DNA of 64,000 bases, taken from the NCBI RefSeq assembly GCF_008274585.1, contig NZ_VTRT01000006.1, positions 248,001 to 312,000 on the forward strand. Reading direction: 5' to 3'. Position numbers and translations under genes: made by a program. The notes under the pieces are model-generated. The model ran no database searches, was not told the DNA's origin, and was given only the letters and a program-made list of their open reading frames with translations. How positions within the stretch are numbered: position 1 is the first letter of the stretch; every line of letters begins with the position of its first letter. This stretch comes from Pedobacter sp. BS3 (lineage in GTDB: Bacteria; Bacteroidota; Bacteroidia; Sphingobacteriales; Sphingobacteriaceae). This document shows, piece after piece, positions 1-64,000 of the stretch.

Positions 1-196
1 TTTTGCTCTCAAGCTCAAAAACATCTTTGTCGCCGTTTTTGGGAATAAATGCTATTTCGAAGGCGTTGGCATGTGCGGGAATTATCCGCTTGATAAGATT
101 GTAAATTTCAGTTCGTTGTGTATCGGTTTGAGCGTGTGCGCAAACACCTGCAATAAATAGGCTGATGGTTAGCGTAATTTTTCTGGATAAGATCAT
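1..196 (-). CDS. GH89 alpha-N-acetylglucosaminidase, N-terminal part (cut by window edge)
   Basis: Only the first 65 codons lie in the window; the gene runs off the left edge. From the ATG at 196 the protein starts with a basic-hydrophobic signal peptide (MILSRKITLTISLF...) that should be cleaved after the AHA-Q site near residue 23. The next residues (YNLIKRIIPAHANAFEIA, then GDKDVFELESK) match the N-terminal alpha/beta domain of bacterial NAGLU-type GH89 enzymes, which remove terminal alpha-linked GlcNAc from glycosaminoglycan- or mucin-like glycans. It would act in the periplasm or outside the cell. The catalytic domain is not visible, so the assignment rests on the signal peptide and this short conserved block. 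A GH20 hexosaminidase about 20 kb away fits the same amino-sugar theme. Confidence 0.68.
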   Translation of the reverse strand, partial: MILSRKITLTISLFIAGVCAHAQTDTQRTEIYNLIKRIIPAHANAFEIAFIPKNGDKDVFELESK

Positions 197-654
197 AAAC
201 GGGTTACTTGATTCCTGATGATTTATTTTAGAATAGCCAAATGAGGAAGCTAAATTAGAATAATTTATAATAATGCGAAATGGTTTATTGCGAGCCTCAC
301 CCCCAACCCTCCGCCAGTTGGCAGAAGAGGGGAGCTGAACCGAACCATGCAGACATTGTCCATTATCCACTGTCAATTGTCAACTATTAGAGATTGCTTC
401 CGGTCTTTCCCGACTTTCGGCCTTCCCGACTTCCGGACTATAAACCATAAACTTACGATAAATGAATCATACAAGCATTGTCAACTGTCCATTGTCAATT
501 AGCCATTATTCAACTGTCAATGATCAAAGGTTGCTTCCGGTCTTTCCCGACTTCCGGTCTTCCCGACTATAAACCATAAACTATAAGCTATGAACCATGA
601 ACTATGAACCATGAACTATGAACCATGAACTATCAACCATGAACTATCCGTCAC
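197..654. repeat. Gene-free region packed with short degenerate repeats
   Basis: No gene is supported in these 458 bases. 294-341 is a copy of a CCTCACCCC...GAGGGGAGC repeat related to the one inside fecR at 33785-33815. The unit TGCTTCCGGTCTTTCCCGAC occurs twice (from about 393 and 531), each followed by a TATAAACCATAAACT stretch. Fragments of the type TGTCAATTGTCAACTATT recur around 359-385 and 478-515. From about 585 to 648 a 14-base unit, GAACCATGAACTAT, is repeated in tandem about four times with small changes. The block lies between the GH89 start and the 3' end of the DeoR-type gene. It looks like accumulated non-coding repeat, not a decayed gene. Confidence 0.7.
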
Positions 655-1419
655 TTATTGCGCAATGGTAACCTTAATTCCGTTGCTTTCCAGCAGTTTA
701 ATGGTGTTGGCAGAAATACCTTCGTCGGTAATAATATGCTGCACCTGGTCAAGAGCGCAGATCTTTCCCATGCCACGCCGGCCAAACTTAGAGCTATCGG
801 CCAGAACAACAGTGGTTTGAGCCGCCTGCATCATTTTTTGGTTTAAATGTGCTTCGGCAAGGCTGGTAGTGGTCAACCCGGCGGCATCTATACCATCAAC
901 GCCTAAAAACAGGATACTGCATGAAACATCCTGAAGGATCAGCTCAGCATACATGCCGGCTACCGAAGATGAATTTTGACGCAGCTGGCCGCCTAACTGT
1001 AATACTTCAACATTCTGATGGTGGGATAACTCAAGCGCTACATTCAATGCTGATGTGATCACGGTAAGATGCTGTTGTGGTTTGATCATCCGTGCCAGGG
1101 CCAGAACGGTAGTGCCCGAAGCAATAATGATCGAATCGTTCTGATCAATCAGCTTTGCCGCTTCTTTAGCTATCTTTTCCTTTTCGGTTTTGGCCTGATG
1201 TTCCTTTTCATCAACGGGTTTATCACTGGTGTAAGGACTTTTCATATATCCTCCGCCATGCGTTCTGTAAAGCAGGTTTTTGTCTTCAAGTAACTTAAGA
1301 TCCTTCCGTATGGTAACGTCAGAAACTTCAAGCTCTGCGCTTAGGTTTTGCACATTAACATGCCCGGTTTCCCGAAGCTGTTTCAGAATGTATTTGTGCC
1401 TGTCAATGAGATTTAGCAT
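655..1419 (-). CDS. DeoR/GlpR-family transcriptional regulator
   Basis: 254 aa, the usual length of the DeoR family. Residues about 6-60 form the DeoR winged helix-turn-helix (VSDVTIRKDLKLLE, then a THGGG turn). Residues about 75-235 are the sugar-phosphate-sensing DeoR C-terminal domain, with the typical IIIASGTTVLALA, LGVDGIDAAGLTT and VVLADSSKFG blocks. Members repress sugar-phosphate or polyol operons and release DNA when a phosphorylated ligand binds. The gene is divergent from glpD with a 266-bp AT-rich spacer, so regulation of the glpD-glpT cluster by glycerol-3-phosphate is the natural inference. The ligand cannot be read from the sequence, so the glpR symbol is withheld. No FadR- or LacI-like features are present. 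Confidence 0.9.
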   Translation of the reverse strand: MLNLIDRHKYILKQLRETGHVNVQNLSAELEVSDVTIRKDLKLLEDKNLLYRTHGGGYMKSPYTSDKPVDEKEHQAKTEKEKIAKEAAKLIDQNDSIIIASGTTVLALARMIKPQQHLTVITSALNVALELSHHQNVEVLQLGGQLRQNSSSVAGMYAELILQDVSCSILFLGVDGIDAAGLTTTSLAEAHLNQKMMQAAQTTVVLADSSKFGRRGMGKICALDQVQHIITDEGISANTIKLLESNGIKVTIAQ

Positions 1420-1530
1420 GGTTAAATGTATAAAATATAGCGTTAACAGTTTATAATGTTCTGCAAATTTATTGATTTGCCAAAATTGGCTTTTATTTTT
1501 TTAATAAAAAATAACGCTTATTGTTGTTTT

Positions 1531-1550
1531 ATTATCAGTTATTATTAGTT
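1531..1550. promoter_or_regulatory. Tandem 10-bp direct repeat in the regulator/glpD spacer, candidate DeoR operator
   Basis: ATTATCAGTT is followed directly by ATTATTAGTT, two 10-bp units with one mismatch. A related TAACAGTTTATAAT string sits near the regulator start at about 1444-1457. DeoR-family proteins often bind tandem A/T-rich repeats at about one-turn spacing, so these are candidate operator half-sites. The spacer is AT-rich throughout, so chance resemblance is possible. A TATCTTCG string at 1587-1594 could be the glpD -7 element. Confidence 0.3.
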
Positions 1551-1685
1551 CCTGTTTTGAAATATGTAATAAAAAGCCCACTTTTTTATCTTCGTTATCT
1601 TTTGAATAGTGATTTTTATATTTCATATTTGTTTTTTATAGTTACGATTGGTTATTTTTGATTCAGGCTTTTTGCCATAAATAAT

Positions 1686-3314
1686 ATGATGCAGTTTAGA
1701 AGAGATACTTTATTACAGAAAATTTCTGATGCTGGTGGGCCCTGGGATATACTTATTGTAGGAGGTGGCGCAACAGGTTTAGGTGCGGCTGTAGATGCAG
1801 CGTCCAGAGGTTACAAAACGTTATTGTTAGAGCAGCTTGATTTTGCTAAAGGTACATCCAGCCGTAGTACGAAGTTAGTGCATGGAGGCGTTCGTTACTT
1901 AGCGCAGGGTGATATTGGTTTGGTTCGTGAGGCATTATATGAGCGGGGCTTACTGTTAAAGAACGCCCCGCATCTTGCCCACGATGAATCGTTTGTGATT
2001 CCTAACTACGAGTGGTGGGGTGGCCCGTTCTATACTATCGGGTTAACCATATATGATCTGTTGGCAGGCAGACTTAGCCTGGGCCGTTCAAAGCTGATAT
2101 CTAAAAAAGAAACGCTGCGCCGTATACCGGGCATTAAATCTAAAGGGCTTTATAATGGCGTAGTTTATCATGACGGACAGTTTGACGACTCCCGGCTGGC
2201 CGTAAACCTGGCGCAGACCTGCGTGGAGCAGGGCGGCGTGCTGCTGAATTATTTTCGTGTAAACGGACTGATCAAAGAGAATGGCAAAATTAAAGGTGTA
2301 ACAGCAACCGATCAGGAAACCAATAAAGAGTACCGGATAGCTGCCAAAGTGGTAGTAAATGCAACGGGTGTTTTTGTTGATGACCTGCTGGCAATGGATG
2401 CACCGGAACATAAGCCGATGGTGCGACCCAGCCAGGGAGTGCATATTGTGCTCGACCGGTCTTTTATGCCGGGAGAGGACGCATTGATGATACCTAAAAC
2501 AGAAGACGGCCGTGTGCTTTTTGCCGTGCCGTGGCACGATAAGCTGGTAGTTGGTACAACCGATACGCCGTTAAATGAACATAGCATAGAGCCGGTTGCT
2601 TTGGAGGAAGAAATAGAGTTTATTATCCGTACCGCGTCCAAATATCTTGAACGTCAGCCGCAGCGTAAAGATGTGCTGAGCGTGTTTGCCGGGTTACGGC
2701 CACTGGCAGCTCCAAGTGGCGATTCTACCAAAACGAAAGAAATTTCACGCAGTCATAAGCTGATCGTATCTGCATCGGGATTGCTTACGATGACGGGCGG
2801 CAAATGGACCACTTACCGTAAAATGTCTGAGGATATTGTAGATAAAGCCATCGAAATAGGCGGTTTAAAACCTGTTGCTTGCGCTACCAGGAACCTGCGC
2901 ATACACGGTTACCAGGAAATTGCAGATCAGAGTAATCCATTTTTCTTTTACGGAAGCGATCAGGAGGCTCTGTTAAAACTTATCGATGAAAATAAAGAAT
3001 GGGCGCAAAAAATAAACCCGAAAGCACCTTATATCTGTGCCCAGGTAATATGGGCTGTTCGGAATGAGATGGCCCGTACGGTTGAGGATTTTTTGGCACG
3101 GCGTATAAGAGCGTTGTTTCTTGATGCCCGTGTGGCAATCGATATGGCCCCGCGTGTAGCAGAGCTTATGGCGGCTGAGCTTGGTAAAGATGACAGCTGG
3201 CAGAAAGCTGAGGTTGAACGTTTTACCAAGCTGGCCAATGGTTATTTATTGAGCCCGTATTATCCCCAGGTCTCTGACCCGGTTTATGCCGAAGCAAAAA
3301 ATAATCACGACTAA
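1686..3314 (+). CDS. glpD: Aerobic glycerol-3-phosphate dehydrogenase
   Basis: 542 aa FAD enzyme that oxidises sn-glycerol-3-phosphate to dihydroxyacetone phosphate and passes electrons to the quinone pool at the inner membrane. The Rossmann FAD-binding motif GGGATGLG is at residues 26-33. It is followed by the GlpD-typical KGTSSRSTKLVHGGVRYL region (split here: KGTSSRSTKL, then VHGGVRYLAQG). The C-terminal alpha-helical DAO_C domain carries RNEMARTVEDFLARR and DARVAID. Length is close to the family norm of 500-560. A second ATG directly follows the first (MM), so the start could be one codon later. It is the first gene of the plus-strand glp run; the next gene begins 8 bp after its stop, suggesting co-transcription. 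Confidence 0.96.
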   Translation: MMQFRRDTLLQKISDAGGPWDILIVGGGATGLGAAVDAASRGYKTLLLEQLDFAKGTSSRSTKLVHGGVRYLAQGDIGLVREALYERGLLLKNAPHLAHDESFVIPNYEWWGGPFYTIGLTIYDLLAGRLSLGRSKLISKKETLRRIPGIKSKGLYNGVVYHDGQFDDSRLAVNLAQTCVEQGGVLLNYFRVNGLIKENGKIKGVTATDQETNKEYRIAAKVVVNATGVFVDDLLAMDAPEHKPMVRPSQGVHIVLDRSFMPGEDALMIPKTEDGRVLFAVPWHDKLVVGTTDTPLNEHSIEPVALEEEIEFIIRTASKYLERQPQRKDVLSVFAGLRPLAAPSGDSTKTKEISRSHKLIVSASGLLTMTGGKWTTYRKMSEDIVDKAIEIGGLKPVACATRNLRIHGYQEIADQSNPFFFYGSDQEALLKLIDENKEWAQKINPKAPYICAQVIWAVRNEMARTVEDFLARRIRALFLDARVAIDMAPRVAELMAAELGKDDSWQKAEVERFTKLANGYLLSPYYPQVSDPVYAEAKNNHD

Positions 3315-3322
3315 TTAAATCT

Positions 3323-4267
3323 ATGAGAATACTACTATTCGCATTATTAACATTATCAGCATTAGCTTGTAAAAAGAGCCGGTCTGCCGATGCTCCGGTT
3401 ATTATAACAGACCCTGTTGAGCAGCCGGCAAAAGTTGTTGTGTTTGCAGATCAGTCAACCAACCGGGTGTTAATGGTAGATATAGATACCAAGAAGCAGA
3501 TTTTTGAATGGTTGCCCGGGCCCGCTACCAATGTGGTTGCAGGAGATGCCGGTTGGTTTGGAAATATCAGCGATGCAAAACCTGTGCTCAACAACCAATA
3601 CATCCTGGCAACGGCTTCGGTTGGCGGAGTAGCGTTGATCCGCATAGCAGATAAAAAAACCGTGTTTTACGGGAAAGGCGGTACCGGCAATGTACACTCG
3701 GCAGAACTGTTGCCTGATGGAAACATTGTTTTTTCGGCCAGTACCGGTGGATACGTGGGAATATTTAAAGTAGATACGGCACATTTTAGCGCTCCCGTAA
3801 CAGCTTATAGCTCAACCAATCTCGCTGATGCACATAGTTTGGTATGGGACAAAAAACGGCAGGTACTTTGGGCTGCCGGAGGTAGTGTGTTAAGAGCTTA
3901 CGAGTACAATTTTGATAAAAACAATCCGAAACTTACATTAAAGAAAGAAATTACGTTGCCCGCTACCGGGGCTCATGATTTATTCCCGGTATACGATAAA
4001 GATGCGTTGTGGCTATCCACCAGCAAGCAGGTGTGGAGTGTTGATCTACAGACCGAACAATTTGCGTCTGCAAGTTCGATAGCCCGTGTAAAAAGTGTGT
4101 CTTCGGGGCCGTCGTCTTTCCCGGTAATTTTAATGCAATCGATTGATACAGATCAAAAATGGTGGAATGATCATATTATTGATCTGTCGGGTAAAACGAT
4201 ATATCAGCAGTCTGGTTTAAAAGCGTATAAAGCCAGGTGGATGTTGCCCAATACGTTTAGTTATTAA
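3323..4267 (+). CDS. Lipoprotein, DUF6528-like beta-propeller
   Basis: 314 aa. The N-terminus ends in a lipobox (SALAC, Cys16), so the mature protein should be lipid-anchored, probably in the outer membrane. The body has repeated blade-like segments: VFADQSTNRVLMVDI near residue 42, NVHSAELLPDGNIVFSAS, AHSLVWDKKRQVLWAAG and AHDLFPVYDKDALWLSTS. That pattern is typical of a beta-propeller resembling the DUF6528 family. No catalytic residues can be named. The gene is 8 bp downstream of glpD and 160 bp upstream of glpT, so it probably belongs to glycerol-3-phosphate acquisition, perhaps as a surface binding protein. That role is inferred only from position. The DUF number is recalled from family patterns and was not checked by a search. 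Confidence 0.75.
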   Translation: MRILLFALLTLSALACKKSRSADAPVIITDPVEQPAKVVVFADQSTNRVLMVDIDTKKQIFEWLPGPATNVVAGDAGWFGNISDAKPVLNNQYILATASVGGVALIRIADKKTVFYGKGGTGNVHSAELLPDGNIVFSASTGGYVGIFKVDTAHFSAPVTAYSSTNLADAHSLVWDKKRQVLWAAGGSVLRAYEYNFDKNNPKLTLKKEITLPATGAHDLFPVYDKDALWLSTSKQVWSVDLQTEQFASASSIARVKSVSSGPSSFPVILMQSIDTDQKWWNDHIIDLSGKTIYQQSGLKAYKARWMLPNTFSY

Positions 4268-4373
4268 ACAGCGTCAATAATTAAAAAGTAATCAAAACGG
4301 AATAAATTTGTATAAAATTAATTCGTTATAACCAATTAAACCTTTAATCATTTTAAGTTAATATATACCTAAC

Positions 4374-4407
4374 ATCAGGGCGGTACCTTTGTGCCGTAAT
4401 GCCTGAT
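4374..4407 (+). promoter_or_regulatory. glpT promoter -7 element inside an inverted repeat
   Basis: TACCTTTG at 4384-4391 matches the Bacteroidota -7 consensus TAnnTTTG and would place the transcription start about 30 bp before the glpT ATG at 4428. It sits inside a dyad: ATCAGG (4374-4379) pairs with CCTGAT (4402-4407), and CGGTAC (4381-4386) pairs with GTGCCG (4391-4396) with one G-T. A repressor bound there would cover the promoter. No good -33 TTTG is visible. Confidence 0.45.
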
Positions 4408-4427
4408 AAGGATCAGAATTACAATTT

Positions 4428-5756
4428 ATGAAACTTACACTATTCAAACAACCCGAACCAAAGCCTCTTCTGCCGGAATCAAAGATCGATCCTACGTACA
4501 AAAGGCTGCGTTTGCAGGTTTTCCTGGGAATATTTATCGGGTATGCAGGCTACTACCTGGTGCGCAAAAATTTCTCAATGGCTATGCCCGATCTGGTTGC
4601 GCAGGGCTTTAGTAAAGGAGATTTAGGATTTGCACTGTCGGGCGTTTCAATAGCTTACGGGATCAGCAAGTTCCTGATGGGCAATGTTTCCGACAGAAGT
4701 AATGCCCGGTATTTTTTACCTACCGGTTTAGTGCTATCGGCCTTGTGTATGATCATTATGGGAGTTTTTCCTTTTGCAACCAGTTCAATTACCATCATGT
4801 TCATATTGCTGTTCCTTAACGGATGGTTTCAGGGGATGGGCTGGCCTCCATGCGGCCGGGTTGTGGTACACTGGTTCTCAAAAAAAGAACGCGGCGTAAA
4901 AATGTCGATATGGAATGTTGCTCATAACGTGGGGGGGGGGTTGGTAGGACCTTTATCCATATTAGGTGTAATGATATTCAGCTCCTGGAAGAGTAATTTC
5001 TATTTCCCTGCATTAGTAGCCATTCTGATAGCTTTTATTGCATTTTTATTGGTTCGGGATACCCCGCAATCGTGCGGGTTGCCATCTATCGAAGACTATT
5101 CGGGGGAAAAAGCAATACATGAGACCAAAACTGAGGAAAGCAAGCCCGGCGCTAAGGAATTGTTTTTGAAGTATATTCTCTTCAATAAAGTGCTGTGGTA
5201 TATATCCTTTGCAAATGTTTTCATATACCTGGTGCGTTATGGCGTATTAGATTGGGCGCCCACGTACCTGAAAGAAGCTAAAGGGTTCTCTATGGATGAG
5301 TCGGGTTGGGCTTACTTTTCTTATGAATATGCCGGTATTCCCGGAACATTGCTTTGCGGATGGATCAGCGATAAGATATTTAAAGGTCGGCGTGCCCCTG
5401 CAACAGTTATTTATATGTTATTGGTATTGATTGCTGTGCTGGTATACTGGAAAAATCCTGCCGGTCATCCAATTGTGGATATGCTTTCGCTGGTGGCCAT
5501 CGGCTTTTTGATCTACGGCCCGGTAATGCTTATTGGTGTGCAGGCTTTAGACCTGGTGCCTAAGCAGGCAGCAGGAACATCAGCCGGCTTTACCGGTTTG
5601 TTTGGCTATTTAGGCGGCGCTGTATTTGCCAATATCGCTGTAGGGCATGTAGTTGACAAATGGGGATGGGATGGAGGCTTTATGATGCTTGTGGCGGCCT
5701 GTGTGTTATCTATCGCATTTGTAGCCCTGACATGGAATGCAGAAAAGAAATATTAG
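4428..5756 (+). CDS. glpT: Glycerol-3-phosphate transporter, MFS family
   Basis: 442 aa, matching GlpT/organophosphate:phosphate antiporters of the major facilitator superfamily, with about 12 membrane segments. Family blocks are visible: [17 protein letters not shown] near residue 38, [25 protein letters not shown] near residue 135, and [13 protein letters not shown]. The double-arginine pattern of this family (Arg near 45, Arg in helix 7 region [13 protein letters not shown]) fits phosphate-ester binding. It should import glycerol-3-phosphate in exchange for phosphate and feed GlpD. It has its own candidate promoter at 4384. Oddity: the three glycine codons of VGGGL are a run of ten G residues (4931-4940), a slippage-prone tract. 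UhpT-like hexose-phosphate transport is the alternative, but the glpD context favours GlpT. Confidence 0.93.
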
Positions 5757-6209
5757 AGATATTTGTTAAAGTAAAAGAAAATTTAAATTCAACTTATTGA
5801 TAATCAATTGGTTGCTTTGGGTACATGAGCCTGATTGTAAGATTCGGTTAGTTTTTAATAATTTTTTTTAGTTTTTTTTTGTTTTAAACGATTTGATTTT
5901 ATTAATTTAGACTTTGATAAACAAACTAATTAACTAACCAAAATCAACAAAGGATAAGTAAAATCGATAGTTAGTAAAACCTAAACTAATTTTAAACACA
6001 TAGACAATTTAAAGAACAAGTAAAGAAAGAGATAGTATCTGGTATTATCAGTTTCTTTATTTGATTCAGCCAAATAAATTAATGAGGAGGATCAATATGT
6101 TGTATATCGATTGATAAAATAGGAGTGGTATGGCCTGAAGCCTGCATCCATTCTGGATAAAAACACATTAATCAACAAATTATGATAAACTAATACAATT
6201 TAATCAACT
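5757..6209 (+). promoter_or_regulatory. Long AT-rich leader upstream of susC
   Basis: No gene is supported in this 453-bp stretch. It begins with T-rich DNA (5860-5885) and then TTTAGACTTTGATAA at 5907-5921, which resembles a -7 element but has three instead of two bases between TA and TTTG. If transcription starts there, the susC mRNA has a leader of almost 300 nt. The leader contains a ten-codon open frame (ATG at 6082, within ATGAGGAGG, stop just before 6115) and a small ATCCA-TTC-TGGAT hairpin at 6146-6158. Long leaders with regulatory elements are common before susC genes. No riboswitch class was recognised. Confidence 0.35.
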
Positions 6210-9200
6210 ATGGGTAAACCAATTAACATGAGTAAAGTAATAACATCGGTACTAAAGCTGCTGATGTTATACTGTGTGCTTGCCGTCATCCCAATGGATG
6301 GTTTTGCACAACAAAAACAAGTAACCGGAACAGTGCTAAGTGCCGATGACGGAATGCCGGTAATTGGCGCTTCGGTAAGAGTAAAAGGCACAACTAAAGG
6401 TACAACCACGAACGCTAGTGGTAATTTTACATTGCAGCTAACTGGTAATGAAACCTTAACTATCACCGCCATTGGCTATAAGGCAGTGGACGTTGCGGTG
6501 AAAAATCAATCAAACCTTACCGTACGCTTAGCCGGCGATGCTGTTGAACTGAAAGATGTAGTGGTGACGGCCTTGGGTATTAAGCGGGACGAAAAAGCGT
6601 TAGGTTATGCTATTACCAAAATTGATAGCACACAATTAACAGATGCGGTTTCTACCAACTGGACGGATGCGCTATCCGGCAAAGTTGCAGGCTTAAACCT
6701 GGTGAGAAATAGCGGCCCCGCTGGTTCCAATAAGATCATTTTGCGTGGAGAAAATAACCTGACCGGCGATAATGAAGCATTGATTGTGATTGACGGGGTC
6801 GTAGCCTCAAGTTCGTCAAGACGTACGGCAGCAACAGGTGGCGGTGTATATGGTACTTCGGGGGATGTTATGCCTCCTGATTTTGGAAGTGGGTTGAGCG
6901 ATCTGAATCCAGAGGATATAGAGAGTGTTACGGTTTTAAAAGGTCCTGCCGCATCAGCGCTTTATGGGCAACGTGGTGCAAATGGAGCAATCATTATTAC
7001 AACCAAATCTGCTACAAAAGGCAGAAAGACCATGGGCGTTACGTTTACGCATAACAGTACCTGGGAAGAGATTAACCGCAATGTTGACAGGCAAATGGAA
7101 TATGGACAGGGACAATTTGGCGTTTCCTATTTTTCTTATGGCGCAACTGTCGATGGAGCCAGTACAAATGGAACAAGTGCTTCGTGGGGTGCTCCATTCT
7201 CTGCCGGAGGTATGTTCTTTCAGTATGATCCGGCAACACAAAAAGTTGGGAGTACAAGAACACCGTGGGTAGCCTACGAAGATCCAATCGAGTCATTTTT
7301 TGTTACCGGACACAATACAACCAGCTCGGTAAGTTTAGACGGTACTTATAAAAAGGTAGGGCTGCGTTTTTCTGCAAGTCATGGGGATAATGAATGGATA
7401 GTACCCAATACGGGTTTGGATAGGACTAATCTTACACTAACCGCGAATGCTAATGTTACTAAGAAGTTAAACTTAAATTTAAAAGTACAATATAGCAACA
7501 GGCATAGCGACAATTTGCCGGCAACAGGTTATGGCAATCAATCACTTATGTACTGGTTTATGTTTGCACAGCCAAATGTAAATACCGATTGGTACAGGGA
7601 TTATTGGGTACATGGGTCGGAATATAAAAAATTGGTAAATATTACTACTACAAACCCCGAAAGCCCTTACGCGGTTTCTTATGAATACCTTAACGGACAA
7701 CGTCGCAACGGATGGTTGGGCAATATCCAGGCCACATATAAATTTACTAAGGAGCTGAGTTTAATGGTACGTGCATCTGCAGACCTTAACAAAGATTTTC
7801 GTGATACCCGCCGCCCCTGGGATGCTGCTGGGGGTAAATATGTTCAGGGTTTATATCGTGTAACCAATATAAGGTCATATGAGATCAACGCCGATTTCAT
7901 GCTGAAATACGACAAGAAATTCAACAAAGACTTGCAGATGACGGCTTCGTTTGGTGGCAGCCAAATGAGAAATGAATATGACAAATCCGAAGTGAGAGCC
8001 GATGGGCTTGTAATTCCAAATATTTATAGTTTGGATAATAACGTTAGTCCTTTAATTTATGTGCCCGATACTTCAAGATACAGGATCAATAGTCTATATA
8101 CGGCTATATCATTCGCATATAAGAACTACCTGTATCTGGATTTAACAGGTCGCCAGGACTGGAACAGTACACTGGCAACTTTAACTCGAACAGATAATGT
8201 AGGATTTTTTTATCCGTCAGCCAGTTTGTCTTTCATAGCCTCAGACTATTGGAAGCTTCCGAAAGCTGTCAGCTTTGCTAAGCTTAGGGCATCACTTGCG
8301 CAGGTAGGTAGCGGCAGTACAACTCCATATCGAACGGCTTATAACTATTTAATAGCTGCAAACGGTATTTATCCGGATAATGCCATGACCAACCCAACAA
8401 TATTGCCAAATCCCAACTTAAAGCCCCTTATTACCACTACCACAGAGTTGGGGCTAGATTTGAGATTGTTTAAAAACAGATTGAATTTCGATTTGGCTGT
8501 TTATTCCGGCAATACTAAAAATCAGATACTTAACAGGATAGTAGATAGAGCTACGGGTTATAATGTAGGTGTATTTAACGTGGGTAGGGTTGATAATAAA
8601 GGGATAGAATTAGCGGTAAACGGTACACCCTATCAAACTAAGAAATTTAAATGGACACTTAATGGAACTTTTACAGCCAACAGAAACAAAATAAAGGAAT
8701 TGGCTGATACTTCTGTTGTATTGCGTACAGGTGCTTTAGGGGGAGGACAGGTAGTAGCAATGGTTGGTGGCAGCATGGGTGATATGTATGGTCGAGGCTT
8801 TTTACGTTCACCCGATGGGCAGATCGTATTCGATGAAACAACAGGAAATGCCAAAACGGCTTCGGAGCTTGTCTATTTAGGAAATACGATGCCAAAATTT
8901 AAGTTTAGTTTTGGTACGGGGCTTTCCTATAAAGAGCTTAGTATGAACGTCCTGTTTGATGCGCAACTAGGAGCCGTTGGCCATTCGCTTACTTTTTCCA
9001 GGATGGCCGCATTAGGAAAACTTAAAATTACATTGCCTGGTAGGTATAACGGTATAATAGGCGATGGTGTAGTACAAAATCCAGATGGTAGCTATCGTAA
9101 AAATGATGTAACAGCTACGGACTTTGAGAGCTATTACACCTCTCTATATGGCTCTGATCAGGCCGAAGGAAGTGTATTCAGAACAGATTTCCTGAAATTC

Positions 9201-9428
9201 AGAGAAGCCAACCTCACCTATACCTTTAAAAAACAGTTCCTCAAAAGAATGGGGCTTAACAAAATGACTCTGGGCGTATACGGACGCGACTTGTTTATCT
9301 GGTCGCCATGGCCGGCATTCGATCCTGAATTTGGAACTTTAGCAGGCTCAGATATTGTCCAAGGGTTTGAAACTGGCCAATTGCCATCTACCAGGACATT
9401 TGGCGTACGTTTGGTTGTAGGTATTTAA
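6210..9428 (+). CDS. SusC/RagA-family TonB-linked outer membrane protein
   Basis: 1072 aa, TonB-dependent outer-membrane channel that imports its substrate together with the SusD lipoprotein encoded next. A signal peptide ends at about GFAQQ (residue 33). A carboxypeptidase regulatory-like beta-sandwich follows (about 36-115, QVTGTVLSADDGMPVIGASV). The plug domain (about 120-265) carries the SusC signature GQRGANGAIIITTKS, and the rest is a 22-strand barrel ending in FGVRLVVGI. There is no STN domain, so it is not built to signal through a FecR anti-sigma, and none is adjacent. An internal ATG at 6228 (MSKVITS) would give a tidier signal peptide. The SusD stop/start spacing of 9 bp indicates an operon. 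The substrate is unknown. Confidence 0.95.
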   Translation: MGKPINMSKVITSVLKLLMLYCVLAVIPMDGFAQQKQVTGTVLSADDGMPVIGASVRVKGTTKGTTTNASGNFTLQLTGNETLTITAIGYKAVDVAVKNQSNLTVRLAGDAVELKDVVVTALGIKRDEKALGYAITKIDSTQLTDAVSTNWTDALSGKVAGLNLVRNSGPAGSNKIILRGENNLTGDNEALIVIDGVVASSSSRRTAATGGGVYGTSGDVMPPDFGSGLSDLNPEDIESVTVLKGPAASALYGQRGANGAIIITTKSATKGRKTMGVTFTHNSTWEEINRNVDRQMEYGQGQFGVSYFSYGATVDGASTNGTSASWGAPFSAGGMFFQYDPATQKVGSTRTPWVAYEDPIESFFVTGHNTTSSVSLDGTYKKVGLRFSASHGDNEWIVPNTGLDRTNLTLTANANVTKKLNLNLKVQYSNRHSDNLPATGYGNQSLMYWFMFAQPNVNTDWYRDYWVHGSEYKKLVNITTTNPESPYAVSYEYLNGQRRNGWLGNIQATYKFTKELSLMVRASADLNKDFRDTRRPWDAAGGKYVQGLYRVTNIRSYEINADFMLKYDKKFNKDLQMTASFGGSQMRNEYDKSEVRADGLVIPNIYSLDNNVSPLIYVPDTSRYRINSLYTAISFAYKNYLYLDLTGRQDWNSTLATLTRTDNVGFFYPSASLSFIASDYWKLPKAVSFAKLRASLAQVGSGSTTPYRTAYNYLIAANGIYPDNAMTNPTILPNPNLKPLITTTTELGLDLRLFKNRLNFDLAVYSGNTKNQILNRIVDRATGYNVGVFNVGRVDNKGIELAVNGTPYQTKKFKWTLNGTFTANRNKIKELADTSVVLRTGALGGGQVVAMVGGSMGDMYGRGFLRSPDGQIVFDETTGNAKTASELVYLGNTMPKFKFSFGTGLSYKELSMNVLFDAQLGAVGHSLTFSRMAALGKLKITLPGRYNGIIGDGVVQNPDGSYRKNDVTATDFESYYTSLYGSDQAEGSVFRTDFLKFREANLTYTFKKQFLKRMGLNKMTLGVYGRDLFIWSPWPAFDPEFGTLAGSDIVQGFETGQLPSTRTFGVRLVVGI

Positions 9429-9437
9429 AAATAAATA

Positions 9438-11012
9438 GTGATGAAAACAAATAGCAAGATACAATCATACATATTATTGCTCGTATTGGGGCTTTCTACC
9501 TTTTCATGTAAAAAGGATTTTATAAAAGTAAATACCGATCCTCTAGGTCAACGCACTGTAGCAGCCCACCAGTTGATGGCTTCATCTTTGGTAAACATAC
9601 TTACTACTAACATGGTGCGCAACCGTAGCTTTAATAATGAGCTGATGCAGGTTACAGTTGATATCAGCGATGCGGAGGGCAAGGTATTCAGGTACGATGT
9701 AAGGCGTACATTGGCTGATTATACCTGGAATAACTGGTATGTTGGTCTTACCGATTTAAATGATATCTATACCATTGCCAGCCAACCCGAAACCTTGAAC
9801 AAATCCTATCAGGGGATATCCCTTATTGCACAGGCTTGGGTGTACTCGTTGCTTACCGATACCTATGGGGATATTCCATATACAGAGGCTAATAAAGGTA
9901 AAGAGGGGGTTTACGAACCCCAATTTGATAAGCAGAAAGATATTTATCTGGATCTGCTTAATAAACTGGAACAAGCCAACGAACTACTTAAAGATGGAAC
10001 GGCTATTGTAGCTACAAGTGACCCCGTTTATAATGGCGATGTATCTAAATGGCGCAGACTGGGCAATTCACTTTATCTAAGGTTATTGCTTCGTATCTCT
10101 GGAAAATCAGAAGTAGCGGCTACCGTAATTGCTAAAATCAAGGAAATAGTAGATACTAACCCTGCTAATTATCCTGTCATTGAAAATAATGATCAAACAG
10201 CTAAGATATTATGGAATGGCACTAATAGTACATCTGACGTATATTCTTCTCCATTCATGATCAACGTAAGGCCAGTTGATTTTAGGGGATCTGCTATTTG
10301 CGAATTCTTCTTAAACAGGTTGGCGGGTTGGAATGATCCCAGAATTAGGCCATCATTGGGCAAAAATAACGTTCCGCGTTTAGGTATAGCACAGGGGCCG
10401 AGTGGTTATATAGGAGTTCCAAGCGGATACGCACCTGGTACAGGTGTGCCAAAACAAGCATACTTTTACTCCGATGGCCAAACTAACAATCCTTTAACAC
10501 TTCAAACAGATCCTTACACAGGTATTATTATGAATGCTGCTGAAGTGAGTTTTATCAAAGCCGAAGCAGCTGCAAGAGGATGGATAAACGGACCGGTAGA
10601 AAACTATTACTATAAAGGGATGGCTGATGCCATTAATTACTGGCTACCTACCTATATTTCCAGTCCAACCGATCCCGCCTTTATACAATATGTAACAGAA
10701 GCTGATTTGTTATGGGATAATACTCAGCCTTTAGATAATTTAACACCTGATAGCAATAGTCAGTTAGAGATGATACACGTACAGAAATATTACGCTATGT
10801 TCCTGGTTGATTTTCAGCAGTGGTTTGAGTACAGGCGTACCGGGCATCCTATTTTACCAAAAGGCCCTGGTCTGTTAAATGGTAAGGTAATGCCGGCACG
10901 CTTATTCTATCCTATTATTACGCAATCAACCAATCCAACCAACTATAAAAATGCTATTGCATCACAAGGGCCTGATGAAATTAGTACACTGGTATGGTGG
11001 CAAAGACCTTGA
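9438..11012 (+). CDS. SusD/RagB-family surface lipoprotein (SusD-like_2 type)
   Basis: 524 aa. The lipobox STFSC gives a lipidated Cys24, followed by KKDF. The protein has the all-alpha TPR-like SusD fold, with the typical QLMASSLVNILT start, the YGDIPYTEA segment near residue 145 and the QKYYAMFLVDFQQWFEYRRTG block (here read as QKYYAMFLVD then QQWFEYRRTGHP) near 450. This is the pattern of the nutrient-binding outer-membrane lipoprotein subfamily. It would form the lid of the SusC channel encoded 9 bp upstream. An MM start means the true first codon may be 9441. It is followed 27 bp later by the DUF5689 lipoprotein gene. Confidence 0.93.
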   Translation: MMKTNSKIQSYILLLVLGLSTFSCKKDFIKVNTDPLGQRTVAAHQLMASSLVNILTTNMVRNRSFNNELMQVTVDISDAEGKVFRYDVRRTLADYTWNNWYVGLTDLNDIYTIASQPETLNKSYQGISLIAQAWVYSLLTDTYGDIPYTEANKGKEGVYEPQFDKQKDIYLDLLNKLEQANELLKDGTAIVATSDPVYNGDVSKWRRLGNSLYLRLLLRISGKSEVAATVIAKIKEIVDTNPANYPVIENNDQTAKILWNGTNSTSDVYSSPFMINVRPVDFRGSAICEFFLNRLAGWNDPRIRPSLGKNNVPRLGIAQGPSGYIGVPSGYAPGTGVPKQAYFYSDGQTNNPLTLQTDPYTGIIMNAAEVSFIKAEAAARGWINGPVENYYYKGMADAINYWLPTYISSPTDPAFIQYVTEADLLWDNTQPLDNLTPDSNSQLEMIHVQKYYAMFLVDFQQWFEYRRTGHPILPKGPGLLNGKVMPARLFYPIITQSTNPTNYKNAIASQGPDEISTLVWWQRP

Positions 11013-11039
11013 TTTGTTAATAATTAATATAATATTATT

Positions 11040-12623
11040 ATGAAAAAGATATTTAAAAAACCTGTGGTCGTTATCGCAGCTTTTATTTCAATAGCAATAG
11101 GATGTAAAAGAGATAGTGATTATATTAAGAATACCGTTAGTCCTTATATTTCTAACTTTGATATACGTAAACTCTACAAGGGCAGCGATGTAACCTTAAC
11201 CAAAGAAACAATGAGGGAGGCTACCTACCTAAAAGGGGTAGTGATATCTGACCACTCTGGCAATAATTTGCCCGCTGGGTTGTTGGTGGTACAAAATATT
11301 AGAAGGGTTGGGAATGGAATCGATTCGCTTAGAGGTATGGCTATTAATTTAGGCTCAGATGCAGCAAAATATGTCCCTGGAGATTCGGTGCATATTAAAA
11401 TAGAAGGAGGAGTACTGAAGAGGGTGGATGGCATATTGCAAATTACCGGTATACCTGGTGCCAATGTTACTAAAGTTGCATCTGGTGTAACCGTAAAAGC
11501 CAATAGGGGATTTGCAAACCAAATTTTGGCAATGCCGGACAGGTTTGAATGTACGCTTATCACAATTGTAAAAGCTACTTATAATCCAACGCTAGAACCT
11601 ACCGATGTTATGGCGGGCGATAAAAAGTTGAACGATGGTACATCTGATCTTAATTTGCATACTGAGGCCAACGCTACTTTTGCAAATTTAGTTCCGCCAT
11701 ATTCGGGTAATTATACAGGGATTGTATTCAATATTGTAAATAATGGAGTGTCTGCTCCTCAACATCGCATACGAACCGCAAATGATATTGTTACCCTAAG
11801 CTCTACCGTAGATATACCCGAAATTGTCATAACAGGTTGGGTAAATGACGTAGAAGGTACAGACGCTAATTACGAATATATGCAATTTAGGGCGACGAAG
11901 GATATTAATTTTGCAGTTACTCCTTTTTCTGTGGTTACAACTAATAATGCAGGAGCTTCTACTCCTACCGGTTTCCCGACGTTAGGATGGGCAACCGGAG
12001 ACCTTAGAACATATAAATTAGAGTTAACCTCCGGTACCGTTAGCAAAGGAGAATTCTTTTATGTGGGTGGTACAAACAAATTCATCAATGGCTCTAGCTC
12101 TACCTCTATAGCCACCTCTAAATGGATTAAATCATTTAATTATAATAGCAATGATAGTCCCAAATTTTATACTGGAGGTAGCACGTTTGGCACTAAAACA
12201 GGCAACTTGTTGGCCAATAGCGGTAATACTTTTGGTATAGCTGTTTTTAGAGGGCTGGATGTTACTCCAGACGCATTTCCAATAGATGTTGTATTTATTA
12301 CAGGGTCTGTCGGATCTGTGTATCAAGCGGGGCCGGCTCCCACCTATGGGGTAGGTTATCGTATCGGAAATACAGATGTTTATGATAGAATAGATCCCAT
12401 TACGGGCAATCCTCAATATTATTATCGTTCTGGAACTAATACCTTTGCTTTTACTTATGCTCCAGGGGCAGCAACCAATGCTGGCGATTTTTACATCTTA
12501 GGCGGAGTATTTGATACTGTACTCGGCAAATGGACAAAGGCAAGGTCTCAAACACTAGTTGATTTAAGCAAAACATCAACCATTGCAGAGATAGAGAACG
12601 AAAAGTCTACAGAGATAAAATAA
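11040..12623 (+). CDS. DUF5689-domain lipoprotein
   Basis: 527 aa, lipobox AIGC with Cys22, so probably an outer-membrane or surface lipoprotein. Residues about 40-290 match the DUF5689 pattern: ATYLKGVVISDHSGNN, then MAINLGSDAAKYVPGDSVHIK, then LQITGIP. I read this region as OB-fold-like. The C-terminal half (about 300-520) is a second beta-rich region with no assignment. It is the last gene of the SusC-SusD operon, before a strong terminator. It probably binds the substrate at the cell surface or helps assemble the complex. A second DUF5689 protein is in the other SusC/SusD locus at 25314-27386, where it sits between two EEP-fold hydrolases. Function is not established. Confidence 0.78.
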   Translation: MKKIFKKPVVVIAAFISIAIGCKRDSDYIKNTVSPYISNFDIRKLYKGSDVTLTKETMREATYLKGVVISDHSGNNLPAGLLVVQNIRRVGNGIDSLRGMAINLGSDAAKYVPGDSVHIKIEGGVLKRVDGILQITGIPGANVTKVASGVTVKANRGFANQILAMPDRFECTLITIVKATYNPTLEPTDVMAGDKKLNDGTSDLNLHTEANATFANLVPPYSGNYTGIVFNIVNNGVSAPQHRIRTANDIVTLSSTVDIPEIVITGWVNDVEGTDANYEYMQFRATKDINFAVTPFSVVTTNNAGASTPTGFPTLGWATGDLRTYKLELTSGTVSKGEFFYVGGTNKFINGSSSTSIATSKWIKSFNYNSNDSPKFYTGGSTFGTKTGNLLANSGNTFGIAVFRGLDVTPDAFPIDVVFITGSVGSVYQAGPAPTYGVGYRIGNTDVYDRIDPITGNPQYYYRSGTNTFAFTYAPGAATNAGDFYILGGVFDTVLGKWTKARSQTLVDLSKTSTIAEIENEKSTEIK

Positions 12624-12651
12624 TTTCTGTAAGAACTATCTGTGATTTACG

Positions 12652-12690
12652 ACGCAGACAGAACTCCAAACCCTGTCTGCGTTTTTTATT
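12652..12690 (+). terminator. Rho-independent terminator of the first SusC/SusD operon
   Basis: ACGCAGACAG (12652-12661) pairs perfectly with CTGTCTGCGT (12673-12682) around an 11-nt loop and is followed by TTTTTATTTGTT. It lies 28 bp after the DUF5689 stop codon. Confidence 0.9.
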
Positions 12691-12722
12691 TGTTGGCAAC
12701 AGCCTGAACTATTTGGTTATGG

Positions 12723-12875
12723 GGTGTAAGAACATGTTTAAATTTCATGAAACAATGGTTTTATTGCTGCTGGTGAGGACCCCTGCAGTGGCAGAAAGCC
12801 ATGGACGGTGTCTTCACCGTCCATTAATTAAACCTGCAAAACCTTTATATAAAATTTAAACAGCTTCTTAACACC
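12723..12875. mobile_element. 153-bp inverted-repeat element with a central hairpin (MITE-like)
   Basis: The ends are inverted repeats: GGTGTAAGAACATGTTTAAAT (12723-12743) against the complement of AAATTTAAACAGCTTCTTAA (12852-12871). They match except for a few bases. In the middle ATGGACGGTG (12801-12810) pairs perfectly with CACCGTCCAT (12815-12824) around TCTT. A related element lies in opposite orientation at about 46823-47095, where the central hairpin is replaced by a different 139-bp element. No coding capacity. Confidence 0.72.
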
Positions 12876-12923
12876 TGCTTAATTTTATCAATAAATCCTG
12901 GTAAGGCTTCTTATTGCTGCTGT

Positions 12924-13487
12924 CTATAAGAAAATCAGGTAGAAAAAATTGCTAAACGAGTTACGCAGAACTTTGCGTGCTTTAGAGAGGTGTGCTTCTA
13001 CGGTTTTTTCAGAGATATCCAGCTCTTCTGCTATACGACGCTGGGAATACCCTTGTTCATGCTGTAACCTAAAAACCAGCTGGCATTTTTCGGGGAGGGT
13101 ATTAATGGTGCTTTGCAATTGGTTTTGCAGTTCATTCAGATCTAATTGCATCAATGTACTTTCATCAACTTCAGAAAGTTCTTTTGCTGCTTGTTTAAGG
13201 TAGGTATTTGCCCTGGCTTGTCTGGCCAGGCGATTGATGACCTCATATTTTACCGCAATGGAAAAATAATTGTTAAGCCCTTTTGTAAGAACCAGACTTT
13301 TTCTTCTTCGCCAAAAATTACAAAAAATATCCTGGACAATTTCTTCGGCTTCTTCACGATCGTTTATCCGGTTACGGGCAACTACATATAATTTATCCCA
13401 GTAACGATCATATATCTCACGAAAAGCATTTATTTCATCAGTGTTTAACCGATCAATAAGAACATCATCATCAGATGTTGACAACAT
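12924..13487 (-). CDS. ECF RNA polymerase sigma factor (orphan, no adjacent FecR)
   Basis: 187 aa. Sigma region 2 spans about residues 20-90 (AFREIYDRYWDKLYVVA, EEAEEIVQDIFCNFW). Region 4 spans about 120-175, with the helix-turn-helix AEELDISEKTVEAHLSKARK. Residues between are the Bacteroidota-type linker. This is the group of sigma-70-like ECF factors that normally pairs with FecR anti-sigma factors at SusC/SusD loci, but no FecR gene is next to it. It is convergent with the SusC/SusD/DUF5689 operon, separated by a terminator and a MITE-like element. It may control that operon or a distant target, which the sequence cannot show. Start chosen at ATG 13487, just below a good promoter match. 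Confidence 0.9.
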   Translation of the reverse strand: MLSTSDDDVLIDRLNTDEINAFREIYDRYWDKLYVVARNRINDREEAEEIVQDIFCNFWRRRKSLVLTKGLNNYFSIAVKYEVINRLARQARANTYLKQAAKELSEVDESTLMQLDLNELQNQLQSTINTLPEKCQLVFRLQHEQGYSQRRIAEELDISEKTVEAHLSKARKVLRNSFSNFFYLIFL

Positions 13488-13506
13488 GACTATATAATTG
13501 GTTAAA

Positions 13507-13539
13507 CGAATATAGATAAATTTAATGCAGATTTACAAA
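13507..13539 (-). promoter_or_regulatory. Promoter of the orphan ECF sigma gene
   Basis: On the minus strand TTTG (13539-13536) is followed after 21 bases by TATATTCG (13514-13507), close to the TTTG-N19-21-TAnnTTTG consensus. Transcription would start near 13500, about 13 nt before the ATG at 13487. Confidence 0.5.
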
Positions 13540-13554
13540 TGGCTCTCAAAGCAT

Positions 13555-13690
13555 CCGGGCAGAAGCGGATGAAAGACGTAAAACCTTTCGCTTTATGAAG
13601 TCTTTCAACCTTGTTGGTTGGGAACTTTTATGGCGCTTACGGCGTTACAAACGCCGGAGATCTATGCACCCGTTTTGCAAACGAGCGCAA
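13555..13690. repeat. Cluster of small palindromes upstream of the sigma gene
   Basis: Four small dyads follow one another: CATCCG/CGGATG (about 13563-13582), TCAACC/GGTTG (about 13605-13618), CGGCGTT-ACA-AACGCCG (13640-13656) and CGTTT-TGC-AAACG (13671-13683). The last two share the layout arm-TT(T)/3-nt loop/AA(A)-arm with the palindromes at 15553-15599 and 58129-58204. No gene is supported between 13488 and 13742. Confidence 0.6.
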
Positions 13691-13742
13691 GCAGATTAAA
13701 TCTAATGTCTCATATCTAAAATCTCACATCTCAATACTAATA

Positions 13743-15476
13743 TTAGATCACTTCCTTCAAATGCTTGTAATTTGCTTTTACGGTATCCAGCACTTCATCC
13801 ATACGGCCATTCAAAATGAGCTTGCCCATAGAAAGCGCCATTCCTTTAACCTGGTTAAATTCTAATTTAGGCGGCATTGCAAGGGCATTCGGGTCGGTAA
13901 GTACATTTAAAAGTGCAGGGCCATCGTGGCGAAGTATTTCTGTAAGGGCTTCTTCTACTTTTTCCGGGTCGGCAACGGTGATGCCTTTCATGCCCATTGC
14001 CTGAGCGATCAGCGAAAAATCAGGATTCACCATATCGGTTTGCCAGTCGGGCAGGCCCGCTACTTCCATTTCGAGCTTTACCATACCCAGCGAACGATTG
14101 TTGAATACGATGAGCTTAATGGGCAGGTTATATTGCCTGATGGTTGCCAGATCGCCAAGCAGCATGGAAATGCCGCCATCGCCACACAAGGCTACTACCT
14201 GTTGTCCGGGACGGGCTAACGCAGCGCCTATGGCCTGGGGCATGGCATTGGCCATAGAGCCATGATTAAACGAACCCAGCATGATCCGCTTGCCGGTTGC
14301 ATGGATATAACGTGCTCCCCACACGCAGCACATGCCGGTATCTACCGTAAAAATAGCATCACCGGCAGCATGTTTGTTCAGCAGCGCAGCTACAAATTCG
14401 GGATGAATATTAGCTTCTGTACCGCGGTCATCCACATAAGTTTGTTGTTGTTCCTTTACTTTCTCGTACAATTTAAGCTGTGCCTGTAAAAAGCTGTCGT
14501 CTGTTTTTTGCTGGATTAAGGGAATAAGCGCTTGTAAGGTATCTTTGATGTTGCCGCACAGACCCAAATCTACTTTTGTCCGGCGTCCAATGCGTTCGGG
14601 GCGGCTGTCGATCTGTGCAATTTTGCAATCTGTAGGCATAAAGGCCACATAAGGAAAATCGGTTCCTAACAGGATGAGCAAATCTGATTCGTGCATGCTA
14701 TGGTATGCAGAAGGTAATCCGAGCAAACCCGTCATACCTACTTCGTAGGGATTATTGTGCTGGATGCTCATTTTTGCCTTGAACGAATATCCTACCGGCG
14801 ATTGAATGAGACTTGCCAGCTGCAGCAGTTCGGCATGTGCATTTTCTGCCCCGATGCCGCAAAAAAGCGTGATCCGCTTATGCGTGTTGATCAGTTCCGC
14901 CAGCTTTTGTAATTCCCCGTCCGAAGGTTTTATTACCTGTTGTGTAAAAAATACCTGTTCTGCTGTAGCGCTTTCATCGGCATCCATTGCAGCCACATCT
15001 CCGGGCAAACCTACAACAGCCACCGCCCGCTTGCTAATGGCATGCTGTATGCCGGCCTGAAACATGCGTGAGAACTGTTTGGGCGTATTTGCTATCTGGT
15101 TATAGCTGCTGCAATCGGCAAACAGCTTAATGGTATTGGTTTCCTGGAATGATTCGGTGCCGAATTCTTCGGTCATAATGGTTGAGGCAATGGCGATTAC
15201 CGGTGCGCCGGATTTATGGGCATCGTACAACCCGTTGATGAGGTGTACATGACCGGGGCCACTGCTACCGGCACAACAGGCAATTCCGCTGAGTTGTGCC
15301 TCGGCGCTTGCAGCATAAGCCCCCGCTTCTTCGTGCCTGACGTGTATCCATTGTATATTTCCGTTGCGTCTCACCGCATCGTTCACCTCGTTTAAGCTGT
15401 CGCCGGTAACGGCATAAATGTGTTTAACGCCGGCTTTAACCAGCATATTTACCAGTTGGTCTGCAACTTTTGCCAT
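13743..15476 (-). CDS. poxB: Pyruvate dehydrogenase (quinone)/pyruvate oxidase, thiamine-diphosphate enzyme
   Basis: 577 aa, close to E. coli PoxB. The N-terminal TPP pyrimidine domain (about 1-170) holds the activating Glu in RHEEAGAYAASAEAQLS. The central FAD/DHS-like domain covers about 190-330 (ITLFCGIGAENAHAELL). The C-terminal PP domain has the metal-TPP motif CGDGGISM...FNNRSLG (about 430-465). The tail GKLILNGRMDEVLDTVKAN resembles the membrane-binding helix of PoxB. The predicted reaction is oxidative decarboxylation of pyruvate to acetate and CO2, with electrons going to the quinone pool at the inner membrane face. Acetolactate synthase is less likely because the substrate-loop and C-terminal pattern follow PoxB. 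Monocistronic by position. Confidence 0.88.
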   Translation of the reverse strand: MAKVADQLVNMLVKAGVKHIYAVTGDSLNEVNDAVRRNGNIQWIHVRHEEAGAYAASAEAQLSGIACCAGSSGPGHVHLINGLYDAHKSGAPVIAIASTIMTEEFGTESFQETNTIKLFADCSSYNQIANTPKQFSRMFQAGIQHAISKRAVAVVGLPGDVAAMDADESATAEQVFFTQQVIKPSDGELQKLAELINTHKRITLFCGIGAENAHAELLQLASLIQSPVGYSFKAKMSIQHNNPYEVGMTGLLGLPSAYHSMHESDLLILLGTDFPYVAFMPTDCKIAQIDSRPERIGRRTKVDLGLCGNIKDTLQALIPLIQQKTDDSFLQAQLKLYEKVKEQQQTYVDDRGTEANIHPEFVAALLNKHAAGDAIFTVDTGMCCVWGARYIHATGKRIMLGSFNHGSMANAMPQAIGAALARPGQQVVALCGDGGISMLLGDLATIRQYNLPIKLIVFNNRSLGMVKLEMEVAGLPDWQTDMVNPDFSLIAQAMGMKGITVADPEKVEEALTEILRHDGPALLNVLTDPNALAMPPKLEFNQVKGMALSMGKLILNGRMDEVLDTVKANYKHLKEVI

Positions 15477-15550
15477 AATTTTTTGATTAACATTAGTGTC
15501 AACAATAAGCTGCCGGTTTTGTTCAGGCGGGATGGGAATTGTGGAGAGTG

Positions 15551-15625
15551 ATCAGGATTACAAATCCTGGATTATTGGCATCGGGATTACAAATCCCGAC
15601 GGGCGTTAGTTATTGGCATCGATCC
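15551..15625. repeat. GGATT-ACA-AATCC palindrome array
   Basis: CAGGATT-ACA-AATCCTG (15553-15569) and TCGGGATT-ACA-AATCCCGA (15581-15599) lie side by side, followed by a CATCG/CGATG dyad near 15617-15630. The direct repeat TTATTGGCATCG links the units (about 15572 and 15610). Arms differ between copies but stay complementary. It occupies the gap between ispG and the poxB-like gene. Confidence 0.75.
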
Positions 15626-15636
15626 CGATGAGCTTA

Positions 15637-17610
15637 TTAAGCCGGTTCTATCCAGTTGCCGTCTTCGCGGATGATACCGATGAGTTCATCGAGCGCCTGT
15701 GCTGTATTCACGTTTTTCTTCACCACTTCCTTGCCGCGGTATAGGGTAATTTTTCCGGGGCCGGCTCCTACATAACCGTAATCAGCGTCGGCCATTTCGC
15801 CGGGGCCATTTACAATGCAGCCCATAATGCCGATCTTTAATCCTTTAAGGTGCGATGTACGGCTGCGTATCATCTGCGTGGTTTCCTGTAAATCGAATAG
15901 TGTACGGCCACAGCTTGGGCACGAAATGTATTCTGTTTTTGAGATGCGTGAACGTGTGGCCTGTAGAATACCGAATGCTACCGAAGTGATGGTTTGTGCC
16001 GGTAATTGCGGCGCATCGATCCAGATACCGTCGCCAAATCCATCTACCAGCAAGCCACCCAGATCTGTTGCCGCATACAATTGCAGCCGGGTAGTTAATT
16101 CGCCGGAAGTAAGTTGCTCCGAAAAATGATAGCTACGTTTTACAATAGCCGGGACACGAGATTCCCGCTTCTCTAATTCAAAAAAGAAAGCCCGCTGGTC
16201 AGCCAGTCCGTGTGCTTCGCTGGTTTCTAAAATAAAAACCACGGTATCATCCACAGGTAGCTGCTCAGCTAAACCGTTGTAAAGATCGTTATTTTGTATG
16301 CGTACCAGGTTTAGTGCCGGGCAGCGGCTTGGTGCATGCAGATACTCATTGAGTGTATAAACCGGGTGGCAATTTTTTTTGTTGGTCAGCTTTTGCCAGG
16401 TAGCGTAGTTGTATAATTGTTTCAGGTTTCCCGGCAAGGTAAACGAGGGCAATTGGTCGGCGAGATAGACAAAATCCACCGATTGATCGGCCATATTATA
16501 CTTATCCAGCAAGGGCGAATACAGGTAACCGGCGGCAGCTAATACAGCCGGGTCTTTCAGGTTTCCCTGCGAAATATCAAGCACCACCCGCGGAACCATG
16601 TGTCCGCCAATAAAAGCGTTCACCTCGCCGGTTTGGCGTTTCTGGTAAGCGTACGGGTTATGGGTTACGGGTTTTGAGCTGTGTTTTACCGGTTGTGTAT
16701 CGCGATGTTTGTATCGATCAGCCAGCAGGATAGCCACAGGAGCTTCGGCTTCCGGTTCTTCGGTCAGCGAAACACGGATGGTATCGCCCAACCCATCTTC
16801 CAGCAAGGTACCAATACCTACCGCAGATTTGATGCGACCATCTTCGCCGTCGCCGGCTTCGGTTACGCCGAGATGCAAGGGGTAGTTCATGCCTTCGGCG
16901 ACCATCTGCTCTACCAGCAGGCGATAGGCCTGCACCATCACCTGGGCGTTGCTTGATTTCATGGAAATAACCAGGTTGTAATAGCCCAGCGTTTCGCACA
17001 TGCGGATAAATTCCATAGCCGATTCAACCATGCCCTGCGGCGTATCGCCGTAACGGCTCATAATGCGGTCTGACAGCGAACCGTGGTTGGTGCCGATACG
17101 CATGGCCGTGCCATATTCTTTACAGATCTTTACCAAGGGCGAGAATTTCTGGAAAATGCGTTCCAGCTCACCCTGGTATTCGGCATCGGTATATTCCAGG
17201 TGATCAAATTTCTTCTTATCGGCATAGTTTCCGGGGTTAACCCGTACTTTTTCTACCAGCCGGGCAGCAATTTCGGCGGCGTTGGGCGTGAAGTGAATAT
17301 CGGCCACCAGCGGAACGTTGCATCCCCGTTTCTGCAGTTCGCGTTTGATATTGGCCAGGTTTTCCGCTTCCTTAATGCTGGGCGCTGTAATGCGCACATA
17401 CTCGCATCCGGCGGCTACCATCCGGAGCGTTTGCTCTACGGTTCCTATGGTATCCATCGTATCAGTGGTTGTCATACTCTGGATACGGATAGGGTTTGAG
17501 CCACCCATCGGCACATCGCCAATAGCCACTTCACGGGTCAGCCATCGCGAATAGCTAAACAACGAATTGCAATAAATACCGGGTAGCTTTTTAATTAGTT
17601 CTGCGTTCAT
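15637..17610 (-). CDS. ispG: (E)-4-hydroxy-3-methylbut-2-enyl-diphosphate synthase, long form
   Basis: 657 aa. IspG performs the penultimate step of the MEP isoprenoid pathway, converting MEcPP to HMBPP with a [4Fe-4S] cluster. The N-terminal TIM barrel covers about 20-320 (GSNPIRIQSMTTTDT, ADIHFTPNAA, RVNPGNYAD, GTNHGSLSDRI). A domain of about 250 residues is inserted before the C-terminal reductase-like domain. Cluster ligands are Cys564 and Cys567 (CPSCGRTLFD) and Cys598 (MGCIVNGPGE). The three-domain form is the normal one in Bacteroidota, Chlamydiae and plants, so the length is not an anomaly. The start at ATG 17610 lies just after a TATTTTTG promoter element. It is separated from the poxB-like gene by a palindrome array, so it is probably transcribed alone. 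Confidence 0.96.
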   Translation of the reverse strand: MNAELIKKLPGIYCNSLFSYSRWLTREVAIGDVPMGGSNPIRIQSMTTTDTMDTIGTVEQTLRMVAAGCEYVRITAPSIKEAENLANIKRELQKRGCNVPLVADIHFTPNAAEIAARLVEKVRVNPGNYADKKKFDHLEYTDAEYQGELERIFQKFSPLVKICKEYGTAMRIGTNHGSLSDRIMSRYGDTPQGMVESAMEFIRMCETLGYYNLVISMKSSNAQVMVQAYRLLVEQMVAEGMNYPLHLGVTEAGDGEDGRIKSAVGIGTLLEDGLGDTIRVSLTEEPEAEAPVAILLADRYKHRDTQPVKHSSKPVTHNPYAYQKRQTGEVNAFIGGHMVPRVVLDISQGNLKDPAVLAAAGYLYSPLLDKYNMADQSVDFVYLADQLPSFTLPGNLKQLYNYATWQKLTNKKNCHPVYTLNEYLHAPSRCPALNLVRIQNNDLYNGLAEQLPVDDTVVFILETSEAHGLADQRAFFFELEKRESRVPAIVKRSYHFSEQLTSGELTTRLQLYAATDLGGLLVDGFGDGIWIDAPQLPAQTITSVAFGILQATRSRISKTEYISCPSCGRTLFDLQETTQMIRSRTSHLKGLKIGIMGCIVNGPGEMADADYGYVGAGPGKITLYRGKEVVKKNVNTAQALDELIGIIREDGNWIEPA

Positions 17611-17626
17611 GCCTCAAATTGCCGTA

Positions 17627-17682
17627 CAAAAATACGCAATAAGGAGGTTAAAAGTTAAAAGTAGAAGGTTAAAAGTGGAGCG
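17627..17682 (-). promoter_or_regulatory. ispG promoter and upstream GTTAAAAGT tandem tract
   Basis: On the minus strand TATTTTTG (17634-17627) matches TAnnTTTG and would start transcription about 10 nt before the ispG ATG. Directly upstream, 17648-17682 carries three copies of GTTAAAAGT. The same arrangement, tract plus -7 element, precedes the GH20 gene at 21878-21945. Confidence 0.45.
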
Positions 17683-17781
17683 AATATGATCCGGCAGCCC
17701 GGCAAAGACAAATATTCGACATTATATTCTGTTATTTAGCTTTGTTGACCTGGTTTCCAGCTTTGGAATGGTTTGTTAGCA

Positions 17782-18138
17782 TTAGTATGCCTGAATTAAT
17801 ACTTCTGATGGTATGCGCAATTTTGAGCTTATTTTCCTGATCATTTCAAGGGAGAGTTTTCGCTTACGGTTTAGAATTTCACTTGCCCTGCTTTTTAAGC
17901 CGATCAGGTGTGCCAGATCATTCTGGCTATAGCCTAATTGCTCCATCCTGAATTTTATCGCTTCAATTGGGTCAGGCAGTTCCATTGGAAAATGTTCGTC
18001 TTCATATTTTTCAATCAAAATTCCTAAAATTTCCAATTCATCTCCCTCTTTTGTTCCTGTTTTAGCATCAAAGAGTTTTTCGAGTCTCTCCAGTGATTGA
18101 GTATAATCACGTTGAGTTTTTATTGGTTTTAATTTCAT
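17782..18138 (-). CDS. higA: HigA-type antitoxin, XRE-family helix-turn-helix
   Basis: 118 aa. Residues about 62-112 form a Cro/C1-type helix-turn-helix (EQLGYSQNDLAHLIGLKSRA, SEILNRKRKLSLEMIRKIS). The N-terminal half (TQRDYTQSLERLEKLFDA, GDELEILGILIEKYE) is the helical region typical of HigA antitoxins that wrap their HigB partner. It should neutralise HigB and repress the shared promoter. The ATG at 18138 is 5 bp after the higB stop, so the order is toxin first, antitoxin second, the hallmark of HigBA. Confidence 0.9.
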   Translation of the reverse strand: MKLKPIKTQRDYTQSLERLEKLFDAKTGTKEGDELEILGILIEKYEDEHFPMELPDPIEAIKFRMEQLGYSQNDLAHLIGLKSRASEILNRKRKLSLEMIRKISSKLRIPSEVLIQAY

Positions 18139-18143
18139 AATTA

Positions 18144-18437
18144 CTAAATCTTGCCTGCGCCAATTTTATCGTATTCAGCGTGTGTGCCAATAAACCTGAT
18201 CCACATCATCTGATAATCAAAATTAACCTGTACTACCAGTCTATAATTGTTTCCCTTGATGTTGAAACAAACCCGGTTGTTGTTTAAAATGCTTGCGCCC
18301 GGATAAGTTTCTTTTAATTCGTTCAAGTTTTTCCAGGCTGCTTTGCCGGCTTCCTGGTACCAGGATTTTAATTGTTGCTCACAATCTGAATGAACCTCCC
18401 AAAATTCACGCAATATCTTTTTTGCAATAATTCTCAA
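18144..18437 (-). CDS. higB: HigB-type mRNA interferase toxin (TTG start)
   Basis: 97 aa from the TTG at 18437. HigB toxins are RelE-fold ribosome-dependent mRNA endonucleases. Visible family blocks are RIIAKKILREFWEVHSDCEQ at the start, the AWKNLNELKETYPGAS region and NNRVCFNIKGNNYRLVVQVN, ending with RFIGTHAEYDKI. The open frame extends to an ATG at 18476, but a TATCTTTG promoter element lies at 18463-18456, downstream of that ATG. The conserved HigB start is (M)RIIAKK, so the TTG at 18437 is the better start. The toxin-antitoxin spacing is 5 bp. Confidence 0.88.
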   Translation of the reverse strand: MRIIAKKILREFWEVHSDCEQQLKSWYQEAGKAAWKNLNELKETYPGASILNNNRVCFNIKGNNYRLVVQVNFDYQMMWIRFIGTHAEYDKIGAGKI

Positions 18438-18455
18438 ATCAATTTTCTTGTAGTA

Positions 18456-18484
18456 CAAAGATAAATAAATTCCCAAAATGGGAA
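18456..18484 (-). promoter_or_regulatory. higBA promoter with overlapping palindromic operator
   Basis: On the minus strand TATCTTTG (18463-18456) matches the -7 consensus exactly, about 19 nt before the TTG start. TTCCCA-AAA-TGGGAA (18470-18484) lies between the -7 box and the expected -33 position. That is where HigA would be expected to bind for autorepression. Confidence 0.55.
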
Positions 18485-18749
18485 ATGCTTTGTGTGGTGT
18501 ACGACAAACCTCCTTTTTGTCATGCCAACAAAAGTGAAAAATTTGCTTTTAATCTGAATAATTGCCTGTTATCGTCAGGCATAGAGAAATTGGGTTTAAA
18601 ATTCAGGGGATCAAAAAATAGCCTTTTCATGCTTTATATTATGCATAGTTATCAGGAAGCGAACTATTTCCAATTAACCGTTTTTTACCTGTATTTTTGC
18701 GTGAATAAATTGTTAAACGGAACCTGAACCGGTTTTAAAGCTTGCACTG
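18485..18749. other. No supported gene between higBA and the next small ORF
   Basis: An 80-codon open frame from 18485 has no recognisable features and starts at the edge of the higBA operator, so it is not called. TATTTTTG at 18692-18699 matches the -7 consensus and would serve the gene starting at 18750. Confidence 0.5.
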
Positions 18750-19052
18750 ATGGCCGTTATTATCTCACTGATTAGATATACGTTTTTAAAGCAGTTATAC
18801 CGGGCTTTAAAAAGCGCCAACCACACGTTCACCGCAACACGGAATGCCATAACCATTACATCCGGTAAGTATAAAGGCATTTCGCTGATATTTCACCGGG
18901 ATAACCGGTGCACAGTAAGCTGTGGGCAATTCAGTTTTTGTGCAGACATGACCATGCGGTTTTCCTTTGATGCGCTGGTAAGGCTTTTGCGGCAGCATCA
19001 CATGATTCCGGCCTATGATGCTGAACTATTGCAGGGTGAATGGATAACCTAA
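18750..19052 (+). CDS. Small uncharacterised basic protein
   Basis: 100 aa; no family recognised. The N-terminus (MAVIISLIRYTFLKQLYRALK) is amphipathic, followed by a beta-rich stretch (FTATRNAITITSGKYKGISL, FHRDNRCTVSCG) and a helical tail (FDALVRLLRQHHMIPAYDAE). Two Cys residues are present. A TAnnTTTG-type promoter element is 50 bp upstream and the codons look like those of neighbouring genes, which supports expression. It lies between two toxin-antitoxin modules and may belong to that accessory island, or be a narrowly distributed orphan. Confidence 0.5.
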   Translation: MAVIISLIRYTFLKQLYRALKSANHTFTATRNAITITSGKYKGISLIFHRDNRCTVSCGQFSFCADMTMRFSFDALVRLLRQHHMIPAYDAELLQGEWIT

Positions 19053-19238
19053 GTAAATACTCCATCGTAACCTGGCATCGATTGTAAAAGTTGATGATTC
19101 CTAAAATATCCTCATCAAAATTCCTCTATACGGCGATGGCTTGGCTGGAATGTGGGCGTAACGTTTTGGTAAGGATAGGTAAAGTGAAGGGATTGAAACA
19201 ATACTTTAAGTATCACAGCAAGTTTTTACAAATTTTCT

Positions 19239-19246
19239 TAAATTTG
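19239..19246 (+). promoter_or_regulatory. -7 promoter element of the doc module, giving a leaderless mRNA
   Basis: TAAATTTG (19239-19246) matches TAnnTTTG. The antitoxin ATG follows at 19250, so transcription would start at or within a few bases of the start codon. No -33 TTTG is evident. Confidence 0.45.
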
Positions 19247-19249
19247 ATT

Positions 19250-19438
19250 ATGACCGCAACTCAGATAAAAATCGAAATACAAAAAATTCTGGATAACGTT
19301 CCTGAGAATGCTTTGCAAGATGTTCTTGATTTTTTAAAAGAACTTCAGCTTTCATCTGTTGAACATACCAAATTAGCGAACAATTTGCGGCAAATTCTGG
19401 CAGAAGATAAGGAACTCCTGCAAAAGCTTGCTCAATGA
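19250..19438 (+). CDS. Antitoxin of a Doc-type toxin-antitoxin pair
   Basis: 62 aa from ATG 19250 (MTATQIKIEIQKILDNVPEN). The protein is almost all helical and charged (ALQDVLDFLKELQLSS, LRQILAEDKELLQKLAQ). This is a common pattern for small antitoxins preceding death-on-curing genes in Bacteroidota. No AbrB or Phd DNA-binding signature is evident. The open frame extends 53 codons further upstream, but that extension contains the -7 element TAAATTTG and an unrelated composition, so the shorter form is preferred. The stop codon overlaps the toxin start in ATGA (19435-19438), indicating translational coupling. The antitoxin role is inferred from this linkage and size. Confidence 0.72.
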   Translation: MTATQIKIEIQKILDNVPENALQDVLDFLKELQLSSVEHTKLANNLRQILAEDKELLQKLAQ

Positions 19439-19806
19439 TTGACGCTGGAACGGTAATAAATATTCACAATATTCTTATTGAAAAATTTGGCGGCAGCAAG
19501 GGTATCAGGGATTTAGCCGGCCTGAAAGCAGCTTTAGCCCGGCCTTATGCAACTTTTGATGCCATTGATTTATATCCGACAATAGAAGATAAAGCAGCCG
19601 CAGTTTTCGAAAGTATGATTATTAACCATCCATTTATTGATGGGAATAAAAGAGTGGCATACGTATTAATGCGTCTGATTATAATGCAGGAAGGCAATGA
19701 TATTGCTGCATCTCATGATGAAAAATATCAGATGGTGCTTTTAGCCAGCAAAGGTGAAATGAGATTCGAAGAAATACGGGGTTGGATTCGTTCCAGATTA
19801 AAATAA
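19435..19806 (+). CDS. doc: Death-on-curing (Doc) toxin, Fic fold
   Basis: 123 aa, the size of the Doc family. The Fic motif is HPFIDGNKR at residues 65-73, with His65 as the catalytic base. The N-terminus INIHNILIEKFGGSKGIRD and the segment LKAALARPYATF are typical of Doc. P1 Doc phosphorylates EF-Tu and so blocks translation; this is the expected role here. The residue after Asp in the motif is Gly (DGNKR) rather than Ala (DANKR) as in P1 Doc, so classical Fic AMPylation is an alternative. It overlaps the upstream antitoxin by 4 bp and is followed by a convergent terminator. Confidence 0.88.
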   Translation: MIDAGTVINIHNILIEKFGGSKGIRDLAGLKAALARPYATFDAIDLYPTIEDKAAAVFESMIINHPFIDGNKRVAYVLMRLIIMQEGNDIAASHDEKYQMVLLASKGEMRFEEIRGWIRSRLK

Positions 19807-19874
19807 TAACTCTAAAAGACTGCTAAGTAATTTCTCTTTTTTCGACCAGCGTTAGTTTATAATTTAACAAAAGA

Positions 19875-19925
19875 AAGACTTGTGAGGTTTAACTGTAAGC
19901 ATGTACAGAAGACCTCGCAAGTCTT
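19875..19925. terminator. Long hairpin between convergent doc and GH20 genes
   Basis: AAGACTTGTGAGGTTT (19875-19890) pairs with AGACCTCGCAAGTCTT (19910-19925), 16 positions including two G-T pairs, around a 19-nt loop. It sits between convergent genes and could stop transcription from both sides. On the minus strand it is followed by TCTTTTGTT. Confidence 0.7.
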
Positions 19926-19942
19926 AACTTACTATCTGGCTT

Positions 19943-21808
19943 TTACCTCGCCGATGTTACTGTGCCATTTCTAACAACCGTAGTAGTTACTACGCTACGT
20001 TTGCCTGAAGGTGTAATGACTACACTTTTAATAACACGTTCTTCGCCGGCAGGCACGTTGATAGTTACCGGTTTTTCGTACAGGTAATCCATGCTGTAAG
20101 GAATGTACCCGTTAATGGTATAATATATTTTAGCGCCCTTTACCGGTGCTTTATAGTCCAGCGTGAAGCTGCTGCCGGTTATCGTGGTATCTTTTGCCCC
20201 GATTGGCGTTGGCACGCGATAAAGCAGATCGGTACGGTCAAGTTTAGCCAAAAATTCAGGTAAGCGCTTTTGCGAGAAATCCGTCCAGTTTTTGCTTTGT
20301 AACGGCGTCCATGCTACTTCTGATAAGGCATAAAGCCGTGGTAACAACAGGTATAATGCTTTTTCGGGAGTTTCTACGTATTCTGTCCATAAATTAGCCT
20401 GTACACCCAGAATGTATTTTTGCTGGTCAGGAGTAAGCTCGGCTGGTACGGGGTTGTAAGAATACAATGTTTCTAAAGATACCAAACGGCCGCCAATGGT
20501 TAACGGTTCTTCGGGAGAGCTGCTTTCGGGATGGTCAATGTACAGGTGTGATCCCGGTGTCATAATTACATTATGGTTCTGTTGCGCTGCCGCAATACCG
20601 CCTTTAATACCACGCCAGCTCATTACCGTAGCGTTAGGAGCCAGGCCACCTTCCAGGATCTCATCCCAGCCGATAATGTGTTTACCTTTTTTGTTCAGGT
20701 ATTTTTCAATGCGCTGGATAAAATACGATTGCAGCTCGTGCTCATCTTTGAGGTGTAGTTTTTTGATGCGCTTCTGGCAATAGGGGCAGGTTTTCCAGCG
20801 TGTTTTGGGGCATTCATCGCCGCCAATATGGATGTATTCTGATGGGAAAAGCGGAAGCACTTCATCCAATACATCTTCCAGGAATTTGAAGGTGCTTTCT
20901 TTGCCGGCACAATACACGTCCGGGAAAACACCCCAGCGTTCGGCTGCTTTAAATGGTCCGGGATTATCGCCGCAGGCCAGTTCCGGGTAGGCCGAAAGCG
21001 CTGCCATGGAATGGCCCGGCATTTCAATTTCGGGGATAACAGTAACATATTTTGAGGCCGCATAGGCAACCACTTCCTTTACTTCGTCCTGGGTATAAAA
21101 TCCACCATAGCGTGTGCCATCGTATTTTGGCTGCTTGTCGCGGTTGCTTCCGATCAGGGTTTGTGCCCTGTATGCGCCCACACTCGTTAATTTAGGATAT
21201 TTCTTGATCTCAATGCGCCATCCCTGGTCTTCGGTTAAGTGCCAGTGAAAAGTATTGAGCTTGTATTGGGCCAGCAGATCAATATAGGTTTTCAGGAATG
21301 AAACGGGGAAATAATGGCGTCCCACATCTAAATGTAATCCGCGGTAAGCGAAACGGGGATAATCTTCAATCTCTACAAAAGGCAATGCCTGGTTGCCGGC
21401 ATTTTCGGCCAGCAACTGGGCCAGGGTTTGCAAGCCGTAAAAAATGCCCCGCTCGGTTTTGCCGGTAATGTGTATGCCGGAGCCATTCACGCTCAGGCGA
21501 TATCCTTCTGCAGGAAGGTTGAAATTTTTGTCTAACTGGAGCAGCAGTTGTCCGCTGGTATTAAACGACGCGTTTTGCGCATTGGCAGCGGTGTTATTCT
21601 GTAACATCTGTTCGGCAAAAGATACCAGGTTAAGCGGCGTATTAGTGAACCCCGATGATTTGACGCCGGTATTGGCAAACGGATAGGTGCCATTGTTTAC
21701 CGAAACTTTTACAGGCAGGGGAATAATGTTTACGCTTCCCGTGCCATTTTGTGCCCATGTGCTACACACGGCAACTGACAGGATAAGTAGTAACGAGATT
21801 TTCTTCAT
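19943..21808 (-). CDS. Beta-N-acetylhexosaminidase, GH20
   Basis: 621 aa secreted enzyme that removes terminal beta-linked GlcNAc or GalNAc from glycans. A signal peptide is cleaved near AVCSTWAQ (residue 20). The GH20b alpha/beta domain covers about 25-150. The catalytic TIM barrel covers about 153-500 (FAYRGLHLDVGRHYFPV, FHWHLTEDQGWRIEI). The catalytic Asp-Glu pair is D331-E332 in IHIGGDECPKTRW; the Asp polarises the substrate acetamido group in anchimeric assistance. A C-terminal beta-sandwich (about 535-615) follows. No lipobox, so periplasmic or exported. It is not in an operon with the neighbouring SusC/SusD locus, because a terminator-like hairpin precedes its ATG. GH89 at the window start suggests a common amino-sugar substrate. 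Confidence 0.95.
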   Translation of the reverse strand: MKKISLLLILSVAVCSTWAQNGTGSVNIIPLPVKVSVNNGTYPFANTGVKSSGFTNTPLNLVSFAEQMLQNNTAANAQNASFNTSGQLLLQLDKNFNLPAEGYRLSVNGSGIHITGKTERGIFYGLQTLAQLLAENAGNQALPFVEIEDYPRFAYRGLHLDVGRHYFPVSFLKTYIDLLAQYKLNTFHWHLTEDQGWRIEIKKYPKLTSVGAYRAQTLIGSNRDKQPKYDGTRYGGFYTQDEVKEVVAYAASKYVTVIPEIEMPGHSMAALSAYPELACGDNPGPFKAAERWGVFPDVYCAGKESTFKFLEDVLDEVLPLFPSEYIHIGGDECPKTRWKTCPYCQKRIKKLHLKDEHELQSYFIQRIEKYLNKKGKHIIGWDEILEGGLAPNATVMSWRGIKGGIAAAQQNHNVIMTPGSHLYIDHPESSSPEEPLTIGGRLVSLETLYSYNPVPAELTPDQQKYILGVQANLWTEYVETPEKALYLLLPRLYALSEVAWTPLQSKNWTDFSQKRLPEFLAKLDRTDLLYRVPTPIGAKDTTITGSSFTLDYKAPVKGAKIYYTINGYIPYSMDYLYEKPVTINVPAGEERVIKSVVITPSGKRSVVTTTVVRNGTVTSAR

Positions 21809-21825
21809 GATGAATAATTAGCTAA

Positions 21826-21870
21826 TAAAAAACTACCGGGCAGAATAGCTGGGGTATCCTGTCCGGTAGT
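21826..21870 (-). terminator. Hairpin plus U-tract in the GH20 leader (terminator or attenuator)
   Basis: ACTACCGGGCAG (21832-21843) pairs with CTGTCCGGTAGT (21859-21870), 11 of 12 plus one wobble. On the minus strand the stem is followed by TTTTTTATTAGC, and the GH20 ATG comes 18 bp later at 21808. It may end read-through from the upstream locus. Because a -7 element lies at 21885-21878, it may instead be an attenuator inside the GH20 transcript. Confidence 0.7.
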
Positions 21871-21877
21871 AATGGCA

Positions 21878-21945
21878 TAAATATACTATGTTAAGTTAAA
21901 AGTTGAAAGTTAAAAGTTGAAAGTTAAAAGTTAAAAGTAGAGCTT
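21878..21945 (-). promoter_or_regulatory. Candidate GH20 promoter with upstream GTTAAAAGT/GTTGAAAGT tract
   Basis: On the minus strand TATATTTA (21885-21878) is one base from TAnnTTTG. Upstream, 21891-21945 consists of about six alternating units of GTTAAAA and GTTGAAA. The same layout precedes ispG at 17627-17682. Transcription would start near 21871, directly at the leader hairpin. Confidence 0.38.
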
Positions 21946-21974
21946 CCGTACGTATAGGAGCCCCGGGTTCTACC

Positions 21975-22113
21975 GAGGCTGTCTCAAAAGTCTTCTAAAG
22001 TCATCCTGAGCCTGTCGAAGGATTGGTTCACTATGGCTACAGGCGCTTCCCCCGAGACTTCGGGGTCAGCGTGACTGCAAATAGATGGTTTTACTGACTT
22101 TTGAGACAGCCTC
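21975..22113. mobile_element. 139-bp element with perfect 18-bp terminal inverted repeats, copy A
   Basis: GAGGCTGTCTCAAAAGTC (21975-21992) is exactly complementary to 22096-22113. The inner part contains CTGAGCCTGTCGAAGGATTG and CCCCGAGACTTCGGGGTCAG hairpin-forming sequence. A second copy of identical length is at 46878-47016. There it has a C-to-G change in one arm and the matching G-to-C change in the other. No coding capacity and no clear target-site duplication, so MITE-like. Confidence 0.82.
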
Positions 22114-22129
22114 TTTTTAATGAATTGAC

Positions 22130-23785
22130 TTAATTTATTAATTTTTCGGTATAAGTCCGGCCATCTAAAGCGATGCTGATCACAAACGGCGATTTATATT
22201 TGGCCAGATCTAAGCTAAACTCATTTGCTCCGGTGTTTACATACAAGTCTTTGTTAACCAATATTTTTCCTGAGATATCGCTTGCAACTACTTGTGTTTT
22301 TTGTGCTTTATCTGCGTTCAGCTTAATTTTTACCTGATTGTTTGCGGTTAACCATGCTTTAAAGGTTTTTGCCTGCAGAGAGAATTTTACAGGTATGGGG
22401 CTGTTGGTTTCACTCTTATTATCAAAATCTACCTGCCGTAGCTGGTAGTAATATAAACCGTTACTTACATTAACATCTGTAAAGCTGTAAGATTGTTGCG
22501 TTGAAGTTGTACCATTGCCTTTTACGGTGCCTACCACCTCGAAGTTTTGCCCGTCAACGGATCGTAATATATCAAAATGTGAGTTGTTCTGTTCTGATGC
22601 GGTTGTCCATGTTAGTTTTATACCTTCTGCTGTTTGCCGGGCATTAAAGGCGCTTAGCTTAACAGGAAGCAGGGAATTTTGCACCGGCGCCCAGGCAAGG
22701 CTTCTGATAAAGAACGTTTTGCCATCATCCGGCGCTGTTACACCGGCAAAATCTTTTAACAGGGTAGCTGTGCCGTCCATATCCTCGTTAAAATCTGCCG
22801 TATCTTCTATTTTGACCAATTTCCCCGACGCGTTAATGGCATACAGCTGCACTTTATTAAATGTTCCGTCTCCATTGTATACCACCCTGCCTTCTACATT
22901 TGTTAAGTTCTGATAGGCAACCACCCCTTTATAAGTGAGAGTATTACCTTCCAGGAGATATTTTTTTATTCCATGGTTTGCCGTTGTTCCGTAATCGCAC
23001 AGATACAGTACTTTATCGCCTGTCTTATTTTTAAGAATAACAAAACCATAACAAGATAATGGTTTGGTATCGATAGTGAGAGTAGATGCTGTTTGCAATG
23101 TCGTAGGTAGATCTGCCGTACCTATGCTATATAGTGTAGTGCCATAGCCCATAATAAGTTTTTTATCATTAAGCATTAGGGATCTGGCATAGGTTCCTCC
23201 AATTTTGGTACTTGTTGTTCCTCCTACCGGGATATAATGAACACCGTCTGTATTTGATCCGTTTCCGAACCAGATGCCTGTTCCGTCATAAGACACGGTG
23301 GTTTTCATCCAGGATGCGCCTGGAATATTATTTGTTACTTTGGTTGTACTGCTTACATTTCCCTGATAATTTACCAAAGCAAAAGAGGGATTGGTTGTGC
23401 TATAAGAAATACCGCTAGTGGTGACATCGGTTCCAACAGCAACATCAAAGCCTTGTACCACAAGGTACCGGCCATCAACAGACCGGGAGATGTAGGGAGT
23501 TGCAGACGATGAGCCATTAGCGGTTAAAGCATAGTTTGTACCGTCTGACGTTGTTGGCAGCGGAACTGTTTTTGTTATGCCGGCAGCAATATCATCCGGG
23601 TCATAGGCATCTAAATACATGGGCACCGCTTTATTGCCGTTGTTTGCAGCGGTTCCTCCGCTTTCAGTGCCATAGTTGGGGATCCTTAATAACACCAGAT
23701 TTCCTTCCTGGAAATCCTGGGCAAACAACAATGAGCTTGTAAAACAAGCCGTCATTGTACAGAGAAGTAATTTTTTCATTTTCAT
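22130..23785 (-). CDS. Secreted protein with T9SS-type C-terminal domain
   Basis: 551 aa. Signal peptide MKMKKLLLCTMTACFTSSLL, cleaved near FAQ (residue 23). Residues about 25-370 look like a beta-propeller or repeat domain (NLVLLRIPNYGTESGG, RYLVVQGFDVAVGT, KLIMGYGTTLYSIG, LAWAPVQNSLL). A fibronectin-III-like region (LPVKLSAFNARQTAEGIKLT near 375, then HFDILRSVDGQNFEVVGTV) leads to a C-terminal sorting-type domain (about 470-551) ending FVISIALDGRTYTEKLIN. That architecture is standard for type IX secretion cargo. It is the last gene of the minus-strand locus led by the SusC at 29825-33262, although 328 bp separate it from the EEP gene. Function unknown; a binding or scaffold role at the surface is plausible. 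Confidence 0.78.
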   Translation of the reverse strand: MKMKKLLLCTMTACFTSSLLFAQDFQEGNLVLLRIPNYGTESGGTAANNGNKAVPMYLDAYDPDDIAAGITKTVPLPTTSDGTNYALTANGSSSATPYISRSVDGRYLVVQGFDVAVGTDVTTSGISYSTTNPSFALVNYQGNVSSTTKVTNNIPGASWMKTTVSYDGTGIWFGNGSNTDGVHYIPVGGTTSTKIGGTYARSLMLNDKKLIMGYGTTLYSIGTADLPTTLQTASTLTIDTKPLSCYGFVILKNKTGDKVLYLCDYGTTANHGIKKYLLEGNTLTYKGVVAYQNLTNVEGRVVYNGDGTFNKVQLYAINASGKLVKIEDTADFNEDMDGTATLLKDFAGVTAPDDGKTFFIRSLAWAPVQNSLLPVKLSAFNARQTAEGIKLTWTTASEQNNSHFDILRSVDGQNFEVVGTVKGNGTTSTQQSYSFTDVNVSNGLYYYQLRQVDFDNKSETNSPIPVKFSLQAKTFKAWLTANNQVKIKLNADKAQKTQVVASDISGKILVNKDLYVNTGANEFSLDLAKYKSPFVISIALDGRTYTEKLIN

Positions 23786-24113
23786 AGCGTTACTTTTTTA
23801 AGTTTTAATTATTGGAATGGCAAAAGACCGATGTTGCCTGTTTGTTCCCCTGGTATTTTTCTTAGAAACTGCCTGAAAGTAGTTGTCATCATTTGGAGCT
23901 GGCCAAGAAGCTCTCATTCTGATCCTGTACATACAGGAGGAAAATCCGCCAGAGATGCTTAGAATACTTTACTTCGCAACTGCTTCGCGGTTTCCTTTTA
24001 CGATCCCGTATGTACGAGATCATTGAAATAACAATGCTTTTTGACTTTTTGGTCAGTTCCCAATCTCTGCGTTAAATGGCAGAAACTTAGTTTCCCGGAT
24101 GCATTTTGTATTT
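23786..24113. other. Gene-free spacer with two related palindromes
   Basis: No gene is supported. CCTGTA-CA-TACAGG (23924-23937) is a perfect dyad. GATCCCGTA-TG-TACGAGATC (24002-24021) has one mismatched pair. Both share a GTA-YR-TAC core, and a similar CCGTACGTATAGGA string occurs at about 21946-21959, on the far side of the downstream gene. These may be repeat remnants or regulator sites for the T9SS cargo gene. Confidence 0.5.
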
Positions 24114-25304
24114 TTAATTAGCCAATCTGACGTAAACGGGATAATGATCTGACGCTTCGTCTGTAAAGGCTTTTTGTAAGATGTCTGAGTATTTTATATC
24201 GAAACTGGTCCAGCCCCTGGTAAAAATATAATCGTACCGCCAGCCCTGGTTGTAATTTTCATCATCATATTTATTGTTCATAACCGGCAGGGTTGCTTTA
24301 AATTCATGATGCTTTATTCCGTAAACATCCAGGAAACTATTGTTCAGCATTGAATTTGTAACCGTATAATCTATGATGGTGTTGGGGTTATATTTTTTAT
24401 AGTTCAGGGTTATGTCTTTTCCATATAAATTTTTGTCCAGCTCATTATATGAATTAAAATCGCCGGCAACAATGATCTTCTCATTGGCGGGAATAGTTTT
24501 AATACGGGTAATAAGCGCCGCTATCTCCGCCTTTCTTTCATCAAGCGTTTTTGGGGAAAGATGTATGGCAAATAAATTGATGCCTTTTACCTTAGCGTAA
24601 ATGTAGCCGTGAACAAAGGGGGCGCTCGTTACCCTGTCGGCATTCTCTATAGCGTATTTAGAGGTGATACCGGTTGGATAGCCGGTTGTTTTTAAGAGTA
24701 CACTGTTATTATGCCCGTAAGTTTTGGCAAAAGTATTCAGTGTGTTTTCGGTAAACTTGTTCAGCTCCTGGAAAAAAATAATATCCGGGTTATATTTTTT
24801 AATCCATTCTGCAAACGCTTTTTTTCTGTCCGCATTGTTTTGAAAGCCTTCCAGCGTATTATACGAGAAAATGGATAAGGTGCTAACAGGGTTCATATAT
24901 ACCTCTAATTTGGCCGGTATGTTGGTTAACTGGTAAGAGATGGGCTCATGGTCTTTCTCTATAAAATCGAATTTAGCGCCATTGGCGGTTAGATCTTTAG
25001 CTATTTTTAGTGATATTTCTCCCGATCCGTCAATGGTAGCTTCCCTTATTCTGAATATTCTGTTCAGGTTGTTTACGCCGGAAACCGTCAGATCCACATT
25101 TCCGATCTTCTGCCCCTGGTTATCTTTAACCAGAATAGTAACGGCAATGCTATCGCTGTTACCGGTATCTTCTTTTTTAGAAACGGGCTCCTGGTCTTTT
25201 ACTTCTGTCTTTTTGCCGCAGGAAGTAACTAACAGGGATATGCACACTATGATACAATACCCTATCACCATAGGGTATTGTATAAATTTTCTGATCGCAT
25301 TCAT
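24114..25304 (-). CDS. Lipid-anchored endonuclease/exonuclease/phosphatase (EEP) family protein
   Basis: 396 aa. The lipobox LLVTSC gives Cys29, so it is anchored, probably in the outer membrane. Residues about 50-130 are a short beta-sandwich (VTILVKDNQGQKIGNVDLTV). Residues about 145-396 form the EEP domain: SIFSYNTLEGF, the metal-binding Glu in FFQELNKF, GDFNSYNELD and the terminal SDHYPVYVRL. EEP enzymes hydrolyse phosphodiesters or phosphomonoesters in substrates as different as DNA, sphingomyelin and inositol phosphates, so specificity cannot be read here. It is clearly paralogous to the protein at 27392-28252 (shared blocks VLLKxTGYPxxxTSKY and GDFNSY). It is cotranscribed with the DUF5689 gene, 9 bp upstream. 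Confidence 0.9.
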   Translation of the reverse strand: MNAIRKFIQYPMVIGYCIIVCISLLVTSCGKKTEVKDQEPVSKKEDTGNSDSIAVTILVKDNQGQKIGNVDLTVSGVNNLNRIFRIREATIDGSGEISLKIAKDLTANGAKFDFIEKDHEPISYQLTNIPAKLEVYMNPVSTLSIFSYNTLEGFQNNADRKKAFAEWIKKYNPDIIFFQELNKFTENTLNTFAKTYGHNNSVLLKTTGYPTGITSKYAIENADRVTSAPFVHGYIYAKVKGINLFAIHLSPKTLDERKAEIAALITRIKTIPANEKIIVAGDFNSYNELDKNLYGKDITLNYKKYNPNTIIDYTVTNSMLNNSFLDVYGIKHHEFKATLPVMNNKYDDENYNQGWRYDYIFTRGWTSFDIKYSDILQKAFTDEASDHYPVYVRLAN

Positions 25305-25313
25305 TTCAGGTTG

Positions 25314-27386
25314 TTATTTATTATACTTAACAGATACATGTCCTAACCTGGATGCTTTGTTGCTTGTAAAGTTTGCTTCAGAATCGCCGCCGGTACTGCT
25401 TCCGGCCATTTTATTTTTCACCCGTAGCCGGATATAAACCACATCCTGGTTAAGCAGGGCGATAGGAAGGTTGAAATTGACCACCTTAAACCCGGGAACC
25501 TGGGTAATTAAGGTGTTGTTCCAGTTTACAACATCTTCCATGGTATATTCGGTAATATAATTCCAGTTCCCGCTGTCCATATCCCTGCTTGTAGACCATT
25601 CTGCGATAAAATTTCTGGGGCCGCCAGTATCAGAGTTACCCTCTATCTGCATGGATAGCTGTTTACTGATGTTTTTAGTTGAAAATTTAATGATCCATGC
25701 CTCACCCCTATTGTGAGCAGTGTTCCACCAGGAAGTAGCAAATTGCCAGGCATCACCTACCATTCCTTTTTGTGCATTGGTGCCGTTCCCCAGCCCGGTC
25801 AAACCTAAATAGTTTGTAGTTTTTGTAATTCCGGTAGATGTGTTTTCAGGTATAGCGCTGTGCTCCAGCCGTCCCGTTCCAATGGTAGATGCCGATGGAT
25901 CGGTTGTAGAAAAAGTGCTCCATTCTACCAATACTTTAGAAAAGCCGTCGTCCCTGTTTTTATTTAAAACGATCTCTGATCTGTCCAGCGGTCTGATGGA
26001 ATATTTACCGATATTCCCGCCGTATCTTGGATAATTTTCAGATACAATAACCCCCGAAATCTTTCCGGAACCCTGGGGAACGGGTACACCATTTCTTATC
26101 AGGCTGGTAAGACCGTCTGCGGCTTTTTCATCATTGGTTAACAGGTACATGCTATCGCCGTTAATATCCCTGATATTTGTAGGATAACAGTCAACCCGGG
26201 CGTAGTACCCATAATTGGTATTGTAATAAGTGCCGAAGGGTACGGATATTTCTACATCTTTTAGTGTTATGTAGGTGTACATGTCATTGTCTGTCAGGTC
26301 TCTCATGTATTTCTCCCTTGGAATGAGCGGTGTAGAGCTGGCAACTTTGTCAATAATGTTGTTAGACGGAAAGTCTGAAATTGTTGCTGTATTAGGATTT
26401 GTTGTTTTAGATAAGGTTGCTCCCTTTAGCCAGAGCTTAACTTTTTCATTTTTACTGAACAGGTTATCACCCGGGGTTTTCGTCCTGATCTTTAATCCAG
26501 ATGTTCCGTCTAAGCTTTGTACATACACCGTAATGGCGTTTTCTGTGTGATCAACCGTGTGCGCCGGAGTGCCTTTATTGGGGTTTAATGCCAGGTTAGG
26601 GTTTCCTTTATCGGCCAGCACAATACCTTCAATGTAGATGTCTTCGGTAATTGTTCCGGAGCCCAGAGCATTTTTAACATAGTTAAAGTCTTTTAATACG
26701 GCATTATCATACGCCGCTTTAGGGTTTTGGGTTACCAGGATGGAATCTGTTATGGTTGCGCCCAGCATATCGATGTACAATAGTTTTATGGTTGCTGTCC
26801 TGGCGTCATCATTACTGCTATTCTGGGTAACCTTAAAGGTAAGATTAGTGCCATCATAGGTCAGGTTTGATATCCAGTTCTCCTGCCCGGGAGAGGTGTA
26901 TTTTATTTTTTGCTCTATTTTATCAAAATCAATATTTGTTGACAGCCCGGTTTTAATATCGCCGGCAGGCGCTGTAGCGTTAAGGGTTCTGTCTGCAAAC
27001 TTTAAATGCTGGGCAATGCCTTTTTGCTGCAGAAATACAGTATCTGTAAGGCCTTTTGCCGTAATATAAATTTCTGTGGCCCGTGCCGGATTATCCTTAT
27101 TCGACGTAACGGTTGCGGTGATATACGATTTACCACTGCCTTCTGTTCTATCAAGTGTAACCCAGTCGTCTCCCGGTTTTACAGCTACTTTCCAGTTGTT
27201 ATCTGAATATACCTGTATTTTAGTGGATGTAGCCGAGTCGGGTAGCCTGATGATCCGGGCATTTAATGCCAAATCTGTTCTGAATTGTACCAGGTTGTCT
27301 TTTTGACATCCCAGTATGGTAATGAAAGAAAAAATAACCAGGGTTATATTTCTCCATTTATTTGTCAATATATTTAACCTTTTCAT
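25314..27386 (-). CDS. BACON and DUF5689 domain lipoprotein
   Basis: 690 aa. The lipobox ITILGC gives Cys27. A BACON-type beta-sandwich covers about 45-125 (NNWKVAVKPGDDWVTLDRTE, FLQQKGIA), and a second BACON-like repeat may follow to about 220. DUF5689 spans about 230-465 (EDIYIEGIVLADKGNPN, KVKLWLKGATLSK, KISGVIVSENYPRYGG). The C-terminal about 200 residues are beta-rich (MQIEGNSDTGGPRNFIAEWS, VVYIRLRVKNKMAGSSTGG), resembling a carbohydrate-binding or jelly-roll module. BACON domains are usual in surface lipoproteins of Bacteroidota glycan loci. The gene lies between two EEP hydrolases with gaps of 9 and 5 bp, so it is probably a surface binding partner for the same substrate. No catalytic motif seen. 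Confidence 0.82.
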   Translation of the reverse strand: MKRLNILTNKWRNITLVIFSFITILGCQKDNLVQFRTDLALNARIIRLPDSATSTKIQVYSDNNWKVAVKPGDDWVTLDRTEGSGKSYITATVTSNKDNPARATEIYITAKGLTDTVFLQQKGIAQHLKFADRTLNATAPAGDIKTGLSTNIDFDKIEQKIKYTSPGQENWISNLTYDGTNLTFKVTQNSSNDDARTATIKLLYIDMLGATITDSILVTQNPKAAYDNAVLKDFNYVKNALGSGTITEDIYIEGIVLADKGNPNLALNPNKGTPAHTVDHTENAITVYVQSLDGTSGLKIRTKTPGDNLFSKNEKVKLWLKGATLSKTTNPNTATISDFPSNNIIDKVASSTPLIPREKYMRDLTDNDMYTYITLKDVEISVPFGTYYNTNYGYYARVDCYPTNIRDINGDSMYLLTNDEKAADGLTSLIRNGVPVPQGSGKISGVIVSENYPRYGGNIGKYSIRPLDRSEIVLNKNRDDGFSKVLVEWSTFSTTDPSASTIGTGRLEHSAIPENTSTGITKTTNYLGLTGLGNGTNAQKGMVGDAWQFATSWWNTAHNRGEAWIIKFSTKNISKQLSMQIEGNSDTGGPRNFIAEWSTSRDMDSGNWNYITEYTMEDVVNWNNTLITQVPGFKVVNFNLPIALLNQDVVYIRLRVKNKMAGSSTGGDSEANFTSNKASRLGHVSVKYNK

Positions 27387-27391
27387 ATTGA

Positions 27392-28252
27392 TTAGTTTTT
27401 GAGTTCGATAATAATGGGTATATGATCTGAATGGGTTTTGGTGAAATCATCCCGCAGAAAACGGGCATCGGTCACCTTATTGCCAAGATCTTTGCTGACG
27501 TAGATATAATCTATCCGGTTTTTGCCCGGGATGATATTTTTTGCATCGGCCGGATGTTTTTCAGCCTGCCTTTTCAGCACATCGATCAGCCCGAAATCAA
27601 GTATTTTCTGCTGCACCTCGAAATCGAGATACTGCCCATCGATCAGGTTATCGTGGAAGGGATATTTCTTGGCAAGATCCTGCAGCCATTTTACCGTTTT
27701 GCCATCGGCATAGTTTGCCTTGTCCAGCGGCGAATACGAGTTAAAATCGCCCATGATCATCCACCGCTTTTGCGAAGGCTGTGCGGCAATGGTTTGCAGT
27801 ATGACATCTATTTCCTCACGGCGTTTGCGATACTTATGCGGCGAAAGATGCAGTACGATCACATGGTAATCCTTAATGCGTGCCAAAATAAATCCGTGAT
27901 GCATGTTATCCAGCACACGGTGCACGTTTACAATAGGATATTTCGAGGTAAGCGCCACCGGGTAGCCGGTTTCCTTTAGCAAAACAGCATACGGATGCCC
28001 ATACTGATGCGCCATTTCCTCCAGCGATTTCTGGGTGAATTTATTGCATTCTTCCAGCGCCAGGATATCCGGGTTTTGTTGCTTTAACCAAGCTACAAAA
28101 TCTTTCTTCCCGGCCGTGGTATCGCGTACCATACCTTCCAGGATGTTATAGCTGATCACTTTAAGCGATTGCTGGGCGAATATTCTGGAACTGCCACCGG
28201 TAATAATGCTAATTACCAGGATGATATAGCTTAATGATCTCATTATACTCAT
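27392..28252 (-). CDS. Secreted EEP-family hydrolase
   Basis: 286 aa. The signal peptide ends at RIFAQQS (about residue 26) and there is no lipobox, so the enzyme is periplasmic or exported. The EEP domain fills the rest: KVISYNILEGMV, the catalytic Glu in LALEECNKF, VLHLSPHKYRKRREEID, GDFNSYSPLD and the terminal Asp-His pair in SDHIPIIIEL. It is a shorter paralogue of the lipid-anchored EEP at 24114-25304. The family covers nucleases, sphingomyelinases and phosphoinositide phosphatases. The SusC/SusD context suggests that it processes an imported phosphoester-containing substrate. It starts 10 bp after the susD stop and is followed 5 bp later by the DUF5689 gene. Confidence 0.92.
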   Translation of the reverse strand: MSIMRSLSYIILVISIITGGSSRIFAQQSLKVISYNILEGMVRDTTAGKKDFVAWLKQQNPDILALEECNKFTQKSLEEMAHQYGHPYAVLLKETGYPVALTSKYPIVNVHRVLDNMHHGFILARIKDYHVIVLHLSPHKYRKRREEIDVILQTIAAQPSQKRWMIMGDFNSYSPLDKANYADGKTVKWLQDLAKKYPFHDNLIDGQYLDFEVQQKILDFGLIDVLKRQAEKHPADAKNIIPGKNRIDYIYVSKDLGNKVTDARFLRDDFTKTHSDHIPIIIELKN

Positions 28253-28262
28253 GATTGAATGA

Positions 28263-29798
28263 TTACTGGCCGGTATACGCCGGGTTATCCAAAACGCCGC
28301 CAGACCGCAGTACTTCGCTGTCCGGGATGGGGTAGTACTGGTGAAATGGGCGCAGGTTCAACAGAATATCGTTAAACTCTAAAGCGATAGTAGACCTGAG
28401 GTCATCATAATAAGTACCCCATCTTACCAGATCCCATTTGCGGCCATATTCGCCCATCAGTTCACGGGCCCGCTCTTCTTTTACCTCTTTAAAGAAAGCC
28501 TCTTTGCCCGGATAGGCGGATAATATTAATGTAATGCTGTTACCTTCTTTGGCAGCTTCATCCTGGGCTCTCTTTTTTATTTCGTTAATAGCCGACATTG
28601 CCAGATCTTCATCGCCTAACTCATTGGCGCATTCGGCCATCATCAGCAGCGCATCAGCAAAGCGGAATACTTTCTGGTTGTTGCCGTCAGAAATGTTATC
28701 CATACCGGGGCACCAGAATTTAGGCCCGAACCAGGGTTTGCCGGTTCCGTTGTTTGACATCGGGCGGCTAAACCAGGTTCCGTTGTACGAATATCCCAGG
28801 ATCATATTGCGCCGCGGATCGTACACGTTGTAAAGCGACATGAAATATTCGGATGGTGTTACTGATGTGTACGGATTGGCTTTAGAACCTAATTCCGGAA
28901 TATTAACGCCGTTATAAGTACTGGTTCCCGATGTTTTGCTGGGCGTAAAGAAGCAGGCCACCTGAGTTGTTTTTTTCAATCCTGTGGCAGACCATGTAAA
29001 CTGCACTTCAAAGATAGATTCGGGTGTATTTTTATTCCTGAACCAGGTATCCTGTAAAGGGTATTGGTCAAGCTGTCCGTAAACCTTTTGTATTTCTTTC
29101 AGGGCGGTCAACGCGGTTTGATAATCCTTGTTCCACATGGCCATTTTAGCAATGAGCATATAAGCCATTGAGCCTGATATGCGGTTTTGCGGTACATCCG
29201 AAGTGCGTTGTTTAGGCAGGCTGGGGGCATATTGTTGCAGTTCGGCAATCATAGAATCGCGGGTAGCTGTTGCACTCATCCGGCCCAGCTTTGAAACATC
29301 CTCAAGGGTTTTCAGATTAGCTACATCCTGCGTATAGAAAGGTACATCGCCAAAGGTGCATGTAAGTACATAATAGTATAATGCCCGCAGGGTTACCGCT
29401 TCGCCGATAAGGCCGGGCTTTTTGGCCTCATCAATAGTGGCGCCCCGTATGCCGGCAATGGCAGCATTACAGTACATAACGCCTTTGTAGCATTGTGCCC
29501 ACACATCGTCGCCCATACCGGGATTTGCCGGTGAGATCTCAAGCTTGGCATCAACAGACGATGAGTTGAGAAAAGCCAGGTCGGTTACAGCCTCGTTGGC
29601 GATCATTAAACCCTGGTTAAAAATGCTGGTTAGCGGGTTGTAACATCCGTTAAGGGCGGCTATACACTGACCTTCATTTTTATAAAACTGGTCGGGCGAG
29701 ACGAAGCTCTTCGCTTCTTCGTTGAGGGTATCTTTGCAGGAGCTCAAAGCAAACACTGCAAAAAACAGGTATAATAAATATAAGCTATTCCGTTTCAT
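28263..29798 (-). CDS. SusD/RagB-family surface lipoprotein
   Basis: 511 aa. The lipobox FALSSC gives Cys21, followed by an acidic KDTLNEE stretch typical of surface-exported Bacteroidota lipoproteins. SusD landmarks are FVSPDQFYKNEGQCIAALNG, the LRALYYYVLTCTFGDVPFYT segment near residue 140, FRFADALLMMAECANELGD near 370, and KEERARELMGEYGRKWDLVR near 440. The C-terminus HQYYPIPDSEVLRSGG is the usual SusD end. It is the lid partner of the SusC encoded 26 bp upstream. The substrate is unknown; the downstream EEP hydrolases point to a phosphorylated compound. Confidence 0.96.
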   Translation of the reverse strand: MKRNSLYLLYLFFAVFALSSCKDTLNEEAKSFVSPDQFYKNEGQCIAALNGCYNPLTSIFNQGLMIANEAVTDLAFLNSSSVDAKLEISPANPGMGDDVWAQCYKGVMYCNAAIAGIRGATIDEAKKPGLIGEAVTLRALYYYVLTCTFGDVPFYTQDVANLKTLEDVSKLGRMSATATRDSMIAELQQYAPSLPKQRTSDVPQNRISGSMAYMLIAKMAMWNKDYQTALTALKEIQKVYGQLDQYPLQDTWFRNKNTPESIFEVQFTWSATGLKKTTQVACFFTPSKTSGTSTYNGVNIPELGSKANPYTSVTPSEYFMSLYNVYDPRRNMILGYSYNGTWFSRPMSNNGTGKPWFGPKFWCPGMDNISDGNNQKVFRFADALLMMAECANELGDEDLAMSAINEIKKRAQDEAAKEGNSITLILSAYPGKEAFFKEVKEERARELMGEYGRKWDLVRWGTYYDDLRSTIALEFNDILLNLRPFHQYYPIPDSEVLRSGGVLDNPAYTGQ

Positions 29799-29824
29799 TG
29801 GATTTTTCCTTTCTTTTTTGATGG

Positions 29825-32800
29825 TCAGAATTTAAGTTCAGCGCTAAAGGTTACCGTACGGCTGTTAGGATAGGCGCCGTTATCCATACGGCGAATGGTT
29901 GAGCCGCTGGCTTCGGTAGATACTTCCGGGTCATAGCCGTTGTAGTACTTCCATAAGTACAGGTTATTGCCGCTGGCGGTAAGCGTAAGCGAGTTCAGCT
30001 TGTTTTTGGTGGCCTTTGCCAGATCGAACGAATAGCTTACCGACGCATTTTTCAGGCGCAGGAAGGTGGCGCTGTGCACAAACCTGTCGTTGGGGATATC
30101 GTCTTTTGAATCGGCCCGCGGATAATCTGAGTTGGGGTTACGCACCGGATGCCAGGCATTGACCATGTACCGGTACTGGTTGCTCAGGTAAGTTCCTGTA
30201 CCCATAAACAGTTCGGTAGGATTATAAATTTTTCCACCCAGCGAATAGTTAAAGTAAAAGCTAACGTAAAAACGTTTGATCTTAAAGGTATTCTGCAAAC
30301 CACCATACAGGTACGGATCGGCATTGCCCAGGTAAACCAGGTCGTCGTTGTTAAGCACACCGTCGTGGTTTTGGTCAATATAACGTTGCCGGCCGGGTGT
30401 ATAATATGCTGTAGAGGCCGAGGCGTATTTTTTATCGATAGCGTTCTGGTCTATCTCTGCCTGCGTTTTCCAAACGCCTGCATATTGCATTCCCCACAAG
30501 GCGTTTAACGGGCGCCCCTGCACGTAACCGTACATCATGTACTGGGCGCCGTAAGGGTTAATGTAGGTTGGTATACGGTCTAAGCCGCCAATGTCGTTAA
30601 CCATTTGGTCATTATGGGCTAAAGTGAGCGATGTTGACCAGGAGAATTTCGGTTTGCGGATATTGTTGGAGTTAATGGTCAGCTCCACACCTTTGTTTGA
30701 TGTTTTACCAATGTTGGCAATACGGCTGTTGTACCCGGTTTGGGTAGGCAACTGTACGGTAAGCAGCAGATCGCTGGTTTTTGACTGGTAAACATCCAGC
30801 GTAAAATCAAACCGGTTGTTCAGGATAGAAAGGTCTAATCCGGCGTTATACGATGCTGTTTTTTCCCAGGTTAATCCTTCGTTTGCTATACGCGATGGAT
30901 AGTAGGATACGGGAATTGCACCATCAAATAGGTATCCGGATGACGATGAAGCAAGCTGGGATAAGGATTGATAGTTAGAAATGGCATCGTTACCAGAAAC
31001 GCCGCCACTCAGGCGGATGGCCAGCTCATCTATTGCTTTTACATTTTTCAGGAAATTCTCTTTTTTAAGATTCCATTTTACCGCGGCCGAAGGGAAGAAC
31101 GCCCATTTATGGTCGGCTGCAAAGTTAGAAGCCGCATCCACACGCCCGGTTAAGGTGAGGTAGTATTTGCTGGCATAGTTATAATTAATGCGGGCCAGGT
31201 TAGATATTTTCCGCTGGTCGCTGTAACCCGAACCGGCGTTTAATGTTTCCTTTGATGGTATGGCTGCCAGGTCGTTTGTATTGATATCATCTACAAAATA
31301 ACCGTCGCCGCTGGCGTACAGATTGGCATTCCATGACGATTGATATGTAAACCCGTAAAGGGCATCAAAGTGGTGAACCTTATCCCAGGTCTTTTTGTAG
31401 CTGACGGTGTTTTCGTTCAGGATATTATTAGCCCGGTAGCCGCTTTTGTAGGCATAGGCGCCGGTATTTTTACTGGCCCGGGTAGGCAGGGTTCCGGGAT
31501 AAAAGTTATCGTCAAAACGGTTATAATCAAATAATGAGACCGAGCTCCGGATGGTAAGCTCTTTGATAGGATTTACTTCTACAAAAAGCATGGGCGAGAG
31601 GCTTTTCCTGATCTGGTCTTTGCGCTGTAGCTTGGAATTGGCTAAGGGCGAATCGAACAGGGTGCCACTGTACCATTGCGTATTCCAATCGTTAAAGCTG
31701 CCGTCGGGTTTGTAGGCTGCAATGGTAGGCGCCAGGAAAATGGTTGACCGGTACCATAAGGTTTGCGTGCCGATGTCAGCTTTATTAAGCGCCTGGTTAA
31801 TGTACGAGTAGTTGAGCCGCAACCCTGCCTTTACGTATTTGCTGAAGGTTTGGTCGAGGTTGAGGCGCACCTGGTAACGCTGCATGCCGCTGTTGATCAC
31901 AATACCCTGGTTATTATTAAAGTTACCAGAGAAGTAGTATTTGGTGGATTTATTACCGCCCGAAGCCGAAAGGGTATAGTTCTGGTAAGGTGCGGTATGG
32001 GTAATTTCTTTGGTCCAATTGGTGCCTTCGCCTAATGAAGCAGGATCTGGGTAAGGATACTGTTCCAATGGTTTTATCTGGTTGGCTGTGCTGGCAAAGT
32101 AATACCGGTCGTTTTGCAGCTCGGCAAATTCTGTGGCATTCATCAGGTCAAGATAGCGGGGCAACTGCGATGCGCCCACATCCGTACGAAACGAAAAATT
32201 GGTTTTCCCGTCGCTTCTGCCACTTTTTGTGGTGATAACAATTACTCCATTGCTTCCGCGTGAGCCGTAAATAGCCGTTGATGATGCATCTTTCAATACC
32301 TGGATAGATTCAATATCGCTTGGGTTCAGGTCATTCAAATCATTTATGGCATCCATTACCCCGTCTACTACAAACAAGGGCTCGTTAGTGGCGGTAATAG
32401 AGCGGGTTCCGCGTATGCGGATGGAAGTTCCTGCGCCAGGTTCGCCGGTTGTAGATACAATTTCGGCTCCTGCGATGCGGCCTTGCAACATCTGGTCAAC
32501 ACGAGGAACGGGAATATTTTCAATATCCTCGGTTTTTACCACCGATACAGCGCCTGTCAGATCGCTTTTCTTTACGGTTCCATAGCCGATAACCACTACT
32601 TCCTGCAGGTTTTTCAGGTCTTCGGTCAATGTAATGTTCAGCATGGTCTGGCCTGGTGTTACTGCCACTTCGCGTGAGATGAATCCGGTATAGGTAATAA
32701 CCAGTATGGGCTTATCAACAGCAGTTTTAAGTATAAATTCACCATTGCTGTTAGTTTGAGTAGCTACCGACGTGCCTTTCAGGCGTACCGAGGCGCCGGG

Positions 32801-33262
32801 TAACGGCTCGCCTTTGCTATCGGTAACTTTACCCCGGATGTCACGCACCGGCGCCGGAACATCTTCTGTGGATGCAGCAGATAGTGGCTTTCGCTTAACC
32901 AGTATCGTTTTATCCATAATGCTGTAGGTTAAGGGCTGGTCGCGGAATAATTCCCCGAGAATGTCTGGCAGGGAAGCGCTGCGGGTAATGGTTACGGGTT
33001 TTGCCTTGTTAAGAAATTCATTTTTGTACAGGAAATTGTAGCCTGTTTGTTGCCGTATGGCATCAAAAACGTTCTCAAGTTTTGCATTGTGAACGTCTAA
33101 ACTTACCTGTTGCGAATAAGCTGTAGCGCTAACTTGCAAACATGCAACTAAAAGAAGGATACCTGTGATTTTCATGATACAAATAAATCGTCGGATACGC
33201 GGCCAATCATAGCCAAAAATTGATTCCTGCCCTTTCGGACAAAAAAGCAATAGATGTTTCAT
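29825..33262 (-). CDS. SusC/RagA-family TonB-linked outer membrane protein with STN signalling domain
   Basis: 1145 aa. A long n-region precedes the hydrophobic core MKITGILLLVACLQVSATAY (from residue 30), so translation may start at 33175 instead. The STN domain is at about 55-115 (AKLENVFDAIRQQTGYNFLY). It is followed by a carboxypeptidase regulatory-like domain (about 140-225), the plug (about 230-350, with YGSRGSNGVIVITTKSG) and the beta-barrel ending TVTFSAELKF. The STN domain contacts the periplasmic part of FecR, so substrate import can switch on the ECF sigma encoded upstream. It forms an import complex with the SusD encoded next. It is preceded by fecR and the sigma gene, the standard trans-envelope signalling arrangement. 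Confidence 0.96.
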   Translation of the reverse strand: MKHLLLFCPKGQESIFGYDWPRIRRFICIMKITGILLLVACLQVSATAYSQQVSLDVHNAKLENVFDAIRQQTGYNFLYKNEFLNKAKPVTITRSASLPDILGELFRDQPLTYSIMDKTILVKRKPLSAASTEDVPAPVRDIRGKVTDSKGEPLPGASVRLKGTSVATQTNSNGEFILKTAVDKPILVITYTGFISREVAVTPGQTMLNITLTEDLKNLQEVVVIGYGTVKKSDLTGAVSVVKTEDIENIPVPRVDQMLQGRIAGAEIVSTTGEPGAGTSIRIRGTRSITATNEPLFVVDGVMDAINDLNDLNPSDIESIQVLKDASSTAIYGSRGSNGVIVITTKSGRSDGKTNFSFRTDVGASQLPRYLDLMNATEFAELQNDRYYFASTANQIKPLEQYPYPDPASLGEGTNWTKEITHTAPYQNYTLSASGGNKSTKYYFSGNFNNNQGIVINSGMQRYQVRLNLDQTFSKYVKAGLRLNYSYINQALNKADIGTQTLWYRSTIFLAPTIAAYKPDGSFNDWNTQWYSGTLFDSPLANSKLQRKDQIRKSLSPMLFVEVNPIKELTIRSSVSLFDYNRFDDNFYPGTLPTRASKNTGAYAYKSGYRANNILNENTVSYKKTWDKVHHFDALYGFTYQSSWNANLYASGDGYFVDDINTNDLAAIPSKETLNAGSGYSDQRKISNLARINYNYASKYYLTLTGRVDAASNFAADHKWAFFPSAAVKWNLKKENFLKNVKAIDELAIRLSGGVSGNDAISNYQSLSQLASSSSGYLFDGAIPVSYYPSRIANEGLTWEKTASYNAGLDLSILNNRFDFTLDVYQSKTSDLLLTVQLPTQTGYNSRIANIGKTSNKGVELTINSNNIRKPKFSWSTSLTLAHNDQMVNDIGGLDRIPTYINPYGAQYMMYGYVQGRPLNALWGMQYAGVWKTQAEIDQNAIDKKYASASTAYYTPGRQRYIDQNHDGVLNNDDLVYLGNADPYLYGGLQNTFKIKRFYVSFYFNYSLGGKIYNPTELFMGTGTYLSNQYRYMVNAWHPVRNPNSDYPRADSKDDIPNDRFVHSATFLRLKNASVSYSFDLAKATKNKLNSLTLTASGNNLYLWKYYNGYDPEVSTEASGSTIRRMDNGAYPNSRTVTFSAELKF

Positions 33263-33368
33263 ACATTTGTGTGTTTGGGTTAATAAACAAGGATTAATGG
33301 TCTCAATCAGTTAATCGGGATTAACCTGAATGCCAGCTGCTTTACTGATCATAGAACAGCCGGTCTTG

Positions 33369-33395
33369 TTCGCTCCGGCCGTCATCCGGAGCGAA
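33369..33395. other. Perfect 10-bp hairpin between fecR and susC
   Basis: TTCGCTCCGG (33369-33378) pairs perfectly with CCGGAGCGAA (33386-33395) around the 7-nt loop CCGTCAT. Its T-rich flank (TCTTTTTC) is on the plus strand, opposite to the direction of fecR and susC, so it is not a simple terminator for this operon. It may be an mRNA processing or stabilising element that lets susC be expressed more strongly than fecR. Confidence 0.6.
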
Positions 33396-33476
33396 TCTTT
33401 TTCAAGGTTACCGATGCAGGGTCATTAGGTAATTCTTTCTTTCATAATCAAAAATTTAATCTTACAATCTGGTTAA

Positions 33477-34694
33477 TTAGTTATGTGTTACGGTAACCTG
33501 TCTGCCGGTTACAGAAAAATTCAGATCGCTGGTTTCCTGGAGCATCTTCAATACCCGTGAGAGTGGAACATCACGCGATATATAGCCTGTCAGGTGTCCG
33601 TCAGCGTTTATGTCGCTATAAGCTACTTCTATATCGTACCAACGCGAAAGCTGCCGCATAATGGTTTTCAGCTCGGCATCCTTAAACCTGAACAGGTTGT
33701 TTTTCCAGGCAATGGCTGCTTCGGTATCGGCATTTTCTACTTTGATGGTATTACCTGTAATAATGGATTGCTGGCCGGGTTGAAGCCTCACCCCGGCCCT
33801 CTCCAAAGGAGAGGAAGCATTAGGCTGTGAAACTTTTACGCTTCCTTCCAGCAGTGTTGTTTTTATGGCTTTTTCATCGGTATATGCGTTGATGTTAAAG
33901 TGTGTACCTAATACTTCTACCTGCTGGTTGTTAGTTGTTACTATAAACGGTATCCTTTTACCTTCAGCCTTACTACCTTCTATCTTTTTCGCTACCTCAA
34001 AATACGCTTCGCCGGTTATTTCTACCCGTCGCTCGCTGGCGGCAAAAACCGATGGAAAGCGAATAGACGATGCTGCATTTAGCCATACCCTTGTTCCATC
34101 GGGAAGGGTAACCTGGTAAGTGCCGCCAACCGGGGTTTGTACCATCAGTATATGGCTGTTTTGAACAGTAGCCCGTTGTTTTGTATAGCTTGCTACCTGT
34201 AATTTTCCGTCCTGTACCTTGGTAATGGTAGTGCTGCCCTGGCTGGCCAGCGTACCGTTTTGCCGGTCGTTCAGGATAATTTTTTCGCCGTTGGCCAGTG
34301 TAAGGGTTGCTTTATTGCCGCCGGGTAAAATATCGTGCATTATGGTGTTTTTATTGGCTATTACCGGATGTTGCTGGTTAAAATACAGCCATGTACCTAC
34401 AGAGATAAGTATGAGTATGGCTGCGGCGGCAACCCAGCGAAATATGGAGTATCTTATAACAGGCCGTATTTGTTTAGGCTTGTCGATAGCCGTAATGGTT
34501 GTCAGCATATTCTGCCAATGTGCCGATTGGGCAACAGGGGCTTTATCCCGGGTATTTAATATCGTGTCGATCTTTTCGCTGAAAAGTGAGTTGTTATCCT
34601 CATGAAACAACAATAAAAGTTCCTGCGCTTCTGCATCAGTAAGCTGATTATCTGCAAATTGTTGTAACAGATAATTGGTTCGTTCTTTATTCAT
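33477..34694 (-). CDS. FecR-family anti-sigma/sigma-regulator
   Basis: 405 aa inner-membrane protein. A cytoplasmic N-terminal part (about 1-80) would hold the sigma factor. One membrane segment lies at about 86-106 (WVAAAAILILISVGTWLYF). The periplasmic FecR domain (about 115-300) has VQTPVGGTYQVTLPDGTRVW and LNAASSIRFPS. The C-terminal DUF4974 domain (about 335-400, RFKDAELKTIMRQLSRWYDI) ends in a secretin-like fold. It links the STN domain of the downstream SusC to the upstream ECF sigma. Anomaly: residues about 294-304 (SSPLERAGVR) are encoded by a palindromic repeat element related to intergenic repeats, in frame within the FecR region. Confidence 0.93.
   Translation of the reverse strand: MNKERTNYLLQQFADNQLTDAEAQELLLLFHEDNNSLFSEKIDTILNTRDKAPVAQSAHWQNMLTTITAIDKPKQIRPVIRYSIFRWVAAAAILILISVGTWLYFNQQHPVIANKNTIMHDILPGGNKATLTLANGEKIILNDRQNGTLASQGSTTITKVQDGKLQVASYTKQRATVQNSHILMVQTPVGGTYQVTLPDGTRVWLNAASSIRFPSVFAASERRVEITGEAYFEVAKKIEGSKAEGKRIPFIVTTNNQQVEVLGTHFNINAYTDEKAIKTTLLEGSVKVSQPNASSPLERAGVRLQPGQQSIITGNTIKVENADTEAAIAWKNNLFRFKDAELKTIMRQLSRWYDIEVAYSDINADGHLTGYISRDVPLSRVLKMLQETSDLNFSVTGRQVTVTHN
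33785..33815. repeat. Palindromic intergenic-type repeat inserted in frame in fecR
   Basis: CCTCTCC-AAA-GGAGAGG (33798-33814) is a perfect dyad preceded by CCTCACCCCGGC. The combination CCTCACCCC...CCTCTCCAAAGGAGAGG is a common dispersed repeat of Bacteroidota intergenic DNA; a divergent copy is at 294-341. Here it is read on the minus strand as SSPLERAGVR inside FecR. Confidence 0.7.
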
Positions 34695-34797
34695 TAATAG
34701 TTTTTAAGCTGGAGTGCTGAAAGCGCACTTTTTTATCCCATTTCTGATAGTAAGAAACGTAAGTACGGATCAAGGACTATCGGGATGGTGAATTTTT

Positions 34798-35391
34798 TTA
34801 TTTTATAAGGAACAGGACGAAAAATAACGAGAAGGTATAGCCCCGGTCTGCCAGGTACCGGCGTATAATGCCGAGCGATGTAACCAGGGCATTTTTTACC
34901 GTATTGGGCGAAAGCTGCAGTTCTGCTGCAATCTGCGGAATGGTGAGGCCTTCGTTACGGCTTAGCAGGTATATGCGGCGGCGTTGTGCGGAGAGGTTGT
35001 CTACAGCTTTAGATATGAGCGTGTTAATTTCATTCAGTCGCACGCTGTCTAAGGTAGCGTTGCTGTATGTTACCGTATTGGCAGCAATCGTGTCCATCAC
35101 TTTTTCCTTTTGCTGCTTTGCCCGCAGGTAGTTCAGACACTCGTTAGAAGCATATTTATATAGCCATGCACGCACATTGTTTACTTCTTCCAGCTTATCG
35201 CGGTTAAGCCATACCCGGATAAATATATTTTGTATTACTTCCTCGGTAGCGTAATCTGATTTTGTAAATCGGGTAATAAAGGGCTGTAATACAGGTAGAA
35301 ATTTGTAAAACAGGCAACTAAATGCCTGCTCATCGCCTTCGGCAATGCGTGAAAGCAGCTCTTTTTCAATATCAACTATCTCTGCCGGCAA
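34798..35391 (-). CDS. ECF RNA polymerase sigma factor paired with FecR
   Basis: 197 aa. Region 2 covers about 20-90 (FSCLFYKFLPVLQPFITRF, YATEEVIQNIFIRVWLNRDK). Region 4 covers about 125-180 with the helix-turn-helix IPQIAAELQLSPNTVKNAL. The hydrophobic C-terminus (YTFSLFFVLFLIK) is common in this Bacteroidota group. It lies 103 bp upstream of fecR, with susC after that, the canonical sigma/FecR/SusC cascade. It should transcribe the susC-susD-EEP operon when the FecR signal arrives. A TATCTTTA element on the minus strand (35427-35420), one base off the -7 consensus, is a possible promoter. Confidence 0.93.
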   Translation of the reverse strand: MPAEIVDIEKELLSRIAEGDEQAFSCLFYKFLPVLQPFITRFTKSDYATEEVIQNIFIRVWLNRDKLEEVNNVRAWLYKYASNECLNYLRAKQQKEKVMDTIAANTVTYSNATLDSVRLNEINTLISKAVDNLSAQRRRIYLLSRNEGLTIPQIAAELQLSPNTVKNALVTSLGIIRRYLADRGYTFSLFFVLFLIK

Positions 35392-35530
35392 GAATGACCT
35401 TTTTATTCAGATTAAAATCTAAAGATAGAAATTAGCCGTTAGAATTACAGAAGTTCAATGTTAAGTTTTTTTAAAGTTTTAAAAGGGTTTTAAAGTAAAA
35501 GATATTTTCCCGGAAGAGATAATAATAAAA

Positions 35531-35560
35531 GAGGTTGTCTGCATCTGGTTGAGACAGCCT
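35531..35560. repeat. Short inverted repeat resembling a solo end-to-end remnant of the 139-bp element
   Basis: GAGGTTGTCT (35531-35540) and GAGACAGCCT (35551-35560) form a hairpin. The sequences match the outer ends of the 139-bp element (GAGGCTGTCTC/GAGACAGCCTC) with almost all of the interior missing. It may equally be a small terminator of independent origin. Confidence 0.45.
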
Positions 35561-35643
35561 GAGGGATTAATAGTTTAAGTAGAAATTTGAAGTGTAAGGA
35601 TACTATATTTATTCTTATCTTTAGCTATCGCAATAAGAATGTT

Positions 35644-35994
35644 ATGACTGCTAAAAGCCTTTTAGTGGTAATTTCTGAAATGCTGTAAAAGCAGGACAGG
35701 CAAACTGCAATACTTGAAGTACACAGTAAATCGCTTATGAATATCAATAACAGACTGGAAAACCTTGAGAAAGGAATGGAAAAAATTAATGATACCCTGA
35801 AAGATTTTGTAGATATTTCGGTAAAACAGTTCGAAGAGCAGCAAAAACTTAATAAGGCTTTCTTTTTGGAACTAAAACATGTAAATGGTCGCCTGATAAT
35901 ATTGAAGGGAAACTGCAATAGGTTGTTTAGTTGGTTTAATGGCAGACCATACGCTATGAACTATAAGCTATCGTCTCTCAGACCCGCTACTTAA
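35644..35994 (+). pseudogene. Broken coiled-coil protein gene with an in-frame stop at codon 15
   Basis: From the ATG at 35644 the frame reads MTAKSLLVVISEML, then TAA (35686-35688), and then continues in the same frame without another stop to 35994. The downstream part is a heptad-rich coiled coil (NINNRLENLEKGMEKINDTL, FVDISVKQFEEQQKLNKAFF). Its tail (NGRPYAMNYKLSSLRPAT) is encoded by a CTATGAACTATAAGCTAT repeat like that near 585-650, so the original C-terminus is probably lost as well. Small coiled-coil proteins of this kind are common in Sphingobacteriaceae and uncharacterised. Internal reinitiation at 35737 could still give an 85-residue product, so it may not be silent. Confidence 0.6.
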
Positions 35995-36238
35995 TTTCCT
36001 CGTAATCTATAAATTCTCCGGCCTTATCGGCGGCACGGGCTTCCTTATCTTTAGGTGGAATATAATCAATGCGGACCTTTCCGTCCGGTTGGCGATATGA
36101 CTTTTTGTTGTATGATTGATTAGGCTGCTGTGCTTTGTTTACCAGATTCTGGAAAATAAGCGGTAAAACAAAACGGGCTACCATGCGGATGATCCAAAGC
36201 AGGCAGATACATATAAATAAAAATCGTAATAAACCCAT
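35987..36238 (-). CDS. DUF4834-family small membrane protein
   Basis: 83 aa. One N-terminal membrane segment (FLFICICLLWIIRMVARFVL, residues 6-25) is followed by a charged cytoplasmic tail with the family pattern YRQPDGKVRIDYIPPKDK and a terminal FIDYEEIK. It is found across Bacteroidota near housekeeping genes; function unknown. The stop codon region overlaps the tail of the broken gene on the other strand by 8 bp. A TATATTTA element on the minus strand (36262-36255) is a weak promoter candidate. Confidence 0.85.
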   Translation of the reverse strand: MGLLRFLFICICLLWIIRMVARFVLPLIFQNLVNKAQQPNQSYNKKSYRQPDGKVRIDYIPPKDKEARAADKAGEFIDYEEIK

Positions 36239-36482
36239 AATTAAAGTATGATTGTAAATATAGACGTTAAACCCCGGATTTTATTACAACACTTACTAAA
36301 GCTTACACAAATATAACATTCATAAGCTACTGAGAGTATAAACCCAAGGTGATATTACCTTTTTAGCGTTGTATTTAACCAAATTTAACATATATTATTA
36401 ATTGATATTGTTACATTTACATATTTTGGTTATTAAATAACCCCAACAATAATAGTGTGTTTTGATTTTTAGCTTTAGCACT

Positions 36483-37172
36483 GTGCGCATAGTTTCAGTA
36501 TTTTTTCTGTTGAGTATTTTCACTAAAATGGGGCTTGCGCAGGATAGCCTGGTGCATGGTGCTGTAATGGGTAAAGGCTCCGGATTGCGCATATCAATGG
36601 CCGAAATAAAAAATCTTCGCACCGGGCAGAAAGTGCTGAGCAACGATTTAGGTGTTTTTAAAATACCTGCCATTGTTGGCGATACATTGCGGGTCTACAA
36701 AGACAATTTCCTGGAAGCTAAAGCAGTGGTTCAGTACAGAATTGATGTTATTGTACAGCTTCAGCAAAGTATTGTGCTGAACCAGGTCACTGTTAAAGGG
36801 CAGACCAAAAAGCAGGAAATGGAAGATGTGCTGAATGATTACCGTAAAAAAGGTACATTCTACAATGGTAAGCCCCCGTTATTATCGTACCTGTTTTCGC
36901 CGGTCACGGCTTTATATGAACTGGTTGGAAAAACTCCGGGACAGGCCCGTAAATTCAATAACTATTATCATAATGAGATGGAACAGTCGGAGGTGGACAG
37001 GCGGTTCAATAAAACGCTCATCAGGCAGTTTACAACTATGCCTGAACCGGAATTGGTTGAATTTATGAATGCTTACCGGCCAACATACGAGCAGGCTTCG
37101 CGTTGGAATGATTATGATATGATGAGCTATATTAAACGCTCGCTAACCAGTTTTGAGAACAGGACTAAATAG
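36483..37172 (+). CDS. Secreted protein with carboxypeptidase regulatory-like domain
   Basis: About 229 aa from the GTG at 36483, giving the signal peptide MRIVSVFFLLSIFTKMGLAQ; the open frame could extend to a TTG at 36462. Residues about 25-100 resemble a CarboxypepD_reg-like beta-sandwich (VHGAVMGKGSGLRISMAEIK, NDLGVFKIPAIVGDTLRVY), ending IVLNQVTVKG, the usual junction to a TonB plug. Here no plug or barrel follows. Instead there is an alpha-helical tail (QARKFNNYYHNEMEQSEVDR, FNKTLIRQFTTMPEPELVEF). Probably a periplasmic or envelope protein of unknown role. It overlaps rnc tail-to-tail by 8 bp. Confidence 0.72.
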   Translation: MRIVSVFFLLSIFTKMGLAQDSLVHGAVMGKGSGLRISMAEIKNLRTGQKVLSNDLGVFKIPAIVGDTLRVYKDNFLEAKAVVQYRIDVIVQLQQSIVLNQVTVKGQTKKQEMEDVLNDYRKKGTFYNGKPPLLSYLFSPVTALYELVGKTPGQARKFNNYYHNEMEQSEVDRRFNKTLIRQFTTMPEPELVEFMNAYRPTYEQASRWNDYDMMSYIKRSLTSFENRTK

Positions 37173-37893
37173 CCAGTATTTCGCAGGCCTTTTCGGCAGC
37201 CAGCTTTTCGGCGTTCTTCTTGCTGTAATCGCGTCCGGTAGAAACCGGTTCGCCATCAATACTTGCCTGAACGGTAAATAGTTTAGCGCTTTCGCCTTCT
37301 TCGTTCGGGGTGAGATCAAATGAAATATCCTTGCCGTGACGCTGGCACCACTCAATCAGCTTACTCTTAAAATTGGTTTCGGTAAGCTCAAGCTTGTGAA
37401 TGTCAACGTGAGGCTTAATAATGCGGGTGATAATAAAATCGCGGGTAAAATTATATCCCTTATCCAGGTAAACGGCGCCGATAAGCGCTTCGAAGGCATC
37501 GCCTAACAATGAACCTTGCTTGTTGGGATAATTGATGGTACGGTTGTCAAACTCTATCAGCTCGCCAAAACCCATCTTTTTTGCAAGCTGGTTCAGGTTA
37601 AGCCGGCTTACAATTTTTGAGCGCATCTCGGTTAAAAAGCCCTCGTCTTTGTAAGGATAGCGTTTAAATAATACTTCGGCAACAACAGAGCCCAGCACGG
37701 CATCGCCTAAAAATTCCAGGCGCTCATTGCTGGATTTACTACCGTTCTTTAAGGTGATGGCTACAGACTTATGCCTGAATGCCATCTTATACAAATTAAG
37801 ATTGCCCGGAACAAATCCTAAAAGGTTGTTCAGGGCTTTAAGGTATTTGCGCTGCGATGAAAAATTTAGCTTATAGAACTTAATTAAAGGCAT
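37165..37893 (-). CDS. rnc: Ribonuclease III
   Basis: 242 aa. The N-terminal endonuclease domain (about 10-165) has the signature NERLEFLGDAVLGS with the metal-binding Glu and Asp. DAFEALIGAVYLDKG contains the second acidic pair. The C-terminal dsRNA-binding domain (about 172-240) ends GRDYSKKNAEKLAAEKACE. It cleaves double-stranded RNA for rRNA processing and mRNA decay. It is 73 bp downstream of fabF on the same strand, and the acpP-fabF-rnc order is conserved in many bacteria, so cotranscription is likely. Confidence 0.96.
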   Translation of the reverse strand: MPLIKFYKLNFSSQRKYLKALNNLLGFVPGNLNLYKMAFRHKSVAITLKNGSKSSNERLEFLGDAVLGSVVAEVLFKRYPYKDEGFLTEMRSKIVSRLNLNQLAKKMGFGELIEFDNRTINYPNKQGSLLGDAFEALIGAVYLDKGYNFTRDFIITRIIKPHVDIHKLELTETNFKSKLIEWCQRHGKDISFDLTPNEEGESAKLFTVQASIDGEPVSTGRDYSKKNAEKLAAEKACEILAI

Positions 37894-37966
37894 TATAAAT
37901 ACTTAAAACTACATGACGCGTATAAGGTAGGCAGCTTTAGTTATTTAACAAAACCTTTGTTGGGGA

Positions 37967-39220
37967 CTACTCCTCATATTTTTTAAATATCACCGAAGCA
38001 TTGTGACCGCCAAATCCGAATGTATTGCTTTGGGCTGCACGCACAACGCGTTTTTGCGCTTTATTAAATGTAAGATTCAGCTTCGGGTCAATCTCAGGAT
38101 CGTCTGTAAAATGGTTGATGGTAGGCGGAATGATATCATTCTTAACTGCCAGTATGGATGCTATGGATTCTATAGCTCCGGCAGCCCCTAACAAGTGTCC
38201 TGTCATTGATTTGGTTGAACTGATGTTCAGCTTGTATGCGTTATCGCCAAATAGATCGATAATGGCTTTGGCTTCCTGCACATCGCCCAATGGGGTAGAA
38301 GTACCGTGCACATTGATATAATCAATGTCCTGTGTAGACATACGGGCATCGCGTAAAGCGTTAGACATTACCAAACGTGCTCCCAACCCTTCGGGATGAG
38401 GTGCTGTAATGTGATTAGCGTCTGCGCTCATGCCGCCACCTACAATCTCGGCATAAATTTTTGCGCCCCGGGCTTTGGCATGTTCCAGCTCCTCCAGGAT
38501 AATGGTTCCCGAACCTTCGCCGGCAACAAAACCGTCACGGTCTTTGTCAAAAGGTCGCGATGCGGTAGTAGGGTTATCGTTCCGGGTAGATAAAGCATGC
38601 ATGGCGTTAAAGCCACCAATACCGGCCTCGTTAATTATTGCTTCAGAGCCGCCGGATATAATAATGTCGGCAATGCCCAAACGCAGGTAATTAAATGAGT
38701 CTATCAGGGCGTTGGTTGACGATGCGCATGCCGATACAGTTGTAAAATTCGGCCCACGCAAGCCATATTTAATAGAAATATGACCGGGAGCAATATCCGC
38801 GATCATCTTAGGAATGAAGAACGGATTAAATCGCGGTGTGCCATCGCCTTTGGCGAAATTAATTACTTCTTCCAGGAAGGTTTTTAGTCCGCCAATGCCC
38901 GAGCCCCATATTACACCGATACGAGTAGTATCAAACTTGGTGAAATCAAGACCGGCGTCCTTTACGGCTTCGTCTGTTGAAACTAACGCGTATTGAACAA
39001 ACGGGTCAAGCTTCCTGGCTTCCTTCCTGTCCAAAAAATCTTCGGGATTGAAGTTTTTTACCTCGCAGGCAAACCTGGTTTTAAAGTTTGATGCGTCAAA
39101 CCGTGTAATAGGAGCGGCGCCGCTTACCCCATTAATCAGCCCATTCCAATACTCTGGAAGGGTATTTCCTATTGGAGTAAGCGCACCAAGCCCGGTAACA
39201 ACAACTCTTCTTTGCTCCAT
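37967..39220 (-). CDS. fabF: Beta-ketoacyl-ACP synthase II
   Basis: 417 aa, thiolase fold. The catalytic Cys lies in TVSACASSTNALID (near 165). The two active-site His are in NVHGTSTPLGDVQEAKAI (near 305) and STKSMTGHLLGAAGAIES (near 340). FabF condenses malonyl-ACP with acyl-ACP in fatty acid elongation. The start MEQRRVVVTGLGALTPIGNT is typical. acpP lies 20 bp upstream and rnc downstream, the standard fatty acid cluster. Confidence 0.97.
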   Translation of the reverse strand: MEQRRVVVTGLGALTPIGNTLPEYWNGLINGVSGAAPITRFDASNFKTRFACEVKNFNPEDFLDRKEARKLDPFVQYALVSTDEAVKDAGLDFTKFDTTRIGVIWGSGIGGLKTFLEEVINFAKGDGTPRFNPFFIPKMIADIAPGHISIKYGLRGPNFTTVSACASSTNALIDSFNYLRLGIADIIISGGSEAIINEAGIGGFNAMHALSTRNDNPTTASRPFDKDRDGFVAGEGSGTIILEELEHAKARGAKIYAEIVGGGMSADANHITAPHPEGLGARLVMSNALRDARMSTQDIDYINVHGTSTPLGDVQEAKAIIDLFGDNAYKLNISSTKSMTGHLLGAAGAIESIASILAVKNDIIPPTINHFTDDPEIDPKLNLTFNKAQKRVVRAAQSNTFGFGGHNASVIFKKYEE

Positions 39221-39240
39221 TTATAACTGAGGCAGCGTGA

Positions 39241-39477
39241 TTATTTTACGTTCTTTTCTAAATAGGCGATTGCCTGGCCAACTGTACCGATGGTCTCAGC
39301 CTGGTCATCAGGGATAGCAACGTTGAACTCTTTTTCAAACTCCATGATTAACTCAACAGTGTCTAAAGAGTCGGCGCCAAGATCATTAGTGAATGATGCC
39401 TCGGGGGTTACTTCACTTTCATCAACACCTAATTTCTCAACGATAATTGCTTTTACTCTTGAAGCGATATCAGACAT
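39241..39477 (-). CDS. acpP: Acyl carrier protein
   Basis: 78 aa, acidic, helical. The phosphopantetheine attachment site is Ser37 in [13 protein letters not shown]. It carries growing acyl chains for FabF, encoded 20 bp downstream. Length and sequence are standard for AcpP. Confidence 0.97.
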
Positions 39478-39510
39478 ACTTTTATAGTTTAGTGGTTAAA
39501 TAATTCTGTG

Positions 39511-39541
39511 CAAAGAAAAATAAATTCTGGCAAATATCAAA
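39511..39541 (-). promoter_or_regulatory. Candidate acpP-fabF-rnc promoter
   Basis: On the minus strand TTTG (39541-39538) is followed after 19 bases by TTTCTTTG (39518-39511), which differs from TAnnTTTG only in the second base. Transcription would start about 27 nt before the acpP ATG at 39477. Confidence 0.4.
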
Positions 39542-39562
39542 CCTTTTTGTTTTTGCCCCAAA

Positions 39563-39594
39563 TTGGAACTTCATTGCCGTGTTTTGTACCTTCG
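39563..39594 (+). promoter_or_regulatory. Promoter of the IPExxxVDY-family gene
   Basis: TTG (39563-39565), 21 bases, then TACCTTCG (39587-39594), one base from TAnnTTTG. The start of transcription would be near 39601, which rules out the upstream GTG at 39579 and supports the TTG at 39612 as the start codon. Confidence 0.5.
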
Positions 39595-39611
39595 CATTAT
39601 TTCGAACTGCT

Positions 39612-40031
39612 TTGAATAAATTAATACTAAAATACGAACCTGATTTTGATTTCATCCTGATTGCGGTAACCTCTTCGTTAAAAGATTACAGGTTATGTTT
39701 CAAAATTAACAAGCAGCTTAACATTAAGTTTCACCGCATTGATGAATTATCGCTGCAATTTGCAAAAGGTGCAGAGCCGGTATACTTTACGCGATATTAT
39801 TACCAGCCGGAGCAATCTGAAACCGAATTTTATCTGCTCAATAATAAAGGCACAGAAGGCTATCTGATACCTGAAATGAAGACTGCCGACTTTTTTATTC
39901 TGATATTGAATTATATTGATGATGAGGATTTTGATACGTTCATGAACGGGCTTGCAGCTATACCCGAAGTTGTGGCTGCTGTAGAAGTTGATCCAAAGAA
40001 ATTGAAATCTAAAGAAAATCTCATATTTTAG
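39612..40031 (+). CDS. IPExxxVDY-family protein
   Basis: 139 aa from TTG 39612 (MNKLILKYEPDFDFILIAVT). This Bacteroidota family is named for a C-terminal motif, here IPEVVAAVEVD (near 122-132). The last residue deviates from VDY to VDP. The protein is a mixed alpha/beta cytoplasmic protein without membrane segments. The family commonly lies just upstream of pyruvate kinase, as here (82 bp). Function unknown. A GTG at 39579 would add 11 residues but lies upstream of the predicted transcription start. Confidence 0.85.
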   Translation: MNKLILKYEPDFDFILIAVTSSLKDYRLCFKINKQLNIKFHRIDELSLQFAKGAEPVYFTRYYYQPEQSETEFYLLNNKGTEGYLIPEMKTADFFILILNYIDDEDFDTFMNGLAAIPEVVAAVEVDPKKLKSKENLIF

Positions 40032-40040
40032 CGTCGAAAT

Positions 40041-40063
40041 TAAGTGTGTAATTTTTACACTTA
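40041..40063 (+). promoter_or_regulatory. Inverted repeat in the pyk leader
   Basis: TAAGTGT (40041-40047) pairs with ACACTTA (40057-40063) around GTAATTTTT, directly after the IPExxxVDY stop codon and 50 bp before pyk. It may be a weak terminator or an operator. Confidence 0.45.
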
Positions 40064-40112
40064 GTACGGAGTATCAACCTTTACCGTTCAAATTAAAAAA
40101 TAGCAGACATAA

Positions 40113-41543
40113 ATGAGACAAGAGCATAAGCGTACCAAAATTGTTGCCACACTTGGTCCCGCATCATCAAAAAAAGAGATTTTATTAAGCATGATCAAAG
40201 CCGGCGTAGATGTATGCCGGTTAAATTTTTCGCATGGCAAGCAGGAAGATCACCTGAAAACCATTGAAACCATTCGCGAGATCAATAGCAAATATAAAAC
40301 CCATGTGGGTATTCTTGCCGATTTGCAGGGGCCTAAAATTCGCATTGGTATGGTTCAGGATGGCGGAATACACCTGATAAACGGTAACCAGATAGAAATT
40401 ACCACCAATGAACTGATCGGTAATGATAAGCAGATATATATTACGTATGAAAGTTTCCCTAAAGATGTTCGTGCCGGTGAGGTGATTTTGCTCGACGACG
40501 GTAAGATCCAGATGCGTGTGATAAGTAGCAATAATAAGGATACGGTATTGTGCGAAATTATTCATGGCGGCGTGCTGACATCCCGTAAAGGGGTAAACCT
40601 GCCTAACACCAAGGTTTCTATTCCTTCGTTAACCGAAGAAGACCTGGCAAACCTGGAGTTTGCGCTTCAGAATGATGTGGAGTGGATCGGCTTATCGTTT
40701 GTACGAACTGCCGATGATATTATAGAGCTTAAGCGCATTATTTCGCGTAGCGGAAAAACTGCCCGTGTGATAGCTAAAATTGAAAAACCCGAAGCCATTG
40801 ATAACATCGACGCTATTATTGAAGCTACCGATGGCGTTATGGTTGCCCGTGGAGACCTGGGTGTTGAAATGCCGATGGAACAGGTTCCGGTACTGCAAAA
40901 AATGATTGCAAGCAAATGCCGTGAAGCCTCAAAGCCGGTAATTGTAGCAACACAAATGCTCGAAAGCATGATCACCACGCCGCGGCCAACACGTGCCGAG
41001 GTTAACGATGTGGCCAACTCGGTACTGGATGGTGCAGACGCCGTGATGCTGAGCGGTGAAACATCGGTAGGCGAGTTCCCCGTAATTGTGATTGAAACCA
41101 TGAGCAAGATCATTCGCAATATCGAGGAAACAGCTTATCCGTATCATACACCAAAACATCTTAATCCTGATTCTCCAACCTATATGTCTGATGCGGTATG
41201 CGGCTCTGCCGTTTACCTTTCTGAAAAAACCGGTGCCGTAGGTATTGTGTCGATGACTTCTTCAGGCTATACTGCTTTCGAGATCTCAAGCCATCGCCCA
41301 AAAGCAAGCACATTCATCTTTACCAGCAACCAGGCGCTGCTCAACTCATTAAGCCTGCTATGGGGAGTCCGGGGTTTTTATTATGATAAATTTGAAAGTA
41401 CCGATAACAGCATAAGCGACGTTAACCGGATATTAAAAGCCGAAAATATGATTGCTGCTGGCGAGGTGGTGATTAACACTGCGGCTATGCCGATTGAGAA
41501 AAAGGGCAAAACCAACATGATCCGCGTTACCGTGGTTGATTAA
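40113..41543 (+). CDS. pyk: Pyruvate kinase
   Basis: 476 aa. It converts phosphoenolpyruvate and ADP to pyruvate and ATP in glycolysis. Landmarks are ATLGPASSKKEILLSMIKAG, VCRLNFSHG near residue 35, the active-site IEKPEAIDNIDAIIEA near 222 with catalytic Lys, MVARGDLGVE with the metal-binding acids, and ATQMLESM near 290. The C-terminal regulatory domain covers about 355-475. Length is standard for bacterial type I/II enzymes. Confidence 0.97.
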   Translation: MRQEHKRTKIVATLGPASSKKEILLSMIKAGVDVCRLNFSHGKQEDHLKTIETIREINSKYKTHVGILADLQGPKIRIGMVQDGGIHLINGNQIEITTNELIGNDKQIYITYESFPKDVRAGEVILLDDGKIQMRVISSNNKDTVLCEIIHGGVLTSRKGVNLPNTKVSIPSLTEEDLANLEFALQNDVEWIGLSFVRTADDIIELKRIISRSGKTARVIAKIEKPEAIDNIDAIIEATDGVMVARGDLGVEMPMEQVPVLQKMIASKCREASKPVIVATQMLESMITTPRPTRAEVNDVANSVLDGADAVMLSGETSVGEFPVIVIETMSKIIRNIEETAYPYHTPKHLNPDSPTYMSDAVCGSAVYLSEKTGAVGIVSMTSSGYTAFEISSHRPKASTFIFTSNQALLNSLSLLWGVRGFYYDKFESTDNSISDVNRILKAENMIAAGEVVINTAAMPIEKKGKTNMIRVTVVD

Positions 41544-41566
41544 TAAAGCGCACTGCTCTGTAAGCT

Positions 41567-41598
41567 AAGGGTTACGAAGTTAAGGCTTGGTAACCCTT
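41567..41598 (+). terminator. Hairpin after pyk
   Basis: AAGGGTTAC (41567-41575) pairs perfectly with GTAACCCTT (41590-41598) around a 14-nt loop, followed by the weak T-tract TCTGTTTGTG. It is 24 bp beyond the pyk stop. Confidence 0.65.
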
Positions 41599-41626
41599 TC
41601 TGTTTGTGATGTGTAAAGCAAGTATT

Positions 41627-41669
41627 AAAAAGCACCCGGAAAAGCTTCAGAACGAAACCTTCCGGATGC
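41627..41669 (-). terminator. Terminator of the Rieske/YceI operon
   Basis: On the minus strand GCATCCGGAA (41669-41660) pairs with TTCCGGGTGC (41641-41632), 9 of 10 with one mismatch, and is followed by TTTTTAATAC (41631 downwards). It lies 28 bp after the Rieske gene stop. Confidence 0.8.
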
Positions 41670-41696
41670 CCTCAAACATGAATTAAGGCTGGGAGT

Positions 41697-42173
41697 TTAT
41701 GATACTTTTGCGGTAAGGGTATTGCCGCTTATGGTAAGCGGATAAATTTTCAACGTACGTGTACTGCCGGCAGCTCCCTGCGGCCCCTGTATAACGCTTC
41801 CGCTGGTCGAGTATTCGGAGTAATGCGTCTGGCACTGGATCAGGTTTTGTGACTGTAACCAAACCAGTTCGCCTCCTTCATGCGGACAAATGGATTCGGT
41901 GGCTACAAAGGATGACGTAGTATTTCCGGCGGCAACCCTGAAAAACAACACGCCATTGGTGGCGGTCTGGTCGCCAACATTCTGTAACTTGCTGCTTAGG
42001 TCTACGCTTACCGTACTACCATTATTGCCACCGCCATTATTGCCATTGCCGCCGTTTCCGCCATTATTTGAAGGGGAGGCATCATTTTTCTTTCCGCACC
42101 CTTGCATGCAGGCCCCGCTGCAAACCAGGACAACTCCTAATCCGAGAGATTTAATAAATTCATTGCGTTCCAT
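41697..42173 (-). CDS. Rieske [2Fe-2S] lipoprotein
   Basis: 158 aa. The N-terminus has a hydrophobic stretch ending ACMQGC (Cys26), a probable lipobox although the -3 residue is unusual. A Gly/Asn-rich linker (GGNGGNGNNGGGNNG) follows. The Rieske domain covers about 75-158 with both ligand pairs visible: CPH in SICPHEGGELVW and CxxH in IQCQTHYSEYSTSG. Such domains carry one electron at fairly high potential, usually in quinol oxidation or in oxygenases. No membrane anchor for a cytochrome bc complex is present and no cytochrome gene is near. It is the last gene of an ECF sigma-led operon, 21 bp after the DUF5777 gene. Confidence 0.9.
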   Translation of the reverse strand: MERNEFIKSLGLGVVLVCSGACMQGCGKKNDASPSNNGGNGGNGNNGGGNNGSTVSVDLSSKLQNVGDQTATNGVLFFRVAAGNTTSSFVATESICPHEGGELVWLQSQNLIQCQTHYSEYSTSGSVIQGPQGAAGSTRTLKIYPLTISGNTLTAKVS

Positions 42174-42194
42174 ATTTTTATCGTTTTAATTGGT

Positions 42195-43118
42195 TTAATA
42201 AATTTTTGACCGGGTATCGGCATTTTTTGATTTAAACAGGGTGAAATTCCGGGAAATGGTAAACCCGAAGCGTACGCCACCATTGGTCCATGATTTTTTA
42301 GTGTTCGGAATAAAATTATTTTCCAGGATAGATTCTGAGTTCATGAAATCCAGGGAAAATACATGGCCGCCCGTTTCTATTTCAATACCTACGCCAAGCG
42401 GATTATAATAGGTTTGCGATACTATCGGGGGGCGTGATAAACCGTTAACCCAGGTATAATCGGCAACAAAAGAGATCCGCCTGGTCAGCTTCAGCCGTCC
42501 GGCAATACCTATGCTGAACAGGTTTTCAGGATCGTCCGGGTCGGTGGTTATATTCCGGTGAAGCCATGCTGGCAAAAGCTCAACGGATAAGTGAGAGGAG
42601 AATTTGCGGGCTATAATTGGTTCAACAAGATATGAGAGCCGGTTTGAATACGGGCTAAACTCGCTGCTGCTGCGTGGCTCACGCATGATCCATCCCGTTT
42701 GCACCAGCGCTGTGACGGTAACCGGCATAGAGCCATCGTTTTTCTGCTGCAACACTTTGTATTTTAAAAAGGCATTGTAGGTTTCGTTCTGCCTGCTGCG
42801 GCCTATCCCTATGGTTAACCGGTCTGTAATACCGTAATCCAGCCCGATGAACAGATCTGAAGCCACATCAAGCCCGAACAAGGTGTGCGAACCGCCAAAC
42901 TGTCCGCCGATATCGCCAAAATGATGACGAATACGAAGATCCAGGTCGTGTTTTTTCTGGGTTTCCGATGAATGGGATAAGACAACCCGCGTTGATTTAA
43001 AAGTAGCCTCAACAGTATTGTATGCGTTACTGCTGTCTAACTTTGCCAGTAAAGAATCTGCCTGCTGTGCCTGTGCCGTAACAGCCAGAAACAACGGTAG
43101 CATCCATCCTAATTTCAT
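42195..43118 (-). CDS. DUF5777-family beta-barrel protein
   Basis: 307 aa from ATG 43118, chosen because MKLGWMLPLFLAVTAQAQQ is a clean signal peptide; the open frame extends 33 codons further upstream. The mature protein consists of alternating beta strands with aromatic girdles (DLFIGLDYGITDRLTIGIGR, SYLVEPIIARKFSSHLSVEL, RISFVADYTWVNG) and ends FGFTISRNFTLF, as expected for an outer-membrane barrel. The family is Bacteroidota-restricted and found with YceI and redox proteins. Function unknown. It lies between yceI-like (166 bp upstream) and the Rieske gene. Confidence 0.82.
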   Translation of the reverse strand: MKLGWMLPLFLAVTAQAQQADSLLAKLDSSNAYNTVEATFKSTRVVLSHSSETQKKHDLDLRIRHHFGDIGGQFGGSHTLFGLDVASDLFIGLDYGITDRLTIGIGRSRQNETYNAFLKYKVLQQKNDGSMPVTVTALVQTGWIMREPRSSSEFSPYSNRLSYLVEPIIARKFSSHLSVELLPAWLHRNITTDPDDPENLFSIGIAGRLKLTRRISFVADYTWVNGLSRPPIVSQTYYNPLGVGIEIETGGHVFSLDFMNSESILENNFIPNTKKSWTNGGVRFGFTISRNFTLFKSKNADTRSKIY

Positions 43119-43284
43119 ATTAATATTATTTATGATCATTGTATTTTTATATAGATCTGATAAGGAACTAACCATTATGTTGAACCACATTGCTCCCTTT
43201 AAGACTCTGAGCTGCAATTACTTCACAGCTTAAACTGGTTAGCACGGGCTTCGCCTTTTGATTTTTTAATTCTGACTTATTTAT

Positions 43285-43842
43285 CTATTTAACCGGGCTC
43301 AGTGTTCCGTTTACATGCACCTGGATAACCTCTGCTATTTTGGTGATAATAAGCGTCGGGATTTTGATCTGGTGATCGGCACAGGCAACATCGAAATTAG
43401 CGTTCAACGTTACAACACCGTTTTTTACCGTCAGCGTTCCGGGAATACTGCGCTGTTTGCCGATACCGTGAATTAAAAGTGTCCCGTTGGCCGTTACGTG
43501 ATATTCGCCATCTTTACTCAGGTCAACAGGCTTATTAAAGCTTCCTGTAAACCTGGCCTGCGGGTATTTATCGCTTTCCATATAATTTTCATTAAAATGT
43601 TCCTGCATCAGCCCTTTATCAAATTCAAAGCTTTTAACAGGCACCTGAAAGGCGAATTTCCCGCCGGAAGCAACCAGCACGCCGCTGCCTTTATTGCTGG
43701 CGGCCTTAATATCTTCAATAGGCGTTGAAGAGAAAAAGCTGATCTTTAACGCTTTGCCGGCATAGTTCTGCGCTTTAAGAAATAAAGGCGCCATGCCGCA
43801 CAGCATGATAAAAATGCTACCTGTTTTTTTTAGGGATATCAT
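43285..43842 (-). CDS. YceI-family periplasmic lipocalin-like protein
   Basis: 185 aa. The signal peptide is MISLKKTGSIFIMLCGMAPL, cleaved near KAQ (residue 25). The YceI beta-barrel fills the rest (ISFFSSTPIEDIKAASNKGS, FEFDKGLMQEHFNENYMESD, YPQARFTGSF, IPTLIITKIAEVIQVHVNG). YceI proteins bind long isoprenoid chains, including polyprenyl quinones, in the periplasm. The start overlaps the end of the upstream barrel gene by 26 bp, showing tight coupling. Together with the Rieske protein of the same operon this suggests a quinone-linked redox role. Confidence 0.93.
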   Translation of the reverse strand: MISLKKTGSIFIMLCGMAPLFLKAQNYAGKALKISFFSSTPIEDIKAASNKGSGVLVASGGKFAFQVPVKSFEFDKGLMQEHFNENYMESDKYPQARFTGSFNKPVDLSKDGEYHVTANGTLLIHGIGKQRSIPGTLTVKNGVVTLNANFDVACADHQIKIPTLIITKIAEVIQVHVNGTLSPVK

Positions 43843-44998
43843 AACGCAGGTTTAATGAAATTCCACTGGAGTTTAGATTTACTTTACCTTCCCCAACGCC
43901 CGTTAACGGGATTTTGACATAAGGTTCGATGCCCAACTGGAAGCCTTTTTTAAGCTTCGTATAGTACGTTGCCGAAATACTGCTTACGCTGAAATAGTGC
44001 TGATTCTGATTGATCCTGGTCAGTGTATAACTATCCCGGCCGGATTGGGGCGTGTAGTTGAACACGTAATTCTCTCTGAGCATGAAATAGCTCGACAGCC
44101 CGGCATTGATGGCGATGCTTCGCCGGCTGTTACCGGCAACGGTATATGAGCCTAACACCGGTACTTCAAGCACATTGCAGGATGCATCGATGCCTGCAAT
44201 AGCGCTTCTGCGTGACGGATTATTAAATGTGTAATTATACGCAGAGGCCGAATATCGTTTTTCGCTGTACCGTAACCCGGTCTGAATGCCCAGCTTTTTG
44301 GTTATCATCAGGTTGGCCATCACGCCAACGCCCAGGCTACCTTTACCGCCAATAACGGTGCTGGCGGAATTAAAGTCGGGGCCTACATTAAATACAAGGC
44401 TTAATGCCGGCTTTTGACGGGTTGTTTTTTTACCGGTAGACGCAATTTGTGCCGCTGAATCTGTCCTGGCACCTGGAATTTGTGGATTATTATCTATTCT
44501 GCCTGGCTGGATATCCGAATTCAGCGCTGGCTCAACGTTTTGTATTGCAGGTACATTGGCCAATGGAGCTGATTGATCATCGGCAGGATGATGATCAAAT
44601 CCGTCCGGAACATTGATTGGTTTGCGAACCTGTTTCACGGACGGATTTATTCCCTTTTCGTGATATAGTTTCTGATGCTGAATATTGCGTCCAGGTAATG
44701 CCGCTATTTTTTCTGTTTTAGCAGGTGCTTGCTGTATCTGCTTGTTCTTTTCGGGTTTATCTAATTTCTTATTGTGAGACGAATATATTTCATGCTGTGC
44801 CGGGAATTGATTGTACAGAACCAGGCCCGCCGCCAGGAACAGCAGCAGGATTGCCGCATTTCTGAACAGGATAAAACGATCCCGTTTACGGAGCATTTTC
44901 TCCATTTTCGCCCAGGCTTCGGCATCAAAGTCCAGATCGGCCTCTGTAACCTTCTTCCTGAAAGCATCATCAAACCTGTTATCGTTCAGCTCAGTCAT
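43817..44998 (-). CDS. Membrane-anchored beta-barrel protein, probable anti-sigma partner
   Basis: 393 aa. The N-terminal about 40 residues (FDDAFRKKVTEADLDFDAEA, WAKMEKMLRKRD) are a helical cytoplasmic segment like those of Bacteroidota anti-sigma/barrel fusion proteins. A membrane segment is at 42-61 (FILFRNAAILLLFLAAGLVL). A disordered Pro/Gln/Asn-rich linker follows to about 195. The C-terminal about 200 residues are an outer-membrane-type beta-barrel (LSLVFNVGPDFNSASTVIGG, LGIQTGLRYSEKRYSASAYN, FQLGIEPYVKIPL). It overlaps the sigma gene by 8 bp, so it very likely controls that sigma factor. The inner-membrane helix joined to a barrel by a periplasmic linker suggests a protein spanning the whole envelope; this is inference. 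Confidence 0.8.
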   Translation of the reverse strand: MTELNDNRFDDAFRKKVTEADLDFDAEAWAKMEKMLRKRDRFILFRNAAILLLFLAAGLVLYNQFPAQHEIYSSHNKKLDKPEKNKQIQQAPAKTEKIAALPGRNIQHQKLYHEKGINPSVKQVRKPINVPDGFDHHPADDQSAPLANVPAIQNVEPALNSDIQPGRIDNNPQIPGARTDSAAQIASTGKKTTRQKPALSLVFNVGPDFNSASTVIGGKGSLGVGVMANLMITKKLGIQTGLRYSEKRYSASAYNYTFNNPSRRSAIAGIDASCNVLEVPVLGSYTVAGNSRRSIAINAGLSSYFMLRENYVFNYTPQSGRDSYTLTRINQNQHYFSVSSISATYYTKLKKGFQLGIEPYVKIPLTGVGEGKVNLNSSGISLNLRYDIPKKNR

Positions 44999-45569
44999 TG
45001 ACGTTTATGTTTAATGAATGAGAAACAGGACTACCGGCTTCCCTCAACATTCTTTTTAGCTGCTCCCTTGCCTTAAATAAATTAGACTTGGAAGCTCCTG
45101 TGGATATAGACAGCATTTTTGATATTTCCTCATGCGAATAACCGTCTATCACAAAAAGATTAAAAACAGTACGATATGCCAGCGAGAGCTTTTGCACCAG
45201 GCTGATCAGATCTTCGTAATGCATCCGCGATAAAATGCTTTCTGCGTCTTCCACATCATGTTTATCATTTAATTCTTCCATTTCAATACTTTTAATTCTT
45301 CTCCTGTAATAATCTATTGCCGTGTTTATCATGATGGTGCTCAGCCAGCTTTTAAAGCTTTTTGCCGAATCATAACGGCCGATATGTGTAAAAACCCGCA
45401 TAAAACCATCGTTCACAATTTCAATTGCCTCTTCTTTGTCTTTGGCATACCGGAGACAAATTTTCATCGAAAAGCTATAAAAGAGCTGGTATAGCGCTTT
45501 CTGGCTTTTCCTGTTGTTTTTTCTACAACCGCTGATGATATCCTGAATTGGCAAAATGTTCACGTGCAA
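44991..45569 (-). CDS. ECF RNA polymerase sigma factor of the Rieske/YceI operon
   Basis: 192 aa. Region 2 covers about 20-85 (QKALYQLFYSFSMKICLRYA, EEAIEIVNDGFMRVFTHIGR). Region 4 covers about 120-175 (VQKLSLAYRTVFNLFVIDGY, SHEEISKMLSISTGASKSNL). The sequence differs from the two FecR-linked sigma factors in this window, e.g. region 4 motif GASKSNLFKAREQLK, typical of factors coupled to membrane-bound barrel proteins. It overlaps the downstream barrel gene by 8 bp and probably drives its own operon. A perfect CAGGTA-CGCAA-TACCTG inverted repeat lies 20 bp before the ATG. Confidence 0.93.
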   Translation of the reverse strand: MHVNILPIQDIISGCRKNNRKSQKALYQLFYSFSMKICLRYAKDKEEAIEIVNDGFMRVFTHIGRYDSAKSFKSWLSTIMINTAIDYYRRRIKSIEMEELNDKHDVEDAESILSRMHYEDLISLVQKLSLAYRTVFNLFVIDGYSHEEISKMLSISTGASKSNLFKAREQLKRMLREAGSPVSHSLNINVND

Positions 45570-45588
45570 ATTCTAATTGCTTTACTGA

Positions 45589-45605
45589 CAGGTACGCAAT
45601 ACCTG
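45589..45605. promoter_or_regulatory. Inverted repeat upstream of the ECF sigma gene
   Basis: CAGGTA (45589-45594) and TACCTG (45600-45605) are perfectly complementary around CGCAA. It lies 20 bp upstream of the sigma ATG, in the position of an operator or an mRNA leader hairpin. Confidence 0.45.
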
Positions 45606-45803
45606 ATATGCGGGTTGCCTGTGCAATAAGAAATTTATAAAGAAATTTTCCGGGAACAAAGAACATGATGCTAATGCGCTTGTATATCAATTGCTTACAT
45701 ATTGTATTCCTGGTTCGTCCTGAGTGATTTTTACGCTTAAAGCTCAGCCATTTCAGATCACGGCACACAACATTTTGCCTGTAAGCCTGTTATTAGAGCT
45801 GTT

Positions 45804-46268
45804 ATGCCGGAGCATCCTCAGCATGTTAAATTAAGGTGGGTAGAACGGGTATCCCGTTTAATGGATAGCCAGTTCAGGTTACCCGGCACTCATTTCAGGT
45901 TCGGGCTGGATCCTTTATTAAACCTGATACCGGTTATAGGCGATCTGTCGGGTTTTGCCGTTTCGGCAGCGCTGGTGATAACTATGGCCAAATACGGCGT
46001 CAGCAGGAAAGTGCTTATCCTCATGGTTATTAACGTGCTGGCAGATGCGCTGATAGGTGTTATCCCGTTTATAGGGCAGGTTTTTGATTTTGTGTACAAG
46101 GCTAACGACCGCAACATCAGGCTGCTTAAAGCGCATTACGAGGAAGGTAAGCACCAGGGTAGCGGCAACGGTATTCTGCTGCTTTTACTGATACTGTTCC
46201 TGGTTTTTGTATTCGCACTTGCTTTTATTGCCTGGTGGCTGGTACGGTGGCTTTTCTCCCTGTTGTAA
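45804..46268 (+). CDS. DUF4112-family membrane protein
   Basis: 154 aa. The family pattern is clear: LMDSQFRLPGTHFRFGLDPL then LNLIPVIGDLSGF near residue 43, with a second copy-like VIPFIGQVFDFVYKANDRN near 90. Membrane segments lie at about 50-68, 74-92 and 128-152 (the last is ILLLLLILFLVFVFALAFIA). Inner-membrane protein of unknown function. Divergent from the sigma-led operon with 234 bp between them. Confidence 0.9.
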   Translation: MPEHPQHVKLRWVERVSRLMDSQFRLPGTHFRFGLDPLLNLIPVIGDLSGFAVSAALVITMAKYGVSRKVLILMVINVLADALIGVIPFIGQVFDFVYKANDRNIRLLKAHYEEGKHQGSGNGILLLLLILFLVFVFALAFIAWWLVRWLFSLL

Positions 46269-46270
46269 TT

Positions 46271-46675
46271 TTAAACCGGCTGAGCCACAGCTCTCATGGT
46301 TTCTTCGGCCGCGGTAAACAGCTCATCTTTGTATGAATGATAATCGCTGACAAATTTGGTTACCCGGCTCTTGAGCACTTCCCATTTTTCATTTATCTCC
46401 AGCCCTTCTTCGGGGAGTATGTTCCTGAAAACAAGCTCCAGGTTCTCAATATAGTTCTGCAGGTATGCACACATCAGCTCGCGGTTGGCATCCAGAACGC
46501 GTAGCTTACCTCTCAAATGTTCTATCTTCACAGAACGGTTTCCGCCCGGACTCACTACATTGCTCTCTAACAGTTTTTTAAAGAAGCTTATTTCGTTGCC
46601 AAAGTACCTGTTGTCAGACATCCATTGCCGGGTAAGGTTATATTTTTCCTGTAAAGTGATAGGTTTATTATTCAT
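46271..46675 (-). CDS. Uncharacterised helical protein
   Basis: 134 aa from ATG 46675 (MNNKPITLQEKYNLTRQWMS); the open frame allows nine more residues. It is highly charged and helical (FFKKLLESNVVSPGGNRSVK, LRVLDANRELMCAYLQNYIE, WEVLKSRVTKFVSDYHSYKD) with a likely coiled-coil centre. No signal peptide or membrane segment, so cytoplasmic. No family was recognised with confidence. It ends 3 bp from the convergent DUF4112 gene. Confidence 0.7.
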   Translation of the reverse strand: MNNKPITLQEKYNLTRQWMSDNRYFGNEISFFKKLLESNVVSPGGNRSVKIEHLRGKLRVLDANRELMCAYLQNYIENLELVFRNILPEEGLEINEKWEVLKSRVTKFVSDYHSYKDELFTAAEETMRAVAQPV

Positions 46676-46711
46676 GGTTATAATTGCTAAGTAAAAATTC
46701 AAAATTCAAGT

Positions 46712-46780
46712 CCCGTATCCCGAATCGTTCCTCTCGGGACAGGCAGTACGGGAAAATCCCGGGCATTCGGGATAAAAACC
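46712..46780. repeat. Nested CCCG-rich palindromic repeat
   Basis: ATCCCGAAT (46717-46725) pairs with ATTCGGGAT (46765-46773), and CCCGTA (46712-46717) can pair with TACGGG (46748-46753). TCTCGGGA and TCCCGGG lie inside. The alternatives cannot all form at once, so this is a folded repeat of unclear type next to the composite element. Confidence 0.5.
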
Positions 46781-46822
46781 CATAATAGTTTTATAGGCAA
46801 CAGTATAAAAATATATTTACGC

Positions 46823-47095
46823 GTTAGTTTATAAGCCCTGTTTAAATTTTATATAAGGGTTTTACAGGCTTAATTAAGAGGGTGTCTCAAAAGCCCCCTA
46901 TGGTCATTCTGAGCCTGTCGAAGGATTGGCTCATTATGGCTACAGGCGCTTCCCCCGAGACTTTGGGGTCAGCGTGACTGTGAATAGATGGTTTTACTGA
47001 CTTTTGAGACACCCTCTGGCTTCCCGCCGCTGCTGATGTCCCCACCAGCAGTTCTGCATAACTTCACTTTTTTATTTTTAAACAGACTCTATAAT
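46823..47095. mobile_element. Second copy of the long inverted-repeat element, with the 139-bp element in its centre
   Basis: 46834-46877 (CCCTGTTTAAATTTTATATA, AGGGTTTTACAGGCTTAATTAA) matches the complement of 12825-12867. 47017-47095 (TGGCTTCCCGCCGCTGCTGA, CCACCAGCAG, then TTTTTAAACAGA) matches the complement of the other half at 12735-12800. In the first copy the space between TTAATTAA and TGGCTT holds a 22-bp hairpin. Here that space holds the complete 139-bp element. Ends are approximate. Confidence 0.62.
46878..47016. mobile_element. 139-bp element with terminal inverted repeats, copy B
   Basis: GAGGGTGTCTCAAAAGCC (46878-46895) pairs with GACTTTTGAGACACCCTC (46999-47016), 17 of 18. Length is identical to copy A at 21975-22113 and the interior is nearly the same, including CTGAGCCTGTCGAAGGATTG. 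The fifth base pair is G-C here and C-G in copy A, a compensated change. Confidence 0.82.
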
Positions 47096-47171
47096 TGATT
47101 TGACACTAAATGTTAGGTGAAAAAAATATCCGGAAGCCTTTCACCTGACTTCCGGACAAGGGACTTATTAA

Positions 47172-47597
47172 TTACAACACGGTTATTTCTTTTTTTACCG
47201 ATTTTTCGGAAGCTGTTTTTCCAAGGTGCAGCTTCAAAATACCATTGGCGTACCTTGCGGTTATGCCGTCTTCGCTAACATTTTCGGGCAAGCTGAAAGA
47301 ACGGGTAAATGATGTTTGCGTAAATTCTTTGCGGGTATATACTTCATCATCCTGCTGTTTCTCCGTATGGGTTTCTGCGCTGATGCTCAGCACACCATTT
47401 TCAATGGCTACTTTAAAGTCATCTTTCTCAAAGCCAGGTGCAACTACTTCAATGTCATAATTCTTCCCCCGGTCACAGATATTTACCGCCGGGATCTTTT
47501 TTAGCCACTTTTTGTCAAACAAACTTTCGGTGTTTGTAAAATCTTCCATCAACGACCATATTGACGGAACGGCCTTGTTTTTTACTAATGTTGACAT
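47172..47597 (-). CDS. Small heat shock protein, Hsp20/alpha-crystallin family
   Basis: 141 aa from ATG 47597 (MSTLVKNKAVPSIWSLMEDF); the open frame extends 23 codons further but that part is unlike the family. The alpha-crystallin domain spans about 38-130, with VPAVN-type start (PAVNICDRGKNYDIEVVAPG), FEKDDFKVAIENGVLSISAE, the RSFSLPENVSEDGITARYAN strand and GILKLHLGK. A C-terminal VKKEITVL supplies the usual IxI/V-like anchoring motif. ATP-independent holdase for unfolding proteins in the cytoplasm. Confidence 0.94.
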   Translation of the reverse strand: MSTLVKNKAVPSIWSLMEDFTNTESLFDKKWLKKIPAVNICDRGKNYDIEVVAPGFEKDDFKVAIENGVLSISAETHTEKQQDDEVYTRKEFTQTSFTRSFSLPENVSEDGITARYANGILKLHLGKTASEKSVKKEITVL

Positions 47598-48055
47598 GAT
47601 GAAAAAATTAAGATTACCGGCGTAAAATTCTGTAAGGCAGCGTGATTTAAAAATGATGGTAATCATTTAATAATATGATGTGCGGAACGGAATTAAAGCA
47701 TGAGGAGCTCTCACGCCGGGAACGCAAAAAGTTATCTTTGAGCACTGTATGTAAAAACCTCTGCAAACTGTGTGTGAAACATGCCACGCTAAGTGGCCAG
47801 GTTCTTTCTGCGTAGTGCTTACGAGGAATTATATTCATACACCTGTCTTATCAGGATGCAATTCATCATCCTTTTGATAATTAGTAAATTGTAATATTTA
47901 TTCTAACCTAATATATGATTTAGGATTGTATATTTTATTTTAAAATGGTGCGGTTTTAACAGCCATACCCGGTTATCTTTGATAAGATAAGCAAAGGCCG
48001 GTTAATCATTAGCCCGATTAATTTGTCTAACCGTTAAAATTATAAGCACTAAATA
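47598..48055. promoter_or_regulatory. 458-bp intergenic region with the sulfatase operon promoter
   Basis: No gene is supported. TATCTTTG at 47974-47981 matches TAnnTTTG and lies within the dyad TTATC-TTT-GATAA (47973-47985), about 75 bp before the first sulfatase ATG. A second exact TATCTTTG at 47733-47740 also points to the right but nothing downstream of it is coding for 300 bp. The rest is AT-rich with no strong hairpins. No -33 TTTG stands at the expected distance from either. Confidence 0.45.
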
Positions 48056-49660
48056 ATGAAGAAGCTAATTGTATATTTTCTTGCCTTTGGCCTGGGTTTA
48101 GGCCTTCATGCTCAAACCTCCGTTAAAAAAAATACCCGTACAAAACCTGTCGTTAATAAGCGGATGAATGTGGTATTCTTCCTGGTAGATGATATGGGTT
48201 GGACTGATATTGCCATAAACGGCAGTAAGTTTTACGAAACCCCTAACATCGACCGCTTTGCCAAAGAAAATGTACGTTTTACGCAGGCTTATGCGGCGTG
48301 CCATGTTTGCTCGCCTTCCCGTGCCAGCATGTTAACCGGTAAATATCCGGCTCATATTAACCTGACCGACTGGCTGCCCGGGCGTAAAAATTTCCCGTTC
48401 CAGAAGCTGCAGAACGTAGTAGTTAATCAGCATATTCCTTATGAGGAAATTACCTTGCCCGAAGCGCTGAAAGCCAATGGCTACCGTACCGCTATTATCG
48501 GCAAGTGGCATTTGGGCGATGATTCAGCTTCCACTGCCCGCCAGGGATTCGATATCCACATCCCGTACGGTTATAACCGCGGATGGCCCAACAAAACCTA
48601 TTTCTCGCCTTACGGGATGGAAGGCCTTGAGGGTGGCCCTGACGGTGAATATCTGACCGACCGTATTACCAACGAAGCGCTGAAATATATCGAGCAAAAT
48701 AAAGACAATCCCTTTTTCCTTTTCCTGTCGCATTTTGCCGTTCATGATCCTATCCAGGGACGTCCGGACCTGGTAAAAAAATATCAGGAAAAGCTGAGAT
48801 CCATGCATTACGAGGGTAATCCCTATATCCTGGAAGGAAATCCCGATACCAGCCACGCCTATACGCGAAGTGAGCTGGATGCCCTGCTGAAAGATCCGCG
48901 TTATAAAGGCTATGGCAATTTGCCCAACCGTATTGTTAAGATCAAGCAGTTCCAGGACAATGTGAATTTTGCCGCGATGGTTGAAAGTGTCGACGAAAGC
49001 CTCGGGAAAGTACTGGCAAAGCTAAAGGCACTGGGCATTGACGACAATACTATCGTGATATTTATGTCAGACAACGGCGGAATGTCGGCCATGAACATGG
49101 GAAACCCTAAACGTAAAATATCGCCGGACCGGGTTGATAAAGAATTTTCAACGGCCAACCTGCCGTTACGGGGCGGTAAAGGCTGGATGTATGAGGGCGG
49201 CATCCGTGAACCTATGATCATGAAATGGCCTAACCACAGCAAAAAAGGAGCAGTATGCGATGTGCCGGTTGACGGTGTAGATTTTTATCCTACCATCATG
49301 AATATGCTCGGTCTTAAAGTCCCCGCCAGCCAGAATGTGGATGGAGTTGATATATCACCGCTGCTAACAGGTCAGAATATTGAAAAAAGAGCTCTATACT
49401 GGCATTTCCCGCATTACAGCAATCACGGTTTGCAAAGTCCCGGTGGGGCAATACGCTATGGCGATTACAAGCTGCTGGAATATTTTGAAAACAATACAGT
49501 GCAGCTGTTCAATCTTAAAAATGATCCCGGAGAGCAGCATGACCTTTCAAAGTCAGAGCCGGCCAAAGTAAAAGAGCTAACCACCATGTTGCACAATTGG
49601 CGTAAAAAGGTAGGCGCTAAAATGATGCCCCCTAACCCCGATTACGTTCGTACGCCATAA
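48056..49660 (+). CDS. Secreted sulfatase (family S1)
   Basis: 534 aa. The signal peptide ends GLHAQTS (about residue 20). The alkaline-phosphatase-superfamily sulfatase domain covers about 36-460. The formylglycine site is C85-S-P-S-R in HVCSPSRASMLTG, so the Cys type needing an FGE-like maturase, which is not in the window. Metal ligands are visible in FFLVDDMGWTD and FMSDNGGMSA; GKWHLGDD is the usual S1 motif. It removes sulfate esters from a glycan in the periplasm or outside. First gene of the plus-strand sulfated-glycan operon; the next starts 25 bp after its stop. The exact sulfate position cannot be told. Confidence 0.95.
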   Translation: MKKLIVYFLAFGLGLGLHAQTSVKKNTRTKPVVNKRMNVVFFLVDDMGWTDIAINGSKFYETPNIDRFAKENVRFTQAYAACHVCSPSRASMLTGKYPAHINLTDWLPGRKNFPFQKLQNVVVNQHIPYEEITLPEALKANGYRTAIIGKWHLGDDSASTARQGFDIHIPYGYNRGWPNKTYFSPYGMEGLEGGPDGEYLTDRITNEALKYIEQNKDNPFFLFLSHFAVHDPIQGRPDLVKKYQEKLRSMHYEGNPYILEGNPDTSHAYTRSELDALLKDPRYKGYGNLPNRIVKIKQFQDNVNFAAMVESVDESLGKVLAKLKALGIDDNTIVIFMSDNGGMSAMNMGNPKRKISPDRVDKEFSTANLPLRGGKGWMYEGGIREPMIMKWPNHSKKGAVCDVPVDGVDFYPTIMNMLGLKVPASQNVDGVDISPLLTGQNIEKRALYWHFPHYSNHGLQSPGGAIRYGDYKLLEYFENNTVQLFNLKNDPGEQHDLSKSEPAKVKELTTMLHNWRKKVGAKMMPPNPDYVRTP

Positions 49661-49685
49661 GTTGGTCGGCAAAAAGGGCTATAGC

Positions 49686-51293
49686 ATGATCAGGTCATTT
49701 TGTCTTTGGGCTCTCCTGGTGTTCCCGTTGCAGGCAGTTTTTCCTCAGGCAACGCTGAAATCGGGAAGAAGCTCTACGGTCAAAGAGCTGACCGTTTCCG
49801 GGGCCCAATACCGGGATCGTGTTCAGGCAGTATGGATTGCCCAGATGGCCGCGGCTATAATGGGTTTCCCGTTCGAGCATAAAACCGCATCGGTAAAGTG
49901 GATAGGTGACTATACAAAGCCACTTGCTGCCGCGATGGTCGACGACGACTGGTATTATGAAATGGTAGCCATACGGGCATTTGAGAAATACGGCATCAAT
50001 ATGAGCGTTCAGCAGTTGGGCAAACAATGGCTGGAAAATTCATGCGGAACCTGGGGATCAAGTGAGCAGGCCCGGTTGCTGATGCAGCGTGGCGTTGATC
50101 CGGCAGAGACGGGGCATCCCCGGTATAACAAATTATGGTTTTCTATCGGGCCGCAATTTAGCGCCGATGTTTACGGAGCGCTGGCTCCCGCCATGCCCAA
50201 TGTTGCCGCTGTCATGGCCCGCAAGTATGGCCACATTAACGGTTATGCCGAGGGTGCCGACGGCGCTGTTTTTATCGCGGGTATGGTGAGCCTGGGTTTC
50301 TCGGAGAAAGATCCGCAAACCATTGTTCGCAAAGCAGCCCGGCTTATTCATCCCTCATCACCATACCGGAAATGTATTGACCTGGTTATCCGGCTGGCCG
50401 ATGCAGGTAAGCCGGCTGCAGAAATTTTCAATGCGGTTGAAGATCGCTGGCATATCGAATACCCGGCAACCAACAACGCCGTTGCCAATGGCGGTATTGT
50501 AGCTGCCAGCCTGTGGTTCGGCAAAGGCGATTTCCTGAAAACGGTAAACCTTGCCTTTGGCGCTGCCGATTTTACAGACGCCGACTGCAATGCGGCAAAC
50601 GCCGCCGCCGTAATTGGGGCTATGCAGGGCATGAAAGGTATTCCTGCCAACCTGGTTGACGGCCTTCATGACCGGGTAAAAGGCGAGAAGATGGGTAGCC
50701 TGGTATTAACGCCGGCTGTTGATGAATCTATTTCCGGCCTGGCAGAACGTACCGCCGCTATCGGGATAAAAATCCTGCAGCAGCATGGAGCAAAGTTTTC
50801 CGGCAAGCAGCTAAGCATCCCGGTTCAGGAGCCTGTAACGCAGCCGGCAGAGCTGTTCAAGCTGGCCGATCTGATGCAATACTGGAACCCGGACTGGACA
50901 TTGGAACGTGCCGGATTTGGCGGTGCGGGCGGTGGTATGGGCGGCATCCGTGGCAACACCTATTTAGACGGCGAAGTGCTGGCAACCTATCCCCGCGATG
51001 AAGTGAAAGGCCTGCTATTGCGCCGGACGCTAAAAGTGAATGGTGAAAAAGCACTGGCTCTTGATGTGGCCGCTGACCCGGGAAGAGTGTGGAGGTTGGA
51101 AGTATATGCGGATAACGAAAAACTGCTGAACAAGCTGATAACGGAAAATGAGAAGGAACGCCAGTGGCAGCATATCAGCATTGGCCTCAGCCAGTTTGAA
51201 GGACAGACCATTGTGCTGCGCCTGTATCAGCGAGTGCTGGTTAAAGGCAGGGAAGCCGGAAATGCCTATTGGAAGAGTATTAAAATCAACTAA
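49686..51293 (+). CDS. Secreted ADP-ribosylglycohydrolase-fold protein
   Basis: 535 aa from ATG 49686 (MIRSFCLWALLVFPLQAVFP), which gives a proper signal peptide; an in-frame TTG at 49662 is less likely. Residues about 45-370 match the ADP-ribosylglycohydrolase (DraG/ARH) fold: RVQAVWIAQMAAAIMG, the acidic AAMVDDDWYYEM where ARHs have a metal-binding TDDT-type motif, EGADGAVFIAGMVSLGF, and FTDADCNAANAAAVIGAMQG, equivalent to the second metal site. About 430-535 is a beta-sandwich like a carbohydrate-binding module. True ARHs act on intracellular ADP-ribose. A secreted version between two sulfatases suggests a glycosidase-like activity on a sulfated sugar. That is inference. Confidence 0.85.
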   Translation: MIRSFCLWALLVFPLQAVFPQATLKSGRSSTVKELTVSGAQYRDRVQAVWIAQMAAAIMGFPFEHKTASVKWIGDYTKPLAAAMVDDDWYYEMVAIRAFEKYGINMSVQQLGKQWLENSCGTWGSSEQARLLMQRGVDPAETGHPRYNKLWFSIGPQFSADVYGALAPAMPNVAAVMARKYGHINGYAEGADGAVFIAGMVSLGFSEKDPQTIVRKAARLIHPSSPYRKCIDLVIRLADAGKPAAEIFNAVEDRWHIEYPATNNAVANGGIVAASLWFGKGDFLKTVNLAFGAADFTDADCNAANAAAVIGAMQGMKGIPANLVDGLHDRVKGEKMGSLVLTPAVDESISGLAERTAAIGIKILQQHGAKFSGKQLSIPVQEPVTQPAELFKLADLMQYWNPDWTLERAGFGGAGGGMGGIRGNTYLDGEVLATYPRDEVKGLLLRRTLKVNGEKALALDVAADPGRVWRLEVYADNEKLLNKLITENEKERQWQHISIGLSQFEGQTIVLRLYQRVLVKGREAGNAYWKSIKIN

Positions 51294-51305
51294 TCACAAA
51301 ATGAT

Positions 51306-53066
51306 ATGAGAAAGATATTTTCGTTACTGATCTTAGCTGTTGTATTTACTACGGTTAAAGCTACAGAGCCGCCAACTCAACGTCCTAATGTGATCATCGT
51401 ATTATCTGATGACCAGGGTTATGGCGATTTGTCCTGCTATGGCAACCCGGTTTTAGAAACGCCTGCGCTGGATAAGCTGCATAACGAAAGTGTGAGCTTC
51501 AGCAACTTTCACGTATCACCGCAATGTACGCCCTCACGTGGCGAGCTGATGTCGGGTTTGGATGCGCTGCATAATAAAGCCTCTTCGGTTGGAGCCGGAC
51601 GTGGCATTATACGCCGGGATGTGATTACCATGCCCGAAGTATTTAAAGAAAACGGTTACCGCACCGGGATATTCGGAAAATGGCACCTGGGCGATGGTTA
51701 TCCCGACAGGCCTATGGATCGCGGCTTTGAAAAATGTGTCTGGTTCCAGGGTTGGGGTTTGCTTTCGGAGGCCGAATTTGACAACGATTATTACCGTACA
51801 CGTTACCTGGATGGTTTAAAACCGGTGCAATCAGAGAAATACTGCACCGATCTGTGGTTTGACCAGGCTATGAAATGGATGGGCGAAATGGCGGATAAAA
51901 AACAGCCGTTCTTTACCTATTTATCACTCAACGTAACACATGGGCCTTTTTATTCGCCTCAGGAAGATTTCGACTATTACAGCAATAAGGGTCAGGAAAG
52001 ATCGGTAGCCTCCTTTTTCGGGATGATCCGGAACATGGACAACAATATGGCCAGGTTGGATAAATGGCTGGAGGCAAAACACCTGAAAGACAACACCATT
52101 TTAATTTTCATGAATGATAACGGCGGTACAGGAGGCATAACAGTTTATAACGCGGGCATGAAAGGACGAAAAGAAAGCAACTATGATGGCGGGCATCGTG
52201 CAATTTGTTTTATCCGCTGGCCCCAGGGCTTTGGTAAGCCCCGTGTTGTAACCGATGCTGCCGAAATTCAGGATCTGCTGCCATCGTTTATCGACCTGCT
52301 GGATTTTAAGCTGAAGAAAGAGCAGCAGTTTGACGGGGTAAGCCTGCGCCCGGTTCTTCGTGATCAGAAGCCCATGGCCGACCGCATGTTTGTGGTGCAG
52401 TTTGGCGGAAACAAACAACCCGACAAATATTTCGGCTGCGTGGTTTGGAACAACTGGAGGCTGGTTGGTAAAAGTGAGTTGTATGACATTAGCAAAGACC
52501 CCGGCCAGGAGCATGATGTATCCGGCAGCAATCCCGATATACTGCACAAAATGCAGGCTTTTTATGAAAACTGGTGGAAAAAGGTTGAGCCCGATACCCG
52601 CGAACTGGTTCCTGTAGTAATAGGCTCTGATAAAGAAAACCCGGTAACACTGCTCTCTAACGATTGGGCCGAGGGTTATGTGAACACGCAGTGGGCTGTG
52701 GCGCAGGGCAAAGGTGAGCCAAACGGCGGCCCCTGGCATATCTATGCCGAAAAAAGCGGAAAATACCGCCTGGAATTAAGCCGCTGGCCGTTTCATCTGA
52801 ACCGTGCTTTAACCCTTGCCGGGCCGGCTAAAGCCGTTGGCGGAACAAAGCTGCGAACCGGCAAACCCCTGGATATTGCTTCGGGTTGTGTTTCGTTGAA
52901 TAACGGCGCCGCGGTTACAGTTAATAGCAAGCCAAACGCTACAGCTATCCCGGTAGAAATCAATATCAAGGCGGGCGAGAATACCTTACAAGCCTGGTTT
53001 AAAGACAAAAACGGGCAGGATGTGTGCGGCGCCTATTATGTGCGTGTAACACGGCTGGGAAATTAG
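51306..53066 (+). CDS. Secreted sulfatase (family S1) with C-terminal extension
   Basis: 586 aa. The signal peptide is cleaved near VKATEPP (residue 20). The sulfatase domain covers about 26-440. The formylglycine site is C74-T-P-S-R in SPQCTPSRGELMSG. VLSDDQGYGDLSCYG and FMNDNGGTGG carry metal ligands, and GKWHLGDGYPDRP is the S1 motif. About 130 extra residues at the C-terminus (KSGKYRLELSRWPFHLNRAL, AGENTLQAWFKDKNGQDVCG) form a beta-sandwich seen in several arylsulfatase-like Bacteroidota enzymes. Not closely similar to the first sulfatase, so the two probably remove different sulfate groups. Gaps to neighbours are 12 and 9 bp. Confidence 0.95.
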   Translation: MRKIFSLLILAVVFTTVKATEPPTQRPNVIIVLSDDQGYGDLSCYGNPVLETPALDKLHNESVSFSNFHVSPQCTPSRGELMSGLDALHNKASSVGAGRGIIRRDVITMPEVFKENGYRTGIFGKWHLGDGYPDRPMDRGFEKCVWFQGWGLLSEAEFDNDYYRTRYLDGLKPVQSEKYCTDLWFDQAMKWMGEMADKKQPFFTYLSLNVTHGPFYSPQEDFDYYSNKGQERSVASFFGMIRNMDNNMARLDKWLEAKHLKDNTILIFMNDNGGTGGITVYNAGMKGRKESNYDGGHRAICFIRWPQGFGKPRVVTDAAEIQDLLPSFIDLLDFKLKKEQQFDGVSLRPVLRDQKPMADRMFVVQFGGNKQPDKYFGCVVWNNWRLVGKSELYDISKDPGQEHDVSGSNPDILHKMQAFYENWWKKVEPDTRELVPVVIGSDKENPVTLLSNDWAEGYVNTQWAVAQGKGEPNGGPWHIYAEKSGKYRLELSRWPFHLNRALTLAGPAKAVGGTKLRTGKPLDIASGCVSLNNGAAVTVNSKPNATAIPVEINIKAGENTLQAWFKDKNGQDVCGAYYVRVTRLGN

Positions 53067-53075
53067 ACAGTTGAG

Positions 53076-55316
53076 ATGTTCCATATTAAAAGCTTTTTTC
53101 AAAGTAAGCGTACAGGCTTGTTAGCTACTGTATTGATGTACATTACAGGCTCACAGTTGCTCATTGCGCAAACGCTCCCAATAGATGATGTAAACCCCTT
53201 TATAGGAACCGCGAACCAGAAAAGTGCGAAACCAAACTGGAAGAATGGCGAAACATTTCCCGGGGCAATGGTGCCCTGGGGAATGGTTTCTGTAAGTCCG
53301 CACACGGCGCCCGATTCTAAAAGCGGTTACCGGTACGGCGAACCGTATCTGTATGGTTTTGGACACGTACAGCTCAGTGGCGTTGGCTGCGGCGATTTAG
53401 GCAACATTGTGCTAATGCCGACTTCAGGCAGTGTTGCCGCAACTCCCGAAGGCTGGAGATCAGCTTATCACGATGAAAAAGCGTCGCCCGGTTACTATAA
53501 AACCGTGCTGCAAAGCGGTATTATAGCCGAAATGACGGCAACAACCCGTACAGGTATCAGTAAATATACCTTTCCGGCAGATACCGGTAATATCCTGATA
53601 GACGTTTCTGCAACGCAGAATAAACGCATGATGCCGGCTCCCGGTTATGTCAAAATTGTATCGGGCACCGAGGTAGAAGGCTGGACAGAAAGCGGGCACT
53701 TTTGCGGAGCGCCAAACCAGGTGCAAAAAGTTTATTTCGTAGCCCGTTTCAGTCAGACGGCAGTTAGCAGCGGAACCTGGACAGCTACTGGTATCGCTGC
53801 CGCAGCAGAGCAATCAGGTCGTGGCGTGGGAGCTTTCCTGCGTTTTAATACCAGTCGCAATAAAGTGGTTGAGGTAAAAGTCGGTATATCTTACGTCAGC
53901 ATAGCAAATGCACGCTTAAACTTAGCTGCCGAGCAAACCGGTTTCAGCTTCGATGCCATTCATCATAAGGCCCGCGAACTTTGGAATACTACGCTTTCGC
54001 GGATTGAAGTTGAAGGCGGAACACAGGCACAAAAAACGATATTTTATACCGGCCTGTATCATATACTGCTACATCCCAGTGTATTTAACGATGTGAACGG
54101 CGATTACCAGAAAATGGGACATACCGGCATCGCGAAAGCCAGAGGCTATACCCGTTATAACGTTTTTTCGCTTTGGGATACCTATCGCAACCTGCATGTA
54201 TTTTTAACACTCTTTTATCCCGAAAGGCAGCACGATATGGTTAAAACGCTGCTGGAGATGTATAAAGAAAGCGGCTGGCTGCCCAAATGGGAGCTTGCCG
54301 GAAATGACGCCCTGGTAATGGTCGGCGATCCGGCGCCCGTTGTGCTGGCCGGAACGTATTTCAATGGCCTCCGGGATTTTGATATTAAGCTGGCTTATCA
54401 AGCTATGAAACACAATGCTACAGATACGGCCAATAATCCCATCCGGAAGGATCTAAAAATCTATCTTGAGCATCGTTATGTGCCGGTAACCACCCGCGGC
54501 TCGGTATCAGAAACATTAGAATATGGCATATCCGATTATGCCATCGCCCAAATGGCCAAAGTAGCCGGTAATGAAAAAGACTACCGGCAATTTATGGAGC
54601 GGTCGCAGTACTACAAAAACTTATACGATCCCCAAACGGGATTCCTGCGGCCTAAAAAAGCAGACGGAAGCTGGGTTGAGCCGTTCAACCCCGATGAATT
54701 TAAGGGGAACGGATTTATAGAAGGCTCGGCCTGGAACTATTTATTTTGTGTGCCTTACGATATACCCGGCCTGTCACAAGTAATGGGTGGTGATAGCGTG
54801 TACATAAAACGCCTTCAGCAGACTTTTGACGAACGTAAATTTGTGCTGTACAATGAGCCGGATATTGCATATCCCTATTTTTTTACGCATTTTAAAAACG
54901 AGGCATGGCGTACCCAGAAAGCTGTACGGGAAGGCATGAAAATGAATTACAATACCACACCCGGCGGTCTGCCCGGCAATGACGATTGCGGGGCGTTATC
55001 GGCGTGGTACGTATTCAGCGCTATGGGCTTTTATCCGGCCAACCCGGTCAGTGGCGAATTCAGGCTGGGAAGCCCGGTTTTTAGTAAGGTCACTATACAC
55101 CTCAATCAAAACTATTATAAAGGCAGAACCTTTGTAATCAATGCAGCCCGTACTTCTGAGCAGAATAAGTATATTACGTCACAAAAATTAAATGGCCGAC
55201 TGTATGAAAAACCGTATATTACCTACCGGGATATTGAAAATGGCGGTGTAATGGAGCTAAATATGTCGGATACGCGGAGACCTGCCACTGTTTCAAAAAA
55301 ACTTTTGCCACGATGA
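53076..55316 (+). CDS. GH92 alpha-mannosidase
   Basis: 746 aa, the standard GH92 length. The signal peptide ends at SQLLIAQ (about residue 32). GH92 landmarks are VNPFIGTANQ, FPGAMVPWGMVSVSPHT, YGFGHVQLSGVGCGDLG, FYTGLYHILLHPSVFNDVNG, FSLWDTYRNLH, and the C-terminal GLPGNDDCGALSAWYVFSAM containing the catalytic acidic pair. GH92 enzymes are calcium-dependent inverting exo-alpha-mannosidases acting on N-glycans or yeast mannan, in the periplasm. An alpha-mannosidase beside two sulfatases suggests a sulfated mannose-containing glycan. Its stop overlaps the start of the downstream thioredoxin-like gene as ATGA. Confidence 0.96.
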   Translation: MFHIKSFFQSKRTGLLATVLMYITGSQLLIAQTLPIDDVNPFIGTANQKSAKPNWKNGETFPGAMVPWGMVSVSPHTAPDSKSGYRYGEPYLYGFGHVQLSGVGCGDLGNIVLMPTSGSVAATPEGWRSAYHDEKASPGYYKTVLQSGIIAEMTATTRTGISKYTFPADTGNILIDVSATQNKRMMPAPGYVKIVSGTEVEGWTESGHFCGAPNQVQKVYFVARFSQTAVSSGTWTATGIAAAAEQSGRGVGAFLRFNTSRNKVVEVKVGISYVSIANARLNLAAEQTGFSFDAIHHKARELWNTTLSRIEVEGGTQAQKTIFYTGLYHILLHPSVFNDVNGDYQKMGHTGIAKARGYTRYNVFSLWDTYRNLHVFLTLFYPERQHDMVKTLLEMYKESGWLPKWELAGNDALVMVGDPAPVVLAGTYFNGLRDFDIKLAYQAMKHNATDTANNPIRKDLKIYLEHRYVPVTTRGSVSETLEYGISDYAIAQMAKVAGNEKDYRQFMERSQYYKNLYDPQTGFLRPKKADGSWVEPFNPDEFKGNGFIEGSAWNYLFCVPYDIPGLSQVMGGDSVYIKRLQQTFDERKFVLYNEPDIAYPYFFTHFKNEAWRTQKAVREGMKMNYNTTPGGLPGNDDCGALSAWYVFSAMGFYPANPVSGEFRLGSPVFSKVTIHLNQNYYKGRTFVINAARTSEQNKYITSQKLNGRLYEKPYITYRDIENGGVMELNMSDTRRPATVSKKLLPR

Positions 55317-56083
55317 CAAAAATAATGAATATGAAAACGCTGTTTTTCTATTATCGATATTTCTTGCTGAATTGAGCTATGGGCAGGTAAATTATTATAC
55401 GTTTAATTCTGATTCAATCTTGACCGAGGAGGGTGTTCGCTCAAGCTTTAATGTAGCTATGAAAAATATGCCGGCCAATTTTATAATTGTGCCAACAATC
55501 TATCATAGAATAACTAAGAAAGACTCTATCCTAAATTATGTATCCTTTGTGGCGCAAAGATGTGATTCCTGCACTGATAAGACATTCAAATTTACATTTA
55601 AGCAGGATTCGGTTTTTTTTATTGCTTGGGAAAAAATTGCCTGAATTTAAATTAACTGATTTAAGGGGAGATGAGTTCTCTTCTTCTCAATTAATTGGTA
55701 AATCAGCGCTGCTTAATTATTGGGCGATATACTGTGTTCCATGTGTTGCAGAAATGCCGGAGCTGAATAAATTAAAAGAAAAATATGGAGACAAAATGAA
55801 CTTTGTAGCCTTTACAGAGAACACTTGCAAGGATGATGATTTGATTAAATTTCTTGAAAAACACCCCTTTAATTATTATATATTACAAAATGCAGAGAAT
55901 TATAAGAAAACTTTAAAGATATCTGCTATACCTCGTAATTTATTCATAGATAAAGAAGGGTATGTTAGGTATATACAAGGAAATTTTCCTTATACGGCAT
56001 TTGATCTGGAAAAAGGAATTAAAAAGTATGACGACAATAACTATTTTGTAAAAATAATTGAGGAATTAACAGCTATACAGTAG
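55313..56083 (+). pseudogene. Thioredoxin/TlpA-like gene broken by two frameshifts in T-runs
   Basis: The ATG at 55313 overlaps the GH92 stop as ATGA. The frame reads MTKIMNMKTLFF and is lost at a run of five T (55343-55347). With one more T it would continue FLLSIFLAELSYGQ, a good signal peptide. The new frame runs to a run of eight T (55613-55620) and is lost again; with one T fewer it continues LLLGKKLPEFKLTDLRGDEF, the start of a TlpA-type thioredoxin domain. The CxxC pair is CVPC in NYWAIYCVPCVAEMPELNK. The last 180 codons are intact. Base composition is more AT-rich than the neighbours. It may be decayed, phase-variable, or a sequencing artefact in homopolymers. Confidence 0.78.
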
Positions 56084-56204
56084 CTAATGACAGAAAAAGG
56101 GTAGAATGTTATGAGATAATAACAGAGCACTTTCCTCCTCTAAAATTTCTTTGTAGAAGGGATTTGGGATGAGGCTGACCAACCTAATGACAAATAATAT
56201 AGCA

Positions 56205-58091
56205 ATGAAGCACCTCAGTAAATTACCAATTAAACAATTCATTCAACGTTATTTATTAATTGTACCGCTTTTGTTTAGCACCTTATGCTATGGCGAAGCC
56301 TCGGCCGGCATTTTGCTGGCTAAAAGCAAAGTAGCGCAACTGGCTATTGTTTTGCCCGGTGAGCCTTCTCCTACCCGTCAGTTCGCGGCGGCGGAGCTGG
56401 CAAAATATCTGCAAAAGATCAGCGGGGCCACGTTCCAGGTTGCAGGTTCTCCGGCAAAATCCCGCAAGGTGATCCGGATAGAGCAGCGTAAAGAAATGGC
56501 CTACGAAGATTACCGCATATCCGTTCGCGATGGTAACATTGTGCTGGCCGCCGGTTCAGACCGTGCGGTGTTGTATGCTGTTTATGATTTTCTGGAGCGT
56601 TTAGGATGCCGCTGGATCGCTCCGCAACTTGCTTTGTATAACGGTTTATCAGAGTACATTCCACATCAGCCCACCTTATATTACAAGGTTAACCATGAAA
56701 TAAATGAGCATCCGGCGTTCGCCTATCGTAAGCTGGATATTGAAGAGGGAAAATCGCATACCATTGAGAACCTGAAACAGTTGGTTGACTGGATGCCCAA
56801 ATTGCGGTACAACACCCTGATGGTTCCATTGAATTACCAGGGCAAAGGCCGGGTAAAGTGGGATAAATGGCGTGAAGCATTAACCCCCGAATTACGGAAA
56901 AGAGGCATCCTTATTGAAGTGGGTGGGCACGGCTACCAGAATTACATTAATCCGGGTATGGAGAACGGTAACCTGTTCAAGCAGCATCCTGACTGGTTTG
57001 GGCTGGATAAAGACTGTAAGCCTGCAACAGATGATTACCTGGTTTTCAATACCGAGAATCAGGATGCCGTAAATTATTTCATCAAAAGTGTATTGGAATA
57101 CCTGCGGCAGCATCCGGAAATTGACATTTTTGATTTATGGCCTCCGGACGGCGCCCGTTGGGCCGAATGTCCCGACTGGCTGAAACGAGGTACGCCCGAA
57201 GACAGGCAGGCCAAGCTCATCAGCAAGGTTGACTCGGCTGTTAAGGCGGTATATCCTCATTTAAAGCTGCAAATCATTGCCTACGCTAAAGCATTATTAC
57301 CGCCTCAGCATGAAACGATCAGTAAGCAGGTGATGGTAGACTTTTGTCCCATAGACCAGAATTTTGAATACCAGATCAACGATAGCCGCTCTGCGGCTAA
57401 TCAAGAGTACGTAACCGCCTTACTGGACTGGCGTAAGAAGTTTGACGGAGATATCGGCCTGTATTCCTATTTCAGGAAATATGCCTGGAAATCCCTGCCC
57501 AACGTAATACCGCACTTCATACAGCGGGATATGCAATGGTACGCCAAAGTGCCTTTACAGGGGATTACAACGTATGCCGAACCCGGCGACTGGTACACGT
57601 ATGAGCTTAACCATTACATATTGGGTTATTTAGCCTGGAACCCGGATGTTAAGGTAGATTCATTGATACAGCTATATTGCAAAACCCGCTATGGTGCGGC
57701 TTCAGCTGTAGCCGAAAAGGCGTATGCTGCCCTTGAAAATACGGTACGCATTTACGGAAGCATCCGGTTTTCAAGCCTGAAATCGCCCGAAGCTATCAGC
57801 AAGGCAGTAACCCTGTTACGCGACCGGCAACAGGCTGTTAAAGAGGCCGCGGCTTCGGCTCCGGCAGAAATACAGGCTAATTTCGGCAGGCTTCAACTGA
57901 TGCTGCAATATGCCATTCTTGATATACGGGTACGGGAAGCACTGGCTATCAATGCTTCACCGGAAGTACTTTCAGACCGCGTACAGGAAGTGTTAACGTT
58001 TTTTAAGAATAATGGCGATAAAGGTATAGTGATCGTCAACAAAGAGGATAATGTTAAAAGCTTAACGCGATATTACAACAGGTATAAGTAA
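56205..58091 (+). CDS. DUF4838-domain protein with alpha-glucuronidase-like N-terminus
   Basis: 628 aa from ATG 56205 (MKHLSKLPIKQFIQRYLLIV), chosen because it gives a plausible signal peptide; 56169 is an in-frame upstream ATG. Residues about 40-150 resemble the GH67 N-terminal domain (PTRQFAAAELAKYLQKISGA, GNIVLAAGSDRAVLYAVYDF, LERLGCRWIAP). DUF4838 follows at about 190-450 (WMPKLRYNTLMVP, GILIEVGGHGYQNY, FDLWPPDGARWAECPDWLKR), a TIM-barrel-like region seen in many polysaccharide loci. A helical tail follows. It is probably a glycoside hydrolase of unassigned family, acting on a uronic-acid or sulfated residue; the residue class is inferred from the neighbours. Confidence 0.85.
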   Translation: MKHLSKLPIKQFIQRYLLIVPLLFSTLCYGEASAGILLAKSKVAQLAIVLPGEPSPTRQFAAAELAKYLQKISGATFQVAGSPAKSRKVIRIEQRKEMAYEDYRISVRDGNIVLAAGSDRAVLYAVYDFLERLGCRWIAPQLALYNGLSEYIPHQPTLYYKVNHEINEHPAFAYRKLDIEEGKSHTIENLKQLVDWMPKLRYNTLMVPLNYQGKGRVKWDKWREALTPELRKRGILIEVGGHGYQNYINPGMENGNLFKQHPDWFGLDKDCKPATDDYLVFNTENQDAVNYFIKSVLEYLRQHPEIDIFDLWPPDGARWAECPDWLKRGTPEDRQAKLISKVDSAVKAVYPHLKLQIIAYAKALLPPQHETISKQVMVDFCPIDQNFEYQINDSRSAANQEYVTALLDWRKKFDGDIGLYSYFRKYAWKSLPNVIPHFIQRDMQWYAKVPLQGITTYAEPGDWYTYELNHYILGYLAWNPDVKVDSLIQLYCKTRYGAASAVAEKAYAALENTVRIYGSIRFSSLKSPEAISKAVTLLRDRQQAVKEAAASAPAEIQANFGRLQLMLQYAILDIRVREALAINASPEVLSDRVQEVLTFFKNNGDKGIVIVNKEDNVKSLTRYYNRYK

Positions 58092-58128
58092 GATTTAATT
58101 CTCTTATCTTTACTTACTTTGCTCATCG

Positions 58129-58204
58129 GGATTTATAATCCAGGTGGCCATAATTCCGGATTTCAAATCCGGCACTAATAAGGTCAGGATTTCAAATCCT
58201 GACC
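58129..58204. repeat. GGATT-TCA-AATCC palindrome array
   Basis: Three units in a row: GGATT-TAT-AATCC (58129-58141), CCGGATT-TCA-AATCCGG (58156-58172) and GGTCAGGATT-TCA-AATCCTGACC (58182-58204). The last has perfect 10-bp arms. Same template as the arrays at 15553-15599 and 13640-13683. Located between the DUF4838 and lyase genes, 28 bp before the lyase ATG. Confidence 0.78.
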
Positions 58205-58231
58205 AGTAATAATTAGTTACCTATTAATGAT

Positions 58232-60241
58232 ATGAATAAATCAGTCTGGCATATCGTTAGAAAGGCAATACCGGTGGCAGCGTTCTTGTTCGCAGCAATG
58301 AGTATACCGGCATCCGCACAAAAAGCACGACTAAATAGCTTACCCCAGCTTCACCTGGACAAGCAGCAGTTAGATAAGCTTATTCTGCCCGTTAGCAGCT
58401 GGAAACCTTACCCGGATATTACCCGTGCGGAGAAATTCGAGGCTGTTCCCTTAGCGGTGAGGCAGGCTTATATTCATGAAGCGGAGCAGCTATTGTCAAA
58501 AAAATGGGAACCTTTGCCGGCCAGCGTTTTCCTGGAATATGTACGCAGTGGCAACCGGAGCAATTACGAGGATTTGTCGTTTGAGCGAAGACATCGCCTG
58601 GCGACATTCGTACTGGCTGAATTATTTGAACATAAAGGACGGTTTACCGATGAAATTATCAATGGAACATGGGCAATTTGCGAAGAATCTTTCTGGGGGG
58701 TACCGGCACATTTATCGCTTCAAAAGGCAGGCTCTGGTTTGCCGGATGTGAATGACCCGGTGGTGGATTTATTTGCCGCCGAAACAGCTGCCGAGATGGC
58801 CTGGGTATATTACCTGTTTAAGCCAGAGTTGGATAAAGTTAATCCATTGATCGCGGAACGTATTCACGATGAGGTCAACAAACGTATTTTAATTCCCTAT
58901 CTAAACCATACTGACTGGGCCTACCTGGGCTTCCAATGGCAAAAAAATCCGGGTTCGCTACGGCGGGTAAACAACTGGAACCCCTGGATCAATTCGAATG
59001 TGTTAGCTGCCGCACTGATCCTGTCGGAAGGAGAGCAGCGCAACCAGGTGATCTATAAAACCATGCAAAGCATCAGTAATTATATAGCTCCGTTCCCTGC
59101 TGATGGCGGAAGCGATGAAGGGCCGGGTTATTGGGACAGGGCGGCAGGTGCCTTACTGGATTACCTGCAGCTGCTCAAAAGCGGCTCCGGCGGTAAAATT
59201 GACGTATTTGGGAACAGCCTCATTAAAAAGATGGGTGCTTATATCTACAAAGTATACATCAAAGACCGGTATTTTATTAATTACAGCGATGCCACTCCGC
59301 GTACAGATCCTGACCCTGCTTTGCTTTACCGTTTTGGCCTGCAAACCAAAAATGATACGCTGACTCATTTTGCAGCATATATCGCCGGAAAATCCGGTTA
59401 CGGACAATCCACATTGACCAGTTATTTTGGCGTGCTGAACCGGGTACTGCCCGCTTTATTTGTTTTGAATGATCTGTTGAAAACAGAAGCTAAAGAACCA
59501 TTGCTCAGGGATGTATGGTTTCCCGGTATCCAGGTAATGGCGGCACGAAGTCGTGCGGGAAGCGCTGAAGGGCTTTATCTTTCGGCTAAAGGCGGCAATA
59601 ATGATGAAAGCCACAATCATAATGACGTAGGCAACTTTATTGTTTATGCAGACGGCAATCCGGTGCTTATTGATTTCGGACCGCAGGCGTATACGGCGCA
59701 AACGTTCAGCAGCAAACGCTACGAGCTGTGGAATAATCAATCGGCTTATCATAATCTTCCGACTATTAATGGCGTGATGCAGCAGGCCGGGGCCAGCTTC
59801 AAAGCAGAAAACGTATCATATTCGGCAGATTCGCGTAAAGCACAGCTGGCTTTAAATATAGCGCCGGCATATCCCGAAGGGGCAAAAGTAACATCGTGGA
59901 TAAGAACCATTACGCTGCACCGGGGTAAAGAGGTAACGCTTAACGAAAAGTTCCGGTTAAAAGAGGTGAGCCAGCCTGTTATAGAAAACTTTCTGACGCT
60001 GTTGCCGCCAGATACAGGTAAGCCCGGTGTGATCAGCTTAACCGATACCCTGAGCGGGAAAACACACCGGATATTTTATGATCCGAAAAAATTTTCGGTT
60101 GGAACCGATACCATGATATTGCCAAAAGAGGCGATAGATGATAAGATCAAAATTGGTGGTTGGGGAAATGTGCTGTACCGGCTAAGGCTGGCTTATATGC
60201 CGGAAAAACCTGAGGATGAGATCCAGATTGTAATTAAATAA
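58232..60241 (+). CDS. Heparinase II/III-family polysaccharide lyase
   Basis: 669 aa. The signal peptide is cleaved near ASAQKAR (about residue 30). An alpha/alpha-toroid covers about 60-390 (NGTWAICEESFWGVPAHLSL, PADGGSDEGPGYWDRAAGAL). The C-terminal beta-sandwich starts near 430 with AKGGNNDESHNHNDVGNFIV, the Heparinase II/III signature with catalytic-region His, then YADGNPVLIDFGPQAYTAQT and SAYHNLPTINGVMQQAGASF. Enzymes of this type cleave uronic-acid-containing glycosaminoglycans or alginate-like chains by beta-elimination. It closes the sulfated-glycan run; a palindrome array lies just before it. The exact PL family is not assigned. Confidence 0.9.
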   Translation: MNKSVWHIVRKAIPVAAFLFAAMSIPASAQKARLNSLPQLHLDKQQLDKLILPVSSWKPYPDITRAEKFEAVPLAVRQAYIHEAEQLLSKKWEPLPASVFLEYVRSGNRSNYEDLSFERRHRLATFVLAELFEHKGRFTDEIINGTWAICEESFWGVPAHLSLQKAGSGLPDVNDPVVDLFAAETAAEMAWVYYLFKPELDKVNPLIAERIHDEVNKRILIPYLNHTDWAYLGFQWQKNPGSLRRVNNWNPWINSNVLAAALILSEGEQRNQVIYKTMQSISNYIAPFPADGGSDEGPGYWDRAAGALLDYLQLLKSGSGGKIDVFGNSLIKKMGAYIYKVYIKDRYFINYSDATPRTDPDPALLYRFGLQTKNDTLTHFAAYIAGKSGYGQSTLTSYFGVLNRVLPALFVLNDLLKTEAKEPLLRDVWFPGIQVMAARSRAGSAEGLYLSAKGGNNDESHNHNDVGNFIVYADGNPVLIDFGPQAYTAQTFSSKRYELWNNQSAYHNLPTINGVMQQAGASFKAENVSYSADSRKAQLALNIAPAYPEGAKVTSWIRTITLHRGKEVTLNEKFRLKEVSQPVIENFLTLLPPDTGKPGVISLTDTLSGKTHRIFYDPKKFSVGTDTMILPKEAIDDKIKIGGWGNVLYRLRLAYMPEKPEDEIQIVIK

Positions 60242-60243
60242 TA

Positions 60244-62052
60244 TTACTCCGTCACCTTATCGCCACGCAATAACCTGTAGCGTTGCCGGGCTTCGGCCAG
60301 TAACAGGCTGCCTGGATAATCCGTAAGTATTTTCTGGTAGCAATCTGCCGCTTTTTTGGTATCGTTAAGCTGATGCTGGTAAATATCGCCGAGCATGAAC
60401 CAGGCATCATCTGCCCAGATGCCGGTGCTGTAATTGCTGGTTACTTCCTGTAACGCGTTAACCATTTGCTGCCAGTTATGTTGCTGCTGGTATATTTTCG
60501 CCTTAGCCATCAAAATATCATCGGCAAGCGAAGTTCCGGTTTGTTCTTTGGTAATGCTGTCTAAGCTGGCAATGGCTTCATCAAGCCTGCCTTTATAAAT
60601 CAGCAGATCCGCGTAAGCGTAATGTTTTAAAGCCATGCTATCGGCTGGATTGTCGCTATGCTCGGCAATAAGCAGGCTCAGGTTCAGCGCATCGTTGGCA
60701 ATAAGCTGCGATGTGGAGCCTTTCAGTACATCCGTTTGCGCCTTTGCCCAGGTAAAATCGCCCATAAAATAGGATAAACGGGCGTTTCTGAATTTTGCCT
60801 CCTGAGCCAGTGGATCGCCGGGAAACTGCTTTTCAACCTGCCCGTATAATAAGCTTGCCTCCCAGGGGCTATTATCCCGGATGTATATATCGGCAAGATC
60901 CAGCTTTGCCTGAGCCAGCATGGAAGCCGGCAAACGGGGCAGTGCGATCAGCTCTTTTAATAAAGTTTCTGCTTCGGCGGATTTATTTAAGTGATAAGCC
61001 TGCAAATGTGCCAGCTGTTTCATAGCAAAGGCTGTGCTGACCGATCGACCGTATTTGCTTAACAGCTCCAGGTAACCGGCTTCCAATTGTTGCAGTTGTG
61101 CTGCCGAAAATGTGCTGCCTGTGGTAAGCAATTGGTACTGGCAGTTTAATAATTGCACTTTTGCCGGGATATAGTTTGGATTACCTTCGCCTTTGCCAAT
61201 AACATATTGCAGTGCCTGGGTGGCTTCCTGGTATTTATTATTCGCCATAAATATGCCTGCCATATCATATATCCGCTCGCCATTTTCGTTAAGACGTTTA
61301 TCCAGGGCAATAGCCTGTTTCAGGGCCATGTCGAACTGTTGCTGCTGTAAATATTGCCAGGTGAGCAATTCTGCGTAAGCGGTATTCTGCGGCTCTTTCT
61401 GAATACGTTTTAATAAAGCTGTTTTTAAAAGATCGTAATCCTTATTATCGTCAAATACCGATGCCATTACTTTTTCGGCCTGCGGCAGCAAAGCCTGGTT
61501 TTTACTCATAATGTTCAGGTACTCTTCAACCAGCATGGGCTTATTTTTGGTAAACCGGTAAACCGATACCAGCTCAAAGGCAAAGGCGTCGTTGTTATGA
61601 AGGCGCTCACGACCATTTAGCAACGTTTTTACAACATATTCAAAATTTTCTGTCCGGTAAAATGCAGTTGCCAGGTTGCGTATGTCTTCTTCGCTGGCCG
61701 GCATTGTCCTGATCAGCCCGTTCAGCCAGTCCTCGGCCTGTTTTTGCTCACCTTTTTGCTGCAAAACACGGCCATAATCTATCGCGTAAGTGTAATTATC
61801 GGGATAGGTTTTACTTAATTTTCGCGTGAGCTTTTCGGCTTCGGCATACTGCTTCAGTTGCAGCAGGCTGTTAAGGTACGGCTCGTAGTAAAGTGAAGCA
61901 TTATTATTGTATAATTTCTGATATAGGGTTAACGCTTTCTCAAAATCGCCATTGCGGTAATATTGTGCGGCAAGAGCATCGTCTGCACTATATTGTGCCG
62001 AAGCCGATATGGCGATGCTGATGCATATTAGTATTGCCAGGAGTAATCTCAT
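60244..62052 (-). CDS. Tetratricopeptide repeat protein
   Basis: 602 aa with signal peptide (MRLLLAILICISIAISASAQ), so periplasmic or envelope-associated. Several TPR-like helical pairs are visible: ALAAQYYRNGDFEKALTLYQ (about 29-48), YAEAEKLTRKLSKTYPDNYT, ANNKYQEATQALQYVIGKGE and, near the C-terminus, MLGDIYQHQLNDTKKAADCY. No enzymatic motif. TPR proteins of this size usually scaffold envelope complexes or help outer-membrane assembly. Convergent with the lyase gene (2 bp between stops) and divergent from the S9-like gene. Confidence 0.9.
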   Translation of the reverse strand: MRLLLAILICISIAISASAQYSADDALAAQYYRNGDFEKALTLYQKLYNNNASLYYEPYLNSLLQLKQYAEAEKLTRKLSKTYPDNYTYAIDYGRVLQQKGEQKQAEDWLNGLIRTMPASEEDIRNLATAFYRTENFEYVVKTLLNGRERLHNNDAFAFELVSVYRFTKNKPMLVEEYLNIMSKNQALLPQAEKVMASVFDDNKDYDLLKTALLKRIQKEPQNTAYAELLTWQYLQQQQFDMALKQAIALDKRLNENGERIYDMAGIFMANNKYQEATQALQYVIGKGEGNPNYIPAKVQLLNCQYQLLTTGSTFSAAQLQQLEAGYLELLSKYGRSVSTAFAMKQLAHLQAYHLNKSAEAETLLKELIALPRLPASMLAQAKLDLADIYIRDNSPWEASLLYGQVEKQFPGDPLAQEAKFRNARLSYFMGDFTWAKAQTDVLKGSTSQLIANDALNLSLLIAEHSDNPADSMALKHYAYADLLIYKGRLDEAIASLDSITKEQTGTSLADDILMAKAKIYQQQHNWQQMVNALQEVTSNYSTGIWADDAWFMLGDIYQHQLNDTKKAADCYQKILTDYPGSLLLAEARQRYRLLRGDKVTE

Positions 62053-62209
62053 AATTATAGCGTTTAAAAGTAACGATTTATGGGCATGTTTATTGAGCTT
62101 TTATATACCCGGATGCTACGTGGACGATGTAAAATTATAGTTGCATAGCAGCGTTTTAAAAAATAACCAGTTATAATTACTATCGAAGCAAATAAGCAGG
62201 TGAACGGAT

Positions 62210-64000
62210 ATGATTAAAAGGATAGGACGATATTGCCTAATGTGTTTGAGTGTGTTGTTAGTGCAATGCGGTTACCAGAAGAAAGCAAAAACTATTCCCC
62301 TGGAAGTGTTTTTCCAGAACCCGGTTAAAACCAGTTTCCGGATTTCTCCCGACGGTAATTATATTTCGTTTCTGCAGCCTTACGCTAACCGGCTGAATAT
62401 TTACGTGCAGGCCCGTAACGGCAAACCGGTTCGGCTAACCCACGAAAAGGAGTTTAACGTTGCATCGTATTTCTGGGTGAATAACGATAAGCTGTTTTAT
62501 ACCAAGAACAGTGTAGATAAGCGGGTTACGCAGCTTTTTTCGGTTGAGCGTGCTAATGGCAACGTAACAGATCTGCTGCCTGCGGGCAATTTTAAGGTAC
62601 TTTTTTTAAACCAGTCGCGGGTAATAAATAATGAGCTGCTGCTGGCTATCAATATGCGTGATTCATCGGTTTTTGATGTGTACCGGCTTAATGTAAATAC
62701 ATGCAGCCTGCGTTTAGCAGCCGAAAATCCCGGCAATATTGTTGACTGGCTTGCCGATAGTAAAGGCCAGATCCGGGTGGCCCGGGCCAGCGATGGTGTG
62801 AATGAAACTTTACTGTTTCGCAATAGCGAGAACGAAGCGTTCAGGCCGGTACTATCCAATAATTTTCAGACCCGTATAGAGCCTATCGGCTTTTGCGAAA
62901 AACGGGCTGACTGCATTTTTGCGCTATCCAGTAAAAACCGCGATAAGGCGGCGCTGGTCGAGCTGAATTGTTCTACCGGCAAAGAGGAGAAAGTGATTTT
63001 TAAGCATCAGGATGTGGATGTTACCGGAGCCAGCTATTCGCAGAAAAACGGGAAACTGGTTTACGCTACGTACGAAACCTGGAAAAAACAACGGTTTTAC
63101 CTGGACGATACGTTAAAGCATCTTTACCAGGACATTGAAAAACTGCTTCCGGGTAACGAGGTTAGCATTGTGAGCACAGATTCCGCACAAAAGCAGCTGA
63201 TTGTACGTACGTTTACCGATAAAACCCCGGGCGCTTATTATTGCTACACACCGGCTAACAAAAAGCTGGTCAAGCTTGGCGATATTAATCCCAACCTTCC
63301 GGCCGAAGAAATGTGCGCCATGAAACCCGTTTCGTACAAAAGCCGCGATGGTATTACCATTAACGGCTATTTAACCCTGCCCAAAGGCTCAAAAACAAAA
63401 AACTTCCCCGTCGTTGTTATTCCGCATAGCTGGCCGCATAACCGAAATTCATGGGAATACAATGCCGAAGTGCAGTTCCTGGCTAATCGCGGATACGCCG
63501 TTTTTCAGGTAAATTACAGAGGATCGAAAGGTTATGGAAAGCAATTCTGGGCGGCCGGCTTTAAGCAATGGGGCAGCAAAATGCAGACTGATATTACCGA
63601 TGGTGTTAACTGGTTGATTGAAAACAAAATTGCCAACCCCAAGCGGATAGCCATCTATGGCGCCGGTTTCGGCGGATATTCTGCGCTGTGGGGTGCCACT
63701 TTTGAGCCTGGTTTATACCGTTGTGCGGCCTCCTATTCGGGCATTTTAAACTTATTTACGTTCATTAAATCCATTCCCCCGTATTACCGGACATCGTTAA
63801 AAATGTATTACGAAATAGTGGGAAATCCCGAAAAGGATATGGATTATTTCAGGGCTGTATCCCCGGTATTTCATACTGATAAAATAAGGGTACCTTTGCT
63901 TATTGCCCAGGGGGGCAAAGATCCGCGGGTTAACATTAGCGAGGCCAACCAGTTTGTTAAAGAGGCAAAAAAACGCGATATACCTGTAATCTACCTGGTA
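62210..64000 (+). CDS. S9-family peptidase-like lipoprotein, C-terminus beyond the window, nucleophile Ser replaced by Gly
   Basis: 597 codons are visible and the frame is open at the right edge. A lipobox LLVQC lies at about residues 16-20. An N-terminal beta-propeller covers about 35-370 (FRISPDGNYISFLQPYANRL, FFWVNN-type strands, NNDKLFYTKNSVDK). The alpha/beta hydrolase domain begins near 375 (PVSYKSRDGITINGYLTLPK, VNYRGSKGYGKQF). The nucleophile elbow is YGAGFGGYSAL: the expected GxSxGG Ser is Gly (GGT, 63665-63667, residue 486). The Asp region GGKDPRVN is intact; the His lies outside the window. The family cleaves peptides after proline or other residues. Without the Ser it may be an inactive binding homologue. 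Confidence 0.85.
   Translation, partial: MIKRIGRYCLMCLSVLLVQCGYQKKAKTIPLEVFFQNPVKTSFRISPDGNYISFLQPYANRLNIYVQARNGKPVRLTHEKEFNVASYFWVNNDKLFYTKNSVDKRVTQLFSVERANGNVTDLLPAGNFKVLFLNQSRVINNELLLAINMRDSSVFDVYRLNVNTCSLRLAAENPGNIVDWLADSKGQIRVARASDGVNETLLFRNSENEAFRPVLSNNFQTRIEPIGFCEKRADCIFALSSKNRDKAALVELNCSTGKEEKVIFKHQDVDVTGASYSQKNGKLVYATYETWKKQRFYLDDTLKHLYQDIEKLLPGNEVSIVSTDSAQKQLIVRTFTDKTPGAYYCYTPANKKLVKLGDINPNLPAEEMCAMKPVSYKSRDGITINGYLTLPKGSKTKNFPVVVIPHSWPHNRNSWEYNAEVQFLANRGYAVFQVNYRGSKGYGKQFWAAGFKQWGSKMQTDITDGVNWLIENKIANPKRIAIYGAGFGGYSALWGATFEPGLYRCAASYSGILNLFTFIKSIPPYYRTSLKMYYEIVGNPEKDMDYFRAVSPVFHTDKIRVPLLIAQGGKDPRVNISEANQFVKEAKKRDIPVIYLV

Follow-up and report, generated by a model that had tools for sequence, protein, structure and literature searches.

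A SusC/SusD locus of Pedobacter sp. BS3 with two EEP-fold hydrolases and a DUF5689 lipoprotein as a candidate phosphoglycan uptake system

Gene content of the EEP locus

The window, a stretch of 64,000 nucleotides of contig NZ_VTRT01000006.1 from Pedobacter sp. BS3, carries on its minus strand (about 19943-35391) a SusC/SusD locus with two genes for hydrolases of the endonuclease/exonuclease/phosphatase (EEP) fold. Its features are the following:

34798-35391, minus strand: ECF sigma factor, TTG start (PF04542, PF08281; Sigma70_r2/r4)
33477-34694, minus strand: FecR anti-sigma factor (PF04773, PF16344)
29825-33262, minus strand: SusC with STN, TonB-dependent transporter (TIGR04056, 845 bits; PF07660 STN, CarbopepD_reg_2, Plug)
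28263-29798, minus strand: SusD lipoprotein, the conserved-clade marker (PF07980, PF14322; lipobox-like LSSC)
27392-28252, minus strand: EEP-A, secreted EEP-fold hydrolase (PF03372)
25314-27386, minus strand: surface lipoprotein with BACON, DUF5689, and a C-terminal CBM-like beta-sandwich (PF13004, PF18942; lipobox-like ILGC)
24114-25304, minus strand: EEP-B lipoprotein (PF03372; lipobox-like VTSC)
22130-23785, minus strand: secreted protein without Pfam/NCBIfam match, candidate operon member, 328 bp after EEP-B
19943-21808, minus strand: secreted GH20 beta-N-acetylhexosaminidase (PF00728, 404.9 bits)

The gene set from the sigma factor to EEP-B, as given in a preliminary description of this DNA, was verified by domain profile matches, and the tight packing reported downstream of SusD was confirmed by measured gaps of 10, 5, and 9 bp. 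SusC and SusD are direct neighbours, as in a PUL, with a spacing of 26 bp. In the lipoprotein 25314-27386, BACON was matched in two stretches and DUF5689 with 34.1 bits (cut-off 28.6). A fold search with this protein placed its C-terminal part close to CBM22/CBM35 and Eph-type folds (Z 10-12), and this domain took up the matches. For DUF5689 itself, which the preliminary description regarded as OB-fold-like, a profile search for a solved relative returned none (best E 0.2). The protein 22130-23785 gave zero matches in Pfam and NCBIfam profile searches, and its N-terminal 330 residues had no other match in the ORF sets searched; its C-terminal part is similar to proteins encoded elsewhere, for example in the loci L009 and L001. 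The GH20 gene lies on the same strand, one gene past the left edge of 22130-35391. It may be co-expressed with the EEP locus, with one gene and two gaps of ~325 bp (328 and 321 bp) between it and EEP-B.

Conservation of the gene set and relatives of its enzymes

A survey of 300 genomes yielded 30 matches to the SusD, 17 of them at >=45% identity (window counted in). An EEP was present in the operon of all 17, and DUF5689 was detected with the profile used here in 14; the remaining three have an ORF of equal length at the corresponding position. In the named collection, an EEP was found downstream of 14/14 SusD relatives at >=43% identity, and DUF5689 in 12 of these loci. Among 66 SusD relatives at 25-36%, none had an adjoining EEP (seven of these stretches are <15 kb), and in two (L151 and L157) an EEP occurred elsewhere in the stretch. 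Thus, SusC-SusD-EEP-DUF5689 recurs together and is a conserved unit, found in Sphingobacteriaceae and Chitinophagaceae. This conservation supports the earlier view of a sensor-controlled SusCD system around phosphodiesterase-fold enzymes.

In an alignment of 19 sequences (window included), the EEP-A residues N36, E68, H135, D169, N171, D248, D276, and H277 were invariant; we take these to be the EEP metal/catalytic positions. The AlphaFold2 model of EEP-A had a pLDDT of 91. The best match in a profile search against solved structures was partial (3g6s, a putative EEP protein), and the full-length matches listed were of the ExoIII type. Elsewhere, EEPs of the same clade occurred in carbohydrate settings, as the EEP of L201 is fused to a sialate-O-acetylesterase domain and that of L203 adjoins a sulfatase with SGSH_C. 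Both EEPs of L052 fell in a different group from EEP-A.

The preliminary description found no glycosidase, which is true within 22130-35391. However, the GH20 lies one gene beyond, and its nearest kin are inside the EEP operon proper of four other genomes (L039, L040, L041, and L052; gaps 9-73 bp), so that the reading "instead of glycoside hydrolases" is not supported. Among the 81 non-self matches of the window GH20 across 13 chosen genomes, the GH20s of these four loci ranked 1st, 2nd, 3rd, and 5th. A tree built from 12 chosen GH20s placed the window protein with them and one further GH20 (support 99/98). In genome G006, a GH20 of the same group is located away from the EEP locus (L205). Altogether, GH20 was present in five of 28 distinct EEP-bearing loci, namely the window and the above four; the 28 comprise 21 loci from the 300-genome survey (five with GH20) and 14 from the named collection (none with GH20), with overlap removed. 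As background, GH20 occurred in three of the 72 distinct SusD loci that lack an EEP (L058, L095, and L147; Fisher p 0.04, with the loci mutually related). Since so few EEP-bearing loci contain it, GH20 may be an optional add-on. Esterases also occur in relatives: GDSL_3/GxDLY in L040 and L041, and, with the profile used here, in L039, and CE2_N with GDSL in L033.

Proposed phosphoglycan uptake and the nucleic acid alternative

Carbohydrate import is the role usually assigned to SusCD loci, and since 2020 phosphate scavenging has sometimes been proposed for them. The EEP locus may unite both roles, with phosphodiesterase-fold enzymes next to a β-hexosaminidase. Our preferred reading, held tentatively and at slightly less than even confidence, is a SusCD system for a phosphodiester-bearing, β-HexNAc-containing glycan, from which the EEPs would strip the phospho-substituent before GH20 cleaves. 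It is based on the gene content, the conservation of SusC-SusD-EEP(-DUF5689), the intact key residues and the fold of the EEPs, and the kinship of the GH20. The glycan envisaged would contain β-linked N-acetylhexosamine with phosphodiester (or phosphomonoester) substituents or links and often O-acyl esters. The BACON-DUF5689 lipoprotein, with its CBM-like C-terminal domain, and SusD would retain the polymer at the surface, where the lipid-anchored and secreted EEPs would hydrolyze the phospho-links. The secreted GH20 could then remove the exposed β-HexNAc, and the pieces would be imported by SusC. Ligand-loaded SusC would presumably signal through STN and FecR to the ECF sigma factor and raise expression. 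Candidate polymers, in no order of rank, are wall teichoic acid substituted with β-GlcNAc and GlcNAc glycans modified with phosphocholine or phosphoethanolamine. If this reading is right, phosphoglycans (for example teichoic acids or zwitterion-modified GlcNAc glycans) become a testable substrate class, the uncharacterised DUF5689 domain gains a chemical context, and such loci would be a source of enzymes that strip phospho-substituents off glycans.

A precedent for this order of reactions is GlcNAc-PDase, a secreted EEP that takes phosphocholine off GlcNAc-6-PC; in the published assay, a β-hexosaminidase then frees the sugar (PMC10704324). PDB 4c1r, named mannosyl-6-phosphatase and listed among the EEP-A profile matches, is a second chemical precedent. 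Like GlcNAc-PDase, EEP-A is a secreted single-domain EEP, and its N36, E68, D169, N171, D276, and H277 can be paired, by motif only, with N60, E89, D204 (printed D04A), N206, D266, and H267 of the published enzyme (PMC10704324). In contrast, neither EEP-A nor EEP-B matched PF23226 (PGAP2IP-type EEP) at E 0.01, which by this proxy places them outside the GlcNAc-PDase/PGAP2IP cluster. Its cut-off of 27 bits was passed by EEPs of L008 and L011, and two EEPs of L009 matched below it. The published group is mostly from Clostridia, and the term "SusD" does not occur in that paper (PMC10704324).

Uptake of extracellular nucleic acid, with EEP-A and EEP-B as nucleases, the DUF5689 protein binding DNA, SusCD importing oligonucleotides, and GH20 incidental or loosening the matrix, appears unlikely. 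The closest solved folds among the 50 matches listed for EEP-A were of ExoIII/AP-endonuclease/LINE-1 types (ExoIII, NExo, Mth212, and APE1, several of them DNA-bound) together with one uncharacterised EEP (Z 22.8-25.1). However, EEP-A and EEP-B scored 50.0 and 36.0 bits with the xth model TIGR00633, far under its cut-off of 99.05 for ExoIII equivalogs. The invariant H135 of EEP-A aligns with the Tyr of the Mth212 motif NIYFPNG, which we assume to be catalytic. Two further observations favour nucleic acid. PF18942 passed its cut-off in the control genome, that of Bacillus subtilis, and this match is presumably the nuclease YhcR. In the consulted parts of work on Riemerella anatipestifer, the DUF5689 protein RA0C_RS04920, a surface protein next to a putative outer-membrane barrel, is linked to natural transformation, and insertions in the SusC/RagA gene RA0C_RS09840 cut transformation from 5.5e-5 to 2.8-4.2e-6 (PMC8459023). 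The EEP locus shares with this pair a DUF5689 surface protein adjoining an outer-membrane barrel but differs in its SusD and EEPs, which those parts do not name (PMC8459023). Against nucleic acid stand the GH20 and esterases in the operons of some relatives and the carbohydrate settings of the EEP clade described above, and neither a nucleotidase nor a nucleoside gene was seen in the part of the neighbouring genes that was scanned. DNA and phosphosphingolipid, both suggested in the preliminary description, are disfavoured, since uptake of either would give no reason for a β-hexosaminidase or carbohydrate-esterase-like enzymes. Both DNA and lipid head groups rank below the phosphoglycan reading, and the teichoic-acid-like polymer suggested at the same time is compatible with GH20.

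DUF5689 context and comparison with known systems

A second DUF5689 locus in the window consists of the following genes:

655-1419, minus strand: DeoR-family regulator, probable member by position (PF00455, PF08220)
1686-3314, plus strand: glycerol-3-phosphate dehydrogenase/oxidase-like flavoprotein (PF01266 and PF16901; best NCBIfam 297.8 bits, below the cut-off of 360)
3323-4267, plus strand: DUF6528 protein (PF20138, 223.5 bits)
4428-5756, plus strand: GlpT glycerol-3-phosphate transporter (TIGR00712, 725.6 bits, above the cut-off of 632.55)
6210-9428, plus strand: SusC (TIGR04056, 595.5 bits)
9438-11012, plus strand: SusD-like_2 protein (PF12771, 330.3 bits)
11040-12623, plus strand: DUF5689 protein (PF18942, 66.3 bits)

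This operon is of the glycerol-3-phosphate type (GlpT), and its relatives add GDPD and other phosphoesterases. Among 59 DUF5689 ORFs in 58 chosen loci, 46 lay within 8.5 kb of a phosphoesterase gene in the same orientation (calcineurin-like MetallophosN/C 40, GDPD 27, PLD 5), but only one had an EEP partner. The suggestion that DUF5689 may mark a substrate class is partly borne out. Another DUF5689 operon of the same genome (L008) contains a pair of EEP genes along with two for NAGLU (GH89-type), which favours the phosphoglycan reading.

The frequent phosphoesterases would also suit uptake of phospholipid head groups or glycerophosphodiesters by the EEP locus, as in the second operon. EEP-B groups in the tree with EEPs of the DUF5689-GDPD operons L002 and L069 (88/77), a phospholipase-C-type Phosphoesterase gene lies near the Niabella locus L088, and a PC-PLC adjoins an EEP in L012. 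We nevertheless regard this reading as about as unlikely as nucleic acid uptake. The SusD of the EEP locus is of type PF07980 and not PF12771, the GH20 is left unexplained, and GDPD, searched with the profile used here, was found in none of the 21 and 14 EEP-bearing loci. Both loci together might serve wall-teichoic-acid utilisation, a more specific version of the phosphoglycan reading that we consider improbable. The EEPs would cut the polyol-phosphate chain or linkage unit, GH20 would remove β-GlcNAc, GDSL/CE2-type esterases of the relatives would take ester groups, and the DUF5689-GlpT operon would import glycerol phosphate, so that DUF5689 would mark uptake of phosphodiester polymers of Gram-positive walls. 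Least probable is that the locus is an ordinary PUL whose EEPs act on sugars as phosphomonoesterases, with no phosphodiester involved. The structure 4c1r points this way by its name and its match to the EEP-A profile (E 1.3e-06), but it covers positions 31-173 only and is last among the best 60 of 77 matches.

The EEP locus resembles a PUL in its ECF/FecR, SusC, SusD, and surface lipoprotein genes and, in some relatives, in GH20 and esterases. It differs in that its core enzymes are EEPs, with GH20 in the minority of loci counted above. The PUS of Flavobacterium johnsoniae, a SusCD-like pair (PusCD) with phosphomono- or diesterases, was proposed to import organic phosphorus (PMC8115612). The EEP locus likewise has SusCD beside predicted phosphoesterases of the EEP family. 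PusCD is defined by low-phosphate induction, whereas the ECF sigma factor and FecR of the EEP locus suggest substrate induction; its enzymes are of PhoA and metallophosphatase types, compared with EEP and DUF5689 (and GH20) here (PMC8115612). The Riemerella pair is resembled by that of L061, where DUF5689 scored 229.3 bits on the family model, far above the 34.1 bits for the EEP-locus protein.

Gene order and conservation of the locus

The order of genes in the preliminary description was correct: on the minus strand, genes for a sigma factor, FecR, an STN-SusC and SusD are followed by a hydrolase of the endonuclease/exonuclease/phosphatase fold (EEP-A), a BACON-DUF5689 lipoprotein and a second EEP (EEP-B). 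The features discussed here are:

About 19943-35391, minus strand: the SusC/SusD locus in its proposed extent
27392-28252, minus strand: EEP-A, secreted
24114-25304, minus strand: EEP-B, a lipoprotein
22130-23785, minus strand: protein with no Pfam or NCBIfam match
19943-21808, minus strand: GH20 beta-N-acetylhexosaminidase

The gap between SusC and SusD is 26 bp, and the next three gaps are 10, 5, and 9 bp. The N-terminus of EEP-A is signal-peptide-like, and lipobox-like motifs are present in SusD, the DUF5689 protein, and EEP-B. The 22130-23785 protein lies 328 bp beyond EEP-B, and the GH20 gene lies a further 321 bp past it on the same strand. It is true that the interval first described (22130-35391) lacks a glycosidase, but one lies just beyond it. 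Terminator-like sites were in excess (32 vs 18.5 in shuffles), promoter-like sites were not (30 vs 33.8), and an Rfam search of positions 18000-38000 gave no match.

SusD was searched in 300 genomes of the order, which gave 30 matches at E ≤ 1e-40 in 26 genomes, and all 30 neighbourhoods were read. An EEP gene was in the operon in 17/17 relatives at ≥45% identity (the window counted), placed 3′ of the DUF5689 gene in L031. Our own profile found a DUF5689 protein in 14 of these 17, and the other three (L041, L045, and L047) carried an ORF of the same length at that position. At ≤40% identity, an EEP was in the operon in 4 of 13 loci (L001, L016, L049, and L052) and not in the other nine; in L056 an EEP-profile match lies ~10 kb off on the opposite strand. 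In a named-genome collection, the best 80 of 546 SusD relatives were compared. All 14 loci at ≥43% identity (Pedobacter, Chitinophaga, Sphingobacterium, Niabella, Desertivirga, and Parapedobacter) had a downstream EEP and 12 had DUF5689, which was not found by profile in two Niabella loci, one of them (L088) split into many ORFs. None of the remaining 66 had an EEP adjacent to SusD, seven of these stretches being shorter than 15 kb; L151 and L157 hold a non-adjacent EEP elsewhere in the stretch. The surveys overlap, with 28 distinct EEP-bearing loci, because seven of the 14 named loci were taken to be from genomes of the 300-genome survey. Within the family, 7/151 genomes, own genome counted, matched the BACON-DUF5689 protein at E ≤ 1e-10. 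Judged by these neighbourhoods, the SusC-SusD-EEP-DUF5689 set is a discrete, clade-specific unit, and the conservation proposed as a check of the preliminary description is borne out among close relatives. In the related EEP-DUF5689 locus L001 of the same genome (contig C12, 15851-17308), the SusD match contains one in-frame TAA, so this copy may be degraded.

The composition of the unit is unusual, though this kind of system is already known; SusCD pairs with phosphatases are treated as phosphate utilisation systems in the available part of PMC8115612. Our literature search, judged by title, did not find teichoic acid uptake by SusD systems.

The GH20 hexosaminidase and a proposed phosphoglycan target

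The best reading, which we hold tentatively, is that the system targets a phosphoglycan, because its core enzymes are phosphodiesterase-fold hydrolases and part of the clade has an accessory beta-hexosaminidase and acyl esterases. By annotation, GH20 is among the genes 3′ of the unit in L039, L040, L041, and L052. The order is SusC-SusD-EEP-688 aa protein-GDSL-GH20 in L041, with 9 bp ahead of GH20, and SusD-EEP-284 aa protein-GH20-EEP in L052, where the gaps are 56 and 18 bp. When the window GH20 was searched against 13 chosen genomes (82 matches, 81 without itself), the GH20s of these four loci ranked first, second, third, and fifth of the 81; the fourth was a GH20 in genome G006, whose surroundings, read over 18 kb, contain no EEP. 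When 12 chosen GH20s were placed in a tree, the window GH20 fell with all five (99/98). Two SusD relatives that are more distant, L058 of the same genome and L095 (Niastella), are adjoined by GH20s that formed a separate group (100/100). GH20 is present in 5 of 21 EEP-bearing loci of the 300-genome survey; all 14 named loci lack it, an absence that slightly tempered the phosphoglycan reading. This amounts to 5/28 distinct EEP-bearing loci, compared with 3 of the 72 distinct SusD loci that lack an EEP (p 0.04 by Fisher's test, the loci not being independent). Profiles for GDSL_3 or CE2 esterases matched in 4/21 loci (L033, L039, L040, and L041) and in 1/14 named loci (L088).

A published enzyme, GlcNAc-PDase, is a secreted EEP that, in the available part of PMC10704324, strips phosphocholine or phosphoethanolamine off C6 of GlcNAc, and in its assay an added beta-hexosaminidase then frees the sugar. 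By the proxy of PF23226, EEP-A and EEP-B are outside this subfamily, unlike the EEPs of L008 and L011 from the same genome, which pass the cut-off. Two EEPs and two NAGLU genes accompany a DUF5689 SusCD operon in L008.

On contig C23 of this genome (L012, 5249-8768, and L209, 3166-10970), our own profiles again found an EEP near another GH20. Also in this cluster are GDSL-type esterases, a phospholipase C specific for phosphocholine (TIGR03396, 763 bits), and an ORF with, by appearance, a sulfatase-like N-terminus. In Pedobacter frigoris, a 3-keto-disaccharide hydrolase (PF06439; L078, 16141-17115) lies some distance past the EEP-DUF5689 unit. A Gfo/Idh/MocA protein of L009 was dropped as a GH109 candidate, the solved relatives listed being oxidoreductases.

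The EEP enzymes and alternative substrates

That the locus targets nucleic acid is unlikely. The predicted fold of EEP-A is confident (pLDDT 91), the key EEP residues are kept, and NExo, ExoIII, Mth212, and AP endonucleases score best among the 50 solved folds listed, with Z 22.8-25.1; this modelled likeness to nucleases is no proof of substrate. EEP-A scored far under the ExoIII equivalog cut-off (50.0 vs 99.05 bits), and its invariant histidine aligns with the tyrosine of NIYFPNG in Mth212, which we take to be catalytic. Isoelectric points gave no clear signal, with 9.0 for EEP-A, and 19 EEP ORFs of L078-L091 falling into two ranges, 8.5-9.3 (seven) and 5.3-6.7 (twelve).

Lipid head groups are likewise an improbable target. 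In their favour, EEP-B grouped with EEPs of DUF5689-GDPD operons (88/77) in a tree of 32 chosen EEPs. No sphingomyelinase was among the 50 fold matches listed for EEP-A, an absence that does not exclude one, and a literature search found nothing linking SusC/SusD with phosphodiesterase and phospholipid.

In the same tree, EEP-A grouped with the locus EEPs of L039 and L041 (100/100), and its wider group includes SusCD-linked EEPs of its own genome; both L052 EEPs fell in another group, although they share an operon with GH20. At E ≤ 1e-35, the EEP-A profile had at least six matches in its own genome (8 of 36 candidates scored), all six within SusC/SusD operons and five with DUF5689, and across the phylum it matched in 6/296 genomes, own counted. 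Among clade members, that of L204 lies 3′ of FecR-SusC-SusD with the sigma gene divergent, that of L201 is fused to a sialate-O-acetylesterase domain, and that of L203 adjoins a sulfatase with SGSH_C; L199, L200, and L202 were read as ORF lists. The fusion and the sulfatase setting point to carbohydrates. EEP-B, as a single query against the genome contigs, found no relative. A plasmid search with EEP-A gave five distant matches, the best in a Phocaeicola record without annotation at the site.

DUF5689 beyond the locus

The other SusC/SusD operon of the window also ends with DUF5689:

655-12623: DeoR regulator, glycerol-3-phosphate dehydrogenase/oxidase-like protein, DUF6528, GlpT, SusC, SusD-like_2, and DUF5689

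By its gene content, this is a glycerol-3-phosphate type locus. GDPD was absent among its scanned genes; its relatives add GDPD and a calcineurin-like phosphoesterase, and in L075 a MIP channel and an FGGY kinase are present as well. DUF6528 is found repeatedly, next to SusD of either kind (L058, 7560-8603; L096, 11520-12563; window, 3323-4267).

DUF5689 is present in at least 111 of 151 genomes of the order. From the matches listed, 58 loci were chosen, with 59 DUF5689 ORFs by profile. On the same strand and within 8.5 kb, 55 had a PF12771-type SusD and 46 a phosphoesterase, namely calcineurin-like MetallophosN/C (40), GDPD (27), PLD (5), EEP (1), PLC (1), or NPP (1); GDSL was near 22. No phosphoesterase was near the remaining 13 (L060, L061, L062, L074, the second ORF of L077, L173, L174, L176, L178, L187, L189, L196, and L197). 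L065 has GlpT as a neighbour, above cut-off, and L075 a DAO/DAO_C protein besides its kinase and channel. Therefore, DUF5689 accompanies phosphoester uptake broadly and EEP seldom in this sample. The earlier suggestion that it may mark a substrate class is partly right. In the window's genome, 6/10 DUF5689 matches lie within ~5 kb of an EEP match (rough binomial 1.2e-6, inflated because EEPs cluster, and set against 1/59 in the wider sample).

The modelled part of the DUF5689 lipoprotein (pLDDT 76.7 overall) has a predicted CBM-like beta-sandwich as its C-terminal domain (Z 10-12). The OB-fold proposed earlier was not among the fold matches listed, which were taken up by this C-terminal domain, and the absence does not exclude it. 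The second DUF5689 protein had no match in the plasmid search.

In L061 (8607-12725), a high-scoring DUF5689 protein adjoins a 916-residue CarboxypepD_reg protein, a pair resembling that of Riemerella natural transformation in the available part of PMC8459023. Beside the DUF5689 operon of L068 and L070, a similarity search gave PLD-like matches in ORFs of 975 residues, unlike the PLDs of other loci, which have 390. PF18942 (DUF5689) also scored above cut-off in the Bacillus subtilis control genome, where the gene may be that of the nuclease YhcR.
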